From positions 7,663,065 to 7,727,064 of the forward strand of contig NW_024725489.1 of NCBI RefSeq assembly GCF_018991925.1: DNA of 64,000 nucleotides, given 5' to 3'. The first letter of the stretch is position 1, and each line of letters begins with the position of its first letter. The notes beneath the pieces are model-generated. The model did no database searches, was not told the origin of the DNA, and saw nothing but the letters and a program-made list of their open reading frames with translations. This document shows positions 1 through 64,000 of the stretch, piece by piece. This DNA is from Homarus americanus (lineage: Eukaryota; Arthropoda; Malacostraca; Decapoda; Nephropidae). A program made the translations under genes and the position numbers.

Positions 1-62
<62 letters not shown>
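1..62. repeat. (ATT)n microsatellite
   Basis: Nearly pure ATT triplets at the window edge. The same ATT run followed by the same unique sequence recurs at 27662-27702, where it is the tail of a truncated LINE 3' end. This run is therefore probably the tail of the equivalent LINE copy, cut by the window boundary. Confidence 0.9.
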
Positions 63-545
63 ATGGTTGCCCCTCGTGTTAACGAGGATGACCGGTCCAA
101 GGGCCAACACAACAACCACACCCCGAGTTAACGAGTTGCATGACTCAGTGTCAAGGAACATTCCGAGAAAGCCGAACAACTCGCCAACTGCACTGGCTAA
201 CCATTACCCCGGAACAAGATCCGCAAATCCATTAACAGCCAGGTTCCCAATTACTGGTGGTTAGACAGAGGCAAATGGCGTAAAGAAACTTGCCCATAGT
301 GTCACCACACACACACACACACACATAGTGATGCAAATGATTGTCATTATCGATCTGGCTCAGGTTCAGCAATGGTTGGTATTAGAGTTGGTGCTGGCTC
401 ACTTTGTGCCGTGCTACTGGGCCACTCACAAGGACTAGGTAACTCACAAGTGCTGGGCTGCTCACCAGTGCTGGTCACTCACATGTGTTGCGTTGGGCCA
501 CTCACAGGTGCTGAACCAAGCTGGTAGTGCCATGTAACAAACGAA
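63..545 (+). other. 5' flank of dead channel copy (segmental duplicate)
   Basis: No gene seen. Bases 63-325 match 27703-28005, and 326-545 match about 29856-30072 upstream of the intact channel gene. In the intact copy a LINE and longer CA arrays separate these two blocks. A short CA run lies at 303-325. Imperfect repeats of a CTCACAAGTGCTGG-type motif lie at about 423-515. Confidence 0.7.
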
Positions 546-1651
546 ATGTCTCGAATACTTTGTTTAGTTGAAGTATTGGTGGTGGTGGTGGCCATGGCCC
601 TGTTGGGGTGCAGGTGGGGAGTAACGTGGCTCTGTGGTTGAGTGAACCTCTCACCACCTCCTACACCACCGATAACCGCTACCTCCTCCCCTCCATAACA
701 GTCTGCCCTAACCCACCTTTCAACATAACTGCTTTATTTAGTCTGGGCTTCAACTCATCAATAGCACCTCTGGAAGACTTATAGAGACTGGACCACCAAC
801 TGGGTATGCAAAGTGACTTGGGTGAAGTGTGGCGGGCCACAGCCTGGGGTGTGGGCGACGCGGTGAGCCTGATGCAGGCGGCTGGTCAACTATACACTTA
901 CTCTCGCCACCAGATTACCGCCCCAGGCTGGGCTCTCTCCTTCACTCCTCTAGGCCGCTGCCTTACCTAAAACACCTCAGCAAGCTCGTCGTCAAGTACC
1001 AACCTTCACATCAAACTCAGGACAAAACCACAACCTCGGTGCTCTCATCCACTACTGCCCAGTGCTCAGTTTTCTTGCGAGGATATTGACACATACTGCA
1101 ACACTTCCTGCGACTTTGAACACTTCATTGATAAACTGTACGCTCAACATGAATATGAAGGCCCGTGTATCATCCTGCACTCCCCTCACGACCCCCCTAC
1201 ATTATCAGACACAGAGGCAGTAATACCTCTCTTATTCTTAGATACATTTCAATTTAAACCTGCGAAGCTGGACATCTGGGTTGCTTCCCGCCGACTACAA
1301 CGACTGGAGAGCGGGCCGTCTGGGTGTGAGAAGAGGCCAAACTACAGCGAGGTACAGTGCCAATAGTTGTGTGGAGAGCCTTGTCACCCCCGCAGTCTTA
1401 CAGTTAGACCACCACATGCTACTTGGTCCAACATAAGTTTTCACCATTCTTGCTTAAGGAAACCTGAGCGTCAGACCTTTGAACACCAGAAATTGACGGA
1501 TGAGTTCTACTCGTGTATGGACACGTGTAAAACTCACTGTACCAAGTCCTTCATCGGGTACATCTTTAAGCATGAAAACCACGATGGATCAGATATCTTA
1601 GTGACTTTACGCCCACAAGCCAATTTCCTCTCCATCTTCACAGAGAGTAAG
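546..1651 (+). pseudogene. DEG/ENaC three-unit channel, dead copy, exon 1 (unit 1)
   Basis: Collinear with exon 1 of the intact gene at 30073-31179, so it encodes TM1 and the ectodomain of channel unit 1. It is broken. A G-run at 605-608 has four G where the intact copy has five, a -1 frameshift just after TM1. In-frame stops lie at 782-784 (CAG to TAG), 968-970 (TAC to TAA) and 1364-1366 (CAG to TAG). The GTGAGA donor after 1651 is kept. Several independent lesions argue against sequencing error. Confidence 0.9.
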
Positions 1652-1727
1652 GTGAGAGTAAGCTTGAAACACTTAGTGCAGTCACGTGTTTGATGTCTCA
1701 AAAATTACAGCTTAAAGGTGTATTGAT

Positions 1728-1865
1728 GGTGTTCCTCACACTCTACCCTCATGTTGTTCCTCACACTCTACCCTCATGTTGTTCCTCACACTCTACCCTC
1801 ATGTTGTTCCTCACACTCTACCCTCATGTCGTTCATCACACTCTACCCTCATGTTGTTCATCACA
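1728..1865 (+). repeat. 25-bp minisatellite in intron 1 (dead copy)
   Basis: About five tandem copies of a 25-bp unit containing CTCACACTCTACCCTCATG. The same array is longer (about 14 units) in the intact gene at 31256-31620, so copy number has changed since the duplication. Confidence 0.9.
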
Positions 1866-1937
1866 CACACATCCTCCACCACGCACCTTCCTAGTCTACA
1901 AGCCGCTCTGACGGGAATACAAAATATTGTACAGTAC

Positions 1938-1958
1938 ACAGCTAACCTAACCTAACCT
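1938..1958. repeat. interstitial CCTAA telomere-type repeat
   Basis: A short run of CTAACCTAACCTAA inside intron 1, the arthropod (TTAGG)n telomere motif. The equivalent spot in the intact gene is 31697-31716. Confidence 0.8.
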
Positions 1959-2183
1959 AAATTAGAAATTTTTTAACTTTATATAATTCCCAACAACTTT
2001 ATCATTGTAAGTTTGTTTTCAATAATCTTTTAAGCTGACTGGGGTCACTATAAGTCTAGCTAATAGTTCTCCAACCCTCAGTAAAGACATGAAGCTGAGG
2101 CTTTGGTTCAACTTTTTATGATAACGTTGATGGTAAACTGTTAATGTACTCACTGACTGACTGTTCGTTGTCTTGTGCTGCAG

Positions 2184-3377
2184 CCTTACCCACTCTGGCG
2201 TCTCTAGGTTGATATGGACAGCAGCCTGGCCCTCTTCCTCGGGGTGTCACTCCTCTCCTTCTGGTCACTACTGGGTCGCATCCTCCGCTATCTGGCCAAC
2301 AAAGTACATCTCCAGTCTCATCAGTCACAGTCAGTCAAGTCAGTATCATATTCACACGTCACCTGTGAAACGCAACCACAGGATTCTGTAGAGCCTAAAG
2401 ATTGGATGAGAGAGAAAGAGGAGGTGAAGATGCCACGGTGGGAGAGGGTGTGGGCTGTGGTGGGCGTGGTGGTTCTGGTGGTCATGACGTGTGTCCACTC
2501 CCTGGTGACTGTGGCAGCCTACCTGTGGCAGCCCGTCGCCACTTCCATCCCCATGACAAGAGATCCTCTGCCCTTCTCCGGCGTCACCGTATGCCCCGAC
2601 ATGCCCTTCAAGTCGCACGTACTAACAAACTATAACATACACCCTGTAGTAAGCAGTTGTTTTGAGCCAAGAGAAATACTCCTCAATGATGTGTTGACAA
2701 AGTTGCCTGGACTGTGGCAAGGACAGGTCGACTTGGTGTCACTGTGGTGGGAGGCAGCCAAGGAGCAGAGTGAAGTTGTTCCCAGAGTTATAATCTCCTG
2801 TAAACTTCAAGAAACCTGGAGGCCCATAATGACCACCAACAACGTGTGCTACCAGCTGACATCTCCATTTCCCATAAACAACAAGAAAGACGTCAGCCTC
2901 ACACTAGCGGCCACTGCTGAGTTCTTGGAGTTTTTTCGTTTGTCAGATTGCTTTCTGTACAAAGAGAAGACCATGTGGATTATAATACCTAACCTGGGAG
3001 ACACGCCGCTACTCGCATCCCGCCAGAACAGATACTCTTACCAACACATAGAGAAATGTTTCCATGGGCGGGAGATAGTTGTGCTGCCACAGGTGGTGCA
3101 GCGCGCCACACCCTGTCTGCCTGCACCCTACAGCCGCACCACCTGCATTGACTGCTACACACTACAGGCAGCCGCCACCCACGTGGGCTGCACACTGCCC
3201 TACATGAACCTCTCATACCTCCCACCCTGCCACACACAGGGTCAGTACCAACAAAGTAAAAAATACATGGTGAGCACCGACTCACCCACCTTAAACACGG
3301 TAAGATGTATGCATGACTGCCCCCAAGAGTGTCACACTGTGTACTACCACCTTCAGTCAGTAAACATTATTCCTAAC
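2184..3377 (+). pseudogene. dead channel copy, exon 2 first part (unit 1 TM2, unit 2 ectodomain)
   Basis: Starts after a TGCTGCAG acceptor, as in the intact gene. It encodes TM2 of unit 1, the cytosolic linker, TM1 of unit 2 and most of the unit 2 ectodomain. An in-frame stop lies at 2205-2207, where the intact gene has TTG, just before the pore helix. A 12-base in-frame deletion near 2927 removes RDDLQ-region residues. The frame then stays open to 3377, where a gypsy LTR begins. The last five bases, CTAAC, are the target-site duplication. Confidence 0.9.
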
Positions 3378-3708
3378 TGGAGATGTTCGGGGTACTTGGT
3401 TCTAACTACTGGGGCGAACATAAACACCTGTAGAGTTCTGTAGGTTCTTATTAACGGAAATAAACAGGAGTGCGCTTACAAGCGCAGGTAGTCCTTACAC
3501 TCCTATAGGGTCAACTGACCTCACTCTGACCTCTCAGGCGACATGTGGTAAGTGGTACATTAGCAGCTTCCAGATGTCGCCAGGCACATTTATCTAAGCG
3601 TGTGGTGACATGAAACAGGGGCATTGCCACACGCTACTGACTAGAGAAATAATGTGTATATATAGAGCACATACATGGTATACATACAACATACATAATA
3701 TACATACA
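3378..3708 (-). repeat. gypsy copy 1, 3' LTR
   Basis: 331 bp, begins TGGAGATG and ends TACATACA on the + strand. It is almost identical to 7104-7434. Since the element reads leftward, this is the 3' LTR. Confidence 0.92.
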
Positions 3709-3723
3709 CCTCCCCTCCCCCCT
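3709..3723 (-). promoter_or_regulatory. polypurine tract of gypsy copy 1
   Basis: CCTCCCCTCCCCCC on the + strand, a purine run on the element strand directly abutting the 3' LTR. This is where plus-strand DNA synthesis is primed. Copy 2 has the same tract at 48076-48088. Confidence 0.8.
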
Positions 3724-3792
3724 ATACACTCATAGCAAAGGTCTTGAGCGGACCTTTTCCTGTGGATCCGTTCTGAGCGTCGAGGGGCTTAA

Positions 3793-4582
3793 TCACTGTG
3801 GGGGAATATGGGACTCAGCACTGGTGACGGGGTCAGCAGGATGCGTTACGGGGCGGAGGAAACAGCAGTTCCTCCACCACATCCGACCGCTGGGTAACCG
3901 CACCTGGTAGTCCCGTGACCTGCTGAGACCCATGACTACGCCCACTTTGTCCCAACGTAGGGAGGTCGGGTCCTGGACACGGACTTGGGTGCCGACACTC
4001 AACCTGGGGAGAGAACGGGCGTGGTCGTTGTGGCGGGCGACGACGTCTTGAATACGTTCAGCAGCTCGGCGATCAAAATCCTCTGTCTTGGCCTGCCACT
4101 CCTTGGAGAAGGATTGAGGGTGAGCAGGGACACAAGAACGGAGGGGCGTCCATACAAGACCTGGGCAGGGGAGCATCCGGTGTAATTGGGTGTGTTGCGG
4201 AGCTCAAGGAGACCCTGGTCGAAGGCCTCGCAGTCAATATTCCCAGAAGGGGCCACTTTGAGGATGAGGTGCTTCAGGGATTTAACAGCAGCCTCAGCCT
4301 GGCCGTTGGACTGCGGGTAATGAGACGGTGACAACACATGCCGGACTCCCCATCGGTCGAGGAACCCAGCAAAGTCCCGGCTTGTGAACTGGGGCCCTCC
4401 GTTGGTTCACAGGCGTACAGGAACGCCCACGTCACGGAAGTAGTGGCGGAACTTGCTGATGGTGGCGGCAGATGTCGTATCATTACCTCACTTGATGACA
4501 ACCGGCCAACCCGAGAGACGGTCGATGATAACCAGGAAGGACTCTCCTGACACACAGAAAATGTCGGCCGACACAGACTCAA
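3793..4582 (-). pseudogene. gypsy copy 1 integrase, middle and C-terminal parts, frameshifted
   Basis: Three overlapping frames (4274-4582, 3999-4337, 3793-4176) carry successive pieces of the integrase that is open in copy 2 (48088-49284). They include the HYPQSNG block with the catalytic Glu of the DDE core and the C-terminal SH3-like region before the polypurine tract. At least two frameshifts make it non-functional. Confidence 0.85.
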
Positions 4583-5429
4583 AGGGGCGGGTGGGGTTGT
4601 CGTCGCTCATGAAGGGTTCCTGCTGCTGGCTGGGTTGCAATACTTGGCGGGGCTTACACGCCTGGACAGCATTGGAGATGCCGGGGTCGATGCCAGGCCG
4701 GAACACAGTCTGTCTTGCATGCCGTTTGGTGGCCTCGGCTCCACGATGACTGTCGTGGAGGCAAGCCAAGGCGTGGGGACGTGAAGCAGCAGGGACAACT
4801 ACCGAAGGAGAGGTGTCACTGGCCAGAGGTAGGGGTAGGGCGGCAGCAGGGTAGTTGCTGCTCCCTTCGTGCACCCTGTTGGCGTATTTTACCTCGAGAA
4901 TCAGTGTTGGAAAGTCCTGGGAGATGATGGCCAACTCTTGGCAATGTCTGTAGCACAGCAAAGGAGTCGGGACGCCATTATGCACGTCAATCCCGGCTTG
5001 ACATGACCTGTTGCCAAAGGTGATCTGTGCTTGGAGTGAACCTAGGGCTGGGGCCATCTGTGAACCATCTGCAGTGACGCGGAGGTCCTTGGGAGGCGGT
5101 CCTAGATCACTTGGAGAGAGCCCCAAGCATTGCAAATGCTGGGGACCGATGACCGTAGCCTCAGCGCCGGTGTCGGGCAGCATCTCGAGACAGGATGACA
5201 CGCTGCCATAGGTCACGATGACGCTGACGTGCTGGGGGACTTTGGTCCTGGGACGCGAGGAGTATACCCTTCTAATATGGGTCGGGCTTTGTCCAGGGTC
5301 GTCGTGCCTCTGATTTGGCGACTGTGGGCGGCCCTCACTGGTGGAAGGGCGCTGCTGCTTCCGCCGAAGCTGTCTCTTAGGTTTGTTGGTCGGACAACAC
5401 TTGTCGTAGTGGCCCAGACGACCACACAC
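4488..5429 (-). pseudogene. gypsy copy 1 zinc knuckle, protease, integrase N-terminus; RT/RNase H deleted
   Basis: A 313-codon open frame that starts in the CCHC zinc knuckle. It continues through an aspartic protease with an intact active site (LPDTGAEATVIG). It then jumps, near 4800, straight into the integrase HHCC finger and the first catalytic Asp (FESVSADIF). In copy 2 the whole RT and RNase H lie between these points. The frame stays open across the junction, so the deletion made a protease-integrase fusion. It breaks again in the integrase core. Confidence 0.88.
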
Positions 5430-5776
5430 ATTGCACTGGACGCGTTTGGCTGGGCACCGTACTGTAAGTGGCCAGTGGCCCTTGCGGCCACAACTGTCGC
5501 AGGTAGACTCAGCGGCTGGACATACCTGTGTTCCGTGCTACCTACCACAGCTGTTGCAAAGGGAGCCGGGCGTGGGCGTGGTGGGCGTAGGCGTTGGGGC
5601 AGACTTCTTGTCTTTCTTGTATTGGGACATAGCCCGTACGGCTGTAGGGGGAGCTCGGATGGCAGAGGTAGCACACCTGGCAGCCTCGTAGGAGCGACAT
5701 ACTGTCTACACATCCTTAAGAGGAGAGGAAGAGTCGAAGGAGGTGAGGCGTTGGACAAGCTCCTCGTCCTTAACAC
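5213..5776 (-). pseudogene. gypsy copy 1 gag C-terminus / nucleocapsid frame
   Basis: Overlaps the zinc-knuckle region in another frame and links the gag frame (5780-6547) to the protease frame. The CCHC residues are read partly here and partly in the 4488-5429 frame, so at least one frameshift lies in nucleocapsid. Whether any of it was a programmed gag-pol shift cannot be told. Confidence 0.5.
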
Positions 5777-5779
5777 CCA

Positions 5780-6547
5780 TCAGATCACCTGCTTCAACTG
5801 GGTCTCCTCGCACTGCTGGTGATTACTGGGACATATGTCAATCTCTTCCGAGGCTCTCTTGAGTCGTACGTAGAAATCATCAAAAGTCTCGCCCTCCATC
5901 TGTCTACAGCTAAACACTTCCCTCCTGCGGAGAGCTTCATTTCGCTGACCTTTGATGTGTCGTTCTAGAACATCCAATACCTCCTCTACAGACAACAAAG
6001 ACGTCGGGGGCACTTGCAACGTATGTTCCAACACATGCTGGGTTCCCAAAGACAGGCACATACGTAGCTGAATGAGTTGTTTGGGCTGTGGCAAGCTCTG
6101 GAGATCCACCATTGTAGCATAATCAGTCCACCGTCGCTGCCACTCACGAAAAGTCTGGAAAGTCTCATCAGGCTTCAAGGTGGGTGGGGGTTGGACAACC
6201 ACTTTGGTAGAGGGCGTTGACGAGGTATCTGAGCCAGTCGGTACCTGAGTAGTGGAAGGGCCAAGGGCTTGATTAGCAGTGAGGCTAGATATCAAAGCTG
6301 CAAACCGTTCGTTATCTTCCAATCTCCTTTGGTGGTCCTCAGCATGTCTTTTCACTTCGTCCTGACGCCTCTCCTCCCTCATAAGCTTCATCAGAGCAAT
6401 TATCTCTGAGGACAAGGCTGAGGGTCGAGGGGTGTGGCTGGGAGAGGGTAGGGCGTCGCCCATTGACTGGTCATCCATCTCTGTAGAGCTGTCATCCGTC
6501 TGATTCATCCGGGCGCTAGAGACACCGCTGCGTGAGGTCCGGGGCAT
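5780..6547 (-). CDS. gag: gypsy copy 1 gag
   Basis: 255 codons starting with an ATG near the PBS side of the element. It has a Ser/Thr-rich acidic N-terminus, a charged coiled-coil-like stretch (MKLMREERRQDEVKRHAE), and a capsid-like region with FREWQRRWTDYATM and LQSLPQPKQLIQLRMCLS. The same protein is encoded, more damaged, at 51614-52300. The frame ends just before the zinc knuckles. It would form the particle core of the element. It is an element gene, not a host gene. Confidence 0.85.
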   Translation of the reverse strand: MPRTSRSGVSSARMNQTDDSSTEMDDQSMGDALPSPSHTPRPSALSSEIIALMKLMREERRQDEVKRHAEDHQRRLEDNERFAALISSLTANQALGPSTTQVPTGSDTSSTPSTKVVVQPPPTLKPDETFQTFREWQRRWTDYATMVDLQSLPQPKQLIQLRMCLSLGTQHVLEHTLQVPPTSLLSVEEVLDVLERHIKGQRNEALRRREVFSCRQMEGETFDDFYVRLKRASEEIDICPSNHQQCEETQLKQVI

Positions 6548-6654
6548 AATTACTTTATCTGTATATTGTATCTCAAATCAGTGTTGACCGGTCAGCCCGT
6601 CGTATCAACCAGATCAGAGACAACAAAATTAATTGAATACACAGATAAGTAACT

Positions 6655-6685
<31 letters not shown>

Positions 6686-7084
6686 TATGAAGAAATGACC
6701 GCGGTCAGTGTGTTCGTGCGTGGGTTGGTGTGTGTAGGCGCGGTGGAGCGCGGAGGGAAGCGAGGCGGTGGGGGGTGAGCAGTGGGGGGTGAGTTACCCT
6801 CGAGGCAGCCGGGGACACCATTCCTCACAAATGCCCTATATGTATATCAGCCTTCCACCTTAGGGAATCCTTTAAAACAAGGACACACACTTTAACACTA
6901 CACACACACGAGGGGCACTTAAAGACACTTCACAGGAAATTGCGGTCACTGCACACTGCACAAAACTCGTTGGTCAGTCAAAATAATTTTTGGGGGAGAC
7001 AATGGCGACGGATGACGGAGTTGACAGAGGAGGTCCACCGGCCTTGATTTTACATGAACGCACTTATTTCCACTTAATCGATCA
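6548..7084 (-). other. gypsy copy 1 untranslated leader
   Basis: Between gag and PBS, with no coding signal. It contains a short (TA)n at about 6653-6678 and a GC-rich stretch at 6735-6790. The corresponding part of copy 2 is 52370-52860. Confidence 0.7.
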
Positions 7085-7103
7085 CTTGATACTCACTGCG
7101 CCA
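7085..7103 (-). promoter_or_regulatory. primer-binding site of gypsy copy 1
   Basis: Directly internal to the 5' LTR the element strand reads TGGCGCAGTGAGTA, beginning with the TGG expected to pair with a tRNA CCA end. Copy 2 has the same 14 bases beside its 5' LTR. The tRNA species cannot be named from sequence alone. Confidence 0.75.
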
Positions 7104-7434
7104 TGGAGATGTTCGGGGTACTTGGTTCTAACTACAGGGGCGAACATAAACACCTGTAGAGTTCTGTAGGTTCTTATTAAAGGAAATATACAGGAGTGCA
7201 CTTACAAGCGCAGGTAGTCCTTACACTCCTATAGGGTCAACTGACCTCACTCTGACCTCTCAGGCGACATGTGGTAAGTGGTACATTAGCAGCTTCCAGA
7301 TGTCGCCAGGCACATTTATCTAAGCGTGTGGTGACATGAAACAGGGGCATTGTCACACGCTACTGACTAGAGAAATAATGTGTATATATAGAGTACATAC
7401 ATGGTATACACACAACATACATAATATACATACA
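7104..7434 (-). repeat. gypsy copy 1, 5' LTR
   Basis: 331 bp, the partner of 3378-3708, with a handful of differences between the two. Near-identity points to a fairly recent insertion. Confidence 0.92.
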
Positions 7435-7810
7435 CTAGCGACTACGTGTTCAGAATTATTATGCCGCTGAAATATTACGTCACCATCACTAAATATGTAT
7501 CACGTCGCTCAGCAGTCTGTTATGTGGCCTGGGAGGTATTGTTGGGCTGTATGTCGGGTGGTCAGTGATGGGGGTAAGGTTGTCACACGCTACTGACTAG
7601 AGAAATAATGTGTATATATAGAGTACATACATGGTATACATACAACATACATAATATACATACACTAACGACTACATGTTCAGAATTATTATGCCGATGA
7701 AATATTACGTGATCATCACTAAATATGTATCACGTCGCTCAGCAGACTGTTATGTGGCCTGGGAGGTATTGTTGGGCTGTATGTCGGGTGGACAATGATG
7801 GGGGTGGGGG
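7351..7810 (+). repeat. 230-bp tandem duplication across the LTR/exon boundary
   Basis: The end of the LTR plus the start of the following exon piece (7351-7580) is repeated directly at 7581-7810. The second copy retains the original CTAAC while the first reads CTAGC. The duplication must post-date the gypsy insertion because it carries LTR sequence. Confidence 0.88.
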
Positions 7811-8225
7811 AGGCCCTGGCTGCTGTAGTACTGCGTCGTGTTGGGGGCGTCGTTAACCATACTTGCCGCTTCCTGTGCCTCATGGTGGCCGCTGTATTCT
7901 GGAGTCAATGTGTGTTCTGGTATGTGTGGGATCATCCGTATTACACCACTTATAACATGGAGAACGTCCGCTCGCACCACTTTCCCTCGCTCACTGTCTG
8001 CCGCTGGCCACCCTTCAACCTGTCACTCCTGATGGAGCTGGGCCTCGCCTACGACTGTAAGACCTCGTGCACCAAGTACAGGTGTTACAACAGCACCACC
8101 GTGTTGAGGGACCTGCCGGGGCTGTGGGGAACACACTCCCTACACCACGTGTGGGACGCCGCCGCCTGGGACCTTCAAGACCTCGTCACTGGTTACTACC
8201 TTGACGGTCATCACTACCATGTGTC
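7440..8225 (+). pseudogene. dead channel copy, exon 2 second part (unit 2 TM2, unit 3 TM1)
   Basis: Resumes exactly where 3377 stopped. It encodes the end of unit 2 with its TM2, then TM1 and the start of the ectodomain of unit 3, as in 33144-33701. The first 130 bases are present twice because of the 230-bp duplication. Both copies lack one base (CACGTCGC for CACAGTCGC, near 7502 and 7732), a frameshift ahead of TM2. The frame is open from 7795 to the GTGAGT donor after 8225. Confidence 0.88.
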
Positions 8226-9069
8226 GTGAGTTGTCCACACACATACACACGCACACACACCAGGTGACCTAACAAAGTGTTAGGAGTAAGGGTGCCAACA
8301 GAGGTGCTCCTGTTCTCACAAGGTCAACAATTTAATGCCAATGAAAGAAAAGATAGACAGACAGACATATATGTATAACGACTGTGGTAGACATAATAGG
8401 GGTGGTAGACATAATAGGGGTGGTAGACATGCATGATGGGGGTAACAGACATGCATGACGGGAGACAGACATGTATGACAGGAGTGACAGACATAAACTT
8501 TTCTGGGTGAGAGCTTATTTATATTTGATGTAGATTCTTAACTTTTTGAGTTAGATGACATAAACCTTGAGTACGATCACTTTTGGATACGATAACTGTC
8601 ATAAGTCAGATAATAATTTAACACCATATGTACGATAATTTAACGACATGAGTACGATGACTAATGGGGTTAGTGTCGTACTCAAGCAATTAAACAAAAA
8701 AATCTGTCCAAGGTATTACAGAAAATTAATTACCATTATCTTGATGACGTGTTAGTACTTGGGTCTGAGGTAAATTTCTTTATTTCTTGTTTAGTTTTGT
8801 GGTCACATGATACACTGGTGGCGGTAACATGTTTCCACACAGCCAACAGATAAAAACAAATGGCACAACGACGGCGTTAGATAGTTATTTTGTTTTCATT
8901 TCAGTCATCATGATACAAGATTATGTGGAGTGGTAGCCTTTTGCAGCCCCCAGTGTGATGGCCCTGATACATGAATTAAACAAACAGTAGAGCAACTAAC
9001 TTACGACAGGTGATAACGTTATAACTTGTTACGAGAATTGGAATGGTTAAATTTGTTTGTGCTGTACAG
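8226..9069 (+). other. intron 2 of dead channel copy
   Basis: Begins GTGAGT and ends CTGTACAG, collinear with 33702-34528. It contains a CA run, a few copies of a GTAGACATAATAGGGG-type repeat (8387-8440) and AT-rich unique sequence. No gene seen. Confidence 0.75.
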
Positions 9070-9741
9070 GGAGAACGGGGACGGCGGAGTGTGGCGCCCG
9101 GTGGTGACGGAACACAACCGCTGCTACACCTTCACCCCGAAGGCAGGGACCAGCCTCACCTCCTACACCATCACCCTCAACACACAGTACGTCGGGGAGA
9201 GGAGACTGCCCCGCGACAACGACACTGCCAAGATGTTCCTTAATTCACTCAGATATGAAAACCCGCCTCATGCCATCCTCAGAGTACACGCTACAGAAGA
9301 TGTGCTGTACAGGCAAGACAACCACAGTACTGAGCAGCTGTACTACAGTAACCCAACGGCTGTAGAGTACGTGGTTGATCAAGTGCTGGTGAAGAAGCTG
9401 CCCCGGGCTGGCCGCCTCTGTCATCGGGGTGGTGGGTACTCCCAGGAGGAATGTGTGTGACGCTGCCAAGCTTCTCTTACCGCCCAGGTCATGGGCTGCC
9501 GTCTACCTTACCTCACCTGGTTCACTCACCCTTACCTCTGCAACACTTCTCTTCACTATTCATCTTAACCGCGACAAGTCGGCGAACAGAAGGTTTACAA
9601 CAGCATCATGTTGGGCAGAGGGACGACAGAATACATGGAAGACACGGCATTTCGGGCCTCCTGCCCCTCTGCCTGCACCCACAACCACTACACTGCCACC
9701 TTCCACAAGAGGTCTGTCTACTTTAGCAACGTCTCCGTCAC
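9070..9741 (+). pseudogene. dead channel copy, exon 3 (unit 3 ectodomain)
   Basis: Collinear with intact exon 3 (34529-35203). The unit 3 ectodomain is readable, but a TGA at 9458-9460 replaces a Ser codon inside the YSQEEC block and a TAA at 9566-9568 replaces a Tyr codon. The donor GTGAGT after 9741 is intact. No copy of the last exon (TM2 of unit 3) was found downstream, so this copy could not make a complete third unit. Confidence 0.88.
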
Positions 9742-9856
9742 GTGAGTGTTCTCAGTCCCGCCTAAAGTGGCCATATAAAGGTATGACGGCCTATAGTGTG
9801 TTTTCCTCAGATTGATATATTTATACCGTATAGCTCTCTCACCTGCGACTAGAGGA

Positions 9857-10212
9857 CCAGTAAGGGCCAACCTCCATGATCCAGTAAGGCCCATCCTTCA
9901 TGGTTAAGTAAGGGCCATCCTTCATGGTCCAGTAATGGCCATCCTTCATGGTCCAGTAAGGGCCATCCTCCATGGTCCAGTAAGGCCCATCCTCCATGGT
10001 CCAGTAAGGGCCATCCTTCATGGTCCAGTAAGTGCCATCCTCTATGGTCCAGTAAGGGCCAACCTCCATGGTCCAGTAAGGCCCATCCTTCATAGTCCAG
10101 TAAGGGCCATCCTCCATGGTCCAGTAAGGCCCATCCTCCATGGTCCAGTAAGGGACATCCTCTATGGTCCAGGAAGGGCCATCCTTCATGGTCCAGTGAG
10201 GGCCATCTTGCA
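9857..10212. repeat. 24-bp minisatellite, array 1
   Basis: About 15 tandem copies of a 24-bp unit CCATCCTCCATGGTCCAGTA with variants, in the intron after exon 3. The unit is a multiple of three without stops, so long meaningless open frames appear on both strands. Related arrays lie at 10838-11143, 11765-12000 and 35316-35803. Confidence 0.93.
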
Positions 10213-10617
10213 TGGCCCGGTGTTAGTACAGGAGGAAACTGTAATACTTGGAGTAAACCTGACATGTTCAGTTGTGTCAACATACTCCTCGGGGTATAGG
10301 GACCCCGAGTCACAGACAGGAGAGAGGTAAGTAAGTCTGTACTGCCAGCCCAGGTAACGTTAGTTGGCAACCCTTCACAGTCACCTGACTTGTTCTAACC
10401 TAACCTAACCTAATCCAAGACTTTATTCATCCTATCTGACGGTACGTATGCGCTTGAGGCTGCAGTGCTGCCCGCGTCTTATGTTACATGGAATCTCTAT
10501 AACTAGGAATTTCACGTAATTCCTAAAATGTTCAGGCGTTTCTTATAATCGCTACGACTATCGATAAAATTTAATGGTTACGTTAGCTGACGGTGACAGC
10601 CATTACAAGAAATGCAG

Positions 10618-10717
10618 ACACGACATGTCGGGCCTCCTGCCTCTCTGCCTGCACCCACAACCACTACACTGCCACCTTCCACAAGAAGTCTGTCTACTTT
10701 AGCAACGTCTCCGTCAC
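10618..10717 (+). pseudogene. extra copy of exon 3 tail, number 2
   Basis: About 100 bases matching the last part of exon 3 (CPSAC cysteine block to the exon end), with the GTGAGT donor but no acceptor or upstream exon sequence. It is the first part of a tandemly repeated unit of about 927 bp. Confidence 0.85.
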
Positions 10718-10837
10718 GTGAGTGTTCTCAGTCCCGCCTAAAGTGGCCATATAAAGGTATGGCGGCCTATGGTGTGTTTTGCTCAGATTCATATATTTAT
10801 ACAGTATAGCTCTCTCACCTGTGACTAGAGGTCCAGT

Positions 10838-11143
10838 ATGGGCCAACTTCCATGGTCCAGTAAAGGCCATCCTTCATGGTCCAGCAAGGGCCATCCTTCA
10901 TGGTCCAGTAAGGGCCATCCTCTATGGTCCAGTAAGGCCCATCCTCCATGGTCCAGTAAGGGACATCCTCTATGGTCCAGTAAGGGCCATCCTTCATGGT
11001 CCAGTGAGGGCCATCCTCCATGGTCCAGTAAGGGACATCCTCTATGGTCCAGTAAGGGTCATCCTTCATGGTCCAATAAGGCCCATCCTCCATGGTCCAG
11101 TAAGGGACATCCTCTATGGTCCAGTAAGGGCCATCCTGCATGG
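10838..11143. repeat. 24-bp minisatellite, array 2
   Basis: About 13 units of the same 24-bp repeat as at 9857, within the second copy of the exon-3-tail duplication. Confidence 0.9.
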
Positions 11144-11544
11144 CCCGGTGTTAGGACAGGAGGAAACTGTAATACTTGGAGTAAACCTGACATGTTCAGT
11201 AGTGTCAACATACTCCTCGGGGTATAGGGACCCCGAGTCACAGACAGGTGAGAGGTAAGTAAGTCTGTACTGCCAGCCCAGGTGACGTTAGTTGGCAACC
11301 TTCACCGTCACCTGACTTCTTCTAACCTAACCTAACCTAATCCAAGACTTTATTCATCCTATCTGACGGTACGTATACACTTGAAGCTGCAGTGCTGCCC
11401 GCGTCTTATGTTACATGGAATCTCTATAACTAGGAATTTCACGTAATTCCTAAAATGTTCAGGCGTTTCTTATAATCGCTACGACTATCGATAAAATTTT
11501 ATTGTTACGTTAGCTGACGGTGACAGCCATTACAAGAAATGCAG

Positions 11545-11644
11545 ACACGACATGTCGGGCCTCCTGCCTCTCTGCCTGCACCCACAACCACTACACTGCC
11601 ACCTTCCACAAGAAGTCTGTCTACTTTAGCAACGTCTCCGTCAC
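11545..11644 (+). pseudogene. extra copy of exon 3 tail, number 3
   Basis: Third copy of the exon 3 tail, 927 bp downstream of the second and nearly identical to it, again with the donor site. Confidence 0.85.
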
Positions 11645-11764
11645 GTGAGTGTTCTCAGTCCCGCCTAAAGTGGCCATATAAAGGTATGGCGGCCTATGGT
11701 GTGTTTTGCTCAGATTCATATATTTATACAGTATAGCTCTCTCACCTGTGACTAGAGGTCCAGT

Positions 11765-12000
11765 ATGGGCCAACCTCCATGGTCCAGTAAAGGCCATCCT
11801 TCATGGTCCAGCAAGGGCCATCCTTCATGGTCCAGTAAGGGCCATCCTCTATGGTCCAGTAAGGGCCAACCTCCATGGTCCAGTAAGGGCCATCCTCCAT
11901 GGTCCAGTAAGGCCCATCCTCCATGGTCCAGTAAGGGACCTCCTCCATGGTCCAGTAATGGCCATCCTTCATGGTCCAGTGAGGGCCATCTTGCATGGCC
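11765..12000. repeat. 24-bp minisatellite, array 3
   Basis: About 10 units of the same 24-bp repeat, in the third duplicated block. Confidence 0.9.
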
Positions 12001-12419
12001 CGGTGTTAGTACAGGAGGAAATTGTAATACTTGGAGTAAACCTGACATGTTCAGTAGTGTCAACATACTCCTCGGGGTATAGGGACCCCGAGTCACAGAC
12101 AGGTGAGAGGTAAGTAAGTCTGTACTGAAAGCCCAGGTGACGTTAGTTGGCAACCCTTCACCGTCACCTGACTTGTGTTAACCTAACCTAACCTAATCCA
12201 AGACTTTATTCATCCTATCTGACGGTACATATACGCTTGAGGCTGCAGTGCTGCGCGCGTCATATGTTACATGGAATCTCTATAACTAGGAATTTCACGT
12301 AATTCCTAAAATGTTAAGGCGTTTCTTGTAATCGCTACGACTATCTATAAAATTTAATGGTTACGTTAGCTGACGGTGACAGCCATTACAAGAAATGCAA
12401 GGTGACTAAAGACATAAAC

Positions 12420-12680
12420 TTGCCAAACCTAACCTAACCTAACCTAACCTAACCAAACCAAATCTTGCCTCACAACCCTCAGGTAGATTTAGTTATATTA
12501 GAGTAGGCTAGGTTAATTTTTGAGTTAGGTTAAGTTTGGTTATACAGTACTGTATTCGGTTAGGTTAGGTTTTACTAAATTTGGTTAGATTAAAATAGAG
12601 TATATATTAAATTCAAATCAGTTAGGTTAGGTTGAGTTTGGTTAGATTTAGTTTAAGTTGAGTTGGTTAGGTGACAAATA
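12420..12680. repeat. degenerate telomere-type repeats in both orientations
   Basis: CCTAA runs at 12424-12462 are followed by scattered GGTTAGGTTAGG-type runs up to about 12675. The same head-to-head arrangement is at 36250-36460. Confidence 0.75.
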
Positions 12681-12777
12681 ACTTTAATTTTATCTTAAGA
12701 TAACTAATGTTATTGGTGAAATGGGAGAGATTTACTCCGTACAGGTTTCAACCTGCGAGGGAACGAACTTTTTTATT

Positions 12778-13747
<970 letters not shown>

Positions 13748-15620
13748 TCATAGATAAAATGGCAAGTTATTTTTCAAATCAGCAAAATGTGTCTCGTTCA
13801 AGAATGCTAAAACTTTTAATTTCTCTGAAACTATTTGAATATCCTTAATAGTGAAATTCATTATAGGCAATTGAATTAGAGCAGACTTGAGTTTAAGATT
13901 TAAAGCAAAATGCTGATGAGTAGGCAAGGTCCGTAATGTACCACAAGTTATTTCACAGTAATCAGGAGCCTTGTAGTGCCCTGTAGGGTTTCGTGATATA
14001 TTGTTGTCAAGCACTCAGGACGGATGGAAACTCTAAGGTGGTGGTTTTCTTATATAATATAAGTTATATGATAGACAGTCTGGTGCTGGAGGTGCCGTGT
14101 GGTGGGGAGCTGCTCAGTAGGCACGTTCGGTGAGTAGCGTGTTGAAGGAGGTAGATGTGCAGGAGCTTCGATAGAGAAGATGTTGCCTGTTGCTGGCCTC
14201 CAGGTTGAATGAGAACGGGACAGCTTTGTCAATGAAGCGGTGAAGCAGATTTGAGTTTTCGATTTAAAGCAAAATGCTGATGAGTAGGCAAGGGTCCGTA
14301 ATGTACTACAAGTGATTTCACAGTAATCAGGAGCCTTGTAATGCCCTTTCACAACTAGCTGCTTAACACCATCATGGCATTTTAAAATGACAGTAGTGAG
14401 ATTTGGAAAGAACAAATACTGCATATGTGAAGATGAGCGTGAACACAGTCTTTAGACTAACTGGCCTATAACTGCATTGCGCTTACGCTGCGTACATTTG
14501 GTTGTATGACTGCCAATCACATATTCTCTGCAGCAGGAATAAATGCAAACATGTAGGCTGGACATACGTGTAGATGTAGATAAGACGACTTACACCGTGA
14601 CAGTACCTCAGAATCCTATTGATAACATGAATACTCTTCATCTACTAAGAAAAGTTCTTAGGCCTATCTAGGGTATACAGTGTGTCGTTCACAAACCAGA
14701 AGGGTTCAAATGCCATGCATTAAACTCATGTTGCCCTCGCATAGAATGTGGATCAGAATTGCATTGTGAGTGAGGGTTGACTCCAACAGTGGGTAATAAT
14801 AGTGAACCCTCATTGTCATTAAAAATAGAGTTAAATGATACTGCAACTTGGCTATATTTTAAAGCTTCAAAAGCGTCTGCACAGGCACAAGCTTCGCGTC
14901 CACACGTCCTATCCTGCATCTACAATGCTGTCTATTAGTTCCATTTTAGAGGTTACAATTTTATGAACTGAAATTTCCGCAGCATGCAAATATTCTGTGA
15001 AATAAAGGAGCCATTCTAATGTCGGGATTGCTTTCAAACCAGTAACAACCCTCGAAACTTGGTTAGACTCCACTATGATTGCATTAACCTTTGATTCTAG
15101 AGCGGTAATCGCGTGAAAGGTTTGAGAAATAACACGATTCTGTTGAGATACAGCCTGAACGACAACGTTCATTCGGTCCCCCAATTTACTTCATCGGCGT
15201 TGCCGTGCCAAACAAAGCGCTTTGGATGAGACCCACAAAATTAAAGACCCCTTTTTCGTCGTGCCTGAGAATGCACTTCTTGAGCAAGATCCGCTTGAGA
15301 CGCAGGTAGATTTTTCCCAACATCGAGAAACTCGCGAAGGTGCTGGAACGAAAGTGTGAAGGTCTATAGTTTGTAAACTATTGTCGAATTCTTCGAAGCT
15401 GTGCTGAGACCATGAAGGATGTCCAATGCTGATTGTAGTTGGCCGTCGACGTTTTCCATCTGACGCGGAAGTTGGAGTAGTGGCTGTAGTTCATACTTGA
15501 TGTTCACCACGTCCTCAACTATGAGAACGCGTCGAGAGGTGCCACAAGTGCACCTGGTTTGAGGACTGATGTGGACATGTCTGTCAACACAACGGTGCCA
15601 CAACAGAGTAAACAACACTG
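13748..15620 (-). pseudogene. errantivirus-like env remnant
   Basis: Decayed envelope gene downstream of an integrase remnant, read leftward. Broken frames lie at 15364-15618, 14909-15184, 14689-14919, 14050-14424 and 13748-14014. A basic furin-type motif (RRKR) lies at about 15251-15265, followed in a neighbouring frame by a hydrophobic, Gly-rich stretch, as in the cleavage site and fusion peptide of insect gypsy/baculovirus-F-type envelopes. The segment GHYKAPDYCEITC occurs twice (13970 and 14330 areas), so the C-terminal part is partly duplicated. Several frameshifts make it non-functional. Confidence 0.6.
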
Positions 15621-15678
15621 AAGATCAAACATTCTGAGGAATTACAAACGATTTAACGTCTACTTGCAGAACGTAGTT

Positions 15679-16133
15679 TCATACAATAGTCATTTGGGAC
15701 ATTTTGCTTCTGAACGGTCTGCAGGATGTATCAATCACATTATCATCAACTGGAGGTAAGACATTTATCTGGGTCTTCTTCAGACGATCCGCGTGCACGA
15801 CATCTGCGATCTGTGCATTAGGCTTCCAAATTTTGAATTTGTTGCCTGCTTCTTTTGAGATTATGCAGAATGGACCAGAAAATTTTGCCGAAAGTTTGGA
15901 GTTCCTTTCAGGTTCTCTTAACATACAGCGTCCCCAACGTTCAGTGCGATAGGTTTAGCATGTTTATGTTGTTTGATGATCATTTCGGCGCGTGACGCCG
16001 CTAGATGTGATTGTACTTGGGCATGAATATCTGTAAAGACATGAATTTGTTTTGCCGCGAAATCATCATTATAAACCGGGTATGGCGCATCTGTAAGGAT
16101 GTCGTAAGGTAGACGTTTATCTGCCATAGACAA
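15679..16133 (-). pseudogene. integrase C-terminal remnant of the same errantivirus-like element
   Basis: Two frames, 15918-16133 and 15679-15924, carry successive parts of a gypsy-type integrase C-terminus: a conserved PYDILTDAPYP region, LNVGDAV, then KFSGPFCII and VHADRLKK. A frameshift lies between them near 15920. The integrase core, RT and gag are not present further right, so the element is 5'-truncated or disrupted. Confidence 0.7.
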
Positions 16134-16479
16134 TGTAGTAGGGTGTTTTTGTAGAGCTATTCAGATTCAGATTTTTCGAGGGGGCTAGTTTATTGGGCAC
16201 CCCATCCTGTGCAGGTGAAAGCGCAAGCGTTATAGCGCTCAACAGGAAAGTATGAAAAGTTCATACTTGCCTTTATAACTCGTACATTAATAAAAAGCTT
16301 GGGGTCAGGTTTTGTCAAGTTACAAGTGAGAGAATGATGAGTGTGTGGAAAGTTCCCGGTACATTAAATCTGTTTATGGCAAAAGTGGCTGGTCCTAATA
16401 ATGTCAAATGCCAGGCCTGTCACTAGGGGAGGGATATCTGGTCTGGGAGAAGAGGTGTTGGTAACGGCTGGGTGTAATG
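16134..16479. other. no gene seen
   Basis: Sequence between the integrase remnant and an assembly gap. Nothing recognised. Confidence 0.5.
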
Positions 16480-16579
16480 NNNNNNNNNNNNNNNNNNNNN
16501 NNNNNNNNNNNNNNNNNNNNNNNNNNNNNNNNNNNNNNNNNNNNNNNNNNNNNNNNNNNNNNNNNNNNNNNNNNNNNNN
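16480..16579. other. assembly gap (100 N)
   Basis: Exactly 100 N characters, a conventional placeholder for a gap of unknown size. Confidence 0.99.
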
Positions 16580-16725
16580 GGGGCAAGGTGTTCCAGTTTG
16601 GCCACCATACCCTCCTCGTTTGTTATGATGAGGTCTAGTGGCTTGGGTGTTTGCTCCCCTCTGTAATGTGTCGGGTCTCTAACATGTTGGAACAGAAAAC
16701 TATCTCATAGAGTTTCTACAAAGAA

Positions 16726-16965
16726 AGTGCTTTGTAATTATTACCACCCGTCTGGGTCTTGGCCAGGTGTAGTTTCCTTAACACGTAGGGTTACGCAAGT
16801 ACTAAGGCCGGGGTCAGGTCTTGACCTGCAGTGTGTCAACCTGTGGTGTTAGGGTACCACGCGGTCTGTACTGTACTTGCTGTTATATGTGATGAAATTC
16901 TGGGCTGTAAGCTTTGGTCTGACAATTGCAATCAATCATTACACCTCCCGCCAAGACCAAAGCTT
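16726..16965 (+). repeat. dispersed repeat, copy 1 (pair with 24108-24325)
   Basis: About 220 bases match 24108-24325, from GTGCTTTGTAATTATTACC to the CAATCATTACA region. At the end AAGCTTTGGTCT (16909-16920) and AGACCAAAGCTT (16954-16965) form a perfect 12-bp inverted repeat. Confidence 0.85.
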
Positions 16966-17072
16966 CATCACAGAGGCTGATGTCACATATAGATAGCAAC
17001 ATCACGTGTAGTATCAAAGATAGTCCCTGGGGTGATAACATAGTCTCGTATTTACAAACAACAATCTCATAG

Positions 17073-17620
17073 AACATAAGAACATAAGAAAATAAGGAGT
17101 CTGCAATAGGCCGGTTGGCCTGTGCATGGCAGCTCCTCTCGAGAGTTACTACCACTCTCTATCATCCATGAATTCATCTAGCCTCCTTTTGAAACTTTCC
17201 AGAGTTCCCGCACTTACTACAAAGTTGCTAAGCTTGTTCCACTGTCCACCACCCTATTTGTGAACCAGTTTCTTCCTATCTCCCTCCTAAACCTAAACTT
17301 ATCCAACTTGAATCCGTTGCTCCGAGTCCTATCCTGCTCGGATATTATAAGAACTTTATCTATATCCCCTTTATTGATTCCTTTCACCCACTTAAATACT
17401 TCTATCATATCTCCCCGCACTCTTCGTCTTTCTAGGGAATGCAAGTTAAGTTTCTTTAACCTATCCTGATATGGAAGGTTTCTAAGTCCCGGAATCATTT
17501 TTGTCATTCTTCGCTGCACCGACTCTAGTGAATTTATATCCATTCTATAATAGGGGCACCAGAACTGAACCGCATAATCGAGGTGCGGCCTGACTAGCGC
17601 AAGATATAGGTGTATATTTT
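17073..17620 (-). mobile_element. CR1/L2-like LINE 3' fragment
   Basis: The - strand encodes the C-terminal tail that follows the RT domain in CR1/L2-type LINEs (SLESVQRRMTKMIPGLRNL, LNLHSLERRRVRGDMIEVFK). It matches the tail of the LINE at 20255-23770. The frame ends about 17217, followed by the 3' end with TTCTTATG-type short repeats at 17073-17090. It is 5'-truncated, as is usual for LINE copies. Confidence 0.85.
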
Positions 17621-17629
17621 TCTACTGGC

Positions 17630-20250
17630 GCTAGTTTGATCTGACAAAGCTCACTATACCTCCTGCCAAGATCAAAGCTTCTATGCCAGGAGAAAAAGGA
17701 AACTTAGCAAGTGAACATAGAATGAAAAAAGCCTTCATGTCTATCATTGTATCCGAGACAAACTTGCAAATCAAAACAACAACAGGTGTTACATCTCTTT
17801 ATCAGCCCATGTCAAAATAATAATTCATCTCAGTCAGTAATAATGGCTACAACATCGTGTTTCATAGTGCAAAACATTGATCAAATGAACTCATAGAAAA
17901 AAGTGAGACAAAAAAAAACATTCTTTGTAGTAAACATCAACAAAAATCAGAGAAAATACTTCAAAATACACAAAAAATGTTCTTATTTCACATATTAGGA
18001 ATTACACATCGACAGCATCAACAACATCAGTACATTTGATGGGTTCGCATGGCTCACGTCTTCCATCCAGCTAGTATCTGAAAAATAGGGAATGCCGGCA
18101 GTACAGCAGCTGTTGTGGGTTGGTCGTTCTGATGATCCACCTCTTCATCATCGTCTTTCTTCTTATTTCAGCACAGCACATCTTCTGTCTTCTTTCTTCA
18201 ATACACGTCTTCTGTCTTGTTTCTTCACATAGCACGTTTTTCTCTCTTCAATACCGCACCTTGTAGGTCGTTTCTCCACACCTTCTGACTTCTTCTCACT
18301 TCCTCCTGGTTTTTATACTATTCCAGACGAGTTTTCTGTCCCATCTGCGTTCTTCCTTTACGTTTAGAGCCTCATTTTCAACATCTTCTAGATGAATTTT
18401 CTGTTCCGTCTTCCTTTTTTCTTAGTACATCATCATTTTCAACATATTCCAGACGATTTTCTGCTCATCTGCCGTCGGCCCCCTCCGGCCGAGATGAAGG
18501 CCGGTCCACTGCTTGGGCTGTCGTCTCCTTAGATGACTTGTAAGGCAGGTTCCGCGGACCAGGACTCGCCCTCCGTACATGAGTGTCGGCGAGACCAAAG
18601 ACCGTCCTGTCTTACACCTTCCACAATGGTGAATCCCTCCCTGGCTGGGCTCACTAGGGTTCGTTGTGTGGCGCTGCATTCCACACTCCTTAACTTCCTA
18701 AAGTAGAAAAATATAAAATCTTCTTAATCCTAGACCAAGGGAGGACTTGAAAGAAGTGACGTGGTGTGTGGTGGGTTGCGTGCTGCATTCATCACGCTGC
18801 ATTTATCATGCTGCATTCGTCACGCTGCATCTTCTCTGCTCATATGTACTGTGGTTGACGTCCAGCTGGGCATTGGGCGGTACTGTGTGTGACATTTGAC
18901 AGAGAAACAATCCTAAAGGGATGATGGATCAGTTGTAAGTGCATTCGCAAAAAAAAAATATTTACTTTATACGTTACGTCAATGTTTGGCAACTATGGTT
19001 TCCGTCACGACAATGTTCTCATCAGGCTGGATCAGGGAGTGAAGCTCTGCCCACTACACTAAACATCATTTATCCCTACGCGTCGCAGCGTACATCACAA
19101 ATCAAACTAGCACAAAAATACACTGAGTGAAGCTCTGAATTCATCACAATATCACGTTACATTACCCATCATCATCAACACATCGCTTACGGGACAAAAG
19201 ACTGGGGATTAGTGCGGTCACACGCGACGAGGCGGGGCGGGTCAGAAGGAGGTGAGGTCACACGCGGCGGGTGAGGTGGGGCTGAGGCGAGGCGGGGCGG
19301 GGAGGAGCTGAGGCATGGCGCGGGGACGAGGCGAGGCTGGCCAGGCTAAGCCAGGCCGGTGCGGAGCACTGCGGGGCGGGGTGGGGTGGGGCGGAGGAGA
19401 AGCGTGGCGGGTGAGGTGTGGAGGAGCCGAGGCGTGGTTGATCGGGCCAGGCCGGGGCTTCGAGGGCAGGGACGGAAGGGTAAGGGTGAGGTAAGGATTA
19501 GGACAGGGAGGAGGGTGTAGGTTAAAAGACATGTTAGGTTATAACAGTTATTATAGACACAATGGGTACATTTAACACTGACCAACAATCAAGCTGCACT
19601 TGGGCTACTGAGAACGTCACAGATCGCGGGGGACACTGAGAAATTACGTTAATCACTGAACATTGCTAGTAAAAATTCACACATACCACTACGAGAAACA
19701 TTCACTTTAGCTGTAAAGATGACACACTAAGACACTTTTCACGCTACTACGCAGGAACTTCTTATTACGCACTTTCGAACGATACTCAAACAACGAGGGA
19801 GGGCATGGGTTTACGTTAAGTACACTGTTACCAATAACAAGGGACGAGGAGGGTGTGGGTTAACGTAATAGTTCGCTGCCACCAATATAAGGAGACAAGA
19901 CACATAAGAAGAAGATTACATATATGTAAGAAGTATAGAGAGTAGAAATATAAAGATAGGAAACTTGGTAGCGTGGCCGGGATTTTATTTACTCAGCGTC
20001 AATATGCTTATCTTCTTATCTCATATGTCAATACACATATATTACTTCTTAAAGGGACAACTTGTTAAACACCTCTTCGACACAACTATTTATTAATTCA
20101 CTTAATGACATGGACACATCAGTAACACTATTATATCGGGGTATTAACACGTTAGGTCTAACGTTACTCGACACTGACTCTCGGATACAACGTGAATGAA
20201 TACACTTCCCACAGTAGGTAACTCACCCTAGGGATAGTTCTGACAAGACT
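17630..20250 (-). mobile_element. LTR element X, inverted partial copy
   Basis: Reverse-complement copy of the element at about 54540-56690. It shares the end of the LTR, the primer-site region, the GC-rich CCCGCC leader (19220-19480) and the block at 18422-18680 matching 56155-56400. No gag or pol frame is seen. Proline-rich frames in the GC-rich part are probably non-coding. The end near 17630 is unclear. Confidence 0.65.
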
Positions 20251-20284
20251 CACGTACAGTCAGGGACAGGGATGACAAGGAAGG

Positions 20285-20806
20285 TATAAAAACTTTAATT
20301 GTTGGTGACTCATAGGTAAGGTACATGGACAGGGCCTTTTGTGGTAAAAACAAAAATAGGATAAGGGTGTGTTTGCCAGGAGCTGGGGTGGGGGATATAA
20401 TTGACAGGGTGGACAATATCTTGTCTGGTAATGGGAACAAACCCATTATCTGATTCAGTGCAGGAGGCAATGATATTGGCCGGTGTAGGAGCGAGGAGCT
20501 TCTTGATAAGTTCAAGGCAGCTATAGATTGTATTAGGTCTAAGGGAGGGATCCCTATCATATGAGTGTCCTGCCTAGAAGGAGAGTTGGCAGTGAATGGC
20601 TGTCAAGGGCGGTTGGTGTCAACGACCGTCTTGACAGATATTGCAAGTCAATATCTGTCCCATTCATTGACAACTGGGACAACTTCTACGGCAGAAGGGA
20701 CCTTTATGCTAGGGATGGGGTGCACCTGTCGCGGGATGGGGTGGCAACCCTGGCTGGGTCTCTAGAGGGGGCAGTTCAAAGGATATCGAAGTCTTTAAAC
20801 TGCTAG
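20285..20806 (+). pseudogene. LINE ORF1 with SGNH/GDSL-type esterase domain
   Basis: The hydrolase blocks can be read despite stops: IVGDS (20298-20312, block I Ser), PGAGVGD (block II), GGNDIG (block III) and DGVHLS (20719-20736, block V with catalytic Asp-x-x-His). Stops at 20313-20315 and at two later points, plus a frameshift near 20561, disrupt it. An esterase in ORF1 is known from CR1-type LINEs, where its role is unclear (lipid or membrane interaction has been suggested). The last 81 codons, 20561-20806, are open. Confidence 0.72.
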
Positions 20807-20814
20807 GGGAACAT

Positions 20815-22182
20815 ATGGGCACGGGGGTGGGGGAAACTGCAGTGGGAGCCGGTAAACCGAGTAAAAGATTACAGGGAAATAGTGTTAGGAATGATGACAA
20901 AACTAAATTAAACAGGGAGTTTAAAACTAAACGCGGTAAAGGGAGGACTCAGAACACGACTAACTTAAATGTCTACTACGCGAACAGTAGAAGTATGAGA
21001 AACAAAATGGATGATATTAGGGCCTTGGTATGTACCGAAAAAATCGATATAATAGCATTCACTGTAACATGGATCAACCTAGACTCACGTGAGTTGCGGG
21101 TCGAATACAAAATCGCGGGTTACAAACTGTTCCATACCGATAGGCAGACCAGGAAAGGAGGCGGAGTAGCAATCTATGTTAGGGATAATCTGAAGTGTGA
21201 AATAAATAAGGAAATAAAAACTGAGCGGAATACAGAAACAATTTGGATAGAATTAAGCGATGGTAGGGAAAAATTAATCACAGGAGTAATATATAGACCT
21301 CCCAATCTTGATAAAGTCAATGAGCAACTTATCTGGGATGAAATGTGCAGGGCTTCCATACACAACAAAGTCTGTATAGTAGGCGACTTTAACCTTGGCC
21401 AAATAGATTGCACTGATCTTAGGGGTAACTCAGAATCAGAGGATTTTTTCGAGACGATCCAGGACTGTTTCCTAAGTCAACATATATCCGAACCCACACG
21501 GGGTAATAATATACTCGATTTAGTTCTGTCGAACAGAGAAAACCTCATTAGCAATGTCGAGGTAGGGAACGAACTTGCAAACAGCGATCACAAAGAAATT
21601 ATATTCCAGTTAGATTTTCAGGGCAGACGTAAGGAAAATTCCACTGAAGTACCAGATTTCAGAAGGGCAGACTTTGACAGTTTAAAGAGGCAGCTGAGAG
21701 AGGGGGTGACGCGCTTGGCCGTGAACCTGACAGATGACTCAGACCTGATAACGAGATCTGAGATTGCCGAGTTCCACGACAATTTAAATAATGAGTTACT
21801 TAATGCACAAAGGCAGAACATACCATACAAAAAACTCAGATCAAACAACAATGACCCTAAATGGATAAATAATTATTTAAAGAACATCATTGGCCAAAAG
21901 AAGGCTATAGGTAGAGGGATAAAGCATGGCAAAATTTACCTCCATGATTATTACAAGATATTGGCGAGTAGGGTTAAAACCGAGATAAGGAAAGCCAAGA
22001 GGAATAATGAGGTAAGGATAGCAAGGGAGGCGAAGACAAACCCCAAAGGATTCTACCAAATGTATCAAACTAAAACACGAGAAAAGATTGGACCAATACG
22101 GTCAGATACCGGCAAGCTCACTGATAATGACGGAGAAATGAGCAATAATTTGAATAAATATTTTCAACAGTTTTCTCACTGA
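20815..22182 (+). CDS. LINE ORF2 N-terminal part: AP endonuclease and pre-RT region
   Basis: 455 open codons. An APE-type endonuclease occupies about residues 45-275: YYANSRSMRNK, a DIIAFTVTW block where the family usually has an E-T-W motif, GVIYRPP, VGDFN, LDLVLS and SDH. It would nick target DNA to prime reverse transcription. The region after about residue 300 is the linker into RT. Replacement of the catalytic Glu by Val in the TVTW block suggests the nuclease is dead. The frame ends at a shift near 22182, before RT. Confidence 0.85.
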   Translation: MGTGVGETAVGAGKPSKRLQGNSVRNDDKTKLNREFKTKRGKGRTQNTTNLNVYYANSRSMRNKMDDIRALVCTEKIDIIAFTVTWINLDSRELRVEYKIAGYKLFHTDRQTRKGGGVAIYVRDNLKCEINKEIKTERNTETIWIELSDGREKLITGVIYRPPNLDKVNEQLIWDEMCRASIHNKVCIVGDFNLGQIDCTDLRGNSESEDFFETIQDCFLSQHISEPTRGNNILDLVLSNRENLISNVEVGNELANSDHKEIIFQLDFQGRRKENSTEVPDFRRADFDSLKRQLREGVTRLAVNLTDDSDLITRSEIAEFHDNLNNELLNAQRQNIPYKKLRSNNNDPKWINNYLKNIIGQKKAIGRGIKHGKIYLHDYYKILASRVKTEIRKAKRNNEVRIAREAKTNPKGFYQMYQTKTREKIGPIRSDTGKLTDNDGEMSNNLNKYFQQFSH

Positions 22183-22194
22183 AAATTTAAACAT

Positions 22195-23704
22195 GACACC
22201 CGAGGCACCGACTCTATTCAGAGATAGTGAAGAAAACAAATTAAGTGAGATAGTAGTGACTAGTAACGATGTTAGTAAACAAATAGACAAACTAAAGCCT
22301 AATAAGTCACCTGGTCCCAATGAGATATTTGCCAGAGATTAAAGGAATGTAAAGAAGAGCTTAGTATGCCCTTAGCAAAGTTGTTTAACATGTCCTTAAA
22401 AACGGGTGTAGTACCAGAATCCTGGAGGATTGCGAATGTAATACCGATTTTCAAGAAGGGGGATAGATCACTATCCTCTAACTACCGCCCAATCAGTCTA
22501 ACATCAATAGTAGGCAAATTACTGGAAGCAATCATTTCAAACTCTATACGAAATCACCTGGAGAAGCATCTATTGATCAATGATTCCCAGCATGGCTTCA
22601 CAAGCGAACGTTCTTGTCTAACTAATCTATTAACATTCTTTTCATCAGTTTTCGAATAGGTGGATGAGGGGCACAAGTATGATGTGGTATATCTCGACTT
22701 TAGCAAAGCCTTCGACAGAGTCCCCCACGAAAGACTAATTAGAAAGGTAGAAGCACATGGCATCAAAGGTAACATCCTTAAATGGATTAGGGCGTGGTTA
22801 CAGGACAGGAAACAGCGATTGAGCATTAACGGCACTAAGTCCCATTGAAGCAACGTCACAAGTGGATATCTGCATAGACAGCATCATAAATAAATTTGCT
22901 GATGACACTAAAATAGGACATGTTATTAAATCTGACGAGGACTCCGCAAAACTACAGGAAGATCTAAACAAATTTTTCGGATGGTCTGAAAAATGGTAGA
23001 TGAAATTCAACGTGGACAAATGTAAAGTACTCAGTATAGGAGATGTAAACAGGGAAACCAGATACCAGATGAACAACGATTACATAGAGAAATCCGACTG
23101 CAAGAGAGATTTAGGAGTAATGATAAGTAGGAACCTTAAGCCAAGTAAACAATGTGTTTTTGCTCGTAACAAGGCTAATAAAGTACTTGGGTTCATACAA
23201 AGGAGTGTTAGTTACAAGACTAGCGAGGTCATCCTAAAACTGCATCTTGCGCTTGTGAGACCACACCTGGATTACGCAGTTCAGTTCTGGTCACCGTATT
23301 ACAGGATGGATATAGAATCATTGGAAAGAATTCAGAGGAGAATGACAAGACTAATCCCGGGCATTAGGAACCTTGAGTATATAGACAGGTTAAAGCATCT
23401 TAATTTGCACTCCCTCGAGAGACGTAGAGCGAGGGGCGATCTGATAGAGGTGTATAAGTGGAAGTCAGGGCTAAACAAAGGGGACATTACAAAGGTACTC
23501 AAACTATCCAACCAGGAGCGAACTCGTAACAATGGTTTTAAATTAGACAAATTTAGATTTAGACGTGAAATAGGTAAACATTGGTTTGGAAACAGAGTAA
23601 TGGATGAATGGAACAAGTTACCAAATATCATCATTAACTCGAATATGCTGAATAGCTTCAAACATAGGTTGGATGCTTATATGAGCAATAGGGGTTGGGT
23701 GTAA
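22195..23704 (+). pseudogene. LINE ORF2 RT domain and C-terminal tail
   Basis: RT blocks run across several frames: KPNKSPGPN (22293-22319), WRIANVIPIFKKGD, NYRPISLTS, HGFTSERSC, then a TAG at 22657-22659, then VYLDFSKAFDRVPHERLI. After SINGTKSH (22848) the palm block with GVPQG is deleted and the sequence resumes just before FADD (about 22896). The tail 23000-23704 is open for 234 codons. RT could not function with the palm deletion. Confidence 0.85.
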
Positions 23705-23770
23705 ACGGGACTGCCCAGTATGGGCCAATAGGCCCGCTGCAGTTTTCTCCATTCTTATGTTCTTATGTAC

Positions 23771-24107
23771 CCTGACGTAGGCCCAGTGGGTGCTTGGCTG
23801 GGCTGCCGTATGCGATGCTTTCCTTAGCTGGTGACGTCGTGAAGTCTCCCCCCCCCCCCGAGCTGGGGGGGAGGGGACGAGCGTGACTCTGTGAGAGTGA
23901 CCAGAATGACCTCTTAATGACCAACCTCTCTGAATGATAGTCGTGTGAGAATCACGATGAGAATCGGAATCAGAATGATCGAGGACGGGACTGTAGGGCC
24001 TTTATATGGGGTCGGCCCAGCGGGCTTTTGACCTCTAACCAATTATCACTAAACTGTTTAGATCTGGACAAGTGTTTGCCCAGGTGAGGTCATGTCGCAG
24101 GACAATA
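23771..24107. other. no gene seen
   Basis: Unique-looking sequence with a C-run/G-run pair at about 23850-23873. Confidence 0.5.
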
Positions 24108-24325
24108 GTGCTTTGTAATTATTACCGCCCAGGTGGGTCTTGGCCAGGTGTGGTTTCCTTAACACGGTTATATCGTAGGGTTACGCAAGTACTTAGGCCG
24201 GGGTCAGGTCTTGACCTCCCGTGTGTCAACCTGTGGTGTTAGGGTACCACGCGGTCTGTACTGTACTTGCTGTTATATGTGATGTAATTCTGGGCTGTAA
24301 GCTTTGGTCTGACAGTCAATCATTA
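24108..24325 (+). repeat. dispersed repeat, copy 2
   Basis: Pairs with 16726-16945. The two copies bracket the LTR-X fragment and the CR1-like LINE. Confidence 0.85.
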
Positions 24326-25565
24326 CAAGTCGATGTCGCCATAGTTAAAGTCCCCCATGATAAGGAGGTGGCTAGGGTTGAGCGTCGACGCATTGTCTAT
24401 TAAGGCTCTTAAGTTCCTTTGATTTAGTAAGCCACAGTTTGGGGATCTGTATATACACCCGACGATAAGTAAGTTCCTTCCCTTAAAATTAATTTTGCAC
24501 CACTTGGACTCTTCAAAAACATGCTCTCCCTGTACCCTCGCCTGGCTGGCTCTCAGGTCTTGCAAGTTTCTTGAGAATGGTTCGTAAATGAGTCATATCC
24601 AGCAATACTGAACCCACATTCCTCTGGGTCTATTCTCCTGTTCTTGTACAACAGTTCTACAACTCCTACAATATCTGGTTGGTGTACCTTCAGTAGTGTT
24701 TCAAACTCCTCTCTCTTATCAAGGAACGTGTCGGTATTAGTGTACATGACATTCAAGCCAGAATTTGTTCTCGGTAACGTCTCTGCTCTTAGTAGTAACC
24801 CACCCCCCTCCCCCCCCCCTCTTCTCAGAACCTGCAGCATTTGCTAAGTACACTGTATTTTGCAGGGTGTGGTTAAAAATGTCATTGTTTACACGGCACT
24901 CAATTCCTGCAGGAGTTTCTTGTACTGTTCCCTCTGCGTTACCGTGCAATCTGGGTGAATGAATACACTCCGAGATACCTCGATCCTTGCTATGATTTTC
25001 TCCTGCCGAATAACCTCCCATTTCTCCTCCTCACTCACTAGTGTGATCCTGAGAGGGCGAGGTTATCCCCTGCATTTATCCCAGCCTCCTCACATCCAGA
25101 GGGGTTGATGGCATCTTCAGAACCTCTGTACAAATATTCTTAAACTGCATCTTATCTTGTGTTACATTATTCTCAGTTACCTCACTAGGCTCTCGGGGAA
25201 TCCAAAAACTATTACATTGTTCCTGCTGCAGAACCTGTTTTGATCCTGCATTACTCTCCGCCACCCCCGTGGCCCCCCAAGCATGCTTTCAGCATAACTC
25301 CTCTTAGTAACCACCTCCATTCTATCGGCTACTTCCTCAGTCTAGCAAGGATCTCTTTCCCAACATTTTCTAGTTTGGCAACTAGCAAGGCCCAGCTTCA
25401 TCTATTCGTCCCTAGAATTAGTTTCCGGCTTGCTAATCGCCTGTTTCACCTTGACTATGCAGTCAGAGCAATACCAGCAACAGCCTTCATGCTTAGCAGC
25501 TTGCATCGTCCTAAATGTTGCAAGGGTCAGGCCTGTATCATCCATATCCGCACCCTGCCCCCACA
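24323..25565 (-). mobile_element. CR1-like LINE fragment: ORF1 zinc-finger end and endonuclease start
   Basis: On the - strand, 25430-25565 encodes a cysteine-rich piece (HEGCCWYCSDCIVKVKQ) like the end of the PHD-type finger in CR1 ORF1. Frame 25076-25264 follows. Frames 24553-24840 and 24323-24565 then carry the first half of an APE endonuclease (GLNVMYTNTDTFLDK, IYRSPN, LLIMGDFNYGDIDL). It is cut at 24323 where the dispersed repeat begins. Several frameshifts are present. Confidence 0.75.
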
Positions 25566-26320
25566 GTAGTCATATGTCATACCCATGGTTGTTGTTGTTG
25601 TAGGAGGGGGGCGAAGTGCAGACTGTATAGATCTACACCTATTTAAAAATATAGAAAAAGTAAAACAGTGCTTAGCTGCTCTCTGCTGGTTTTAACCTTC
25701 CCTGTTGCCTTTAGGGTTGTCTTCTGTTTTTTGTTTCTCTTCCTTTTTCTCAGTTCACTTCGGCGGTTTGTCAGTATTTATGTGCTATCTCTATGTACAC
25801 TGCATTTTGCTATGAATAACAGATTTTATACACCTACTCAGTCCTTTTGAAACACAGAAAAATTAAAACTATCTTTGGAGCAGCTTGTTGATTTTATTTT
25901 ATTTCTATTTTTTTCAACTATTATTTCCTTATACTTTCTTTTCCCGTTCTCATCAACGACTATATCTCTTTGTGCTATCACTGTGTACACTGTATATCCC
26001 TGTGAATGTTGAATTGCAGACACAGTTTCAGTCCATGAGAAAACACACAAACAAAATAAAATTTAAAGTCTCTGTAGCACCTATAACACGACTTGGTCTC
26101 TGCTGGTAGTGGTGCCTTACCAGCTCTTGCCAGTTTCTATTCACTATAAGTTATTTGCAACTCCTTCTGCGGTCACTGATGACACTATGAACTGATTTAA
26201 CTAAAGGCCCAATACTTTAACTTTTACTTTTATCCTCTTCACCACTGATCGGCACGTTTGCCGCTTGGGTGATCGGTCACGTCTCTGTTACGCACTGTTG
26301 GCAAGTACTGGGCATGCACC
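25566..26320. other. no gene seen
   Basis: T-rich sequence. A stretch around TGCTATCTCTATGTACACTG (25780) recurs imperfectly at 25972. Nothing coding is recognised. Confidence 0.5.
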
Positions 26321-26322
26321 GG

Positions 26323-26577
26323 TTACTGAATGTACCTGAACCTGCTCCAGTGTTGGACAAGTTTGGTTTTGAAATTGCACACACTCGGTGCCGTCACGAC
26401 ACTTTCTGGTAGACTGTTCCAAGAGTTCACAACTCTCACTCCGAAAAAGTTTGCCCTCACAGTTTTCTGGACTTGCGGCTTCTTCAATCTTGAGCTATGA
26501 CACCTTGTGGGGCGAGCGTCCGCCAGTTCCAAGTAAGGACACTCGACTGAGTAATGCCCCTTGAGATGCTTATACAC
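26323..26577 (-). mobile_element. LINE 3' ORF remnant
   Basis: 84 codons with the typical end of a non-LTR polymerase ORF: HSSRLKKPQVQKTVRANFF, VVNSWNSLPESVVTAPSV, FKTKL. A related short remnant lies at 41119-41280. 5'-truncated. Confidence 0.8.
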
Positions 26578-26639
26578 CTCAATTAGATCTCCCCTTGCCC
26601 ATCTGTATGTTCACTGTATGTTCATTTACCTTTCTCTAA

Positions 26640-26900
<261 letters not shown>

Positions 26901-27500
26901 TCCTTGACCACCGAAGGGTCAAAACCTATTCAGTCCCTGCTCCAGCTGAGCATCGCACCCCTTGCCATGTTGGCCCATTCCTTAAGTCCCTCTGCCTGAC
27001 CCATCCTCACCACAGAGATATCTACATAATCAAAAGTGACAATTTTGTTTCGGAAAAAAGTGGAATCAGTGTTGAACAGTGATGAACAGTATTTAAGCCA
27101 GGGAATTCAGCGCAAGACAATACCAGTGAGAGCAGTGATCCACCAGTTAGATAAGCAACCCTGGGAACCATCTTCTGACCAGACTGTGTTAACCCATCCA
27201 CCCTGGGAAAAACAGGAGGCCGGCTTTACCCCTGACTACGGGATAACGCAACATCACCGAGCAAAGAGTGAGGTACTGTGACACCACTCCACACCACACG
27301 GTGTCCCAATGACCACGTGAGGTCCTTCATATCAACACCCGAGGACGAGTTACTACACCACGTGAACACCACACCACCTGATGAATCCGTGACCAAGTTA
27401 GGACCTTCTTAAAACACCCGAGGACGAGTTACTGCACCACGTGAACACCACACCAACCGGTGTCTCAATGACCAGCCCAGGCCCGGGCCATCAGCTGTAA
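26901..27500. other. no gene; short direct repeat of about 110 bp
   Basis: A segment around CGAGGACGAGTTACT (27343 and 27420) and CACGTGAACACCACACCA is repeated imperfectly at 27290-27385 and 27385-27480. No coding evidence. Confidence 0.55.
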
Positions 27501-27539
27501 ACTATAATATTTGAATGCTCAATTCATGTTCCTTCTTTT

Positions 27540-27662
27540 TTCATTAATGAAAGCCTTTGTTAAGCGACCCACCCACCCCCATGTCTTTGTATGTAATAAG
27601 TAATTTTTGTCCAATGTATATTTTCAGCCTTCGGACTGCAGAACTCTTTCATAAAAACGTTA

Positions 27663-27701
<39 letters not shown>

Positions 27702-27702
27702 A
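27540..27702 (+). repeat. LINE 3' tail, second solo copy, with (ATT)n
   Basis: Matches the last 120 bases of the LINE at 28018-29715 and ends in ATT repeats at 27662-27702. It lies directly beside the segment duplicated from window start. Confidence 0.8.
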
Positions 27703-28005
27703 TGGTTGCCCCTCGTGTTAACGAGGATGACCGGCCCAAGGGCCACCTAGGGGTGAATTTATTCAAGGTGTAGAGTCTGTAGCCAACACAACAGCCACAC
27801 ACTGAGTTAACGAGTTGCATGACCCAGTGTCAAGGAACATTCCGAGAAGGCCGTACAACTCGCCAACTGCACTGGCTAACCATTTCCCCGGAACACGATC
27901 CGCAAATCGATTAATAGCCAGGTTCCCAATTACTGCTGGTTAGACAGAGGCAAATGGCGTAAAGAAACTTGCCCATAGTGTCACCACAAACACACACACA
28001 CACAC
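27703..28005 (+). repeat. segmental duplicate of 63-325
   Basis: The same sequence as the left edge of the window, with a small insertion (GGTGAATTTATTCAAGG region). It marks the start of the duplicated block that includes the intact channel gene. Confidence 0.85.
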
Positions 28006-28017
28006 ACACACATACAC

Positions 28018-29475
28018 ACTCTCCCTACTTCCCTACCAGCCCCCCTTCCCACTGACTTAGTAGAAGAATTTGAAGTAGCAAAACGCCTGGACAAACTAAA
28101 ATTAAAACGCTCTACCACCCCCATTGACTTACCAATGAAACTTTTCAAGGAGTTCTCCCCGGAGCTTGCTAAACCCCTATGCTCCATCATCAATGCTTCT
28201 CTCAGTCAAGCCAGATGCCCAGCTGACTGGAAGACCTCTTATGTATCACCAGTGCCCAAGTCAACCAGCCCACAATCCTTAAATCAGCTACGACCTATTG
28301 CAATCACCCCAATACCCAGCCTAATCTGTGAAAGTTTTGTGTTCGACTGGGCTTATGCTGATATTGCAGGAGTCGTAGACCCTCAGCAATTTGGCAACAT
28401 GAAAACTTCCTCCACCACTCACTGTCTTGTCAGCTTTCTTGATTACATATACCGCCATCTCGAGAAACGAAAAACGTCTGTAGCAGTCGCCTTCATTGAT
28501 TTCACTAAAGCGTTCGACCTAGTCGACCACAATATAATCATCAACAAAGCTATTGACCTCGGGCTTCGGAGAAGTCTTATACCATGGCTTACAAACTTCC
28601 TCAGTGACCGACGCCAAGCTGTATGCTTCCGAGGGGCTGTCTCCACCTTTCAGACACTCACCTGTGGCGTCCCCCAAGGCACCAAGATGGGACCACTCTG
28701 CGTCCTTATGCTCATCAATGATGCCCTAAGAGAAACCCCTGCTCGCTGGAAATATGTCGACGACTCCACCATTGGGATCACCGTCAACAATTCTGCTCCC
28801 AACTATACCGCCCTTCAGGATTTATTGAACAGTCTCCAAAACTGGGCCACCAACAACCATGTCACCATCAACCATACCAAGACCATGGTTATGCACATCA
28901 ACCTGTCCTCCGACATTGTCCCACCTCCTTCCATTACTCTAGGTCCGAACACACTCCAGGTTGTAGATTCCACGAAGCTCCTCGGCGTCACCATAGACAA
29001 CAAACTAAATTGGAAACCACACGTCAGTGAAGTTGTCAAATCCTCCAGTTTCCGTCTCCACCTCCTCCGCCGACTCAAGTCCCTCGGAGTTCCTGCACAC
29101 GAGCTCCTCAGTGTTTACACAACATTCATACTTCCCAAGCTCACCTATGCCTCCCCCACCTGGTCTTCCTCCCTAAATGCCACACAGCGTAAACACCTAG
29201 AAAAAGTGCAAAAGAGGGCATGCAAGATTATTCTCTCCCCTTCCTACTCCACATATCAAGAAGCGCTCAACACACTGACCCTTTCGACTCTCACTGACCA
29301 TCACCACGACCTCATCTGCAAATTTGGTAAGAAGCTTCTACACCATCCTCGACACCGGCTCCTACTACCACCTGAGATCCCTAGTCCGAGAATTGCTGTT
29401 CGACACCACAACCGCATCCAGCCCATACGTGCAGAACTGATCGCTATAAGAACAGCCCAGTCCCAACCATTGTAA
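28018..29475 (+). CDS. LINE reverse transcriptase, partial (N-terminus missing)
   Basis: The frame is open from 28018; the first ATG is 28135 (446 codons). RT blocks in order: WKTSYVSPVPKS, LRPIAITP, FGNMKTSSTTHCL, AFIDFTKAFDLVDHNI (catalytic Asp), TCGVPQGTKMGPL, WKYVDDSTIG (catalytic YVDD), then thumb and tail with TKLLGVTID and LEKVQKRACKII. No stop or frameshift is seen, so this is the best-preserved polymerase frame in the window. The endonuclease is absent, so it cannot move by itself. The LINE clade is uncertain. Confidence 0.88.
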   Translation, partial: TLPTSLPAPLPTDLVEEFEVAKRLDKLKLKRSTTPIDLPMKLFKEFSPELAKPLCSIINASLSQARCPADWKTSYVSPVPKSTSPQSLNQLRPIAITPIPSLICESFVFDWAYADIAGVVDPQQFGNMKTSSTTHCLVSFLDYIYRHLEKRKTSVAVAFIDFTKAFDLVDHNIIINKAIDLGLRRSLIPWLTNFLSDRRQAVCFRGAVSTFQTLTCGVPQGTKMGPLCVLMLINDALRETPARWKYVDDSTIGITVNNSAPNYTALQDLLNSLQNWATNNHVTINHTKTMVMHINLSSDIVPPPSITLGPNTLQVVDSTKLLGVTIDNKLNWKPHVSEVVKSSSFRLHLLRRLKSLGVPAHELLSVYTTFILPKLTYASPTWSSSLNATQRKHLEKVQKRACKIILSPSYSTYQEALNTLTLSTLTDHHHDLICKFGKKLLHHPRHRLLLPPEIPSPRIAVRHHNRIQPIRAELIAIRTAQSQPL

Positions 29476-29715
29476 AAATTATCAATAACTTGTAATAAAC
29501 CAGTGTATTCACTCCCAGTAAACACTACTCCTTGCACTGTCACTATGTTGAAATGAACTGTAGTTTGAGCTTTTCCCCATCTAGTTATTATATGTCTTAT
29601 TTGTGTCACTTATGTTAATTGTATATTATTTGTAATTCGAAACCCATTCCCCAAATATGTAACTGTATATTTTCAGCCTTCTGGCTGCCAAGCTCTTTCA
29701 ATAAACCGTTAATTA
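28018..29715 (+). mobile_element. 5'-truncated LINE with open RT frame
   Basis: Inserted in the CA array that is continuous in the dead copy (303-325), so it is absent there. The body is an RT ORF, followed by a short 3' UTR ending CTTTCAATAAACCG and ATT repeats. It starts abruptly inside the coding frame, as expected for incomplete target-primed reverse transcription. Confidence 0.9.
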
Positions 29716-29764
29716 TTATTATTTATTATTATTACACACACACACACACACACAGACACACACA

Positions 29765-29841
<77 letters not shown>

Positions 29842-29855
29842 ACACACACACACGC
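29702..29855. repeat. (ATT)n then (CA)n
   Basis: The ATT tail of the LINE is followed by about 120 bases of CA repeats with a few interruptions, the other half of the CA target site, much expanded. Confidence 0.92.
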
Positions 29856-30072
29856 ATAGTGATGTAAATGTCATTATCGATCTGGCTCAGGTTCAGCAAT
29901 GGTTGGTATTAGAGTTGGTGCTGGCTCACTTTGTGCCGTGCTACTGGGCCACTCACAAGGACTAGGTCACTCACAAGTGCTGGGCTGCTCACCGGTGCTG
30001 GTCACTCACACGTGTTGCGTTGGGCCACTCACAGGTGCTGAACCAAGCTGGTAGTGCCATGAAACAAACGAA
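29856..30072 (+). promoter_or_regulatory. immediate upstream region of the channel gene
   Basis: 217 bases conserved with 326-545. They contain imperfect repeats of a CTCACAAGTGCTGG-like motif (29950-30035). No clear TATA box is seen. A TAG at 30052-30054 is in frame with the ATG at 30073, so the coding frame does not extend upstream without an acceptor in the last 18 bases. Confidence 0.4.
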
Positions 30073-31179
30073 ATGTCTCGAATACTTTGCTTAGTTGAAG
30101 TATTGGTGGTGGTGGTGGTGGTGGCCCTGTTGGGGGTGCAGATGGGGAGTAACGTGGCCTTGTGGTGGAGTGAACCTCTCACCACCTCCTACACCACCGA
30201 TAACCGCTACCTCCTCCCCTCCATAACAGTCTGCCCTAACCCACCTTTCAACATAACTGCTTTATTTAGTCTGGGCTTCAACACATCAATGGCACCTCTG
30301 GAAGACTTACAGAGACTGGACCACCAACTGGGTATGCAAAGTGACTTGGGTGAAGTGTGGCGGGCCACAGCCTGGGGTGTGGGCGACGTGGTGAGCCAGA
30401 TGCAGGCGGCTGGTCAACTATACACTTACTCTCGCCACCAGATGACCGCCCCAGGCTGGGCTCTCTCCTTCACTCCTCTAGGCCCCTGCCTTACCTACAA
30501 CACCTCAGCAAGCTCGCCGTCAGGCACCAACCTTCATATCAAACTCAGGACAAAACCACAACCTCGGTGCTCTCATCCACTACTGACCAGTGCTCAATTT
30601 TCATGCGAAGATATTGACACATACTGCAACACTTCCTGCGACTTTGAACACTTCATTGATAAACTGTACGCTCAACATGAATATGAAGGCCCGTGTATCA
30701 TCCTGCACTCCCCTCACGACCCCCCTACATTATCAGACACTGGGGCAGTAATACCTCTCTTATCCTTAGATACATTTCAATCAAAACCTGCGAAGCTGGA
30801 CATCTGGGTTGCTTCCCGCCGACTACGACGACTGGAGAGCGGGCCGTCTGGGTGTGAGAAGAGGCCAGACTACAGCGAGGTACAGTGCCAGCAGTTGTGT
30901 GGAGAGCCTTGTCACCCCCGCAGTCTTACAGTTAGACCACCACATGCTACTTGGTCAAACATAAGTTTTCACCATTCTTGCTTTAGGAAACCCGATCGTC
31001 AGACCTTTGAACACCAGAAATTGACGGATGAGTTCTACTCGTGTATGGACAAGTGTAAAACTCACTGTTCCAAGTCCTTCTTCAGGTACATCTTTAAGCA
31101 TGAAAACCACGATGGATCAGATTTCTTAGTGACCTTACGCCCACAAGCCAATTTCATCCCCATCTTCACAGAGAGTAAG
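30073..31179 (+). CDS. channel exon 1: unit 1 TM1 and ectodomain
   Basis: 369 codons, phase 0 end at an AAG/GTGAGA donor. Only four residues precede a very hydrophobic TM1 (LVEVLVVVVVVALLG), much shorter than the usual cytosolic N-terminus, so an undetected 5' exon or a signal-anchor role is possible. The ectodomain has the YSEVQC cluster at about 267 and CMDKCKTHC near the end. An unspliced reading would run 13 more codons to a stop at 31221 and lose TM2. Confidence 0.85.
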
Positions 31180-34100
31180 GTGAGAGTAAGCTTGAAACAC
31201 TTAGTAGAGTCACGTGTTTAATGTTGTCTCAAAAATTACAGCTTAAAGGTGTATTGATGCTGTTCCTCACACTACCCTTATGTTGTTCCTCACACTCTAC
31301 CATCATGTTGTTCCTCACACTCTACCCTCATATTGTTCCTCACACTCTACCCTCATGTTGTTCCTCATACTCTACCTTCATGTTGTTCCTCACACTCAAC
31401 CCTCACATTGTTCCTCACACTCTACCCTCATGTTGTTCCTCACACTCTACCCTCATGTTGTTCATCACCCTCTAACCTCATGTTGTTCATCACACTCTAC
31501 CCTCATGTTGTTCATCACCCTCTACCCTCATGTTGTTCCTCACACTCTACCCTCATGTTGTTCATCACACTCTACCCTCATGTTGTTCCTCACACTCTAC
31601 CCTCATGTTGTTCATCACACACACACATCCTCCACCACACACCTTCCTAGTCTACAAGCCGCTCTGACGAGAATACAAAATACTGTACGGTACACAGCTA
31701 ACCTAACCTAACCTTACCTAGAAAATTTTTAACTTTATATAATTCCCAACAACTTTACCATTGTAAGATTGTTTTCAATAATCTTTAAGGCTGACTGGGG
31801 TCACTGTAAATCTAGCTAATAGTTCTCCAACCCTCAGTAAAGACATCAAGTTGAGGCTTTGGTTCAACTTGTATAATAACGTTGATGGTAAATTGTTAAT
31901 GTTCTCACTGACTGACTGTTTGTTGTCTTGTGCTGCAGCCTTACCCGCTCTGGCGTCTCTTGGTTGATATGGGCGGCAGTCTGGGCCTCTTCCTCGGGGT
32001 GTCACTCCTCTCCTTCTGGTCACTACTGGGTCGCCTCCTCCACCATCTGGCCAACAAGGTACATCTCCAGTCTCATCAGTCACAGTCAGTCAGGTCAGTA
32101 TCACATTCACACATCACCTGTGATACGCTGCCACAGGATTCTGTGGAGCCTAAAGATTGGATGAGAGAGAAAGAGGAGGTGAAGGTGCCACGGTGGGAGA
32201 GGGTGTGGGCTGCGGTGGGCGTGGTGGTGCTGGTGGTGATGACGTGTGTCCACTCCCTGGTGACTGTGGCAGCCTACCTGTGGCAGCCCCTCGCCACCTC
32301 AATCTCCATGACAAGAGATGCTCTGCCCTTCCCCGGCGTCACCGTATGCCCTGACATGCCCTTCAAGTCGCACGTACTGACAAACTATAACATACACCCT
32401 GTAGTAAGCAGTTGCTATGAGCCAAGAGAAGTACTCCTCAATGATGTGTTGACAAAGTTGCCTGGACTGTGGCAAGGACAGGTCGACTTGGTGTCACTGT
32501 GGCGGGAGGCAGCCAAGGAGAGGTGTGAAGTTGCGCCCAGAGTTACAATCTCCAGTAAACTTCAAGAAACCTGGAGGCCCATAATGACCACCAACAACGT
32601 GTGCTACCAGCTGACATCTCCATCTCCTATAAACAACAAGAAAGACGTCAGCCTCACACTAGCGGCCACTGCCGAGTTCTTGCGAGATGACTTGCAGTTT
32701 TTTCGTTTGTCAGATTGCTTTCTGTACAAAGAGAAGACCATGTGGATTATAATACCTAACCTGGGAGACACGCCGCTACTCGTATCCCGCCAGAACAGTT
32801 ACTCTTACCAACACATAGAGAAAGGTTTCCATGGACGGGAGATAGTTGTGTTGCCACAGGTGGTGCAGCGAGCCCCACCCTGTCTGACTGCACCCTACAG
32901 CCGCACCACCTGCATTGACCGCTGCACCCTACAGGCAGCTGCCACCCACGTGGGCTGCACACTGCCCTACATGAACCTCTCATACCTCCCACCCTGCCAC
33001 ACACAGGCTCAGTACCAACAAAGTAAAAAATACATGGTGAGCACCGACTCACCCACCTTAAACACGGTAAGATGTATGCATGACTGCCCCCAAGAGTGTC
33101 ACACTGTATACTACCACCTTCAGTCAGTAAACATTATTCCTAACGACTACTTGTTCAGAATTATTATGCCGCTGAAATATTACGTCACCATCACTGAATA
33201 TGTATCACAGTCGCTCAGCAGTCTGTTATGTGGCCTGGGAGGTATTGTTGGGCTGTATGTCGGGTGGACAATGATGGGGGTGGGGGAGGCCCTGGCTGCT
33301 GTAGTACTGCGTCGTGTTGGGGGCGTCGTTAACCATACTTGCCGCCTCCTGTGCCTCATGGTGGCCGCTGTACTCTGGAGTCAATGTGTGTTCAGGTATG
33401 TGTGGGATCATCCGTATTACACCACTTATAACATGGAGAACGTCCGCTCGCACCACTTTCCCTCGCTCACTGTCTGCCGCTGGCCACCCTTCAACCTGTC
33501 ACTCCTGGTGGAGCTGGGCCTCGCCTACGACCGTAAGACCTCGTGCACCAAGTACAGGTGCTACCACAGCACCACCGTGTTGACGGACCTGCCGGGGCTG
33601 TGGGGAACACACTCCCTACACCACGTGTGGGACGCCGCCGCCTGGGACCTTCAAGACCTCGTCACTGGTTACTACCTTGACGGTCATCACTACCATGTGT
33701 CGTGAGTTGTCCACACACATACACACACACACACACACACCAGGTGACCTAACAAAGTGTTAGGAGTAAGGGTGTCAACAGAGTTGCTCCTGATCTCACA
33801 AGGCCAACAATTTAATGCCAATGAAAGAAAAGACAGGCAGACAGACATATATGTATAACGACTGTGGTAGGCATAATAGGGGTGGTGGACATGCATGATG
33901 GGGGTAACAGACATGCATGACGGGAGACAGACATGTATGACAGGAGTGACAGACATAAAATTTTCTGGGTGAGAGCTTATTTATATTTGATGTAGATTCT
34001 TAACTTTTTAAGTAAGATGACATAAACCTTGAGTACGATCACTTTTGGGTACGATAACTGTCATAAGTCCGATAATAATTCAACACCATATGTACGATAA

Positions 34101-36633
34101 TTTAACGTCATGAGTACGATGACTAATGGGGTTAGTGTCGTACTCAAGCAATTAAAAAAAATCTGTCCAAGGTATTACAGAAAATTAATTATGATTATCT
34201 TGATGACGTGTTAGTACTTGGGTCTGAGATAAGTTTCTTTACATCTTGTTTAGTTTTGTGGTCACATGATACACTGGTGGCGGTAACATGTTTCTACACA
34301 GCCAACAGATAATAATAATTGGCACAACGACGGCGTTAGATAGTTATTTTGTTTTCATTTCAGTCATCATGATATAAGATTATGTGGGGTGGTAGCCTTT
34401 TGCAGCCCCCAGTGTGATGGCCCTGATACATGAATTAAACAAACAGTAGAGCAACTAACTTACGACAGGTGATAACGTTATAACTTGTTACGAGAATTGG
34501 AATGGTTAATTTTGTTTGTGCTGTACAGGGAGAACGGGGACGGCGGAGTGTGGCGCCCGGTGGTGACGGAACACAACCGCTGCTACACCTTCACCCCGAA
34601 GGCAGGGACCAGCCTCACCTCCTACACCGTCACCCTCAACACACAGTACGTCGGGGAGAGGAGACTGTCCCGCGACAACGACACCGCCAAGATGATCCTT
34701 AATTCACTCAGACATGAAAACCCGCCTCATGCCATCCTCAGAGTACACGCTACAGAAGATGTGCTGTACAGGCTTGACGACCACAGTACTGAACAGCGGA
34801 TGTACTACAGGAAACCAAAGGCTGTAGAGTACGTGGTTGATCACATGTTGGTAAAGAAGCTACCCCGGGCTGGCCGCCTCTGTCATCGGGGTGTTGGGTA
34901 CTCCCAGGAGGAGTGTGTGTCACGCTGCCAAGCTTCTCTTACCGCCCAGGTCATGGGCTGCCGTCTACCTTACCTCACCTGGTTCACTCACCTTTACCTC
35001 TGCAACACTTCTCTTCACTATTCATCTTATCCGCGACAAATCGGCAAACAGAAGGTTTACAACAGCATCTTGTTGGGCGGAGGGACGACAGAAGACATGA
35101 ACGACACGGCATGTCGGGCCTCCTGCCCCTCTGCCTGCACCCACAACCACTACACTGCCACCTTCCGCAAGAAGTCTGTCTACTTTAGCAACGTCTCCGT
35201 CACGTGAGTGTTCTCAGTCCCGCCTAAAGTGGCCATATAAAGGTATGACGGCCTATGGTGTATTTTGCTCAGACTGATATACTTATACCGTATAGCTCTC
35301 TCACCTGTGACTAGAGGTTCAGTAAGGGCCAACCTCCATGATCCAGTAAGGGCCATCCTTCATGGTCCAGTAAGGGCCATCCTTCAGGGTCCAGTAAGGG
35401 CCATCCTTCATGGTCCAGTAAGGGCCATCCTCTATGGTCCAGTAAGGGCCAACCTCCATGGTCCAGTAAGGGCCATCCTTCATGGTCCAGTAAGGGCCAT
35501 CCTCTATGGTCCAGTAAGAGCCATCCTTCATGGTCCAGTAATTGCCATCCTTCATGGTCCAGTAAGGGCCATCCTCTATGGTCCAGGCAGGGCCATCCTT
35601 CATGGTCCAGGAACGGCCATCCTCTATGGTCCAGTAGGGGCCAACCTCCATGGTCCAGTAAGGGCCATCCTTCATAGTCCAGTAAGGGCCATCCTCCATG
35701 GTCCAGTAAGGCCCATCCTCCATGGACCAGTAAGGGACATCCTCCATGGTCCAGTAATGGCCATCCTTCATGGTCCAGTAAGGGCCATCTTGCATGGCCC
35801 GGTGTTAGTACAGGAGGAAACTGTAATACTTGGAGTAAACCTGACATGTTCAGTAGTGTCAACATACTCCTCGGGGAAGAGGGACCCCGAGTCACAGACA
35901 GGAGAGAGGTAAGTAAGTCTGTACTGAAAGCCCAGGTGACGTTAGTTGGCAACCCTTCACAGTCACCTGACTTGTGCTAACCTAACCTAACCTAAGCTAG
36001 CCTAACATAACCTAACCTAATCTAATCCAAGACTATATTCATCCTATCTGACGGTACGTATACGCTTGAGGCTGCAGTGCTGCCCGCGTCATATGTTACA
36101 TGGTATCTCTATAACTAGGAATTTCACGTAATTCCTAAAATGTTAAGGCGTTTCTTATAATCGCTACGACTATCGATAAAATTTAATGGTTACGTTAGCT
36201 GACGGTGACAGCCATTACAAGAAATGCAAGATGACTAAAGACATGAACTAACCAAACCTAACCTAACCTAACCTAACCAAACCAAAGCTTACCTCACAAC
36301 CCTCGGGTAGATTTAGTTATATTAGAGTAGGCTAGGTTTAGTTTGAGTTAGGTTAGGTTTTATTAAGTTTGGTTAGATTAAATTAGAGTATATATTAAAT
36401 TCAAATCAGTTAGGTTAGGTTGAGTTTGGTTAGATTAAGTTTAAGTAGAGTTGGTTAGGTGACAAATAACTTAAATTTTATCTTAAGAGAACTAATGTTA
36501 TTGGTGAAATGGAAGAGATTTACTCCGTACACGCTTCAACCTGCGAGGGAGCGAACTTTTTTTCTTTTTTTTTTACTGGGATTATCCCACCCGGGCACAG
36601 GTAATGACCCACATCAGGGCCTGGGGGGCGAAA

Positions 36634-36668
<35 letters not shown>

Positions 36669-37815
36669 TCTATTATTATTATTATTATTATTATTACAAC
36701 AATTAATAAAATTTATATCAAATTAATACAAATAAAATAATTAAAATAATAAAAATAATAACCATAAATAAATACAAAATCGAAAAAATAAATCAATAGT
36801 GAGAAATTATATACATTATATACTGTATGTTGTGTTGTCCAAGTAAGAGAAACAATTGAGACCCTGCAATTGTGTGTAAATGAGGCAGAAAGTCAGATCA
36901 GCAACCTTGGACTTGGTCACAATTTTCGTGATGCCATATGGCAGCAGGGTCTACCATTAGGCAACACATTATGCTTCCAATATCTTCTGGGGGATGACTT
37001 TGTGATGGTGATAATGGTGGTGGTGGTGGTGGTGATGATGGTATGGGTGTGGGTAATAATGATGGTGCCGATGATAATGGTGGTGATAATGATAATGGTG
37101 GTGGGGGTGGTGATGATGGTGGTGGTGATGGTGATAATGGTGGTGATGATGGTGGTGGAGGTGGTGGTGGTGGTGATGGTGATGGTGATAATGGTGGTGG
37201 TGATGATACTGATAATGGTGGTGGTGATTGTGATGGTGTGGGTATTAAGGATGATGTTGATGATAATTGTGGTGATAATGGTGGTGGTGATGGTTATGAT
37301 GGTGGTGGTGTGGATAATAATAATGATGGTGTTGATGATAACGGTGGTGTTGGTGGTGATAATTGTGGTGGTGATGGTGATAATGGTGGTGGTGGTAATG
37401 GTGGTGATGATGGTGATAATGGTGGTGGTGATGGTGATAATGGTGGTGATAGTGGTGATAATGCCGCATAGATCTGCGGCTCAACTAACTCAACACAGCT
37501 AGGGTAGCTACTTATGTATTAGGATATTTAATATTAAGGTAATAAAATGATGGCGAAGGTATGGCTATTGGGGGAGGATGGAGGCCATTAAAAAATGTAT
37601 ATATTAATAAATAATAGTGGTGATGCTACAGGTTCTCGGGCCGGACACACGACGTGGTGGTGGAGCTGGACGGGTACACATGGGCGCAACTCCTCAGTGA
37701 CGTGGGCGGCGTGGGCGGCTTCATGTTGGGATCCTCCCTACTGTCCTTGCTGTACACCCTACTTCACCTGCTGCCCGCTTCTGTTCACCGCTACTCAACC
37801 GGGCCACCCCACTAG
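30073..37815 (+). CDS. three-unit concatenated DEG/ENaC channel (1242 aa, 4 exons)
   Basis: Exons 30073-31179, 31939-33701, 34529-35203 and 37632-37815 sum to 3726 coding bases plus stop, i.e. 1242 codons. All junctions are GT-AG and phase-matched (0, 2, 2). The protein has three DEG/ENaC units in tandem. Unit 1: TM1 about 5-30, TM2 about 380-400. Unit 2: TM1 about 459-482, TM2 about 796-818. Unit 3: TM1 about 837-858, TM2 about 1200-1226. Family signs in each unit are the post-TM1 block (LPSITVCPNPPFN, FPGVTVCPDMPF, FPSLTVCRWPPFN), ectodomain Cys clusters (from about residues 267, 689 and 1081) and a pore segment ending in G-x-S/T. Members are normally single units that trimerise into Na+-permeable channels; here the trimer would be one chain (inference). 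Each unit is short, and the cytosolic HG gating motif before TM1 is not seen in any. A dead duplicate with the same order lies at 546-9741. Confidence 0.87.
31180..31938 (+). other. channel intron 1
   Basis: 759 bases, GTGAGA to TGCTGCAG. It contains the 25-bp minisatellite (31256-31620), a CCTAA run (31697-31716) and unique sequence. Its position just before TM2 is shared with the intron before the last exon, which also precedes the TM2 region of its unit. Confidence 0.8.
31256..31620 (+). repeat. 25-bp minisatellite in intron 1
   Basis: About 14 copies of a unit containing CACTCTACCCTCATGTTGTT with CCT/CAT variants. Open frames across it are artefacts of the repeat. Confidence 0.92.
31939..33701 (+). 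CDS. channel exon 2: unit 1 TM2, whole unit 2, unit 3 TM1
   Basis: 1763 bases without a stop, from PYPLWRLLVDMGG to YHV. It starts with TM2 of unit 1 and its pore segment GLFLGVSLLS (GVS at 389-391). A polar cytosolic linker of about 58 residues follows, with REKEEVKVPRWERVW. Then come TM1 of unit 2, its complete ectodomain (YSRTTCIDRC, CMHDCPQECHTVYY) and its TM2 (GLYVGWTMMGVGEAL, GWT at 811-813). A linker of only about 20 residues leads to TM1 of unit 3 (LLCLMVAAVLW) and FPSLTVCRWPPFN. It ends TC/GTGAGT, phase 2. This exon alone proves that units 1, 2 and 3 are joined. Confidence 0.92.
33702..34528 (+). other. channel intron 2
   Basis: 827 bases, GTGAGT to CTGTACAG. A CA run lies near 33711-33742. 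No coding sequence seen; collinear with 8226-9069. Confidence 0.8.
34529..35203 (+). CDS. channel exon 3: unit 3 ectodomain
   Basis: 675 bases. Its first base completes the Ser codon split by intron 2, and the frame then runs ENGDGGVWRPVVTEHNRCYT. It holds the conserved palm/thumb-type Cys cluster YSQEECVSRC (about 1081), GCRLPYLTW, then CRASCPSACTHNHY. It ends AC/GTGAGT in phase 2. The last strand (KKSVYFSNVSVT) leads into the TM2 exon. Confidence 0.9.
35316..35803. repeat. 24-bp minisatellite, intact gene
   Basis: About 20 units of the CCATGGTCCAGTAAGGGCCA-type repeat, open in frames on both strands because 24 is a multiple of three. Confidence 0.93.
36560..36700 (+). repeat. conserved module plus (AAT)n/(ATT)n
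   Basis: The second copy of the CCACCCGGGCACAGGTAATG module, followed by AAT repeats that switch to ATT repeats at about 36671. Confidence 0.85.
36847..36990 (+). repeat. dispersed repeat (CAATTGAGACCCTGC family)
   Basis: Matches 45965-46115 in inverted orientation and 62265-62325 in part. Twice it follows the conserved module and AAT array, so the two are probably parts of one element. Confidence 0.75.
37000..37465 (+). repeat. GGTGAT-rich microsatellite
   Basis: Mixed GGT, GAT and AAT triplets (GGTGATGATGGTGGT-like) over about 465 bases. It gives low-complexity open frames on both strands that are not genes. Confidence 0.93.
37632..37815 (+). CDS. channel exon 4: unit 3 TM2 and C-terminus
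   Basis: 60 codons and a TAG. Its first base completes the Thr codon of exon 3. It reads VVVELDGYTWAQLLSDVGG, then the pore helix GGFMLGSSLLSLLYTLL with GSS at 1215-1217, then a short cytosolic tail ending GPPH. This is the textbook pre-TM2 and TM2 sequence of the DEG/ENaC family. No duplicate of it was found in the window, so the dead copy lacks it. Confidence 0.88.
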
Positions 37816-38339
37816 CTGCTGTACTGTCTCTGTGTGTGTGTACGCCTCGTATTAAGTTGTGAGGTAATGGGATTTATCACATATTTATAATTAAGCAGAA
37901 TATTATTAATTTACTATAAAATTGGAGTTTTCATAAGCATCAGTCCGACTGTGGACGAGATGTAAACAAACGATTCAAAGTTCCCATGTGGCTATAACCG
38001 CTCTGGTAAAGATCATTTATTAATCCAAGCAGAAAACGCGCTGGCTCCTTGTTAAACACAGGGGCGCTGCAGGGTCTTACCTCCATTTGATAACACGACT
38101 CAAATCAGGAGGATGATGGCAAATGTGGTCTGGGAAGAAAGGCTTAGGAAATCCCAGCCTATTCCGCTTACCGTTGCTTTTTTTTATTTTTTTGTTTGTA
38201 GGTCATACATATGTGTGTTGGTGTTTATGTGGCATTACACCCACACCGAGATAGTAACATCACTAATACATATATCATTAGTCTCAGAGCCGCAGATGAC
38301 AGACAAACAAATTCTACTCGACAGTGTACAGTAATATAT
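37816..38339. other. 3' region of the channel gene, no further gene seen
   Basis: AT-rich. No clear canonical poly(A) signal AATAAA was seen just downstream of the stop. Nothing else recognised. Confidence 0.4.
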
Positions 38340-38631
38340 CAGCCAAACGTATAGTGCCAAACAAGTGATCTTGGGCCCTTCGTGCCCTGTGGCGAGTCTG
38401 GTGGTACAGTTTACCAAAGCGTGAAAGTTCGAACACTCGTGCTTGGCTAGCGAGCAACCGCCAGAAGGCTGACAGCGTACAGCGACATCGTTTTCCAGCG
38501 TAAACAAAATGGTTAATAAATGCCTTCCTAAAGAAACCATCGACATGGGACCAGGTTTGTTTCACTCTACGAATATTTTGCGATTTTTCCACCAAGTTTG
38601 ATGAAAAACTATTATGCCGTTTCGGCTGCCC

Positions 38632-38674
<43 letters not shown>

Positions 38675-39880
38675 AAGACAGACACACGCCTATTCCTATA
38701 GTATATTAGAGATTAAATAATCATGGTCGTGGTTGTTATAATCATGGTCCTGGTTGTTATAATCATGGTCGTGGTTACTATATTCATGGTTGTGGTTGTT
38801 ATAATCATGGTCCTGGTTGTTATAATCATGGTCGTGGTTACTATATTCATGGTTGTGGTTGTTATAATCATGGTCCTGGTTGTTATAATCATGGTCGTGG
38901 TTACTATATTCATGGTTGTGGTTGTTATAATCATGGTCCTGGTTGTTATAATCATGGTCCTGGTTGTTATAATCATGGTCGTGGTTATGATCACGGTCGT
39001 GGTTGTTATAATCATGGTCGTTATAATCATAGTCGTGGTTGTTATAATCATGGCCGTGGTTGTTATAATCATAGTCATGGTTGTTATAATCATGGTCGTG
39101 GTTGTTATAATCATGTTTGTGGTTGTTATAATCATAGTCGTAGTTGTTATAATCATAGTCGTGGTCATTATAATCATGGTCGTGGTTGTTATAATCATGG
39201 TCATGGTTGTTATAATCATAGTCGTGGTTGTTATAATTATGGTCGTGGTTGTTATAATCATGATTATAGCAACCACGACCATGATTATAACAACCACGAC
39301 CATGATTATAACAACCACATCCATGATCATAACAGCCACGACCATGATTATAACAACCACGACTATGATTATATCACCCAACTATGATTATAACAACAAC
39401 GACTATGATTATAACGACCACGACCATGATTATAACAACCAGGACCATGATTATAACAACCACGACCATGATCATAACCACGACCATGAATATAACAACC
39501 AGGACCATGATTATAACAACCACGACCATGATTATCTAATCTCTAATATACTATAGGAATAGGCGTGTGTCTGTCTGTCTGTGTGTCTGCCTGGGCAGCC
39601 GAAACGGCACAATCGTTTTTCATCAAACTTTGTGGAAATTTCGCAAAAAATTCGTAGAGTGAAACAAACCTGGTCCCATGTCGATGGTTTCTTTAGGAAG
39701 GCATTAATTAACCATTTTATTTATGCTGGAAAACGATGTCGCTGTACGCTGTCAGCCTTCCAGCGGTTGCACGCTAGCCAAGCATGAGCGTTGGAACTTT
39801 CACGCTTTGGTAAACTGTACCACCAGATTCGCCACCTTGCATGAAGGGCCCACAATCACTAGTCTAATATACTATAAGAA
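38340..39880. repeat. large inverted repeat enclosing a palindromic minisatellite
   Basis: Left arm 38345-38711 and right arm 39535-39875 are inverted copies of one repeat (CCGAAACGGCA, AACAAACCTGGTCCCATGTC, CGATGTCGCTGTACGCTGTC). A (GACA)n run lies inside the left arm at 38630-38682. Between the arms, about 38723-39255 consists of 20-22-bp units (GGTTGTTATAATCATGGTCG type), and about 39256-39535 consists of the same units in reverse complement. Confidence 0.88.
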
Positions 39881-40850
39881 GGAATAGAATAAAGGTTAGA
39901 ATAATTAGTTAAAGAAATACTCGCCTTTAAGGAGAGGTTAAAATCATAAAAAAAAATTTATTATGAATCACCGATGATCATTCCAAGATAAATTATGAAA
40001 TATATTATGAAGAGAAGTGACCTGATTTTGGTTAGATTAGTCACCATCTGCTTAAGTCATCACCTGTGTTAATTCATCATAGTCATTATCTACGTTATTC
40101 AGTTTTAGGCCCATCTCACATGACTGACCGACCATCGAAGTTCTTTCCGCGCGAGGGTGTTAGTTTTCAATGCGTCTTATTATTTACGCTGGTGGATATA
40201 AGAACTCCTACCCTCACTGACGCAGCTAGGGTCAATTTGGTGTTATTCTTGTTTATAAATGCCTTCTAATCTGTCTCAAGTCTATCCGCCCTGTCTATTG
40301 CCATCCCAACTGTCTGTTCGTCTGCATGGTGTTTGAATGTGAGCCCGTCTGTACTCCTTGTGTCGTCAAATCTGTCTGTCTTATCCGTTGTTGGCGTGTG
40401 TCTGCCTGTTTGTCAAATATGAACCAGTCAGTCAGCTGTCTGTCTGTCATGTTAGTTGACATATTGTCTATTTGTGCATGTATGAATCTGTCTATTTTTG
40501 TCAACCACCGGTCTGTTTCACTGTCTATATTCACCCTGTGTCTATTGTAGTCATCTTCTCCATGCATTCCTGTTATTTTCTTTTTATCTCATCTCCTTTT
40601 CCTTGTACAGTCACCCACAGGAATAAGTATACACTGTAGCTGTAAGGTCGCTAGTAACGTTGAAACTGCGCATCCAGACGCATGATGAAACTCAGCTCCT
40701 CCCCACCTGTTATCTCTAACTATTTTCTGTTTCCCCTTCTTTATTCTTCTATTTACTCATCTTCCTTCCTTTACTAATCCAAACAACTTTAAAAAAAAAG
40801 TAGGCTTAGAAAAAAAAGTGGGGGGAGGAGGAGGGAGCCGTATGATAACT
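39881..40850. other. no gene seen
   Basis: Includes a TCTGTCTG-rich stretch (40265-40560) whose open frames are low-complexity. Confidence 0.5.
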
Positions 40851-40854
40851 GCAA

Positions 40855-41116
40855 TCTTGGGCTGACAGCGTACAACGAATGAGGTTGCGCCAAGTCGGTA
40901 GAATTGCATCGTTTTCCAGAATAAATAAAATGGTTAATTGATGGCTTCCTAAAGAAACCATCGATACGGGACCAGGTTTGTTCCACTCAACTAATTTTTT
41001 TGCGATTCTTCCACCAAGTTTGATGAAAAACGATTGTGCCGTTTCGGCTACCCAAAACAGACACACACAAACAGACAGACAGACAGACAGACACACAACT
41101 AGTCCTCTAGTATATT
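40855..41116 (-). repeat. third copy of the CCGAAACGGC-type repeat
   Basis: Same orientation as 38345-38711, with a CAGA run (41058-41090) and the shared end CTAGTATATTAGA. Confidence 0.82.
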
Positions 41117-41118
41117 AG

Positions 41119-41345
41119 ATAGCATTACATTTTCGGAGTGAGAATTGTGAACTCTTGGAACAATCTGCCAGAAAATGTTGTGACAGCACCGAGTGTGAGC
41201 TCTTATAGACCAGACTTGGCCAACACTGGAGCAGGTTCAGATACATTCAGGAGCAAGTGCATGCCCAGGACTTGCCAACAGGCGTAACAGATACGTGACC
41301 AATCGCCCAAGCGGCTAAAGAGCCGATCAGTGGTGAAGAGGATAA
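41119..41345 (+). mobile_element. LINE 3' ORF remnant
   Basis: Reads as a broken end of a non-LTR polymerase (NSWNNLPENVVTAPSV), homologous to 26323-26577 but on the opposite strand. Bases up to about 41345 match 26225-26400 inverted. Confidence 0.75.
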
Positions 41346-41664
41346 AAGTAAAAGTATAGCGACCAGTTATTCGTATACAAGTGGTCAATTACCATGTTTA
41401 CATATACATTACCAGAAAGCTATTAGCATTCCCCCTCATCTCCACCTCTACCAAATAACTGATAAATACTCGCTTGTATCGTAGGAAACAGCCACCATAG
41501 CGGACAGGAAGGATACCATTATTCTTCCTCAAGTTCTTTTTATTGTAAGACCCTTTTCATCCAACGTTCTTCGCCATTCCATTTACTTTAACATTTATTT
41601 GTGATCCAGTTAGTTCTAGATTATTCTTGTTAGTATTATTAATTTAATCTGTCTTTCTCCAATG

Positions 41665-41667
<3 letters not shown>
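41346..41667. other. no gene seen
   Basis: AT-rich sequence. Nothing recognised. Confidence 0.5.
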
Positions 41668-42014
<347 letters not shown>

Positions 42015-42176
42015 TGATGCAAGTATCAGATCCGCCCATAATTCCCTCAGTAGTGTCAGTTCCACTGGATTTTTATTTTAAATTTTATTCCTGGATTTCC
42101 TGCCTATGTTAGGTTACGTTATGTTAGCTGACGGTCGGATCCATTACAAGAAATTCAAAGTGGTTGACGTCATGAA

Positions 42177-42210
42177 CCAACCTAACCTAACCTAACCTAA
42201 CCTAACCACA
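42177..42210. repeat. CCTAA telomere-type repeat
   Basis: Five to six CCTAA units in a row. The preceding sequence (GTTAGCTGACGGTCGG...CATTACAAGAAATTCAAAG) resembles the end of the triplicated channel block at 12365-12400, a degenerate relative. Confidence 0.8.
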
Positions 42211-42276
42211 GCGATGTGTGCTTCAGGTAAATCCTAGTTTGGTTTACTCAGCTCTTCAATTCGTCTTCAGTTTTTC

Positions 42277-42414
42277 GGATCATCTGAAGATTCGCCACCC
42301 CAGCTTATTACACCTAAAGATTAACCACGCTAGCCTAACCTAACCTCCCCAATAGCGTTTGGGTGGTTAACCTTTAGGTGAAGTAAGCTAACGTGGAATT
42401 TCTTCAAGTGATCC
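42277..42414. repeat. imperfect palindrome (foldback) with CCTAACCTAACC loop
   Basis: Arms 42277-42328 and 42363-42414 are about 52 bases each. The inner part CACCTAAAGATTAACCAC pairs with GTGGTTAACCTTTAGGTG with one mismatch. The loop contains CCTAACCTAACC. Confidence 0.8.
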
Positions 42415-42842
42415 CTTCACTAAATATTCGCATGATTTTTTTGAAATCTTATCCTTCAGTCGACATATATTACTACCAGGTCACTGCCAAATGTCTTTTC
42501 CACTGATACTAAGCTTTAAGTGTACATGAATACCTCCATCAAGCTTTTACATTTTTTCCTTCCCCTAATTCTCAAACTGAAACTGTTTCTAGAGCTGATA
42601 TCATTTCATCTATCAATGCGGATCTGTGCAGCATCTCTAAATTGGGAGGTAGAAACTTGGTTAAATTCAATAGTACTGTAATAAAACTAAGTATTTACCA
42701 ATTACACTGTCCAAAATAGATGATCTCTCACCAATCACATTTCAGCACGCAATCATTCTGCCAAATTCTTAAATAGATATGCTAGGTCTCACCATTTCCT
42801 CTAATATGTCATGGAAGCCACTGTAGCCACACATCTACAACA

Positions 42843-43130
42843 TTGCTAAAGCTACCTCCCGAAAGCTTGGAATACTGTACAGATGCCGTAGCGACTTCAC
42901 TCCTAAGCAGTTGCTTCCAGTTTATTAGTCCTAACTTGGAGTACTGCTCTCATATCTGGGGTGGCTCTTCTGTCCAACTGTTAAATAGAGTGGAATCAAA
43001 GGCATTTTGTCTTATTAACCTTCCTCCTTTAGTTGATATCTCTCTTCCCTTTCACTTCGCCGCAATGTTGCTTCACACTCTCTCTTTTACCGGTACTTTA
43101 ACGGGCAATGTTCGGTGGATTTAGCATCCT
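42843..43130 (+). pseudogene. LINE polymerase C-terminal remnant, first half
   Basis: 93 codons resembling the post-RT region of jockey-type LINEs (SPNLEYCSHIWGGSS, VESKAFCLINLPPLVD, LTGNVRWI). The expected continuation appears only at 44528, about 1.4 kb later. Confidence 0.7.
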
Positions 43131-44520
43131 GTGTACCTCCGGCAAGGCCGTGGGTATGAGGGCCTGATCTGCCACCATTTATAAGGGCCTGTGTGTCAGT
43201 AACAATTCCTTTTACTCTCATACTTATTACCATTGGTAGCGTGACGAAAGGAGGCTCGTGGGTAGATGTAATGATAGTAACAAGTGATAGGGAAGAAATA
43301 ACGGTAAATACTGTAGGTAAATAATAGACACAATATACAAATACAAAATTTATTTAAACATTAATATGAAATTAGGAGAAAAAATTTATATGTACCAACA
43401 GACGAAATCTAATACTAGGCCCTCAGGCTCAACATACTCACACCATTACTGGGTGGACATACTCAATAACACTCCCAACCCTACTGGGTGGACATACTCA
43501 ATAACACATAACTCTTATAGTCACTTAGCACCATAAAGACCAGGGCAACTGCCATTACAACACTCAGTCGTCAGGAGTGATACTCAAGCAACAGCCATGG
43601 GGTCCAGCCACCATGGGGTACTTTCCGACGAACTCTGAAGATCCCAGTGGATTAACCCCACCACACAAATAGCCCTACTGAGTTAGACACTCATCCACCA
43701 ATGATGGGGGCTGGTAGTGGTGTGTGGCTTGGTGATCCGGGGTCACCTCGCAGGCCGAGCGTTAGGGCCAGACGAGCCAGCTATGGGGGCCATAGGTAGT
43801 CGGAAGTGTCTGACGGCCGGGTCTCACGAAGGTAACTGATCCTACTGGACCTCGGACATCTCTCCAGACATAGTGGATACAACATCCACTCTACAGACAC
43901 GGCCTAGGCTGCGTTAGGGACCTGTATGGGTGAAGGGACGGGCACTTACTAACGGTAGAAACGACATCACATTTCAGGGGACGTTAAAGATGGTAAATAT
44001 GACTTCACTCAGAGCATATCAACTACGTTACTGTAACACTTGCACAATCAACTATTAATTGGGTCAAATCACTTAAAGAAGGGCGAATTACAACACAGTG
44101 GAATGGCATACCTGTATGGGTGAAGGGACGGGCACTTACTAACGGTAGAAATGCCCGCGGCACCTTCACTCAAAATAGGCCAGGGAGTCCACCTACTTCT
44201 ATTCCGATGAATTAATTTACTGTACACTCTGACGTTGAAACTGAGACTATGAACTCAGTTTCATTCCCTACTATTATCCTCACTAACAATGCTCTGACTC
44301 AGCTATCAAAAGCAAAATTAAATTGATTACAAAGGGTTGGATGGCAACAGGTCCCAACATACAGCGTCTGCTACGAAATCCGTGGATTATATTCAAAGTT
44401 CCCTACAAACAAAGACGGGGAAACAGAGAAAACGGGGGACGTTTCCACTGGGGGACTCGGAAGGTTTTGTGGACGTTTGAGCGTAATATGAATCCTTAAG
44501 GTTTTCAGGTTAGCCGTTAT
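43131..44520. other. candidate 1.4-kb insertion splitting the LINE remnant
   Basis: No open frame of note. It contains duplicated phrases: GGGTGGACATACTCAATAACAC (about 43450 and 43485) and CCTGTATGGGTGAAGGGACG (43922 and 44111). Clear termini or a target duplication could not be defined. It could be a non-autonomous element. Confidence 0.4.
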
Positions 44521-44527
44521 CACGATC

Positions 44528-44731
44528 ATGACATGGGCTCGTAACACTCATCTTGCCCACGGTGCCCACCGTTTCTGTGTGGATATCGGTCGCACTAGAA
44601 TAACCAGTTATAGTACATCCTTCTTTCCTCACACAACTAAACTGTCTGCCTTCCTTTGTGTTTCCATAGTCTTACAATCTGTCTCACTTATAAAAAAAAT
44701 GGTTTTCCGGCATCGTCGTGGTGTAGAATAA
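44528..44731 (+). pseudogene. LINE polymerase C-terminal remnant, second half
   Basis: Resembles the very end of a jockey-type polymerase (GRTRITSYSTSFFPHTTKL, then a basic KKMVFRHRR). It is followed by a 3' UTR and AAATAAATAAAT at 44845-44862, a likely LINE tail. Confidence 0.65.
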
Positions 44732-44879
44732 TATAGTATTTTTCTCTTCTATTTTTATTTTTAATTTATTTTTACTCTTATTTTCTCCCAGGCCCCGTTG
44801 TTGATCTATGACCTGTGAACGGGTGGGCTATTCCCCGTTTAAAAATAAATAAATAAAAATTCTAGTTTACACAAGTCTC

Positions 44880-45944
44880 TCTCATTTCTTCAGTGCTTTG
44901 TCACCGCTTCAGCATCAAAGAAAACTTAACCTGTAGCGCACGTAAAATATTAATACTGTACGCTCTAGTTTGGGTCAACTTAATGGCCCTTTACTATACG
45001 TTCATCGTTCATCAATGAAAGTATGTGGATTTTATGTCAGTGATTCAGTCAGCCTCGCCACCTGTGACCTGTTTGAAGAAGTGATGACATAAAATCCTTT
45101 GAGTAAACACCCATATACTGTTATGCTGAAGGCTCGCTTCTTTAAAAGGTAAAAAAAAAATATTTATTTCCTGTTTCGTTTTTTTTTGCGTTATTTAAGC
45201 GCTTGTCTCCACATTCAGGTGTTTGACTGTTTGTATTTTTCGTTAGCAGTATGATAATTTTTTTTTTCAATATTTTTTTCTTTCACTATCTCCCAACTGA
45301 GGAGTTATAGTAAAGATCGGGTGTGTGTGTTTGTGTGTATGACGAAGGATAATTATTAAAATGGCGTATATCTTATTTTCATTTTACGTAGTATGAAGGA
45401 GAGTTTAGGCTGTATGTTCATCTATATAGTGAATAACCAGAACTCGTAAAAGTGTTTATAATGCTAGATTCCGAGAACAATACTTTCATGTACCGTAAGT
45501 GAAGATGTTTTATGCTGCATCAATTGGCCCTCTTAATAATAACAATAATTCATATAATATACACCATTATGAAATTTATTACACAATTTAGTTATGTTAC
45601 AGGGTGTAATTTAACTTATCAAAGCCGTCATTTAATAATACATGCAGGTTGTCTGTGTGAATATTATAATAGGGGAAGCAATCTACTGTGTATAGATACA
45701 TGTTGGTCCAGCTGCTCACCCTCCGTTGTGAGCGGCGTCAGGTGTCACGACACTGTTTACATAAGGTGGGTCGAAGTTGTCATTTTCAAACATGTCTTAT
45801 CACCATTTGATAACTAAAAGTATTTCATTGATGTTGTATTGAGCGTGCAAACATAGGATGTCATTCTAATATTTGTACCAAATAATTCATGACAAACACG
45901 ACATATATAAATACGTAGTAGGTAGTAGGCAGCTACCAAATAGG
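44880..45944. other. no gene seen
   Basis: T-rich, with several homopolymer T runs. Nothing recognised. Confidence 0.5.
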
Positions 45945-46365
<421 letters not shown>

Positions 46366-46369
46366 TTAT

Positions 46370-47393
46370 CAATTCAATTTCAATTTCAATTGTTTATTCC
46401 TTGATAGAGGAAGCGGGATCCTAGTGCTGTCACTAGGTACCCCTGTACAATGACACCAGAAGCATCTGGCAAGTGTGAAAAGTATATACAGTATAAATAT
46501 TATAAAGGGGCTTACTAAAGCCTAAGGAAGGAAGGATATTCCTTTAACACATAATCAATATTATTTACAAAATATCTGGCCAGTATTGGGAGGATCATCG
46601 TGTCTCCGTCAGGGGGTCGTGGAGTGGTGGTCCAGCTGGCGTCACGGAAGCGTTGTGTGTGGGGACATCTTAGGAGGTAGTGAATAAGGGTGCGGCTGTC
46701 GGGTCTTCTGCATAACGCACAAGAGCGTTGCTCAGGGGATGCGGGGATACCAATCTCCCAAGCAAAGTCATACCCAATGATGATACGGGCAGCAATCACG
46801 TCCCCCTTCCGCGACCCTTTCCCGTAGACGTACGAGAGGTCAGGAAGTTTACGGAGGACATCGTACCAGGTGGGCGGGGAGTCCAGGGGGATGGCTGCTT
46901 CCCGAGCTTCTCTCTGTTTGCGGCGGATTTGGGTCCTAATCTGTAAGAGTGTTCGAGGAACAATGTAGTCAGGTGTGGCCTTGTTGCAGCCAGTCTTGGC
47001 AAGGTCATCTGCTGCCTCATTCCCCAAGATACCGACATGACTAGGTATCCATAGGAATGTCACAGGACGGCCTGCATCCTGAAGTGTGGATGTTAACCCT
47101 CTTATTCGGAGGATGAGGTCCTTATTTTCCCCTGATCCAAATGCGATCCCGTCGAGAGCAGACCTGGAATCGCAGCAGGCAAGCAAGGGGCAGAAACCAT
47201 CTGCTTCTTCCTCAGCGAGAAGGGCAGCAAGGAGGGCTATTAGTTCAGCCTGAGTGGAGGATGCCCCATCAGAAACTCTGAGAGACAGTTTGATAGGCTC
47301 AGGGGCATGAGGACGGGAGATGTAGACACCAGCCCCGGCCCTACCTGTAGCGGGGTCAACAGAACCATCAGTGTAGAGGAATTTAATTTAGTA
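46370..47393 (-). mobile_element. LINE 3' part with RNase H domain
   Basis: The - strand frame runs from about 47393 to 46515. RNase H fold residues are visible: FLYTDGS, STQAELIALLAALL, CCDSRSALDG and the last Asp in HVGILGNEAADDLA. A C-terminal cysteine/histidine knuckle follows (CALCRRPDSRTLIHYLLRCP). This arrangement is typical of LINEs that carry RNase H after RT (I and Tad/Ingi-type groups). The RT is missing (5'-truncated). No stop is seen in the retained part. Confidence 0.85.
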
Positions 47394-47760
47394 CTTTATA
47401 GTCTGTATTTACTACCTTACTATAATTTAATTTATTTCAAAATAAGTATCTAATACCTAACTATAATTTTATTTATAATTTAAATTTATTTCCGTACGTA
47501 CTACAGTAACTAAATATAAATTAATTTAATAATTAAAAGTATGTATTCAATACCGAACTAAAATTTCATTTAGTAATTAAAATTAGTTCTTTAATACCCA
47601 ACTAAACTTCGCGTACATAATACATAACTTCTGGGATTTGCTACCTAATTACTGTACCATAATTTATTAAAACAAAAAACTAATGGGATATTTCATCAGA
47701 AAATTGTGAAAATAGAAAATGTCAGAGTACTGTACTGTATTGATCAAAGCCCGCTCACAC
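47394..47760. other. no gene seen
   Basis: Very AT-rich, with imperfect repeats of a CTATAATTTAATTTATTT kind. Confidence 0.5.
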
Positions 47761-48075
47761 TGTTAGGTTCTGGATAATAAGTTCTATATACAGGAGAGAA
47801 CACAAACACCTGTATAGTTTTGTAGGTTCGGTTTACTGGATAAGCGATATGTACACATGGGGAGTAGTGCTCTCCTCAGTTAGGCTGCCTGTCAACTGCT
47901 ATAGACGACGTATGGCAAGTGATACATTAGCAGCTTCCATACGTCGCCAGGCACATTAATTAAGCATGTGGGATATCTTAAATACATTGCCACACACTGC
48001 TAGCTAGGCTGAATAAATAATACATAAATGGAGCACATACATAATATATAATCCAGCATACATAATATACATACA
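47761..48075 (-). repeat. gypsy copy 2, 3' LTR
   Basis: TGTTAGGTTC to TACATACA, next to a polypurine tract at 48076-48088. Confidence 0.85.
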
Positions 48076-48087
48076 CCTCCCTCCCCC

Positions 48088-49284
48088 CTATACGCTCATA
48101 GCAAAGTCTTGAGCGGACCTTTTCTTTTGGATCCGTTCTGAGCGTCGAGGGACTTCATCACTGGGAAGGGTATGGGACTCAACACTGGTGGCGGGGCCAG
48201 CAAAAGGCATTGTTACGGGGCGGAGAAAACGGCAGTTCCTCCACCACACACGACCACTGGGTAACCGCACCTGGTAGTCCCGTGACCTACGGAGACCCAT
48301 GACTACGCCTACTTTGTCCCAACGTAGGGAGGTCGGGTCCTGAACACGGACTTGGGTGCCGACACTCAACCTGGGGAGAGAACGGGCGTGGTCGTTGTAG
48401 CGGGCAACGACGTCCTGAACACGCTCGGTGGCTCGGCGATCACAATCCTCTGTCTTGGCCTGCCACTCCTTGGAGAAGGATTGAGGGTGAGCAGGGACAC
48501 AGGAACGAAGGGGGCGTCCATACAGAACCTGGGCAGGGGAGCGTCCGGTGTAGTTAGGTGTGTTGCGGAGTTCAAGAAGACCCCGGTCGAAGGCCTCGCA
48601 GTCAATGTTCCCAGAAGGGGCCACCTTAAGGATGAGGTGCTTCAGGGATTTGACAGCAGCCTCAACGTGGCCGTTGGACTGCGGGTAATGGGGCGATGAC
48701 AACACATGCCGGACTCCCCATCGGTCAAGGAACACAGCAAAGTCCCGGCTTGTGAACTGAGGCCCTCCGTCGGTTCGCAGGCGTACAGGAACGCCCACGT
48801 CACGGAAGTAGTGGCGGAACTTGCTGATGGTGGCGGCAGACGTCGTGTCATTACCGCACTTGATGACAACCGGCCAACCAGAGAGACGGTCGACGATAAC
48901 AAGGAAGGACTTTCCTGACACAGAGAAAAAGTCGGCCAACACAGACTCAAAGGGGCAGGTGGGGTTGTCGTCACTCATGAAGGGTTCCTGCTGCTGGCTG
49001 GGTTGTAATACTTGGCAGGGCTCACACGCACGGACAACATTGGAGATGTCGGAGTTGATGCCGGGCCAGAACACAGTCTGTCGTGCACGTCGTTTGGTGG
49101 CCTCAGCTCCACGGTGACTGTCGTGAAGGCGAGCCAAGACGTGGGGACGCGAGGCAGCAGGGACAACTACACGTGCTCCGTACAGAACAAGGTCTCCGTC
49201 GCAGTAGAGTTCATCGCGGAGTTTCCAATACGGGAGCAGGGTGTTTTGAAGGTCGTAGCGGTTGCTAGGAAATCCATTCCTCAC
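48088..49284 (-). CDS. gypsy copy 2 integrase
   Basis: 398 open codons. It has the HHCC finger (H-x3-H in HDSHRGAEA, C-x2-C in ACEPCQ), a DDE core with FESVLADFF, TDGGPQF and HYPQSNGHVEAAVKSL carrying Asp, Asp and Glu, and a C-terminal region LPRLSVGTQVRVQDP ending just before the polypurine tract. It would insert the element cDNA. This is the best integrase frame in the window. It was probably one polyprotein with the RT frame, separated by a frameshift near 49285-49580. Confidence 0.9.
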   Translation of the reverse strand: MRNGFPSNRYDLQNTLLPYWKLRDELYCDGDLVLYGARVVVPAASRPHVLARLHDSHRGAEATKRRARQTVFWPGINSDISNVVRACEPCQVLQPSQQQEPFMSDDNPTCPFESVLADFFSVSGKSFLVIVDRLSGWPVVIKCGNDTTSAATISKFRHYFRDVGVPVRLRTDGGPQFTSRDFAVFLDRWGVRHVLSSPHYPQSNGHVEAAVKSLKHLILKVAPSGNIDCEAFDRGLLELRNTPNYTGRSPAQVLYGRPLRSCVPAHPQSFSKEWQAKTEDCDRRATERVQDVVARYNDHARSLPRLSVGTQVRVQDPTSLRWDKVGVVMGLRRSRDYQVRLPSGRVWWRNCRFLRPVTMPFAGPATSVESHTLPSDEVPRRSERIQKKRSAQDFAMSV

Positions 49285-49518
49285 ACACTCGACGAGTCGG
49301 ACGTAGGAAGGGTCATCTCGGGCCGCTGTTCAAAGGTTCTCCATTGCCTTGTCGTCATCTGGTGACAGGTCCGAACGAAGGGATTGGGCGGCGTGTAGAG
49401 TGACCACAGTCCTGACGGAAAGAGCGAGGTCGGCATCGAGCACATGGTTTTCTGGAGTAGGGCGGCTGACAGGAGAGCGGGATAAGGCATCAGGGATGCA
49501 GAGCTCCTTACCAGCACA

Positions 49519-51325
49519 TCACACTGCTGTGAAGACGAATGCCGAGAGCTTCTCTTTCAGACGCTGGAGGCGAGGGTTCTCAACGGCGTCCAGCGTGTAG
49601 TGGTTGAGGATCGGGACAAGCGGGCGATGGTCGGTCACTAGGTGAAAGTGTTGCAGGCCTATGAGGTAAAACCTGCACTTGGATATCGCCCAAAACCACA
49701 GCCAACAGCTCCAACTCAATAGCGGCGTAACGCGTCTCGGTGTCAGAGAGGAAACGCGAGCCACACTGGATGAGCCGTAACTGCCCTCCACCATGATCCT
49801 GCAATAGGGCGTATCCCACGCCGAACAAGCGTGAGGCATCTGTCTGCAGAACCGTCGGCAAGGCTGGGTCAAACGTGGCGAGGACAGGTGGACTAGACAG
49901 GGCCTGTTTCACTTGCTGGAAGGCCTTGTCGTGGTCGGGGGTCCACAGGAATGTCCTCTTGGGGCTCATCAGGGGGCGAAGTGGTTGGGCAACTGCGGAG
50001 ATGTCCGGCGAAAACTCTGCTAACTGGTTGACGAGACCGATGAAGGGCCTCAAGACGGTGAGGTTGGCAGGGGTGGGAAAATCCGTGATGGCGCGGACCT
50101 TTTCCGGGTCAGCTGCGATACCATTCCCTGAGAGGGTGTACCCACAAAAGTCCACTGAAGAGCTGGCCAGAACAAACTTGTCGGCATTTAGGGTGATGCC
50201 GTGCTTCCGGCACCTGTTGAGTACCTCGTAGATACGGCAGAGGTGATCCATGTAATTCTCATCGTACACATGTATGTCGTCGACCACTTTCACGCAGTTT
50301 GCCAGACCTTGTAGGGCCATATCACCTCGAAGACAGAAAGCGTCTCCTGTAGCGGCGAATCCCATGGGGCCACGGCAATAACTGTAACGTCCATGCGGGG
50401 TGATGAAAGTTGTAAGTGGTCGGTCTTCTTCGGCAAGCTCTATCTGCCAGTATCCACACAGGGCGTCCATCGTCGTGAAGAAGCGCGCCTTCGGGTTCAC
50501 ACTGCGTATAGCTGCAAGGGGCGTGGGAGAAGGGTGCACAGGACAAGACACCTGGCTGTTGAGCTTGGAGAGGTCAGTGGTGATCCGAACACCACCTTTG
50601 GGTTTTGCGACGACTACCATAGGGTGACACCATGGAGACGGGTCATCACCGGCTGGTGCAATAATTTCTTGGGCGACCTTGGAGTCCAGCTCGTTTTTGA
50701 CCGCCTCGCTGAAGGCCAGTGGGACCATTCGAGGGATGTAGATGGCGAAGGGCTTCGCGTCGTCCCTCAAGTGGATCCTCATGGGGGGGGGGCCTACCAT
50801 CTTCTTGAGAGGCTTGGATTCCAGAGCGGACTTGGTCACCAGAACGTTGCTGAATTCCTTCAGGAAGTACTTCCGAGCATCCGAAGGAGAGGTGTCACTG
50901 GCAAGAGGCAGGGGTAGGGCGGCAGCAGGGTAGTTGCTGCTCCCTTCGTGCACCCGGTTGGCGTGTTTTACCTCGAGAATAGGTTTGGGGAACCTCTGGG
51001 AGATGATGGCCAACTCTTGACAATGTCTGTAGGACAGCAAAGGAGTCAGGACACCGTTATACACATCAATCCAGGCTTGACACGACCTGTTGCCAAAGGT
51101 GACCTGTGCTTGGAGTGAACCTAGGGCTGGGGCCATCTGTGAACCATCTGCCGTGAAGCGGAGATCCTTGGGGGGCGGTCCTAGATCACTTGGAGAGAGC
51201 CCCAAGCATTGCAAATGCTGGGGACCGATGACTGTAGCATCTGAAGACGGGATGACACACTGCCGTAGGTCACGATGACACTGATGTGCTGGGGGACTTT
51301 GGTCCTGGGACGCGAGGGGGAGCAC
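49519..51325 (-). pseudogene. gypsy copy 2 protease remnant, RT and RNase H
   Basis: The frame 49580-51325 (581 codons) begins in a protease whose DTG active-site segment is missing: CVIPSSDATVIG where copy 1 has LPDTGAEATVIG. RT follows: GGVRITTDLSKLN, FFTTMDALCGYWQIEL, CRGPMGFAATGDAF, and VVDDIHVYD in place of the usual YVDD/LDDI box. RNase H begins LPTVLQTDASRLFGVGYALL. After ELLAVVLGD a frameshift near 49690 moves the rest of RNase H to 49519-49872 (HLVTDHRPLVPIL). Both catalytic Asp residues of RT are retained. Confidence 0.87.
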
Positions 51326-51702
51326 ACATTCCTAATATGGCTCGAGCGTTGTCCTGGGTCGTCATGCTTCTGATTGGAAGACTGTGGGCGGCCCTCACTG
51401 GTGGAAGGGCGCTGAAGCTTCCGCCGACGCTGTCCCTTGGGTTTGTTGGTAGGGCAACATTTGTCATAGTGGCCTAGACGACCGCACACATTGCACTGGA
51501 CGTGTTTGGCTGGGCACCGTACTGTGAGTGACCAGTGGCCCTTACGGTCACAACTGTTGCAGGTAGACTCAGTAGCTGGACACACCTGTGTTCCGTGCTG
51601 CTTACCACAGTTGTTACAAAAGGAACCGGGTGTGGTGGGCGAAGGCGTTGGAGCAGACTTTTTGTCTGCAGCTAAACAATTCCCTCCTGCGTAGAGCTTC
51701 AT
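51181..51702 (-). pseudogene. gypsy copy 2 nucleocapsid zinc knuckles
   Basis: Carries CNNCGKQHGTQVC, CNSCDRKGHWSLTVRC and CNVCGRLGHYDKC, CCHC-type knuckles that bind element RNA. It then shifts into the protease region. Overlaps gag and pol frames. Confidence 0.8.
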
Positions 51703-52369
51703 TCCGCTGCCCTTTGATGTGCCGTTGTAGAATGTCCAGTACCTCCTCTACAGACAACGAAGAGGTCGGAGGTACCTGCAACGTATGTTCCAAGACACGC
51801 TGAGTTTCCAAGGACAGGCACATACGCAGCTGAATAAGTTGTTTAGGCTGTGACAAACTCTGGAGATCCACCATTGTAGCATAATCAGTCCACCGTCGCC
51901 GCCATTCACGAAAAGTCTGGAAATACACATCAGGCTTCAAGATGGGCGGTGTTTGAGCTGCCGCTTTAGGTGGGGCTGGGGGGCGTAAAGAAAGCGTTGA
52001 TGAGGTATCCGAACCAGTCGATACCGAGGCAGTGTTAGAGCCAGGGGCTTGGTTAACAGTGAGGCGAGATATCAAAGCTTCAAACCGTGCACTGTCTTCC
52101 AATCTCCGTTGGTGGTCTCTCTCTGCCTCTGCTTGTCTTCTTACTTCGTCCTCCACACGTCTTTTCGCAAAGTCGTGACGCCTTTCATCCCTCATGAACT
52201 TCATTAAAGCAATTATCTCTGAAGGCAACGCTGAAGATCGAGGTGAAGGGCTGCGCGATGTGGTGGGAGCTGGAGCGTCCTGTTCAACCTGGTCATCCAT
52301 CTACCGAGCTGTCATCCGACTGACTCATCCAGGCGTTGGCTCCACGACTGCGTAGGGCACGAGACATAA
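51614..52369 (-). pseudogene. gypsy copy 2 gag
   Basis: The frame 51614-52300 matches gag of copy 1 (FREWRRRWTDYATM, SQPKQLIQLRMCLS). It has an extra charged segment (RRVEDEVRRQAEAERDHQRR) that copy 1 lacks. The likely original ATG at 52367-52369 is cut off by a frameshift near 52303. Confidence 0.8.
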
Positions 52370-52862
52370 TAACTTAATCTGTGTACTGTGTCTTAAATCA
52401 TTGTTGACCGGTCAGCCCGTCGTATCAACAAGATCTGAGACAAAAAAAAATTAATTAAATGCACAGATAAGTAGATTATATATATAAAATATATTTAAAG
52501 GAATGGCCGCAGTCAGTGTGTTCGTACGTGTGTGTGTGTGTGAGCGCGTCTCGGGCAGTTTCTCGCTGTGAGGGGATGGAGGCGACGACTCAGTCAGTCA
52601 CCCTATGGACATGGCGAGAGGAGGATGCACTGAACTTTAATCGTTACAAATGCCCAGAACATGCCTTTTACCTTGGGAATCCTTTAGAACAAGGTCACAC
52701 AGTTATGGCACTAAACACTTCATAGAAAATCACTGTCACTGACACTGCTCAAAGTTGCTATAAGTTCTTGGAGGAGACGGCCATTAACAGTAGTTGACAG
52801 AGCAGGGGTCCATAAGCCGGTCTTGCCACAAACTTTACACTTCACTTGTATAACGGTCCAGT
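52370..52862 (-). other. gypsy copy 2 untranslated leader
   Basis: Non-coding leader between PBS and gag, homologous to 6548-7084. Includes GT repeats at 52530-52542. Confidence 0.7.
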
Positions 52863-52881
52863 AAAATTACTCACTGCGCCA
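52863..52881 (-). promoter_or_regulatory. primer-binding site of gypsy copy 2
   Basis: TGGCGCAGTGAGTA on the element strand, identical to the PBS of copy 1. Confidence 0.75.
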
Positions 52882-53213
52882 TGTATGTGTTCTGGGTATC
52901 AAGTTCTATCTACAGGAGCGAACACAAACACCTGTAGGGTTTCGTAGGTTCTATTTACTGGATAAACAGATATGTACACAAGGGAGGTGGCACTCCTTAC
53001 TCTGGCTGGGGGTCAACTAACTTCTCGGGCGACATGTGGTAAGTGATACATTAGCAGCTTCCATATGTCGCCAGGCTCTTTAATTAAGCATGTGGGACAT
53101 GGTAAATACATTGCCACACGCTGGTAGCTAGGCTGAATAAATAGTGTATATAAATGGAGCACATACATAATATACATACATAATATACATACAGCATACA
53201 TAATATACATACA
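52882..53213 (-). repeat. gypsy copy 2, 5' LTR
   Basis: TGTATGTGTT to TACATACA. Its last 230 bases are repeated at 56694-56918 by the tandem duplication. Confidence 0.87.
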
Positions 53214-53634
53214 GGTGGCTGGACTAAATATTAATGTGTCAGAAATAATTTTCCTATGTAATCAAAGTCACATACTGAATGCATCTGAATATCTGTCAAA
53301 TTGTATAATAAATGGAAAGAAAACAATCTTCTTCTAATATCCCCAATTGTGCAGTATGTATTCAGGATGATTTAAGTCAAACAAATCCCAGCATTATACT
53401 TATAATTATTATGAAAGAGTTCAGTATCATATATGATAAATATATTGCATGTGAAATAATTACTATATCCACCATGTTAGTTCTTAGCTTAACAAATTTA
53501 TTGGCAAAGCTTGTAGTACAGTTTGCCTATTCTGAGTAATTCAGTCAGGTTTTGACACTGAGGGCGGTCTCACGTCTCACTGCCACGCAGGACAGAGGTT
53601 CATACACAAAGAAATACAACATATTCATTAACAG

Positions 53635-54936
<1,302 letters not shown>

Positions 54937-54937
54937 A

Positions 54938-54950
54938 TGGTGGCAGCGAA
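54938..54950 (+). promoter_or_regulatory. candidate primer-binding site of element X
   Basis: TGGTGGCAGCGAA right after the putative LTR. Very similar phrases recur at about 54991 and, in the other unit, at 58612 and 58665, so the leader start may itself be duplicated. Confidence 0.45.
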
Positions 54951-56693
54951 CTATATACGTTAATCCACGCCCTCCTCGCTTAGTTATTATAATGGTAGCA
55001 GCGAACTTAACGTAAACTCACGCCTTCCCTCGGTTAGCCATAACACCTGGCTCGTCTCATCCTTCATTTGATTCAGTCTAAGTATTGTCTACAATTGTGT
55101 AATAAGTAATTCCTGTGTCGTAGCGTCGTAGCGTGAAAAGTGTCCTAGTGTGTCACCGTTACAGCTCAAGTAAATGTCTCTCGTCGTGTTATGCGCGAAT
55201 TTTTTCTAGAAATATGTTCAGTGCTTAACGTGATTTCTCAGTGTCCCCCGCGATCTGTGACATTCTCAGTAGCCCAAGTGCAGTTTGATTGTTGGTCAGT
55301 GTTGAACGTAGAAATTGTTTCAGTTATGAAAGCGGTGTCTGTACTAACTGTTATAACTTAACATGTCTTTTAACCTACATCCTCCTCCCTGTCCTAATCC
55401 TCACCTCACCCTCCTTACCCTTCCTCCCATCCCTGCCCCGCCCTGCCCCGCCCTGCCGTTCCGTGCCCCGCCCGCCCCGCCGTTCCGTGCCCATAAAAGC
55501 CCGGCCTGTGATCAACCACGCCCCGGCTCCCCCCCCATCTCACCCGCCACGCCTCGCCACCACCCCGCCCCGCGTCGGCCTGGCCAGCCGCGCCCCGCCT
55601 CGCCTCGCCTCCACCCGCCTCGCACCGTCCAGTGTGACCACCAATCCCCATATGTTTTGTCCAGTGAGTTATGCTTCGAAATCGGTGGTTAGTGTTACTT
55701 AATATTGCGATAATTACAGAGCTTCACTCAGTGTGTTTTTATGCTGTTATGATTTGTGATGTACTCTTTGACGCGGAGTGATAAATTATATTAAATGTAG
55801 TGAGCAGAGCTTCACTCCCCGACCCAGCCTAATGAGAATATTGTCGTGACGGAAACTATAGTTGCCAAACATTGACGTAACGTATAAAGTAAACATTTGT
55901 TTTTCTTTACGGATACACTTCCAACTAATCCATCATCCCTTTCGGATTGTTTCTATCAAATGTCACACACAATACCGCCCATGGCTAGCCGGAATCCGAC
56001 CACAGCACATATAAGAAGAGAAGAAGCAGCGTGAGGAATGCAGCGTGATGAATGCAGCACCACACCCACCACGCACCACCCCACTTCTTTCAAGTCCTAC
56101 CTGGTCTAGGATTAAGAAGATTTTATATTTTTCTACTGTAGGAAATTAAGGAGTGTGGAATGCAGCGCCACACAACGAACCCTGGTGAGCCCAGCCAGGG
56201 AGGGATTCACCACTGTGGAAGGTGTAAGACAGGACGGTCTTTGGTCTCGCCAACACTCATGTACGGAGGGCGAGCCCTGGTCCGCGGAACCTGCCTTACA
56301 GTCATCTAAGGAGACGACAGCCCAAGCAGTGGACCGGCTTTCATCCCGGCCGGAGGGGGCCGACGGCAGATGAACAGAAAATCGTCTGGAATATGTTGAA
56401 AATGATGATGTTGCAGAGAAGAAATACAGATGGAGCAGAAAAATTCATCTAGAATATGACGGAAAACGAAGATGTATAAAGAAACGCAGACGAACAGAAA
56501 AATCGTCTGGAATATGAAAATGAAGATGTATAAAGAAACGCAGATGAACAGAAAAATTCATCTGGAATATGAAAATGCTCTACACGTAGAGGAAGCGCAG
56601 GTGAACAGAAAAATCATCTGGAATATTATAGAAACCTGGAGGAAGTGAGAAGAAGTCAGATGTGGTGACACGACCTACAAAGTGCGGTATTAG
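54951..56693 (+). other. leader/internal part of element X
   Basis: Includes a GC-rich pyrimidine stretch (55380-55630) and 56155-56400, both repeated inverted at 18422-19480. Several short repeats around GAACAGAAAAATCATCTGGA follow at 56380-56630. Frames here are proline-rich or short, and no gag or pol is recognised. Confidence 0.5.
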
Positions 56694-57324
56694 GGAGGTG
56701 GCACTCTTACTCTGGCTGGGGGTCAACTAACTTCTCAGGCGACATGGTAAGTGATACATTAGCAGCTTCCATATGTCGCCAGGCTTTTAATTACATGTGG
56801 GACATGGTAAATACATTGCCACACGCTGGTAGCTAGAAGGAATAAATAGTGTATATAAATGGAGCACATACATAATATACATACATAATATACATACAGC
56901 ATACATAATATACATACAGGTGGCTGGACTAAATATTAATGTGTCAGAAATAATTTTCCTATGTAATCAAAGTCACATACTGAATGCATCTGAATATCTG
57001 TCAAATTGTATAATAAATGGAAAGAAAACAATCTTCTTCTAATATCCCAATTGTGCAGTATGTATTCAGGATGATTTAAGTCAAACAACCCAGCATTATA
57101 CTTATAATTATTATGAAAGAGTTCAGTATCATATATGATAAATATATTGCATGTGAAATAATTACTATATCACCACGTTAGTTCTTAAACAAATTTATTG
57201 GCAAAGCTTGTAGTACAGTTTCCTATTCTGAGTAATTCAGTCAGGTTTTGACACTGAGGGCGGTCTCACTTCTCACTGCCACGCAGGACAGAGTTCATAC
57301 ACAAAGAAATACAACATATTCATT

Positions 57325-58610
<1,286 letters not shown>

Positions 58611-58937
58611 ATGGTGGCAGCGGACTATATACGTTAATCCACGCCTTCCTCGCTTAGTTATTACAATGGTGGCAGCGAACTATAACGTAAACTCACGCCT
58701 GCCCTCGGTTAGCCATAACACCTGGCTCGTCTCATCCTTCATTTGATTCAGTCTAAGTATTGTCTACAATTGTGTAATAAGTAATTCCTGTGTCGTAGCG
58801 TCGTAGCGTGAAAAGTGTCCTAGTGTGTCATCTTTACAGCTCAAGTCAATGTCTCTCGTCGTGGTATGCGCGAATTTTTTCTAGAAATATGTTCAGTGCT
58901 TAACGTGATTTCTCAGTGTCCCAGCAATACGTAACTA

Positions 58938-59037
58938 NNNNNNNNNNNNNNNNNNNNNNNNNNNNNNNNNNNNNNNNNNNNNNNNNNNNNNNNNNNNNNN
59001 NNNNNNNNNNNNNNNNNNNNNNNNNNNNNNNNNNNNN
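58938..59037. other. assembly gap (100 N)
   Basis: Exactly 100 N. The tandem duplication loses homology about 16 bases before it, so part of the second unit may be missing or misassembled. Confidence 0.99.
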
Positions 59038-59059
59038 ATAGTATTTGTATGGTCAAAAA

Positions 59060-59210
59060 GTGGAGTTTGGGGGTCGGGCTGGGTTCTATTGGAATTAATC
59101 CCATATGTTCTGTTATTCACTTAACGCGGTTTTCACATAACGCGGGACCCTCTGGGTTCAATTGACCGCGTTAAGTGGGGTACAACTGTATATATATATA
59201 TATATATATT
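59060..59210 (+). repeat. DNA-transposon-like terminus next to (TA)n
   Basis: TTCACTTAACGCGGTTTTCA and GACCGCGTTAAGTGGGGTAC form a GCGTTAAGTG-type terminal sequence next to TATATA. It is related in inverted form to 61480-61590. It resembles pogo/Tigger-type ends, which insert at TA. Confidence 0.45.
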
Positions 59211-61400
59211 TGTAACCGGTCGGAATTTACTGGACTTTATTTTCTCACTTGACTTGGGGTTTATTAAAGATTATAAGATGGTAATGGCAGTGGAAGCGCC
59301 CCTTGAGAAAAATCCCGAACCAGCACAAGAACACTTAAATCTACTAAACAAAATGAATTGTCCGTGACCCGTGGAAGGATAGCGTCTGTGACTGGGATGA
59401 ATGAGACACACTGTAAAATTTTGACACTTATATTCCCTCCAACACTACAAACACAATCAAATAATGGTACACCAATATGCGCACCTCTTAACTTAAACTT
59501 AAAACACTACTCTGGGGAATAAAAGAACACCTACAATCACCAAAGAAATTAGCCAGAAACTCCAGGCAACAATAAATTTGAAGTATTAAATGTTGTACAC
59601 ATGAAACAGGTATAAGGGAAGCTTTCACAAAAATAATATATATCAAAGTCACTTAGGAAATGGTGTTAAAAATAAAAATTAACTTTCACTCTCTACAATG
59701 AATAGGCCTTAAGGCTTTCAACAAGAGCAATATATCAGTCACTGAAAGTAAATGGCAAAAATAAAAATTCAAATACTCTGCAATTAAAAGCCCCACAACT
59801 TAACCACTACTCTGGGGAACAAAGGTTATACCTGAGATCGGAATTATAAAGAAAAATTAGATGCATTAAAAGAATCAAATCACAGTATCACTCTGGTTCC
59901 ACTTAATGACACAAACATTCAAAACAATACTATCAAAATTATTTAGGAACTATTAAACTACACACGTCAAGATAATATCAGTCTGAGAAATGGTATTAAC
60001 TACACCCGTAATAAGGGAGATAAAATGTTCCTCTAGGTTTCTCCTAGAGTCCTAGACTCACGGTCTCAGTGTGTGACCATTAATTTACTCAGATAGCCTC
60101 AGTGTACTCCCAGTGCGTCCATAAAGCGGAAGGGTGTGAGCCAATCAGACCTGGTGCAATTGAGAGAAGCTTTAGCTTCCCGTTAGCAAGAGGGTTTCAC
60201 TAAGCTGCTCGGGACATGTGGTGTTGTGGGCCGAGGGAGAGGAGAGTTGCTGACCCACGATCGTCCCGACGTCAGCTGTGCACCCAGACGGCTAGATTCC
60301 CTCAAGAGATCCTTTGGTACCCCGCTAAACAGTGACAGGCCTACTCTGATCGGTCCAATGGCGACAATCGCCACCCTCAATCATCAACGGCAGTCAAACT
60401 CCGGTCAACTCCGGTCAAGTGGGTTCTGACGAAAACCCTGAAATGAACTCACTGTTAGCTCTAGTTACCGGTAACTTTACCACTGCCCTATCTAAACCCT
60501 GTCTGAGATTGAATGAGACTTACTTGTTATACTGCAATAGCGCAGCACAGGTGACTAGGCCACGTGACTATTTCTGTGACGGACGCACAGGGACGTCTTG
60601 TATGTCTGACTGCTCCCAGTGACTGAGAGAGAGCCAGCGTCGCGTCCTCTCAAGGCGTTAGCTTAGGCCTACGTGACATATTTTCCGCCTAACTAATAAC
60701 TCCTTGGGACACCCGTAACATTATTCAGACTGATAAACGATCTATAATAATTTCAAATTCAATAATAGTCCCTTACTTCATGAATCGCATCATTATTAAT
60801 TCGGTAAATTACATTTAATATCATATAGGCCTAGTTCCACCATCTCTCGCTATGAGCAGGAAGCGCTCTCTTCCCTCCGGCGACCTTGAACGCTCAGTGT
60901 TGCCAATGGCGGGGTGTGGGGTATGAGATGTTTGGTTCACACTCAGGATGGAATGGAGAAAGGAAACTCACGATGTGCTTTCTATATACATGTTGTATTG
61001 GATGTACAATGCAGCTTGGTGCTGGGAAGGCAGCATGGTTACAAGCGTGATGTAGAGAGAACTGGTTGGTGAGGACGCTCAGAGAAGGACAGCTTGTGGG
61101 TCGCCATGCTGTAGTAGAGAGACGCCAGGCAGGCGGAGGGAGGGGCGGGGCCGCCAGGCAGCGGAGGAGAATGTTGTCTGGCTCGGCTGTAGGTAGAAGA
61201 GGTCTTGAGGTCAGGTCTTAGGCAAGCCGGGGTGGCGTGAAAGCAGCAGTTGACCCCGGCCTCCGTGGTGTATGCAAGCTGGTTGACCTGAACCACGAGG
61301 CATACACTGGGAATTGGTGCAGAGGTCCCGGCTGGGCAGCAAACAGCGTTGTAAGGGAGAATTCCACTACAGGGGCATTCAGAAATTACTCTGGAATTTT
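59211..61400. other. no gene recognised
   Basis: About 2.2 kb with short open frames only (for example 60226-60429 and 60419-60622). These have no recognisable domain. Phrases such as ACTACTCTGGGGAA recur at 59508 and 59808. Possibly a non-autonomous element or old intergenic DNA. Confidence 0.5.
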
Positions 61401-61401
61401 C

Positions 61402-61896
<495 letters not shown>

Positions 61897-61899
61897 TTT

Positions 61900-61966
61900 T
61901 CTTTTTACGGACATTAGCCCACCCGGACACAGGTTACTGACCCATATCACGGCCTGGGGGGCGAAA

Positions 61967-62042
<76 letters not shown>

Positions 62043-62125
62043 TCAGATAAGTAAAATTTATAATAAAAAATACAAAAATAAAAATAAAATAATAATGATA
62101 ACAATAATAATACTGAAAACACTGC

Positions 62126-62180
<55 letters not shown>

Positions 62181-62325
62181 TTAATATGGAACCATAAAGA
62201 AAATAAAAGATCATTAGTGAGAAACGATATATGTTCTGTATATTGTATAGTCAATAGTAGTAGAAACAATTGAGACCCTGCAATTGTGTGTAAATACGGC
62301 AGAAAGTCAGATCAGCAATGTCTTG
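61900..62325 (+). repeat. conserved module, (AAT)n and CAATTGAGACCC repeat
   Basis: Third copy of the CCACCCGGACACAGGTTACTG module, AAT arrays at 61970-62042 and 62127-62180, then the CAATTGAGACCCTGC repeat as at 36847. Confidence 0.82.
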
Positions 62326-62334
62326 AATAAAGAC

Positions 62335-62421
62335 GAAAGCTAAGGTGCTCCGTTGTTTCCATTTTCCCGTGTGATTTTATCAAGATTTATCTTATCCACG
62401 TTTTCATTGTGGATTTACATG

Positions 62422-62495
<74 letters not shown>
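62335..62495. repeat. AT-array flanking module (inverted) plus (AT)n
   Basis: 62335-62425 is the reverse complement of about 41755-41865, and (AT)n follows to 62494. Confidence 0.85.
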
Positions 62496-62501
<6 letters not shown>

Positions 62502-62582
62502 AACAAAGAAGTATGTCTCTGTGTTTGTTTGTGTGTGTGTCCGCACGAGAATCTCGGAAACTACTTTACCGACCTGAAGTGA

Positions 62583-62808
62583 TGTTGGATGGTGTTATAT
62601 GTAGTGATGATGGATGATGTTATATGTAGTGATGATGGATGGTGTTATATGTAGTGATGATGGATGGTGTTATATGTAGTGATGATGGATGATGTTATAT
62701 GTAGTGATGATGGGTGGTGTTACATGTAGTGATGATGGATGATGTTATATGTAGTGATGATGGGTGGTGTTATATGTAGTGATGATGGTGGTGTTATATG
62801 TAGTGATG
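62583..62808 (+). repeat. 25-27-bp minisatellite
   Basis: About nine copies of GATGGTGTTATATGTAGTGAT with 3-6 base spacers. It lies between a GTCCGCACGAGAATCTCGGA segment and the helicase. Confidence 0.9.
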
Positions 62809-62934
62809 CCTAGGCAATAAAATAATAACAGTTTATAGCTAAAAAAATATACTTTGCTGTATCGTTGTAGTGGAACTTACATACACCGTTAATGAACTAT
62901 TGGTAGAAGAAGAAGTTTTGGGTACTGAACAGTA

Positions 62935-64000
62935 GTTGCAAACAGGGAGTTGCTCAGAGAGACAGACTACTCAGTTGAAGTTCTGGGGAATTTTCTTGAA
63001 GAAAATGAGCCTCACCTGGTGCCAGATCAAGCAAATGCTTATGAACAGATCTTGCAAGCGATACAAACGGAACAGGGAGGTATGATCTTTCTCGATGCCC
63101 CTGGCTGGACAGGAAAAACATTCCTGATCAACCTTCTGTTGACCAAAGTACGTCATCAGGGGAAAATTGCTCTTGCTGTGGCATCCTCAGGTATTGCTGC
63201 AACACTACTGGAAGGAGGACGTACTGCACACTCAACTTTTAAACTGCCTCTCAACCTCGCTCACAATAAGAATCCAGTGTGCAACATCAAAAAAGGATCG
63301 GCAAAGGCAAAACTCTTAGAAAAATGCAGCCTCATAGTTTGGGATGAATGAACTATGTCTCACAAATTAGCGTTTGAAGCATTGGACAGGACCTTGCAAG
63401 GCCTACTAGAAAATGACCAGCTCATGGGTGGCATTACAATGGTCATTGCTGGAGACTTTCGCCAGACCCTACCTGTCATTCCTCGAAGCAGTCCAGCTGA
63501 TGAACTGAATGCAGGCCTCAAGGCATCATACCTTTGGAGAAGTGTTCAGACAATCACCCTGTCCACAAACATGAGAGTACATCTACAAGGAGATCGGGAT
63601 GCTGGACGGTTTGCAAACCTTCTACTACAGATTGGGAATGGAACTTTCCTTGTTAATTCAGAAGGACAAATAATTATTCCTCAAGGATGTAGAAATGTTG
63701 TAAAGTCCTCAACTGAGCTCACTAACATGGTCTACCCAAACATTATCCACCACTACAAGGATCACAAGTTGCTGCGTGAACGCGCAATTCTGGCACCAAA
63801 GAATGAAACAGTGGCTGAAATCAACATGACTCTACTCAGACAGCTTCCAGGTAGTGAGACCTCATTCAAATCTGTTGATACAGTAATCGACCAGGACCAA
63901 GCAGTCCAGTACCCTGCAGAATTCCTTAATTCTTTGGAGCCCGCTGGAATGCCTCCTCACCACCTCACTCTCAAGATTGGAACTCCTACAATCCTCTGCA
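62935..64000 (+). pseudogene. Helitron-type Pif1-like DNA helicase, partial, one internal stop
   Basis: In frame from about 62935 through the window end apart from one TGA at 63349-63351. Motif I is APGWTGKTFL, where the family has GGTGKT (first Gly to Trp). It is followed by ALAVASSGIAATLL and GRTAHSTFKLPL. Motif II is SLIVWDE, and the TGA comes right after the Glu, where a Cys codon is usual. GITMVIAGDFRQTLPVIPR is the signature of Helitron helicases. Downstream are LSTNMRV and ERAILAPKNETVAEIN. In Helitrons this domain unwinds the transposon during rolling-circle transfer. The Rep nuclease part is not in the window. Confidence 0.85.

Follow-up and report, generated by a model that had tools for sequence, protein, structure and literature searches.

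Within the window (the whole stretch of 64,000 nucleotides of Homarus americanus DNA that was analysed), the forward strand carries a four-exon gene and, upstream of it, a broken tandem duplicate (Table 1). Joining exons 1 to 4, whose splice sites are predictions from genomic DNA, gives 3,729 bases, that is, 1,242 codons and a single terminal stop; all three introns have GT..AG borders and the phases match. Support for the start codon comes from P0011, a related fragment of unit 1 that likewise begins no more than about a dozen residues from TM1. The window protein has TM-like segments at six places, forming three pairs, and its three units (u1, u2, and u3) have ectodomains of 352, 317, and 343 aa, respectively. 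An earlier note on this DNA had described four phase-matched exons with 1242 codons and three full TM1-ectodomain-TM2 units, which the join and the six segments bear out; when the letters were rechecked, its observation that one exon (exon 2) crosses both unit boundaries free of stops held as well. Because the u1-u2 and u2-u3 junctions both lie inside this stop-free exon, the fusion is independent of splice choice.

Table 1. Features of the three-unit gene and of its duplicate (positions within the window)
Feature	Position	Strand	Remarks
Tandem duplicate of the window gene, pseudogene	373..12976	+	94-95% identical DNA in the three longest blocks
Exon 1	30073..31179	+	aa 1-369: start codon, unit 1 TM1 and ectodomain; conserved in P0010 and P0011
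TM1, unit 1	30082..30138	+	aa 4-22
Exon 2	31939..33701	+	Unit 1 TM2; unit 2 in full; unit 3 TM1 and the first part of its ectodomain
TM2, unit 1	31954..32034	+	aa 375-401; GxS belt is GVS
Linker, unit 1 to unit 2	32035..32211	+	59 aa, predicted cytosolic, 8 K/R
Unit 2, TM1 to TM2	32212..33300	+	aa 461-823; GxS belt is GWT; Gly in place of the upper-gate Asp
Linker, unit 2 to unit 3	33301..33345	+	15 aa, predicted cytosolic, 3 K/R
TM1, unit 3	33346..33402	+	aa 839-857
Exon 3	34529..35203	+	Ectodomain of unit 3; conserved with P0010
Exon 4	37632..37815	+	Unit 3 TM2, followed by a short C terminus and the stop codon
TM2, unit 3	37687..37767	+	aa 1201-1227; GxS belt is GSS

A search with the Pfam ASC profile (PF00858), from which three hits had been expected, matched each unit when taken singly, with E values of 4.5e-16, 1.6e-15, and 3.5e-19 and bit scores of 59.4, 57.6, and 69.6 for units 1, 2, and 3, all above the curated cut-off of 23.6 bits; the whole protein scores 167.8 bits, in four stretches. 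ASIC1 chain 6l6i aligns with a profile built from one fragment and 10 units, over profile positions 12-404 of 418 (E 4.4e-23). Of the 18 Cys columns in the ASIC1 stretch used for comparison, 9 are shared by the family, and at these the window protein has a C in 26 of 27 cells. By ASC score, TM pair, and Cys-rich ectodomain, each window unit is thus confirmed, at the level of sequence, as a member of the DEG/ENaC superfamily.

The duplicate, about 29.5 kb upstream of the window gene, contains 6 in-frame stops and 2 one-base gaps, and an insertion within its exon 2 holds retroelement frames; exon 4 was not found at this locus. Over the aligned codons, disabling lesions number 8 in the duplicate and 0 in the window gene. 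Comparison of the two across 1,172 codons gives a dN of 0.0375 and a dS of 0.0573, a ratio of 0.66 that would correspond to moderate constraint but says little, since one partner is a pseudogene. (Retroelement frames are common throughout the window.)

Seven further three-unit loci are present in the same 2.2-Gb genome. In five of them one open frame of 981-1,318 codons contains all three units, so splicing cannot create the fusion there. Of the others, C6320 is frame-broken in unit 3, and C20911 was rejected as a proven fusion: it has a phase-matched donor and acceptor between u1 and u2, as judged by eye, but its u2-u3 junction was not found, and it is counted as a three-unit locus only. Full-length pairs within the genome, other than the window gene and its duplicate, are at most 40% identical, too distant for dN/dS. 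The genome also has other DEG/ENaC genes, which have many exons and are apparently single-unit.

The earlier note had proposed looking for the same fusion in other decapod genomes, and it is indeed found there. Public data hold four further three-unit proteins, unnamed or annotated as "hypothetical", two of them from the decapods Halocaridina and Petrolisthes. The relative search requires shared exact five-residue words, and the best 7,991 and 7,996 candidates by shared words were scored; among the matches listed there are at least five relatives, the two with named species both being decapods, and no single-unit outgroup proteins. The Halocaridina rubra protein (SK128_025002; 1,289 aa) is 35% identical over 99% of the window protein, an alignment that excludes chance as the origin of the window frame. 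Around the three predicted splice junctions, where 51 residues each were aligned, there are 24, 27, and 18 matches, and the gap columns number 2, 2, and 0. Pmani_024392 of Petrolisthes manimaculis belongs to the same three-unit family but, unlike the window protein, lies on a branch with a shortened middle unit; the databases leave both proteins unnamed. Each of the ten full-length unbroken proteins examined (the window protein, five paralogs, and four database relatives) has three units, and none has two or four. Taken together, the gene, its paralogs, and its relatives in other species support, as far as sequence can, a genuine three-unit DEG/ENaC fusion in which order and number are conserved.

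When 30 units taken from 10 genes were placed in a tree, they formed clades by position, with support of 100/99 for u1, 99/98 for u2, and 99/96 for u3; support for u3 drops to 64/33 once C20911 and outgroups are added. In this extended tree the 33 units form one group (100/99) apart from ASIC1 and two further genes of this genome, ENaC not being included. Because the units cluster by position, the ordered u1-u2-u3 triple probably arose once and was later duplicated as a whole.

Across the family the u2-u3 linker has 15-28 aa and the u1-u2 linker up to 66 aa, with 2-11 K/R in each. N-glycosylation sequons show no significant enrichment in the ectodomains (111 per 9,080 residues) over predicted cytosolic regions (5 per 831 residues; Fisher p 0.13), and the predicted topology thus rests on homology.

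The residues expected to form the pore and gate differ by position (pore-residue counts cover 33 units from 11 genes; the HG count, 30 units from 10 genes). The glycine of the GxS belt is present in 33/33 units and the serine in 29/33; in the window protein the glycine is kept in all three units and the serine in two, with T in unit 2. The alanine at 11' is kept in just 3 of the 33 units and is V, W, and S in window units 1 to 3. By residue numbering, the D of GDIGG in the alignment is taken to be the upper-gate aspartate. At this position D is found in 11/11 of u1, 0/11 of u2, and 8/11 of u3 (D or E in 10/11), and the window protein has D in units 1 and 3 and G in unit 2, a pattern that would be expected if each unit holds its own fixed place. 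At 18' the window units have S, E, and Y, so that two of three glutamates are replaced; no gene of the 11 has an acid at 18' in all three units, and K or R occupies 18' in five of the 11 u3. The HG motif is not found in the first 70 residues of any of the three window units and is missing from 29/30 family units. Judged from these alignments, the units are three position-specific types and not interchangeable copies.

In the literature, the upper-gate aspartate is D433 of chicken ASIC1, the His-Gly motif before TM1 is a lower-gate element described as highly conserved across DEG/ENaC channels (both PMC10148893), and the 18' glutamate is the Na+ selectivity site (PMC5449180). The latter source further reports that changing the belt glycine to A or S abolished ASIC1a function and that ASIC1a homotrimers with A11'V, A11'F, or E18'A were non-functional (PMC5449180).

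The most likely explanation, and one we hold with reasonable confidence, is a gene-encoded pseudo-trimeric DEG/ENaC channel with fixed subunit order. Those DEG/ENaC channels whose structure is known are described as trimers (PMC10148893). Here one polypeptide would carry three non-identical units, u1-u2-u3, with short cytosolic linkers between them, and the chain would fold as one pseudo-trimeric channel, with the gene setting both the stoichiometry and the order of the subunits. We infer that the three units surround one pore, that the linkers are cytosolic, and that the pore conducts; it is predicted to be probably poorly Na+-selective, because only one of the three 18' glutamates is kept. 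(An AlphaFold2 model of a relative, P0009, made from a four-row alignment with rows P0008, P0007, and P0010, has a pLDDT of 37.6 and a pTM of 0.26, and nothing is drawn from it.) Labor would be divided within the chain, with u1 and u3 retaining the upper-gate acid and u2 having lost the aspartate; in one clade u2 also lacks over half of the ectodomain (139-150 residues remain in 6/10 genes). Somewhat less firmly, but still on balance, we favor a decapod family of natural single-chain trimeric channels that would have begun with an ancestral three-unit fusion, divided its labor by position, and then been duplicated whole.

It is unlikely, though worth weighing, that these are instead conserved receptor, adhesion, or chaperone-like proteins that keep the DEG/ENaC fold and have lost conduction. 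Loss of HG together with replacement of A11' means that some family members could be non-conducting, and the K/R residues at 18' of u3, the failure of any gene to keep an 18' acid in every unit, and the reduced middle ectodomain point the same way. Against this, the belt glycine and serine and the upper-gate acid of u1 and u3 are retained as if the pore were selected. Also quite unlikely is a real, conserved chain that is not self-contained, two or three chains assembling together or with ordinary DEG/ENaC subunits and surplus units lying outside the pore. The longest u1-u2 linkers have enough length for other arrangements, and the apparently single-unit genes of this genome could supply partners; yet three units in 10/10 proteins and the deep u1-u2-u3 order would be difficult to account for if the working number were not three. 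We consider it very improbable that the long frame is a by-product of separate single-unit products made by alternative starts, internal polyadenylation, or splicing: exon 1 read past its donor, a frame of 388 aa from stop to stop that lacks TM2 and terminates within intron 1, would permit a truncated unit 1, but both junctions share one exon, five paralogs have all units in one frame, and the few residues between TM2 of unit 2 and TM1 of unit 3 leave little room for a start of its own. Least probable of all is an assembly artefact or dying gene, to which the near-identical broken copy, the retroelement frames of the window, and the frame-broken C6320 might point, but which is largely refuted by relatives with the same architecture in other species' sequences and by the lesion-free window copy.

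The proposed single-chain pseudo-trimer resembles known systems in part. Like ASICs, ENaC, and arthropod pickpockets (PF00858), the window units exceed the ASC cut-off and have two TM segments, a Cys-rich ectodomain, and a GxS belt; unlike a canonical subunit, the family has lost HG and has asymmetric 18' and 0' pore residues. According to PMC10148893, each subunit of the structurally known DEG/ENaC channels contains a single two-TM unit, whereas here there are three diverged units per chain. ENaC alpha-beta-gamma also places three non-identical subunits round one pore in that account (PMC10148893), an arrangement that the present units may share, but ENaC is three chains and here there is one gene and one chain. 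Laboratory ASIC1a concatemers, as reported in PMC5449180, likewise have three tandem units in one chain, and in the laboratory case one channel was formed; those, however, are engineered repeats of one subunit, and here the units are natural, anciently diverged, and order-specific. The suggestion that the gene is a natural version of such concatemers is supported in part: there are three units in fixed order, but they are not repeats, since they differ by position, and folding of one chain into one channel would be a further, proposed step. The accompanying suggestion that no natural three-unit member had been described agrees with searches of open-access papers, among whose listed results no description of a natural multi-unit DEG/ENaC protein was found.

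Four-domain voltage-gated Na+/Ca2+ channels, two-pore channels, and K2P channels are natural fusions of subunits that relatives assemble separately, but they are pseudo-tetramers or dimers with a fold different from that of DEG/ENaC. We are aware of no family of trimeric channels in which all subunits are naturally fused, and to our knowledge this is a first candidate for a trimeric channel that followed the same route as the four-domain Na+ and Ca2+ channels. Trimeric channels have been studied by engineered concatemers because subunit placement is hard to control. With number and order hard-wired and a long divergence between positions, subunit roles at the gate, filter, and ligand pocket become directly testable. 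If the proposal is true, the decapod family would be a trimeric counterpart of the four-domain voltage-gated channels, with an asymmetric pore and gene-encoded stoichiometry, and would offer nature's own concatemers for the study of subunit roles; it would also raise the question of why decapods would give up combinatorial assembly.

Splicing and translation of the four predicted exons of the window gene (see table) yield 1,242 codons followed by a single stop, with GT..AG introns whose phases agree across exons, just as the earlier note had proposed for a chain of three units (u1, u2, and u3, by position). Its further claim, that one stop-free exon spans both unit boundaries, held: exon 2 reads through without a stop and contains unit 2 in full, flanked by TM2 of unit 1 and TM1 of unit 3. 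Thirds of the protein taken singly match the Pfam family ASC (PF00858) at 59.4, 57.6, and 69.6 bits (cut-off, 23.6 bits). This gives the predicted one hit per unit, but the uncut protein (167.8 bits) gives four stretches, one more than its units. By its sequence, the predicted protein belongs to the DEG/ENaC superfamily, but as a three-unit chain it should not be classed as an ordinary DEG/ENaC subunit.

Features of the window
Feature	Coordinates	Strand	Basis
Exon 1, window gene	30073-31179	+	predicted splicing
Exon 2, window gene	31939-33701	+	predicted splicing
Exon 3, window gene	34529-35203	+	predicted splicing
Exon 4, window gene	37632-37815	+	predicted splicing
25-bp minisatellite, intron 1	31257-31620		
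24-bp minisatellite, intron 3	35316-35797		
Neighbouring tandem duplicate	373-12976		
Retroelement frame	4488-5537	-	Pfam
Frame adjoining 4488-5537	5780-6577	-	no Pfam family matched
Retroelement frame	46515-47387	-	Pfam
Retroelement frame	49580-51331	-	Pfam
Endonuclease frame	20713-22182	+	domain match
Reverse-transcriptase frame (ends about 600 bases upstream of channel gene)	27979-29475	+	domain match
PIF1-like helicase fragment	62929-63351	+	E 1.5e-34

The tandem duplicate is 94-95% identical to the window gene over the three longest blocks. It has six in-frame stops and two one-base gaps, its exon 2 is interrupted by an insertion holding retroelement frames, the end of exon 3 occurs twice (near 10617 and near 11544, with a 24-bp minisatellite after each occurrence), and a search for exon 4 within it detected none. 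The window gene is free of all these lesions; eight versus none has p = 0.008 under equal neutral decay (two-sided sign test). Both minisatellite units of the window gene are present in the pseudogene copy too. Among the retroelement frames are integrase zinc-binding, RNase H, and reverse transcriptase domains. The endonuclease and reverse-transcriptase frames resemble those of LINE elements, and the PIF1-like fragment is perhaps a Helitron remnant.

The genome (2.2 Gb) was scanned for ASC, and 92 first-look candidates, when scored, gave 26 matches. Reading of the loci placed 12 of these in eight three-unit loci with the unit order of the window gene: that gene itself and paralogs on contigs C4988, C472, C1845 (42.0 Mb), C25063, C3354, C6320, and C20911. 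Thirteen others (C24163, C16801, C23508, C6479, C30505) appear to be exons belonging to other DEG/ENaC genes, or else remnants; the last, on C1845 at 6.7 Mb, was rejected as a low-complexity match. Five of the eight loci carry all three units in a single unbroken frame (stop-to-stop lengths of 1,318, 1,052, 1,069, 1,053, and 981 codons), so the fusion there cannot come from splice choice, as had been argued for the window gene. The C25063 frame has no ATG upstream of TM1, making an upstream first exon likely. In C6320 (L034, 4138-7209) the frame shifts part-way through unit 3, which may reflect a pseudogene or a sequence error. C20911 is intron-split; a phase-matched donor and acceptor can link its u1 to its u2, u3 lies further on as eight exon pieces, and a search for the u2-u3 junction did not find it.

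A database of 5.8 billion proteins was queried with three-unit sequences and one two-unit sequence (826 aa; candidates about 450-1,450 aa). Among proteins passing a shared-word filter (for some queries, the best-ranked candidates only), at least five relatives were found: P0007 (1,272 aa) and P0008 (1,038 aa), both from assembled contigs; P0009 (1,048 aa; Petrolisthes manimaculis, Anomura); P0010 (1,289 aa; Halocaridina rubra, Caridea); and P0011 (375 aa), which is unit 1 only. All four full-length relatives have three units, so that the search for the same fusion in other decapods, suggested in the earlier note, succeeded in both named species. By Pfam, P0007 and P0010 have three ASC stretches each, and P0008 and P0009 just two because their short middle unit goes unrecognised. 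P0010 is 35% identical to the window protein, is continuous through the three window splice junctions (24/51, 27/51, and 18/51 identical residues), and is the closest row to the window gene in the u1, u2, and u3 clades alike.

In a maximum-likelihood phylogeny built from 30 units of 10 genes, with C6320, C20911, and P0011 omitted, the units cluster by position, with support of 100/99 for u1, 99/98 for u2, and 99/96 for u3. When C20911 and three outgroups (an ASIC1 stretch from a PDB alignment and two exon-pieced genes of the same genome) are added, the 33 family units stay together (100/99), with u1 at 95/86, u2 at 98/98, and u3 down to 64/33; several long branches are flagged. TM2 also has positional signatures, with variations: DxGGSLGLFLGxSLL in u1, GGIxGLYLG in u2, and GGxxGxxxGxSLL in u3. 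Our reading is that the three units would already have been fused in order in a common ancestor, the gene later being copied whole.

The u2 ectodomain is 139-150 aa in six of the ten genes (C1845, C472, C25063, C3354, P0008, P0009) and 317-332 aa in the remaining four. Both TM helices survive in the short form, as do the later cysteines; C occupies the first two shared cysteine columns in just 5/11 u2 rows. The six short-u2 genes group together in the 30-unit tree (u1 97/95, u2 100/99, weaker in u3 at 81/75), so a single loss suffices. A channel from such a chain would carry two full heads and one short. Between u1 and u2 the linker spans 20-66 aa and between u2 and u3 15-28 aa, and every linker carries 2-11 K/R. 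Sequons number 111 among 9,080 ectodomain residues versus 5 among 831 predicted cytosolic residues, a difference short of significance (p 0.13); the proposed topology is therefore based on homology and the even TM helix count per unit.

At the pore, the GxS belt glycine is found in 33/33 units, the serine in 29/33, and the middle alanine in just 3/33. The upper-gate site (D433) was placed on the family alignment by residue numbering: in u1 it is D in 11/11 genes, in u2 D in none and E in four, and in u3 D in eight and E in two. According to a review, the upper-gate acid is D433 in chicken ASIC1 and the HG motif forms the lower gate (PMC10148893). HG is missing in 29/30 family units; only u3 of C4988 has it. 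In ASIC1a, Na+ selectivity is set by the 18' glutamate, and the selectivity profile collapsed in concatemers when two or all three units carried Q instead of E at 18' (PMC5449180). The window gene has S, E, and Y at 18' (u1-u2-u3), and none of the 11 genes has an acid there in all three units. Within one branch an acid-acid-basic pattern recurs, D-D-K (C472, P0009), D-D-R (P0008), and E-D-K (C25063), a fixed charge asymmetry at the selectivity position. The pore, if it is a pore at all, would thus be asymmetric and probably poorly Na+-selective. ASIC1a homotrimers carrying A11'V, A11'F, or E18'A are non-functional (PMC5449180), and the 11' residues of the window gene are V, W, and S, which argues against taking conduction by its chain for granted.

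The accessible text of decapod chemosensory work (PMC7510291, PMC7067487) counts seven spiny lobster ENaCs in the abstract and eight in the text and makes no mention of fused ENaC units; a term search of an ASIC phylogeny (PMC9949801) finds none of the words 'tandem', 'fusion', and 'crustacean'. The earlier note knew of no natural three-unit member, and among the papers listed by open-access literature searches there was likewise no natural multi-unit one. DEG/ENaC channels are described as trimers of two-TM subunits (PMC10148893). The best explanation for three units in every unbroken gene examined, together with the specialised positions, would be a single-chain pseudo-trimeric channel, in which the three units of one chain would together form one channel. 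At the gene level, it is all but certain that this is a natural, conserved chain of three ordered DEG/ENaC units, and with eight loci in this genome and relatives in other species it is a gene family, not a one-off.
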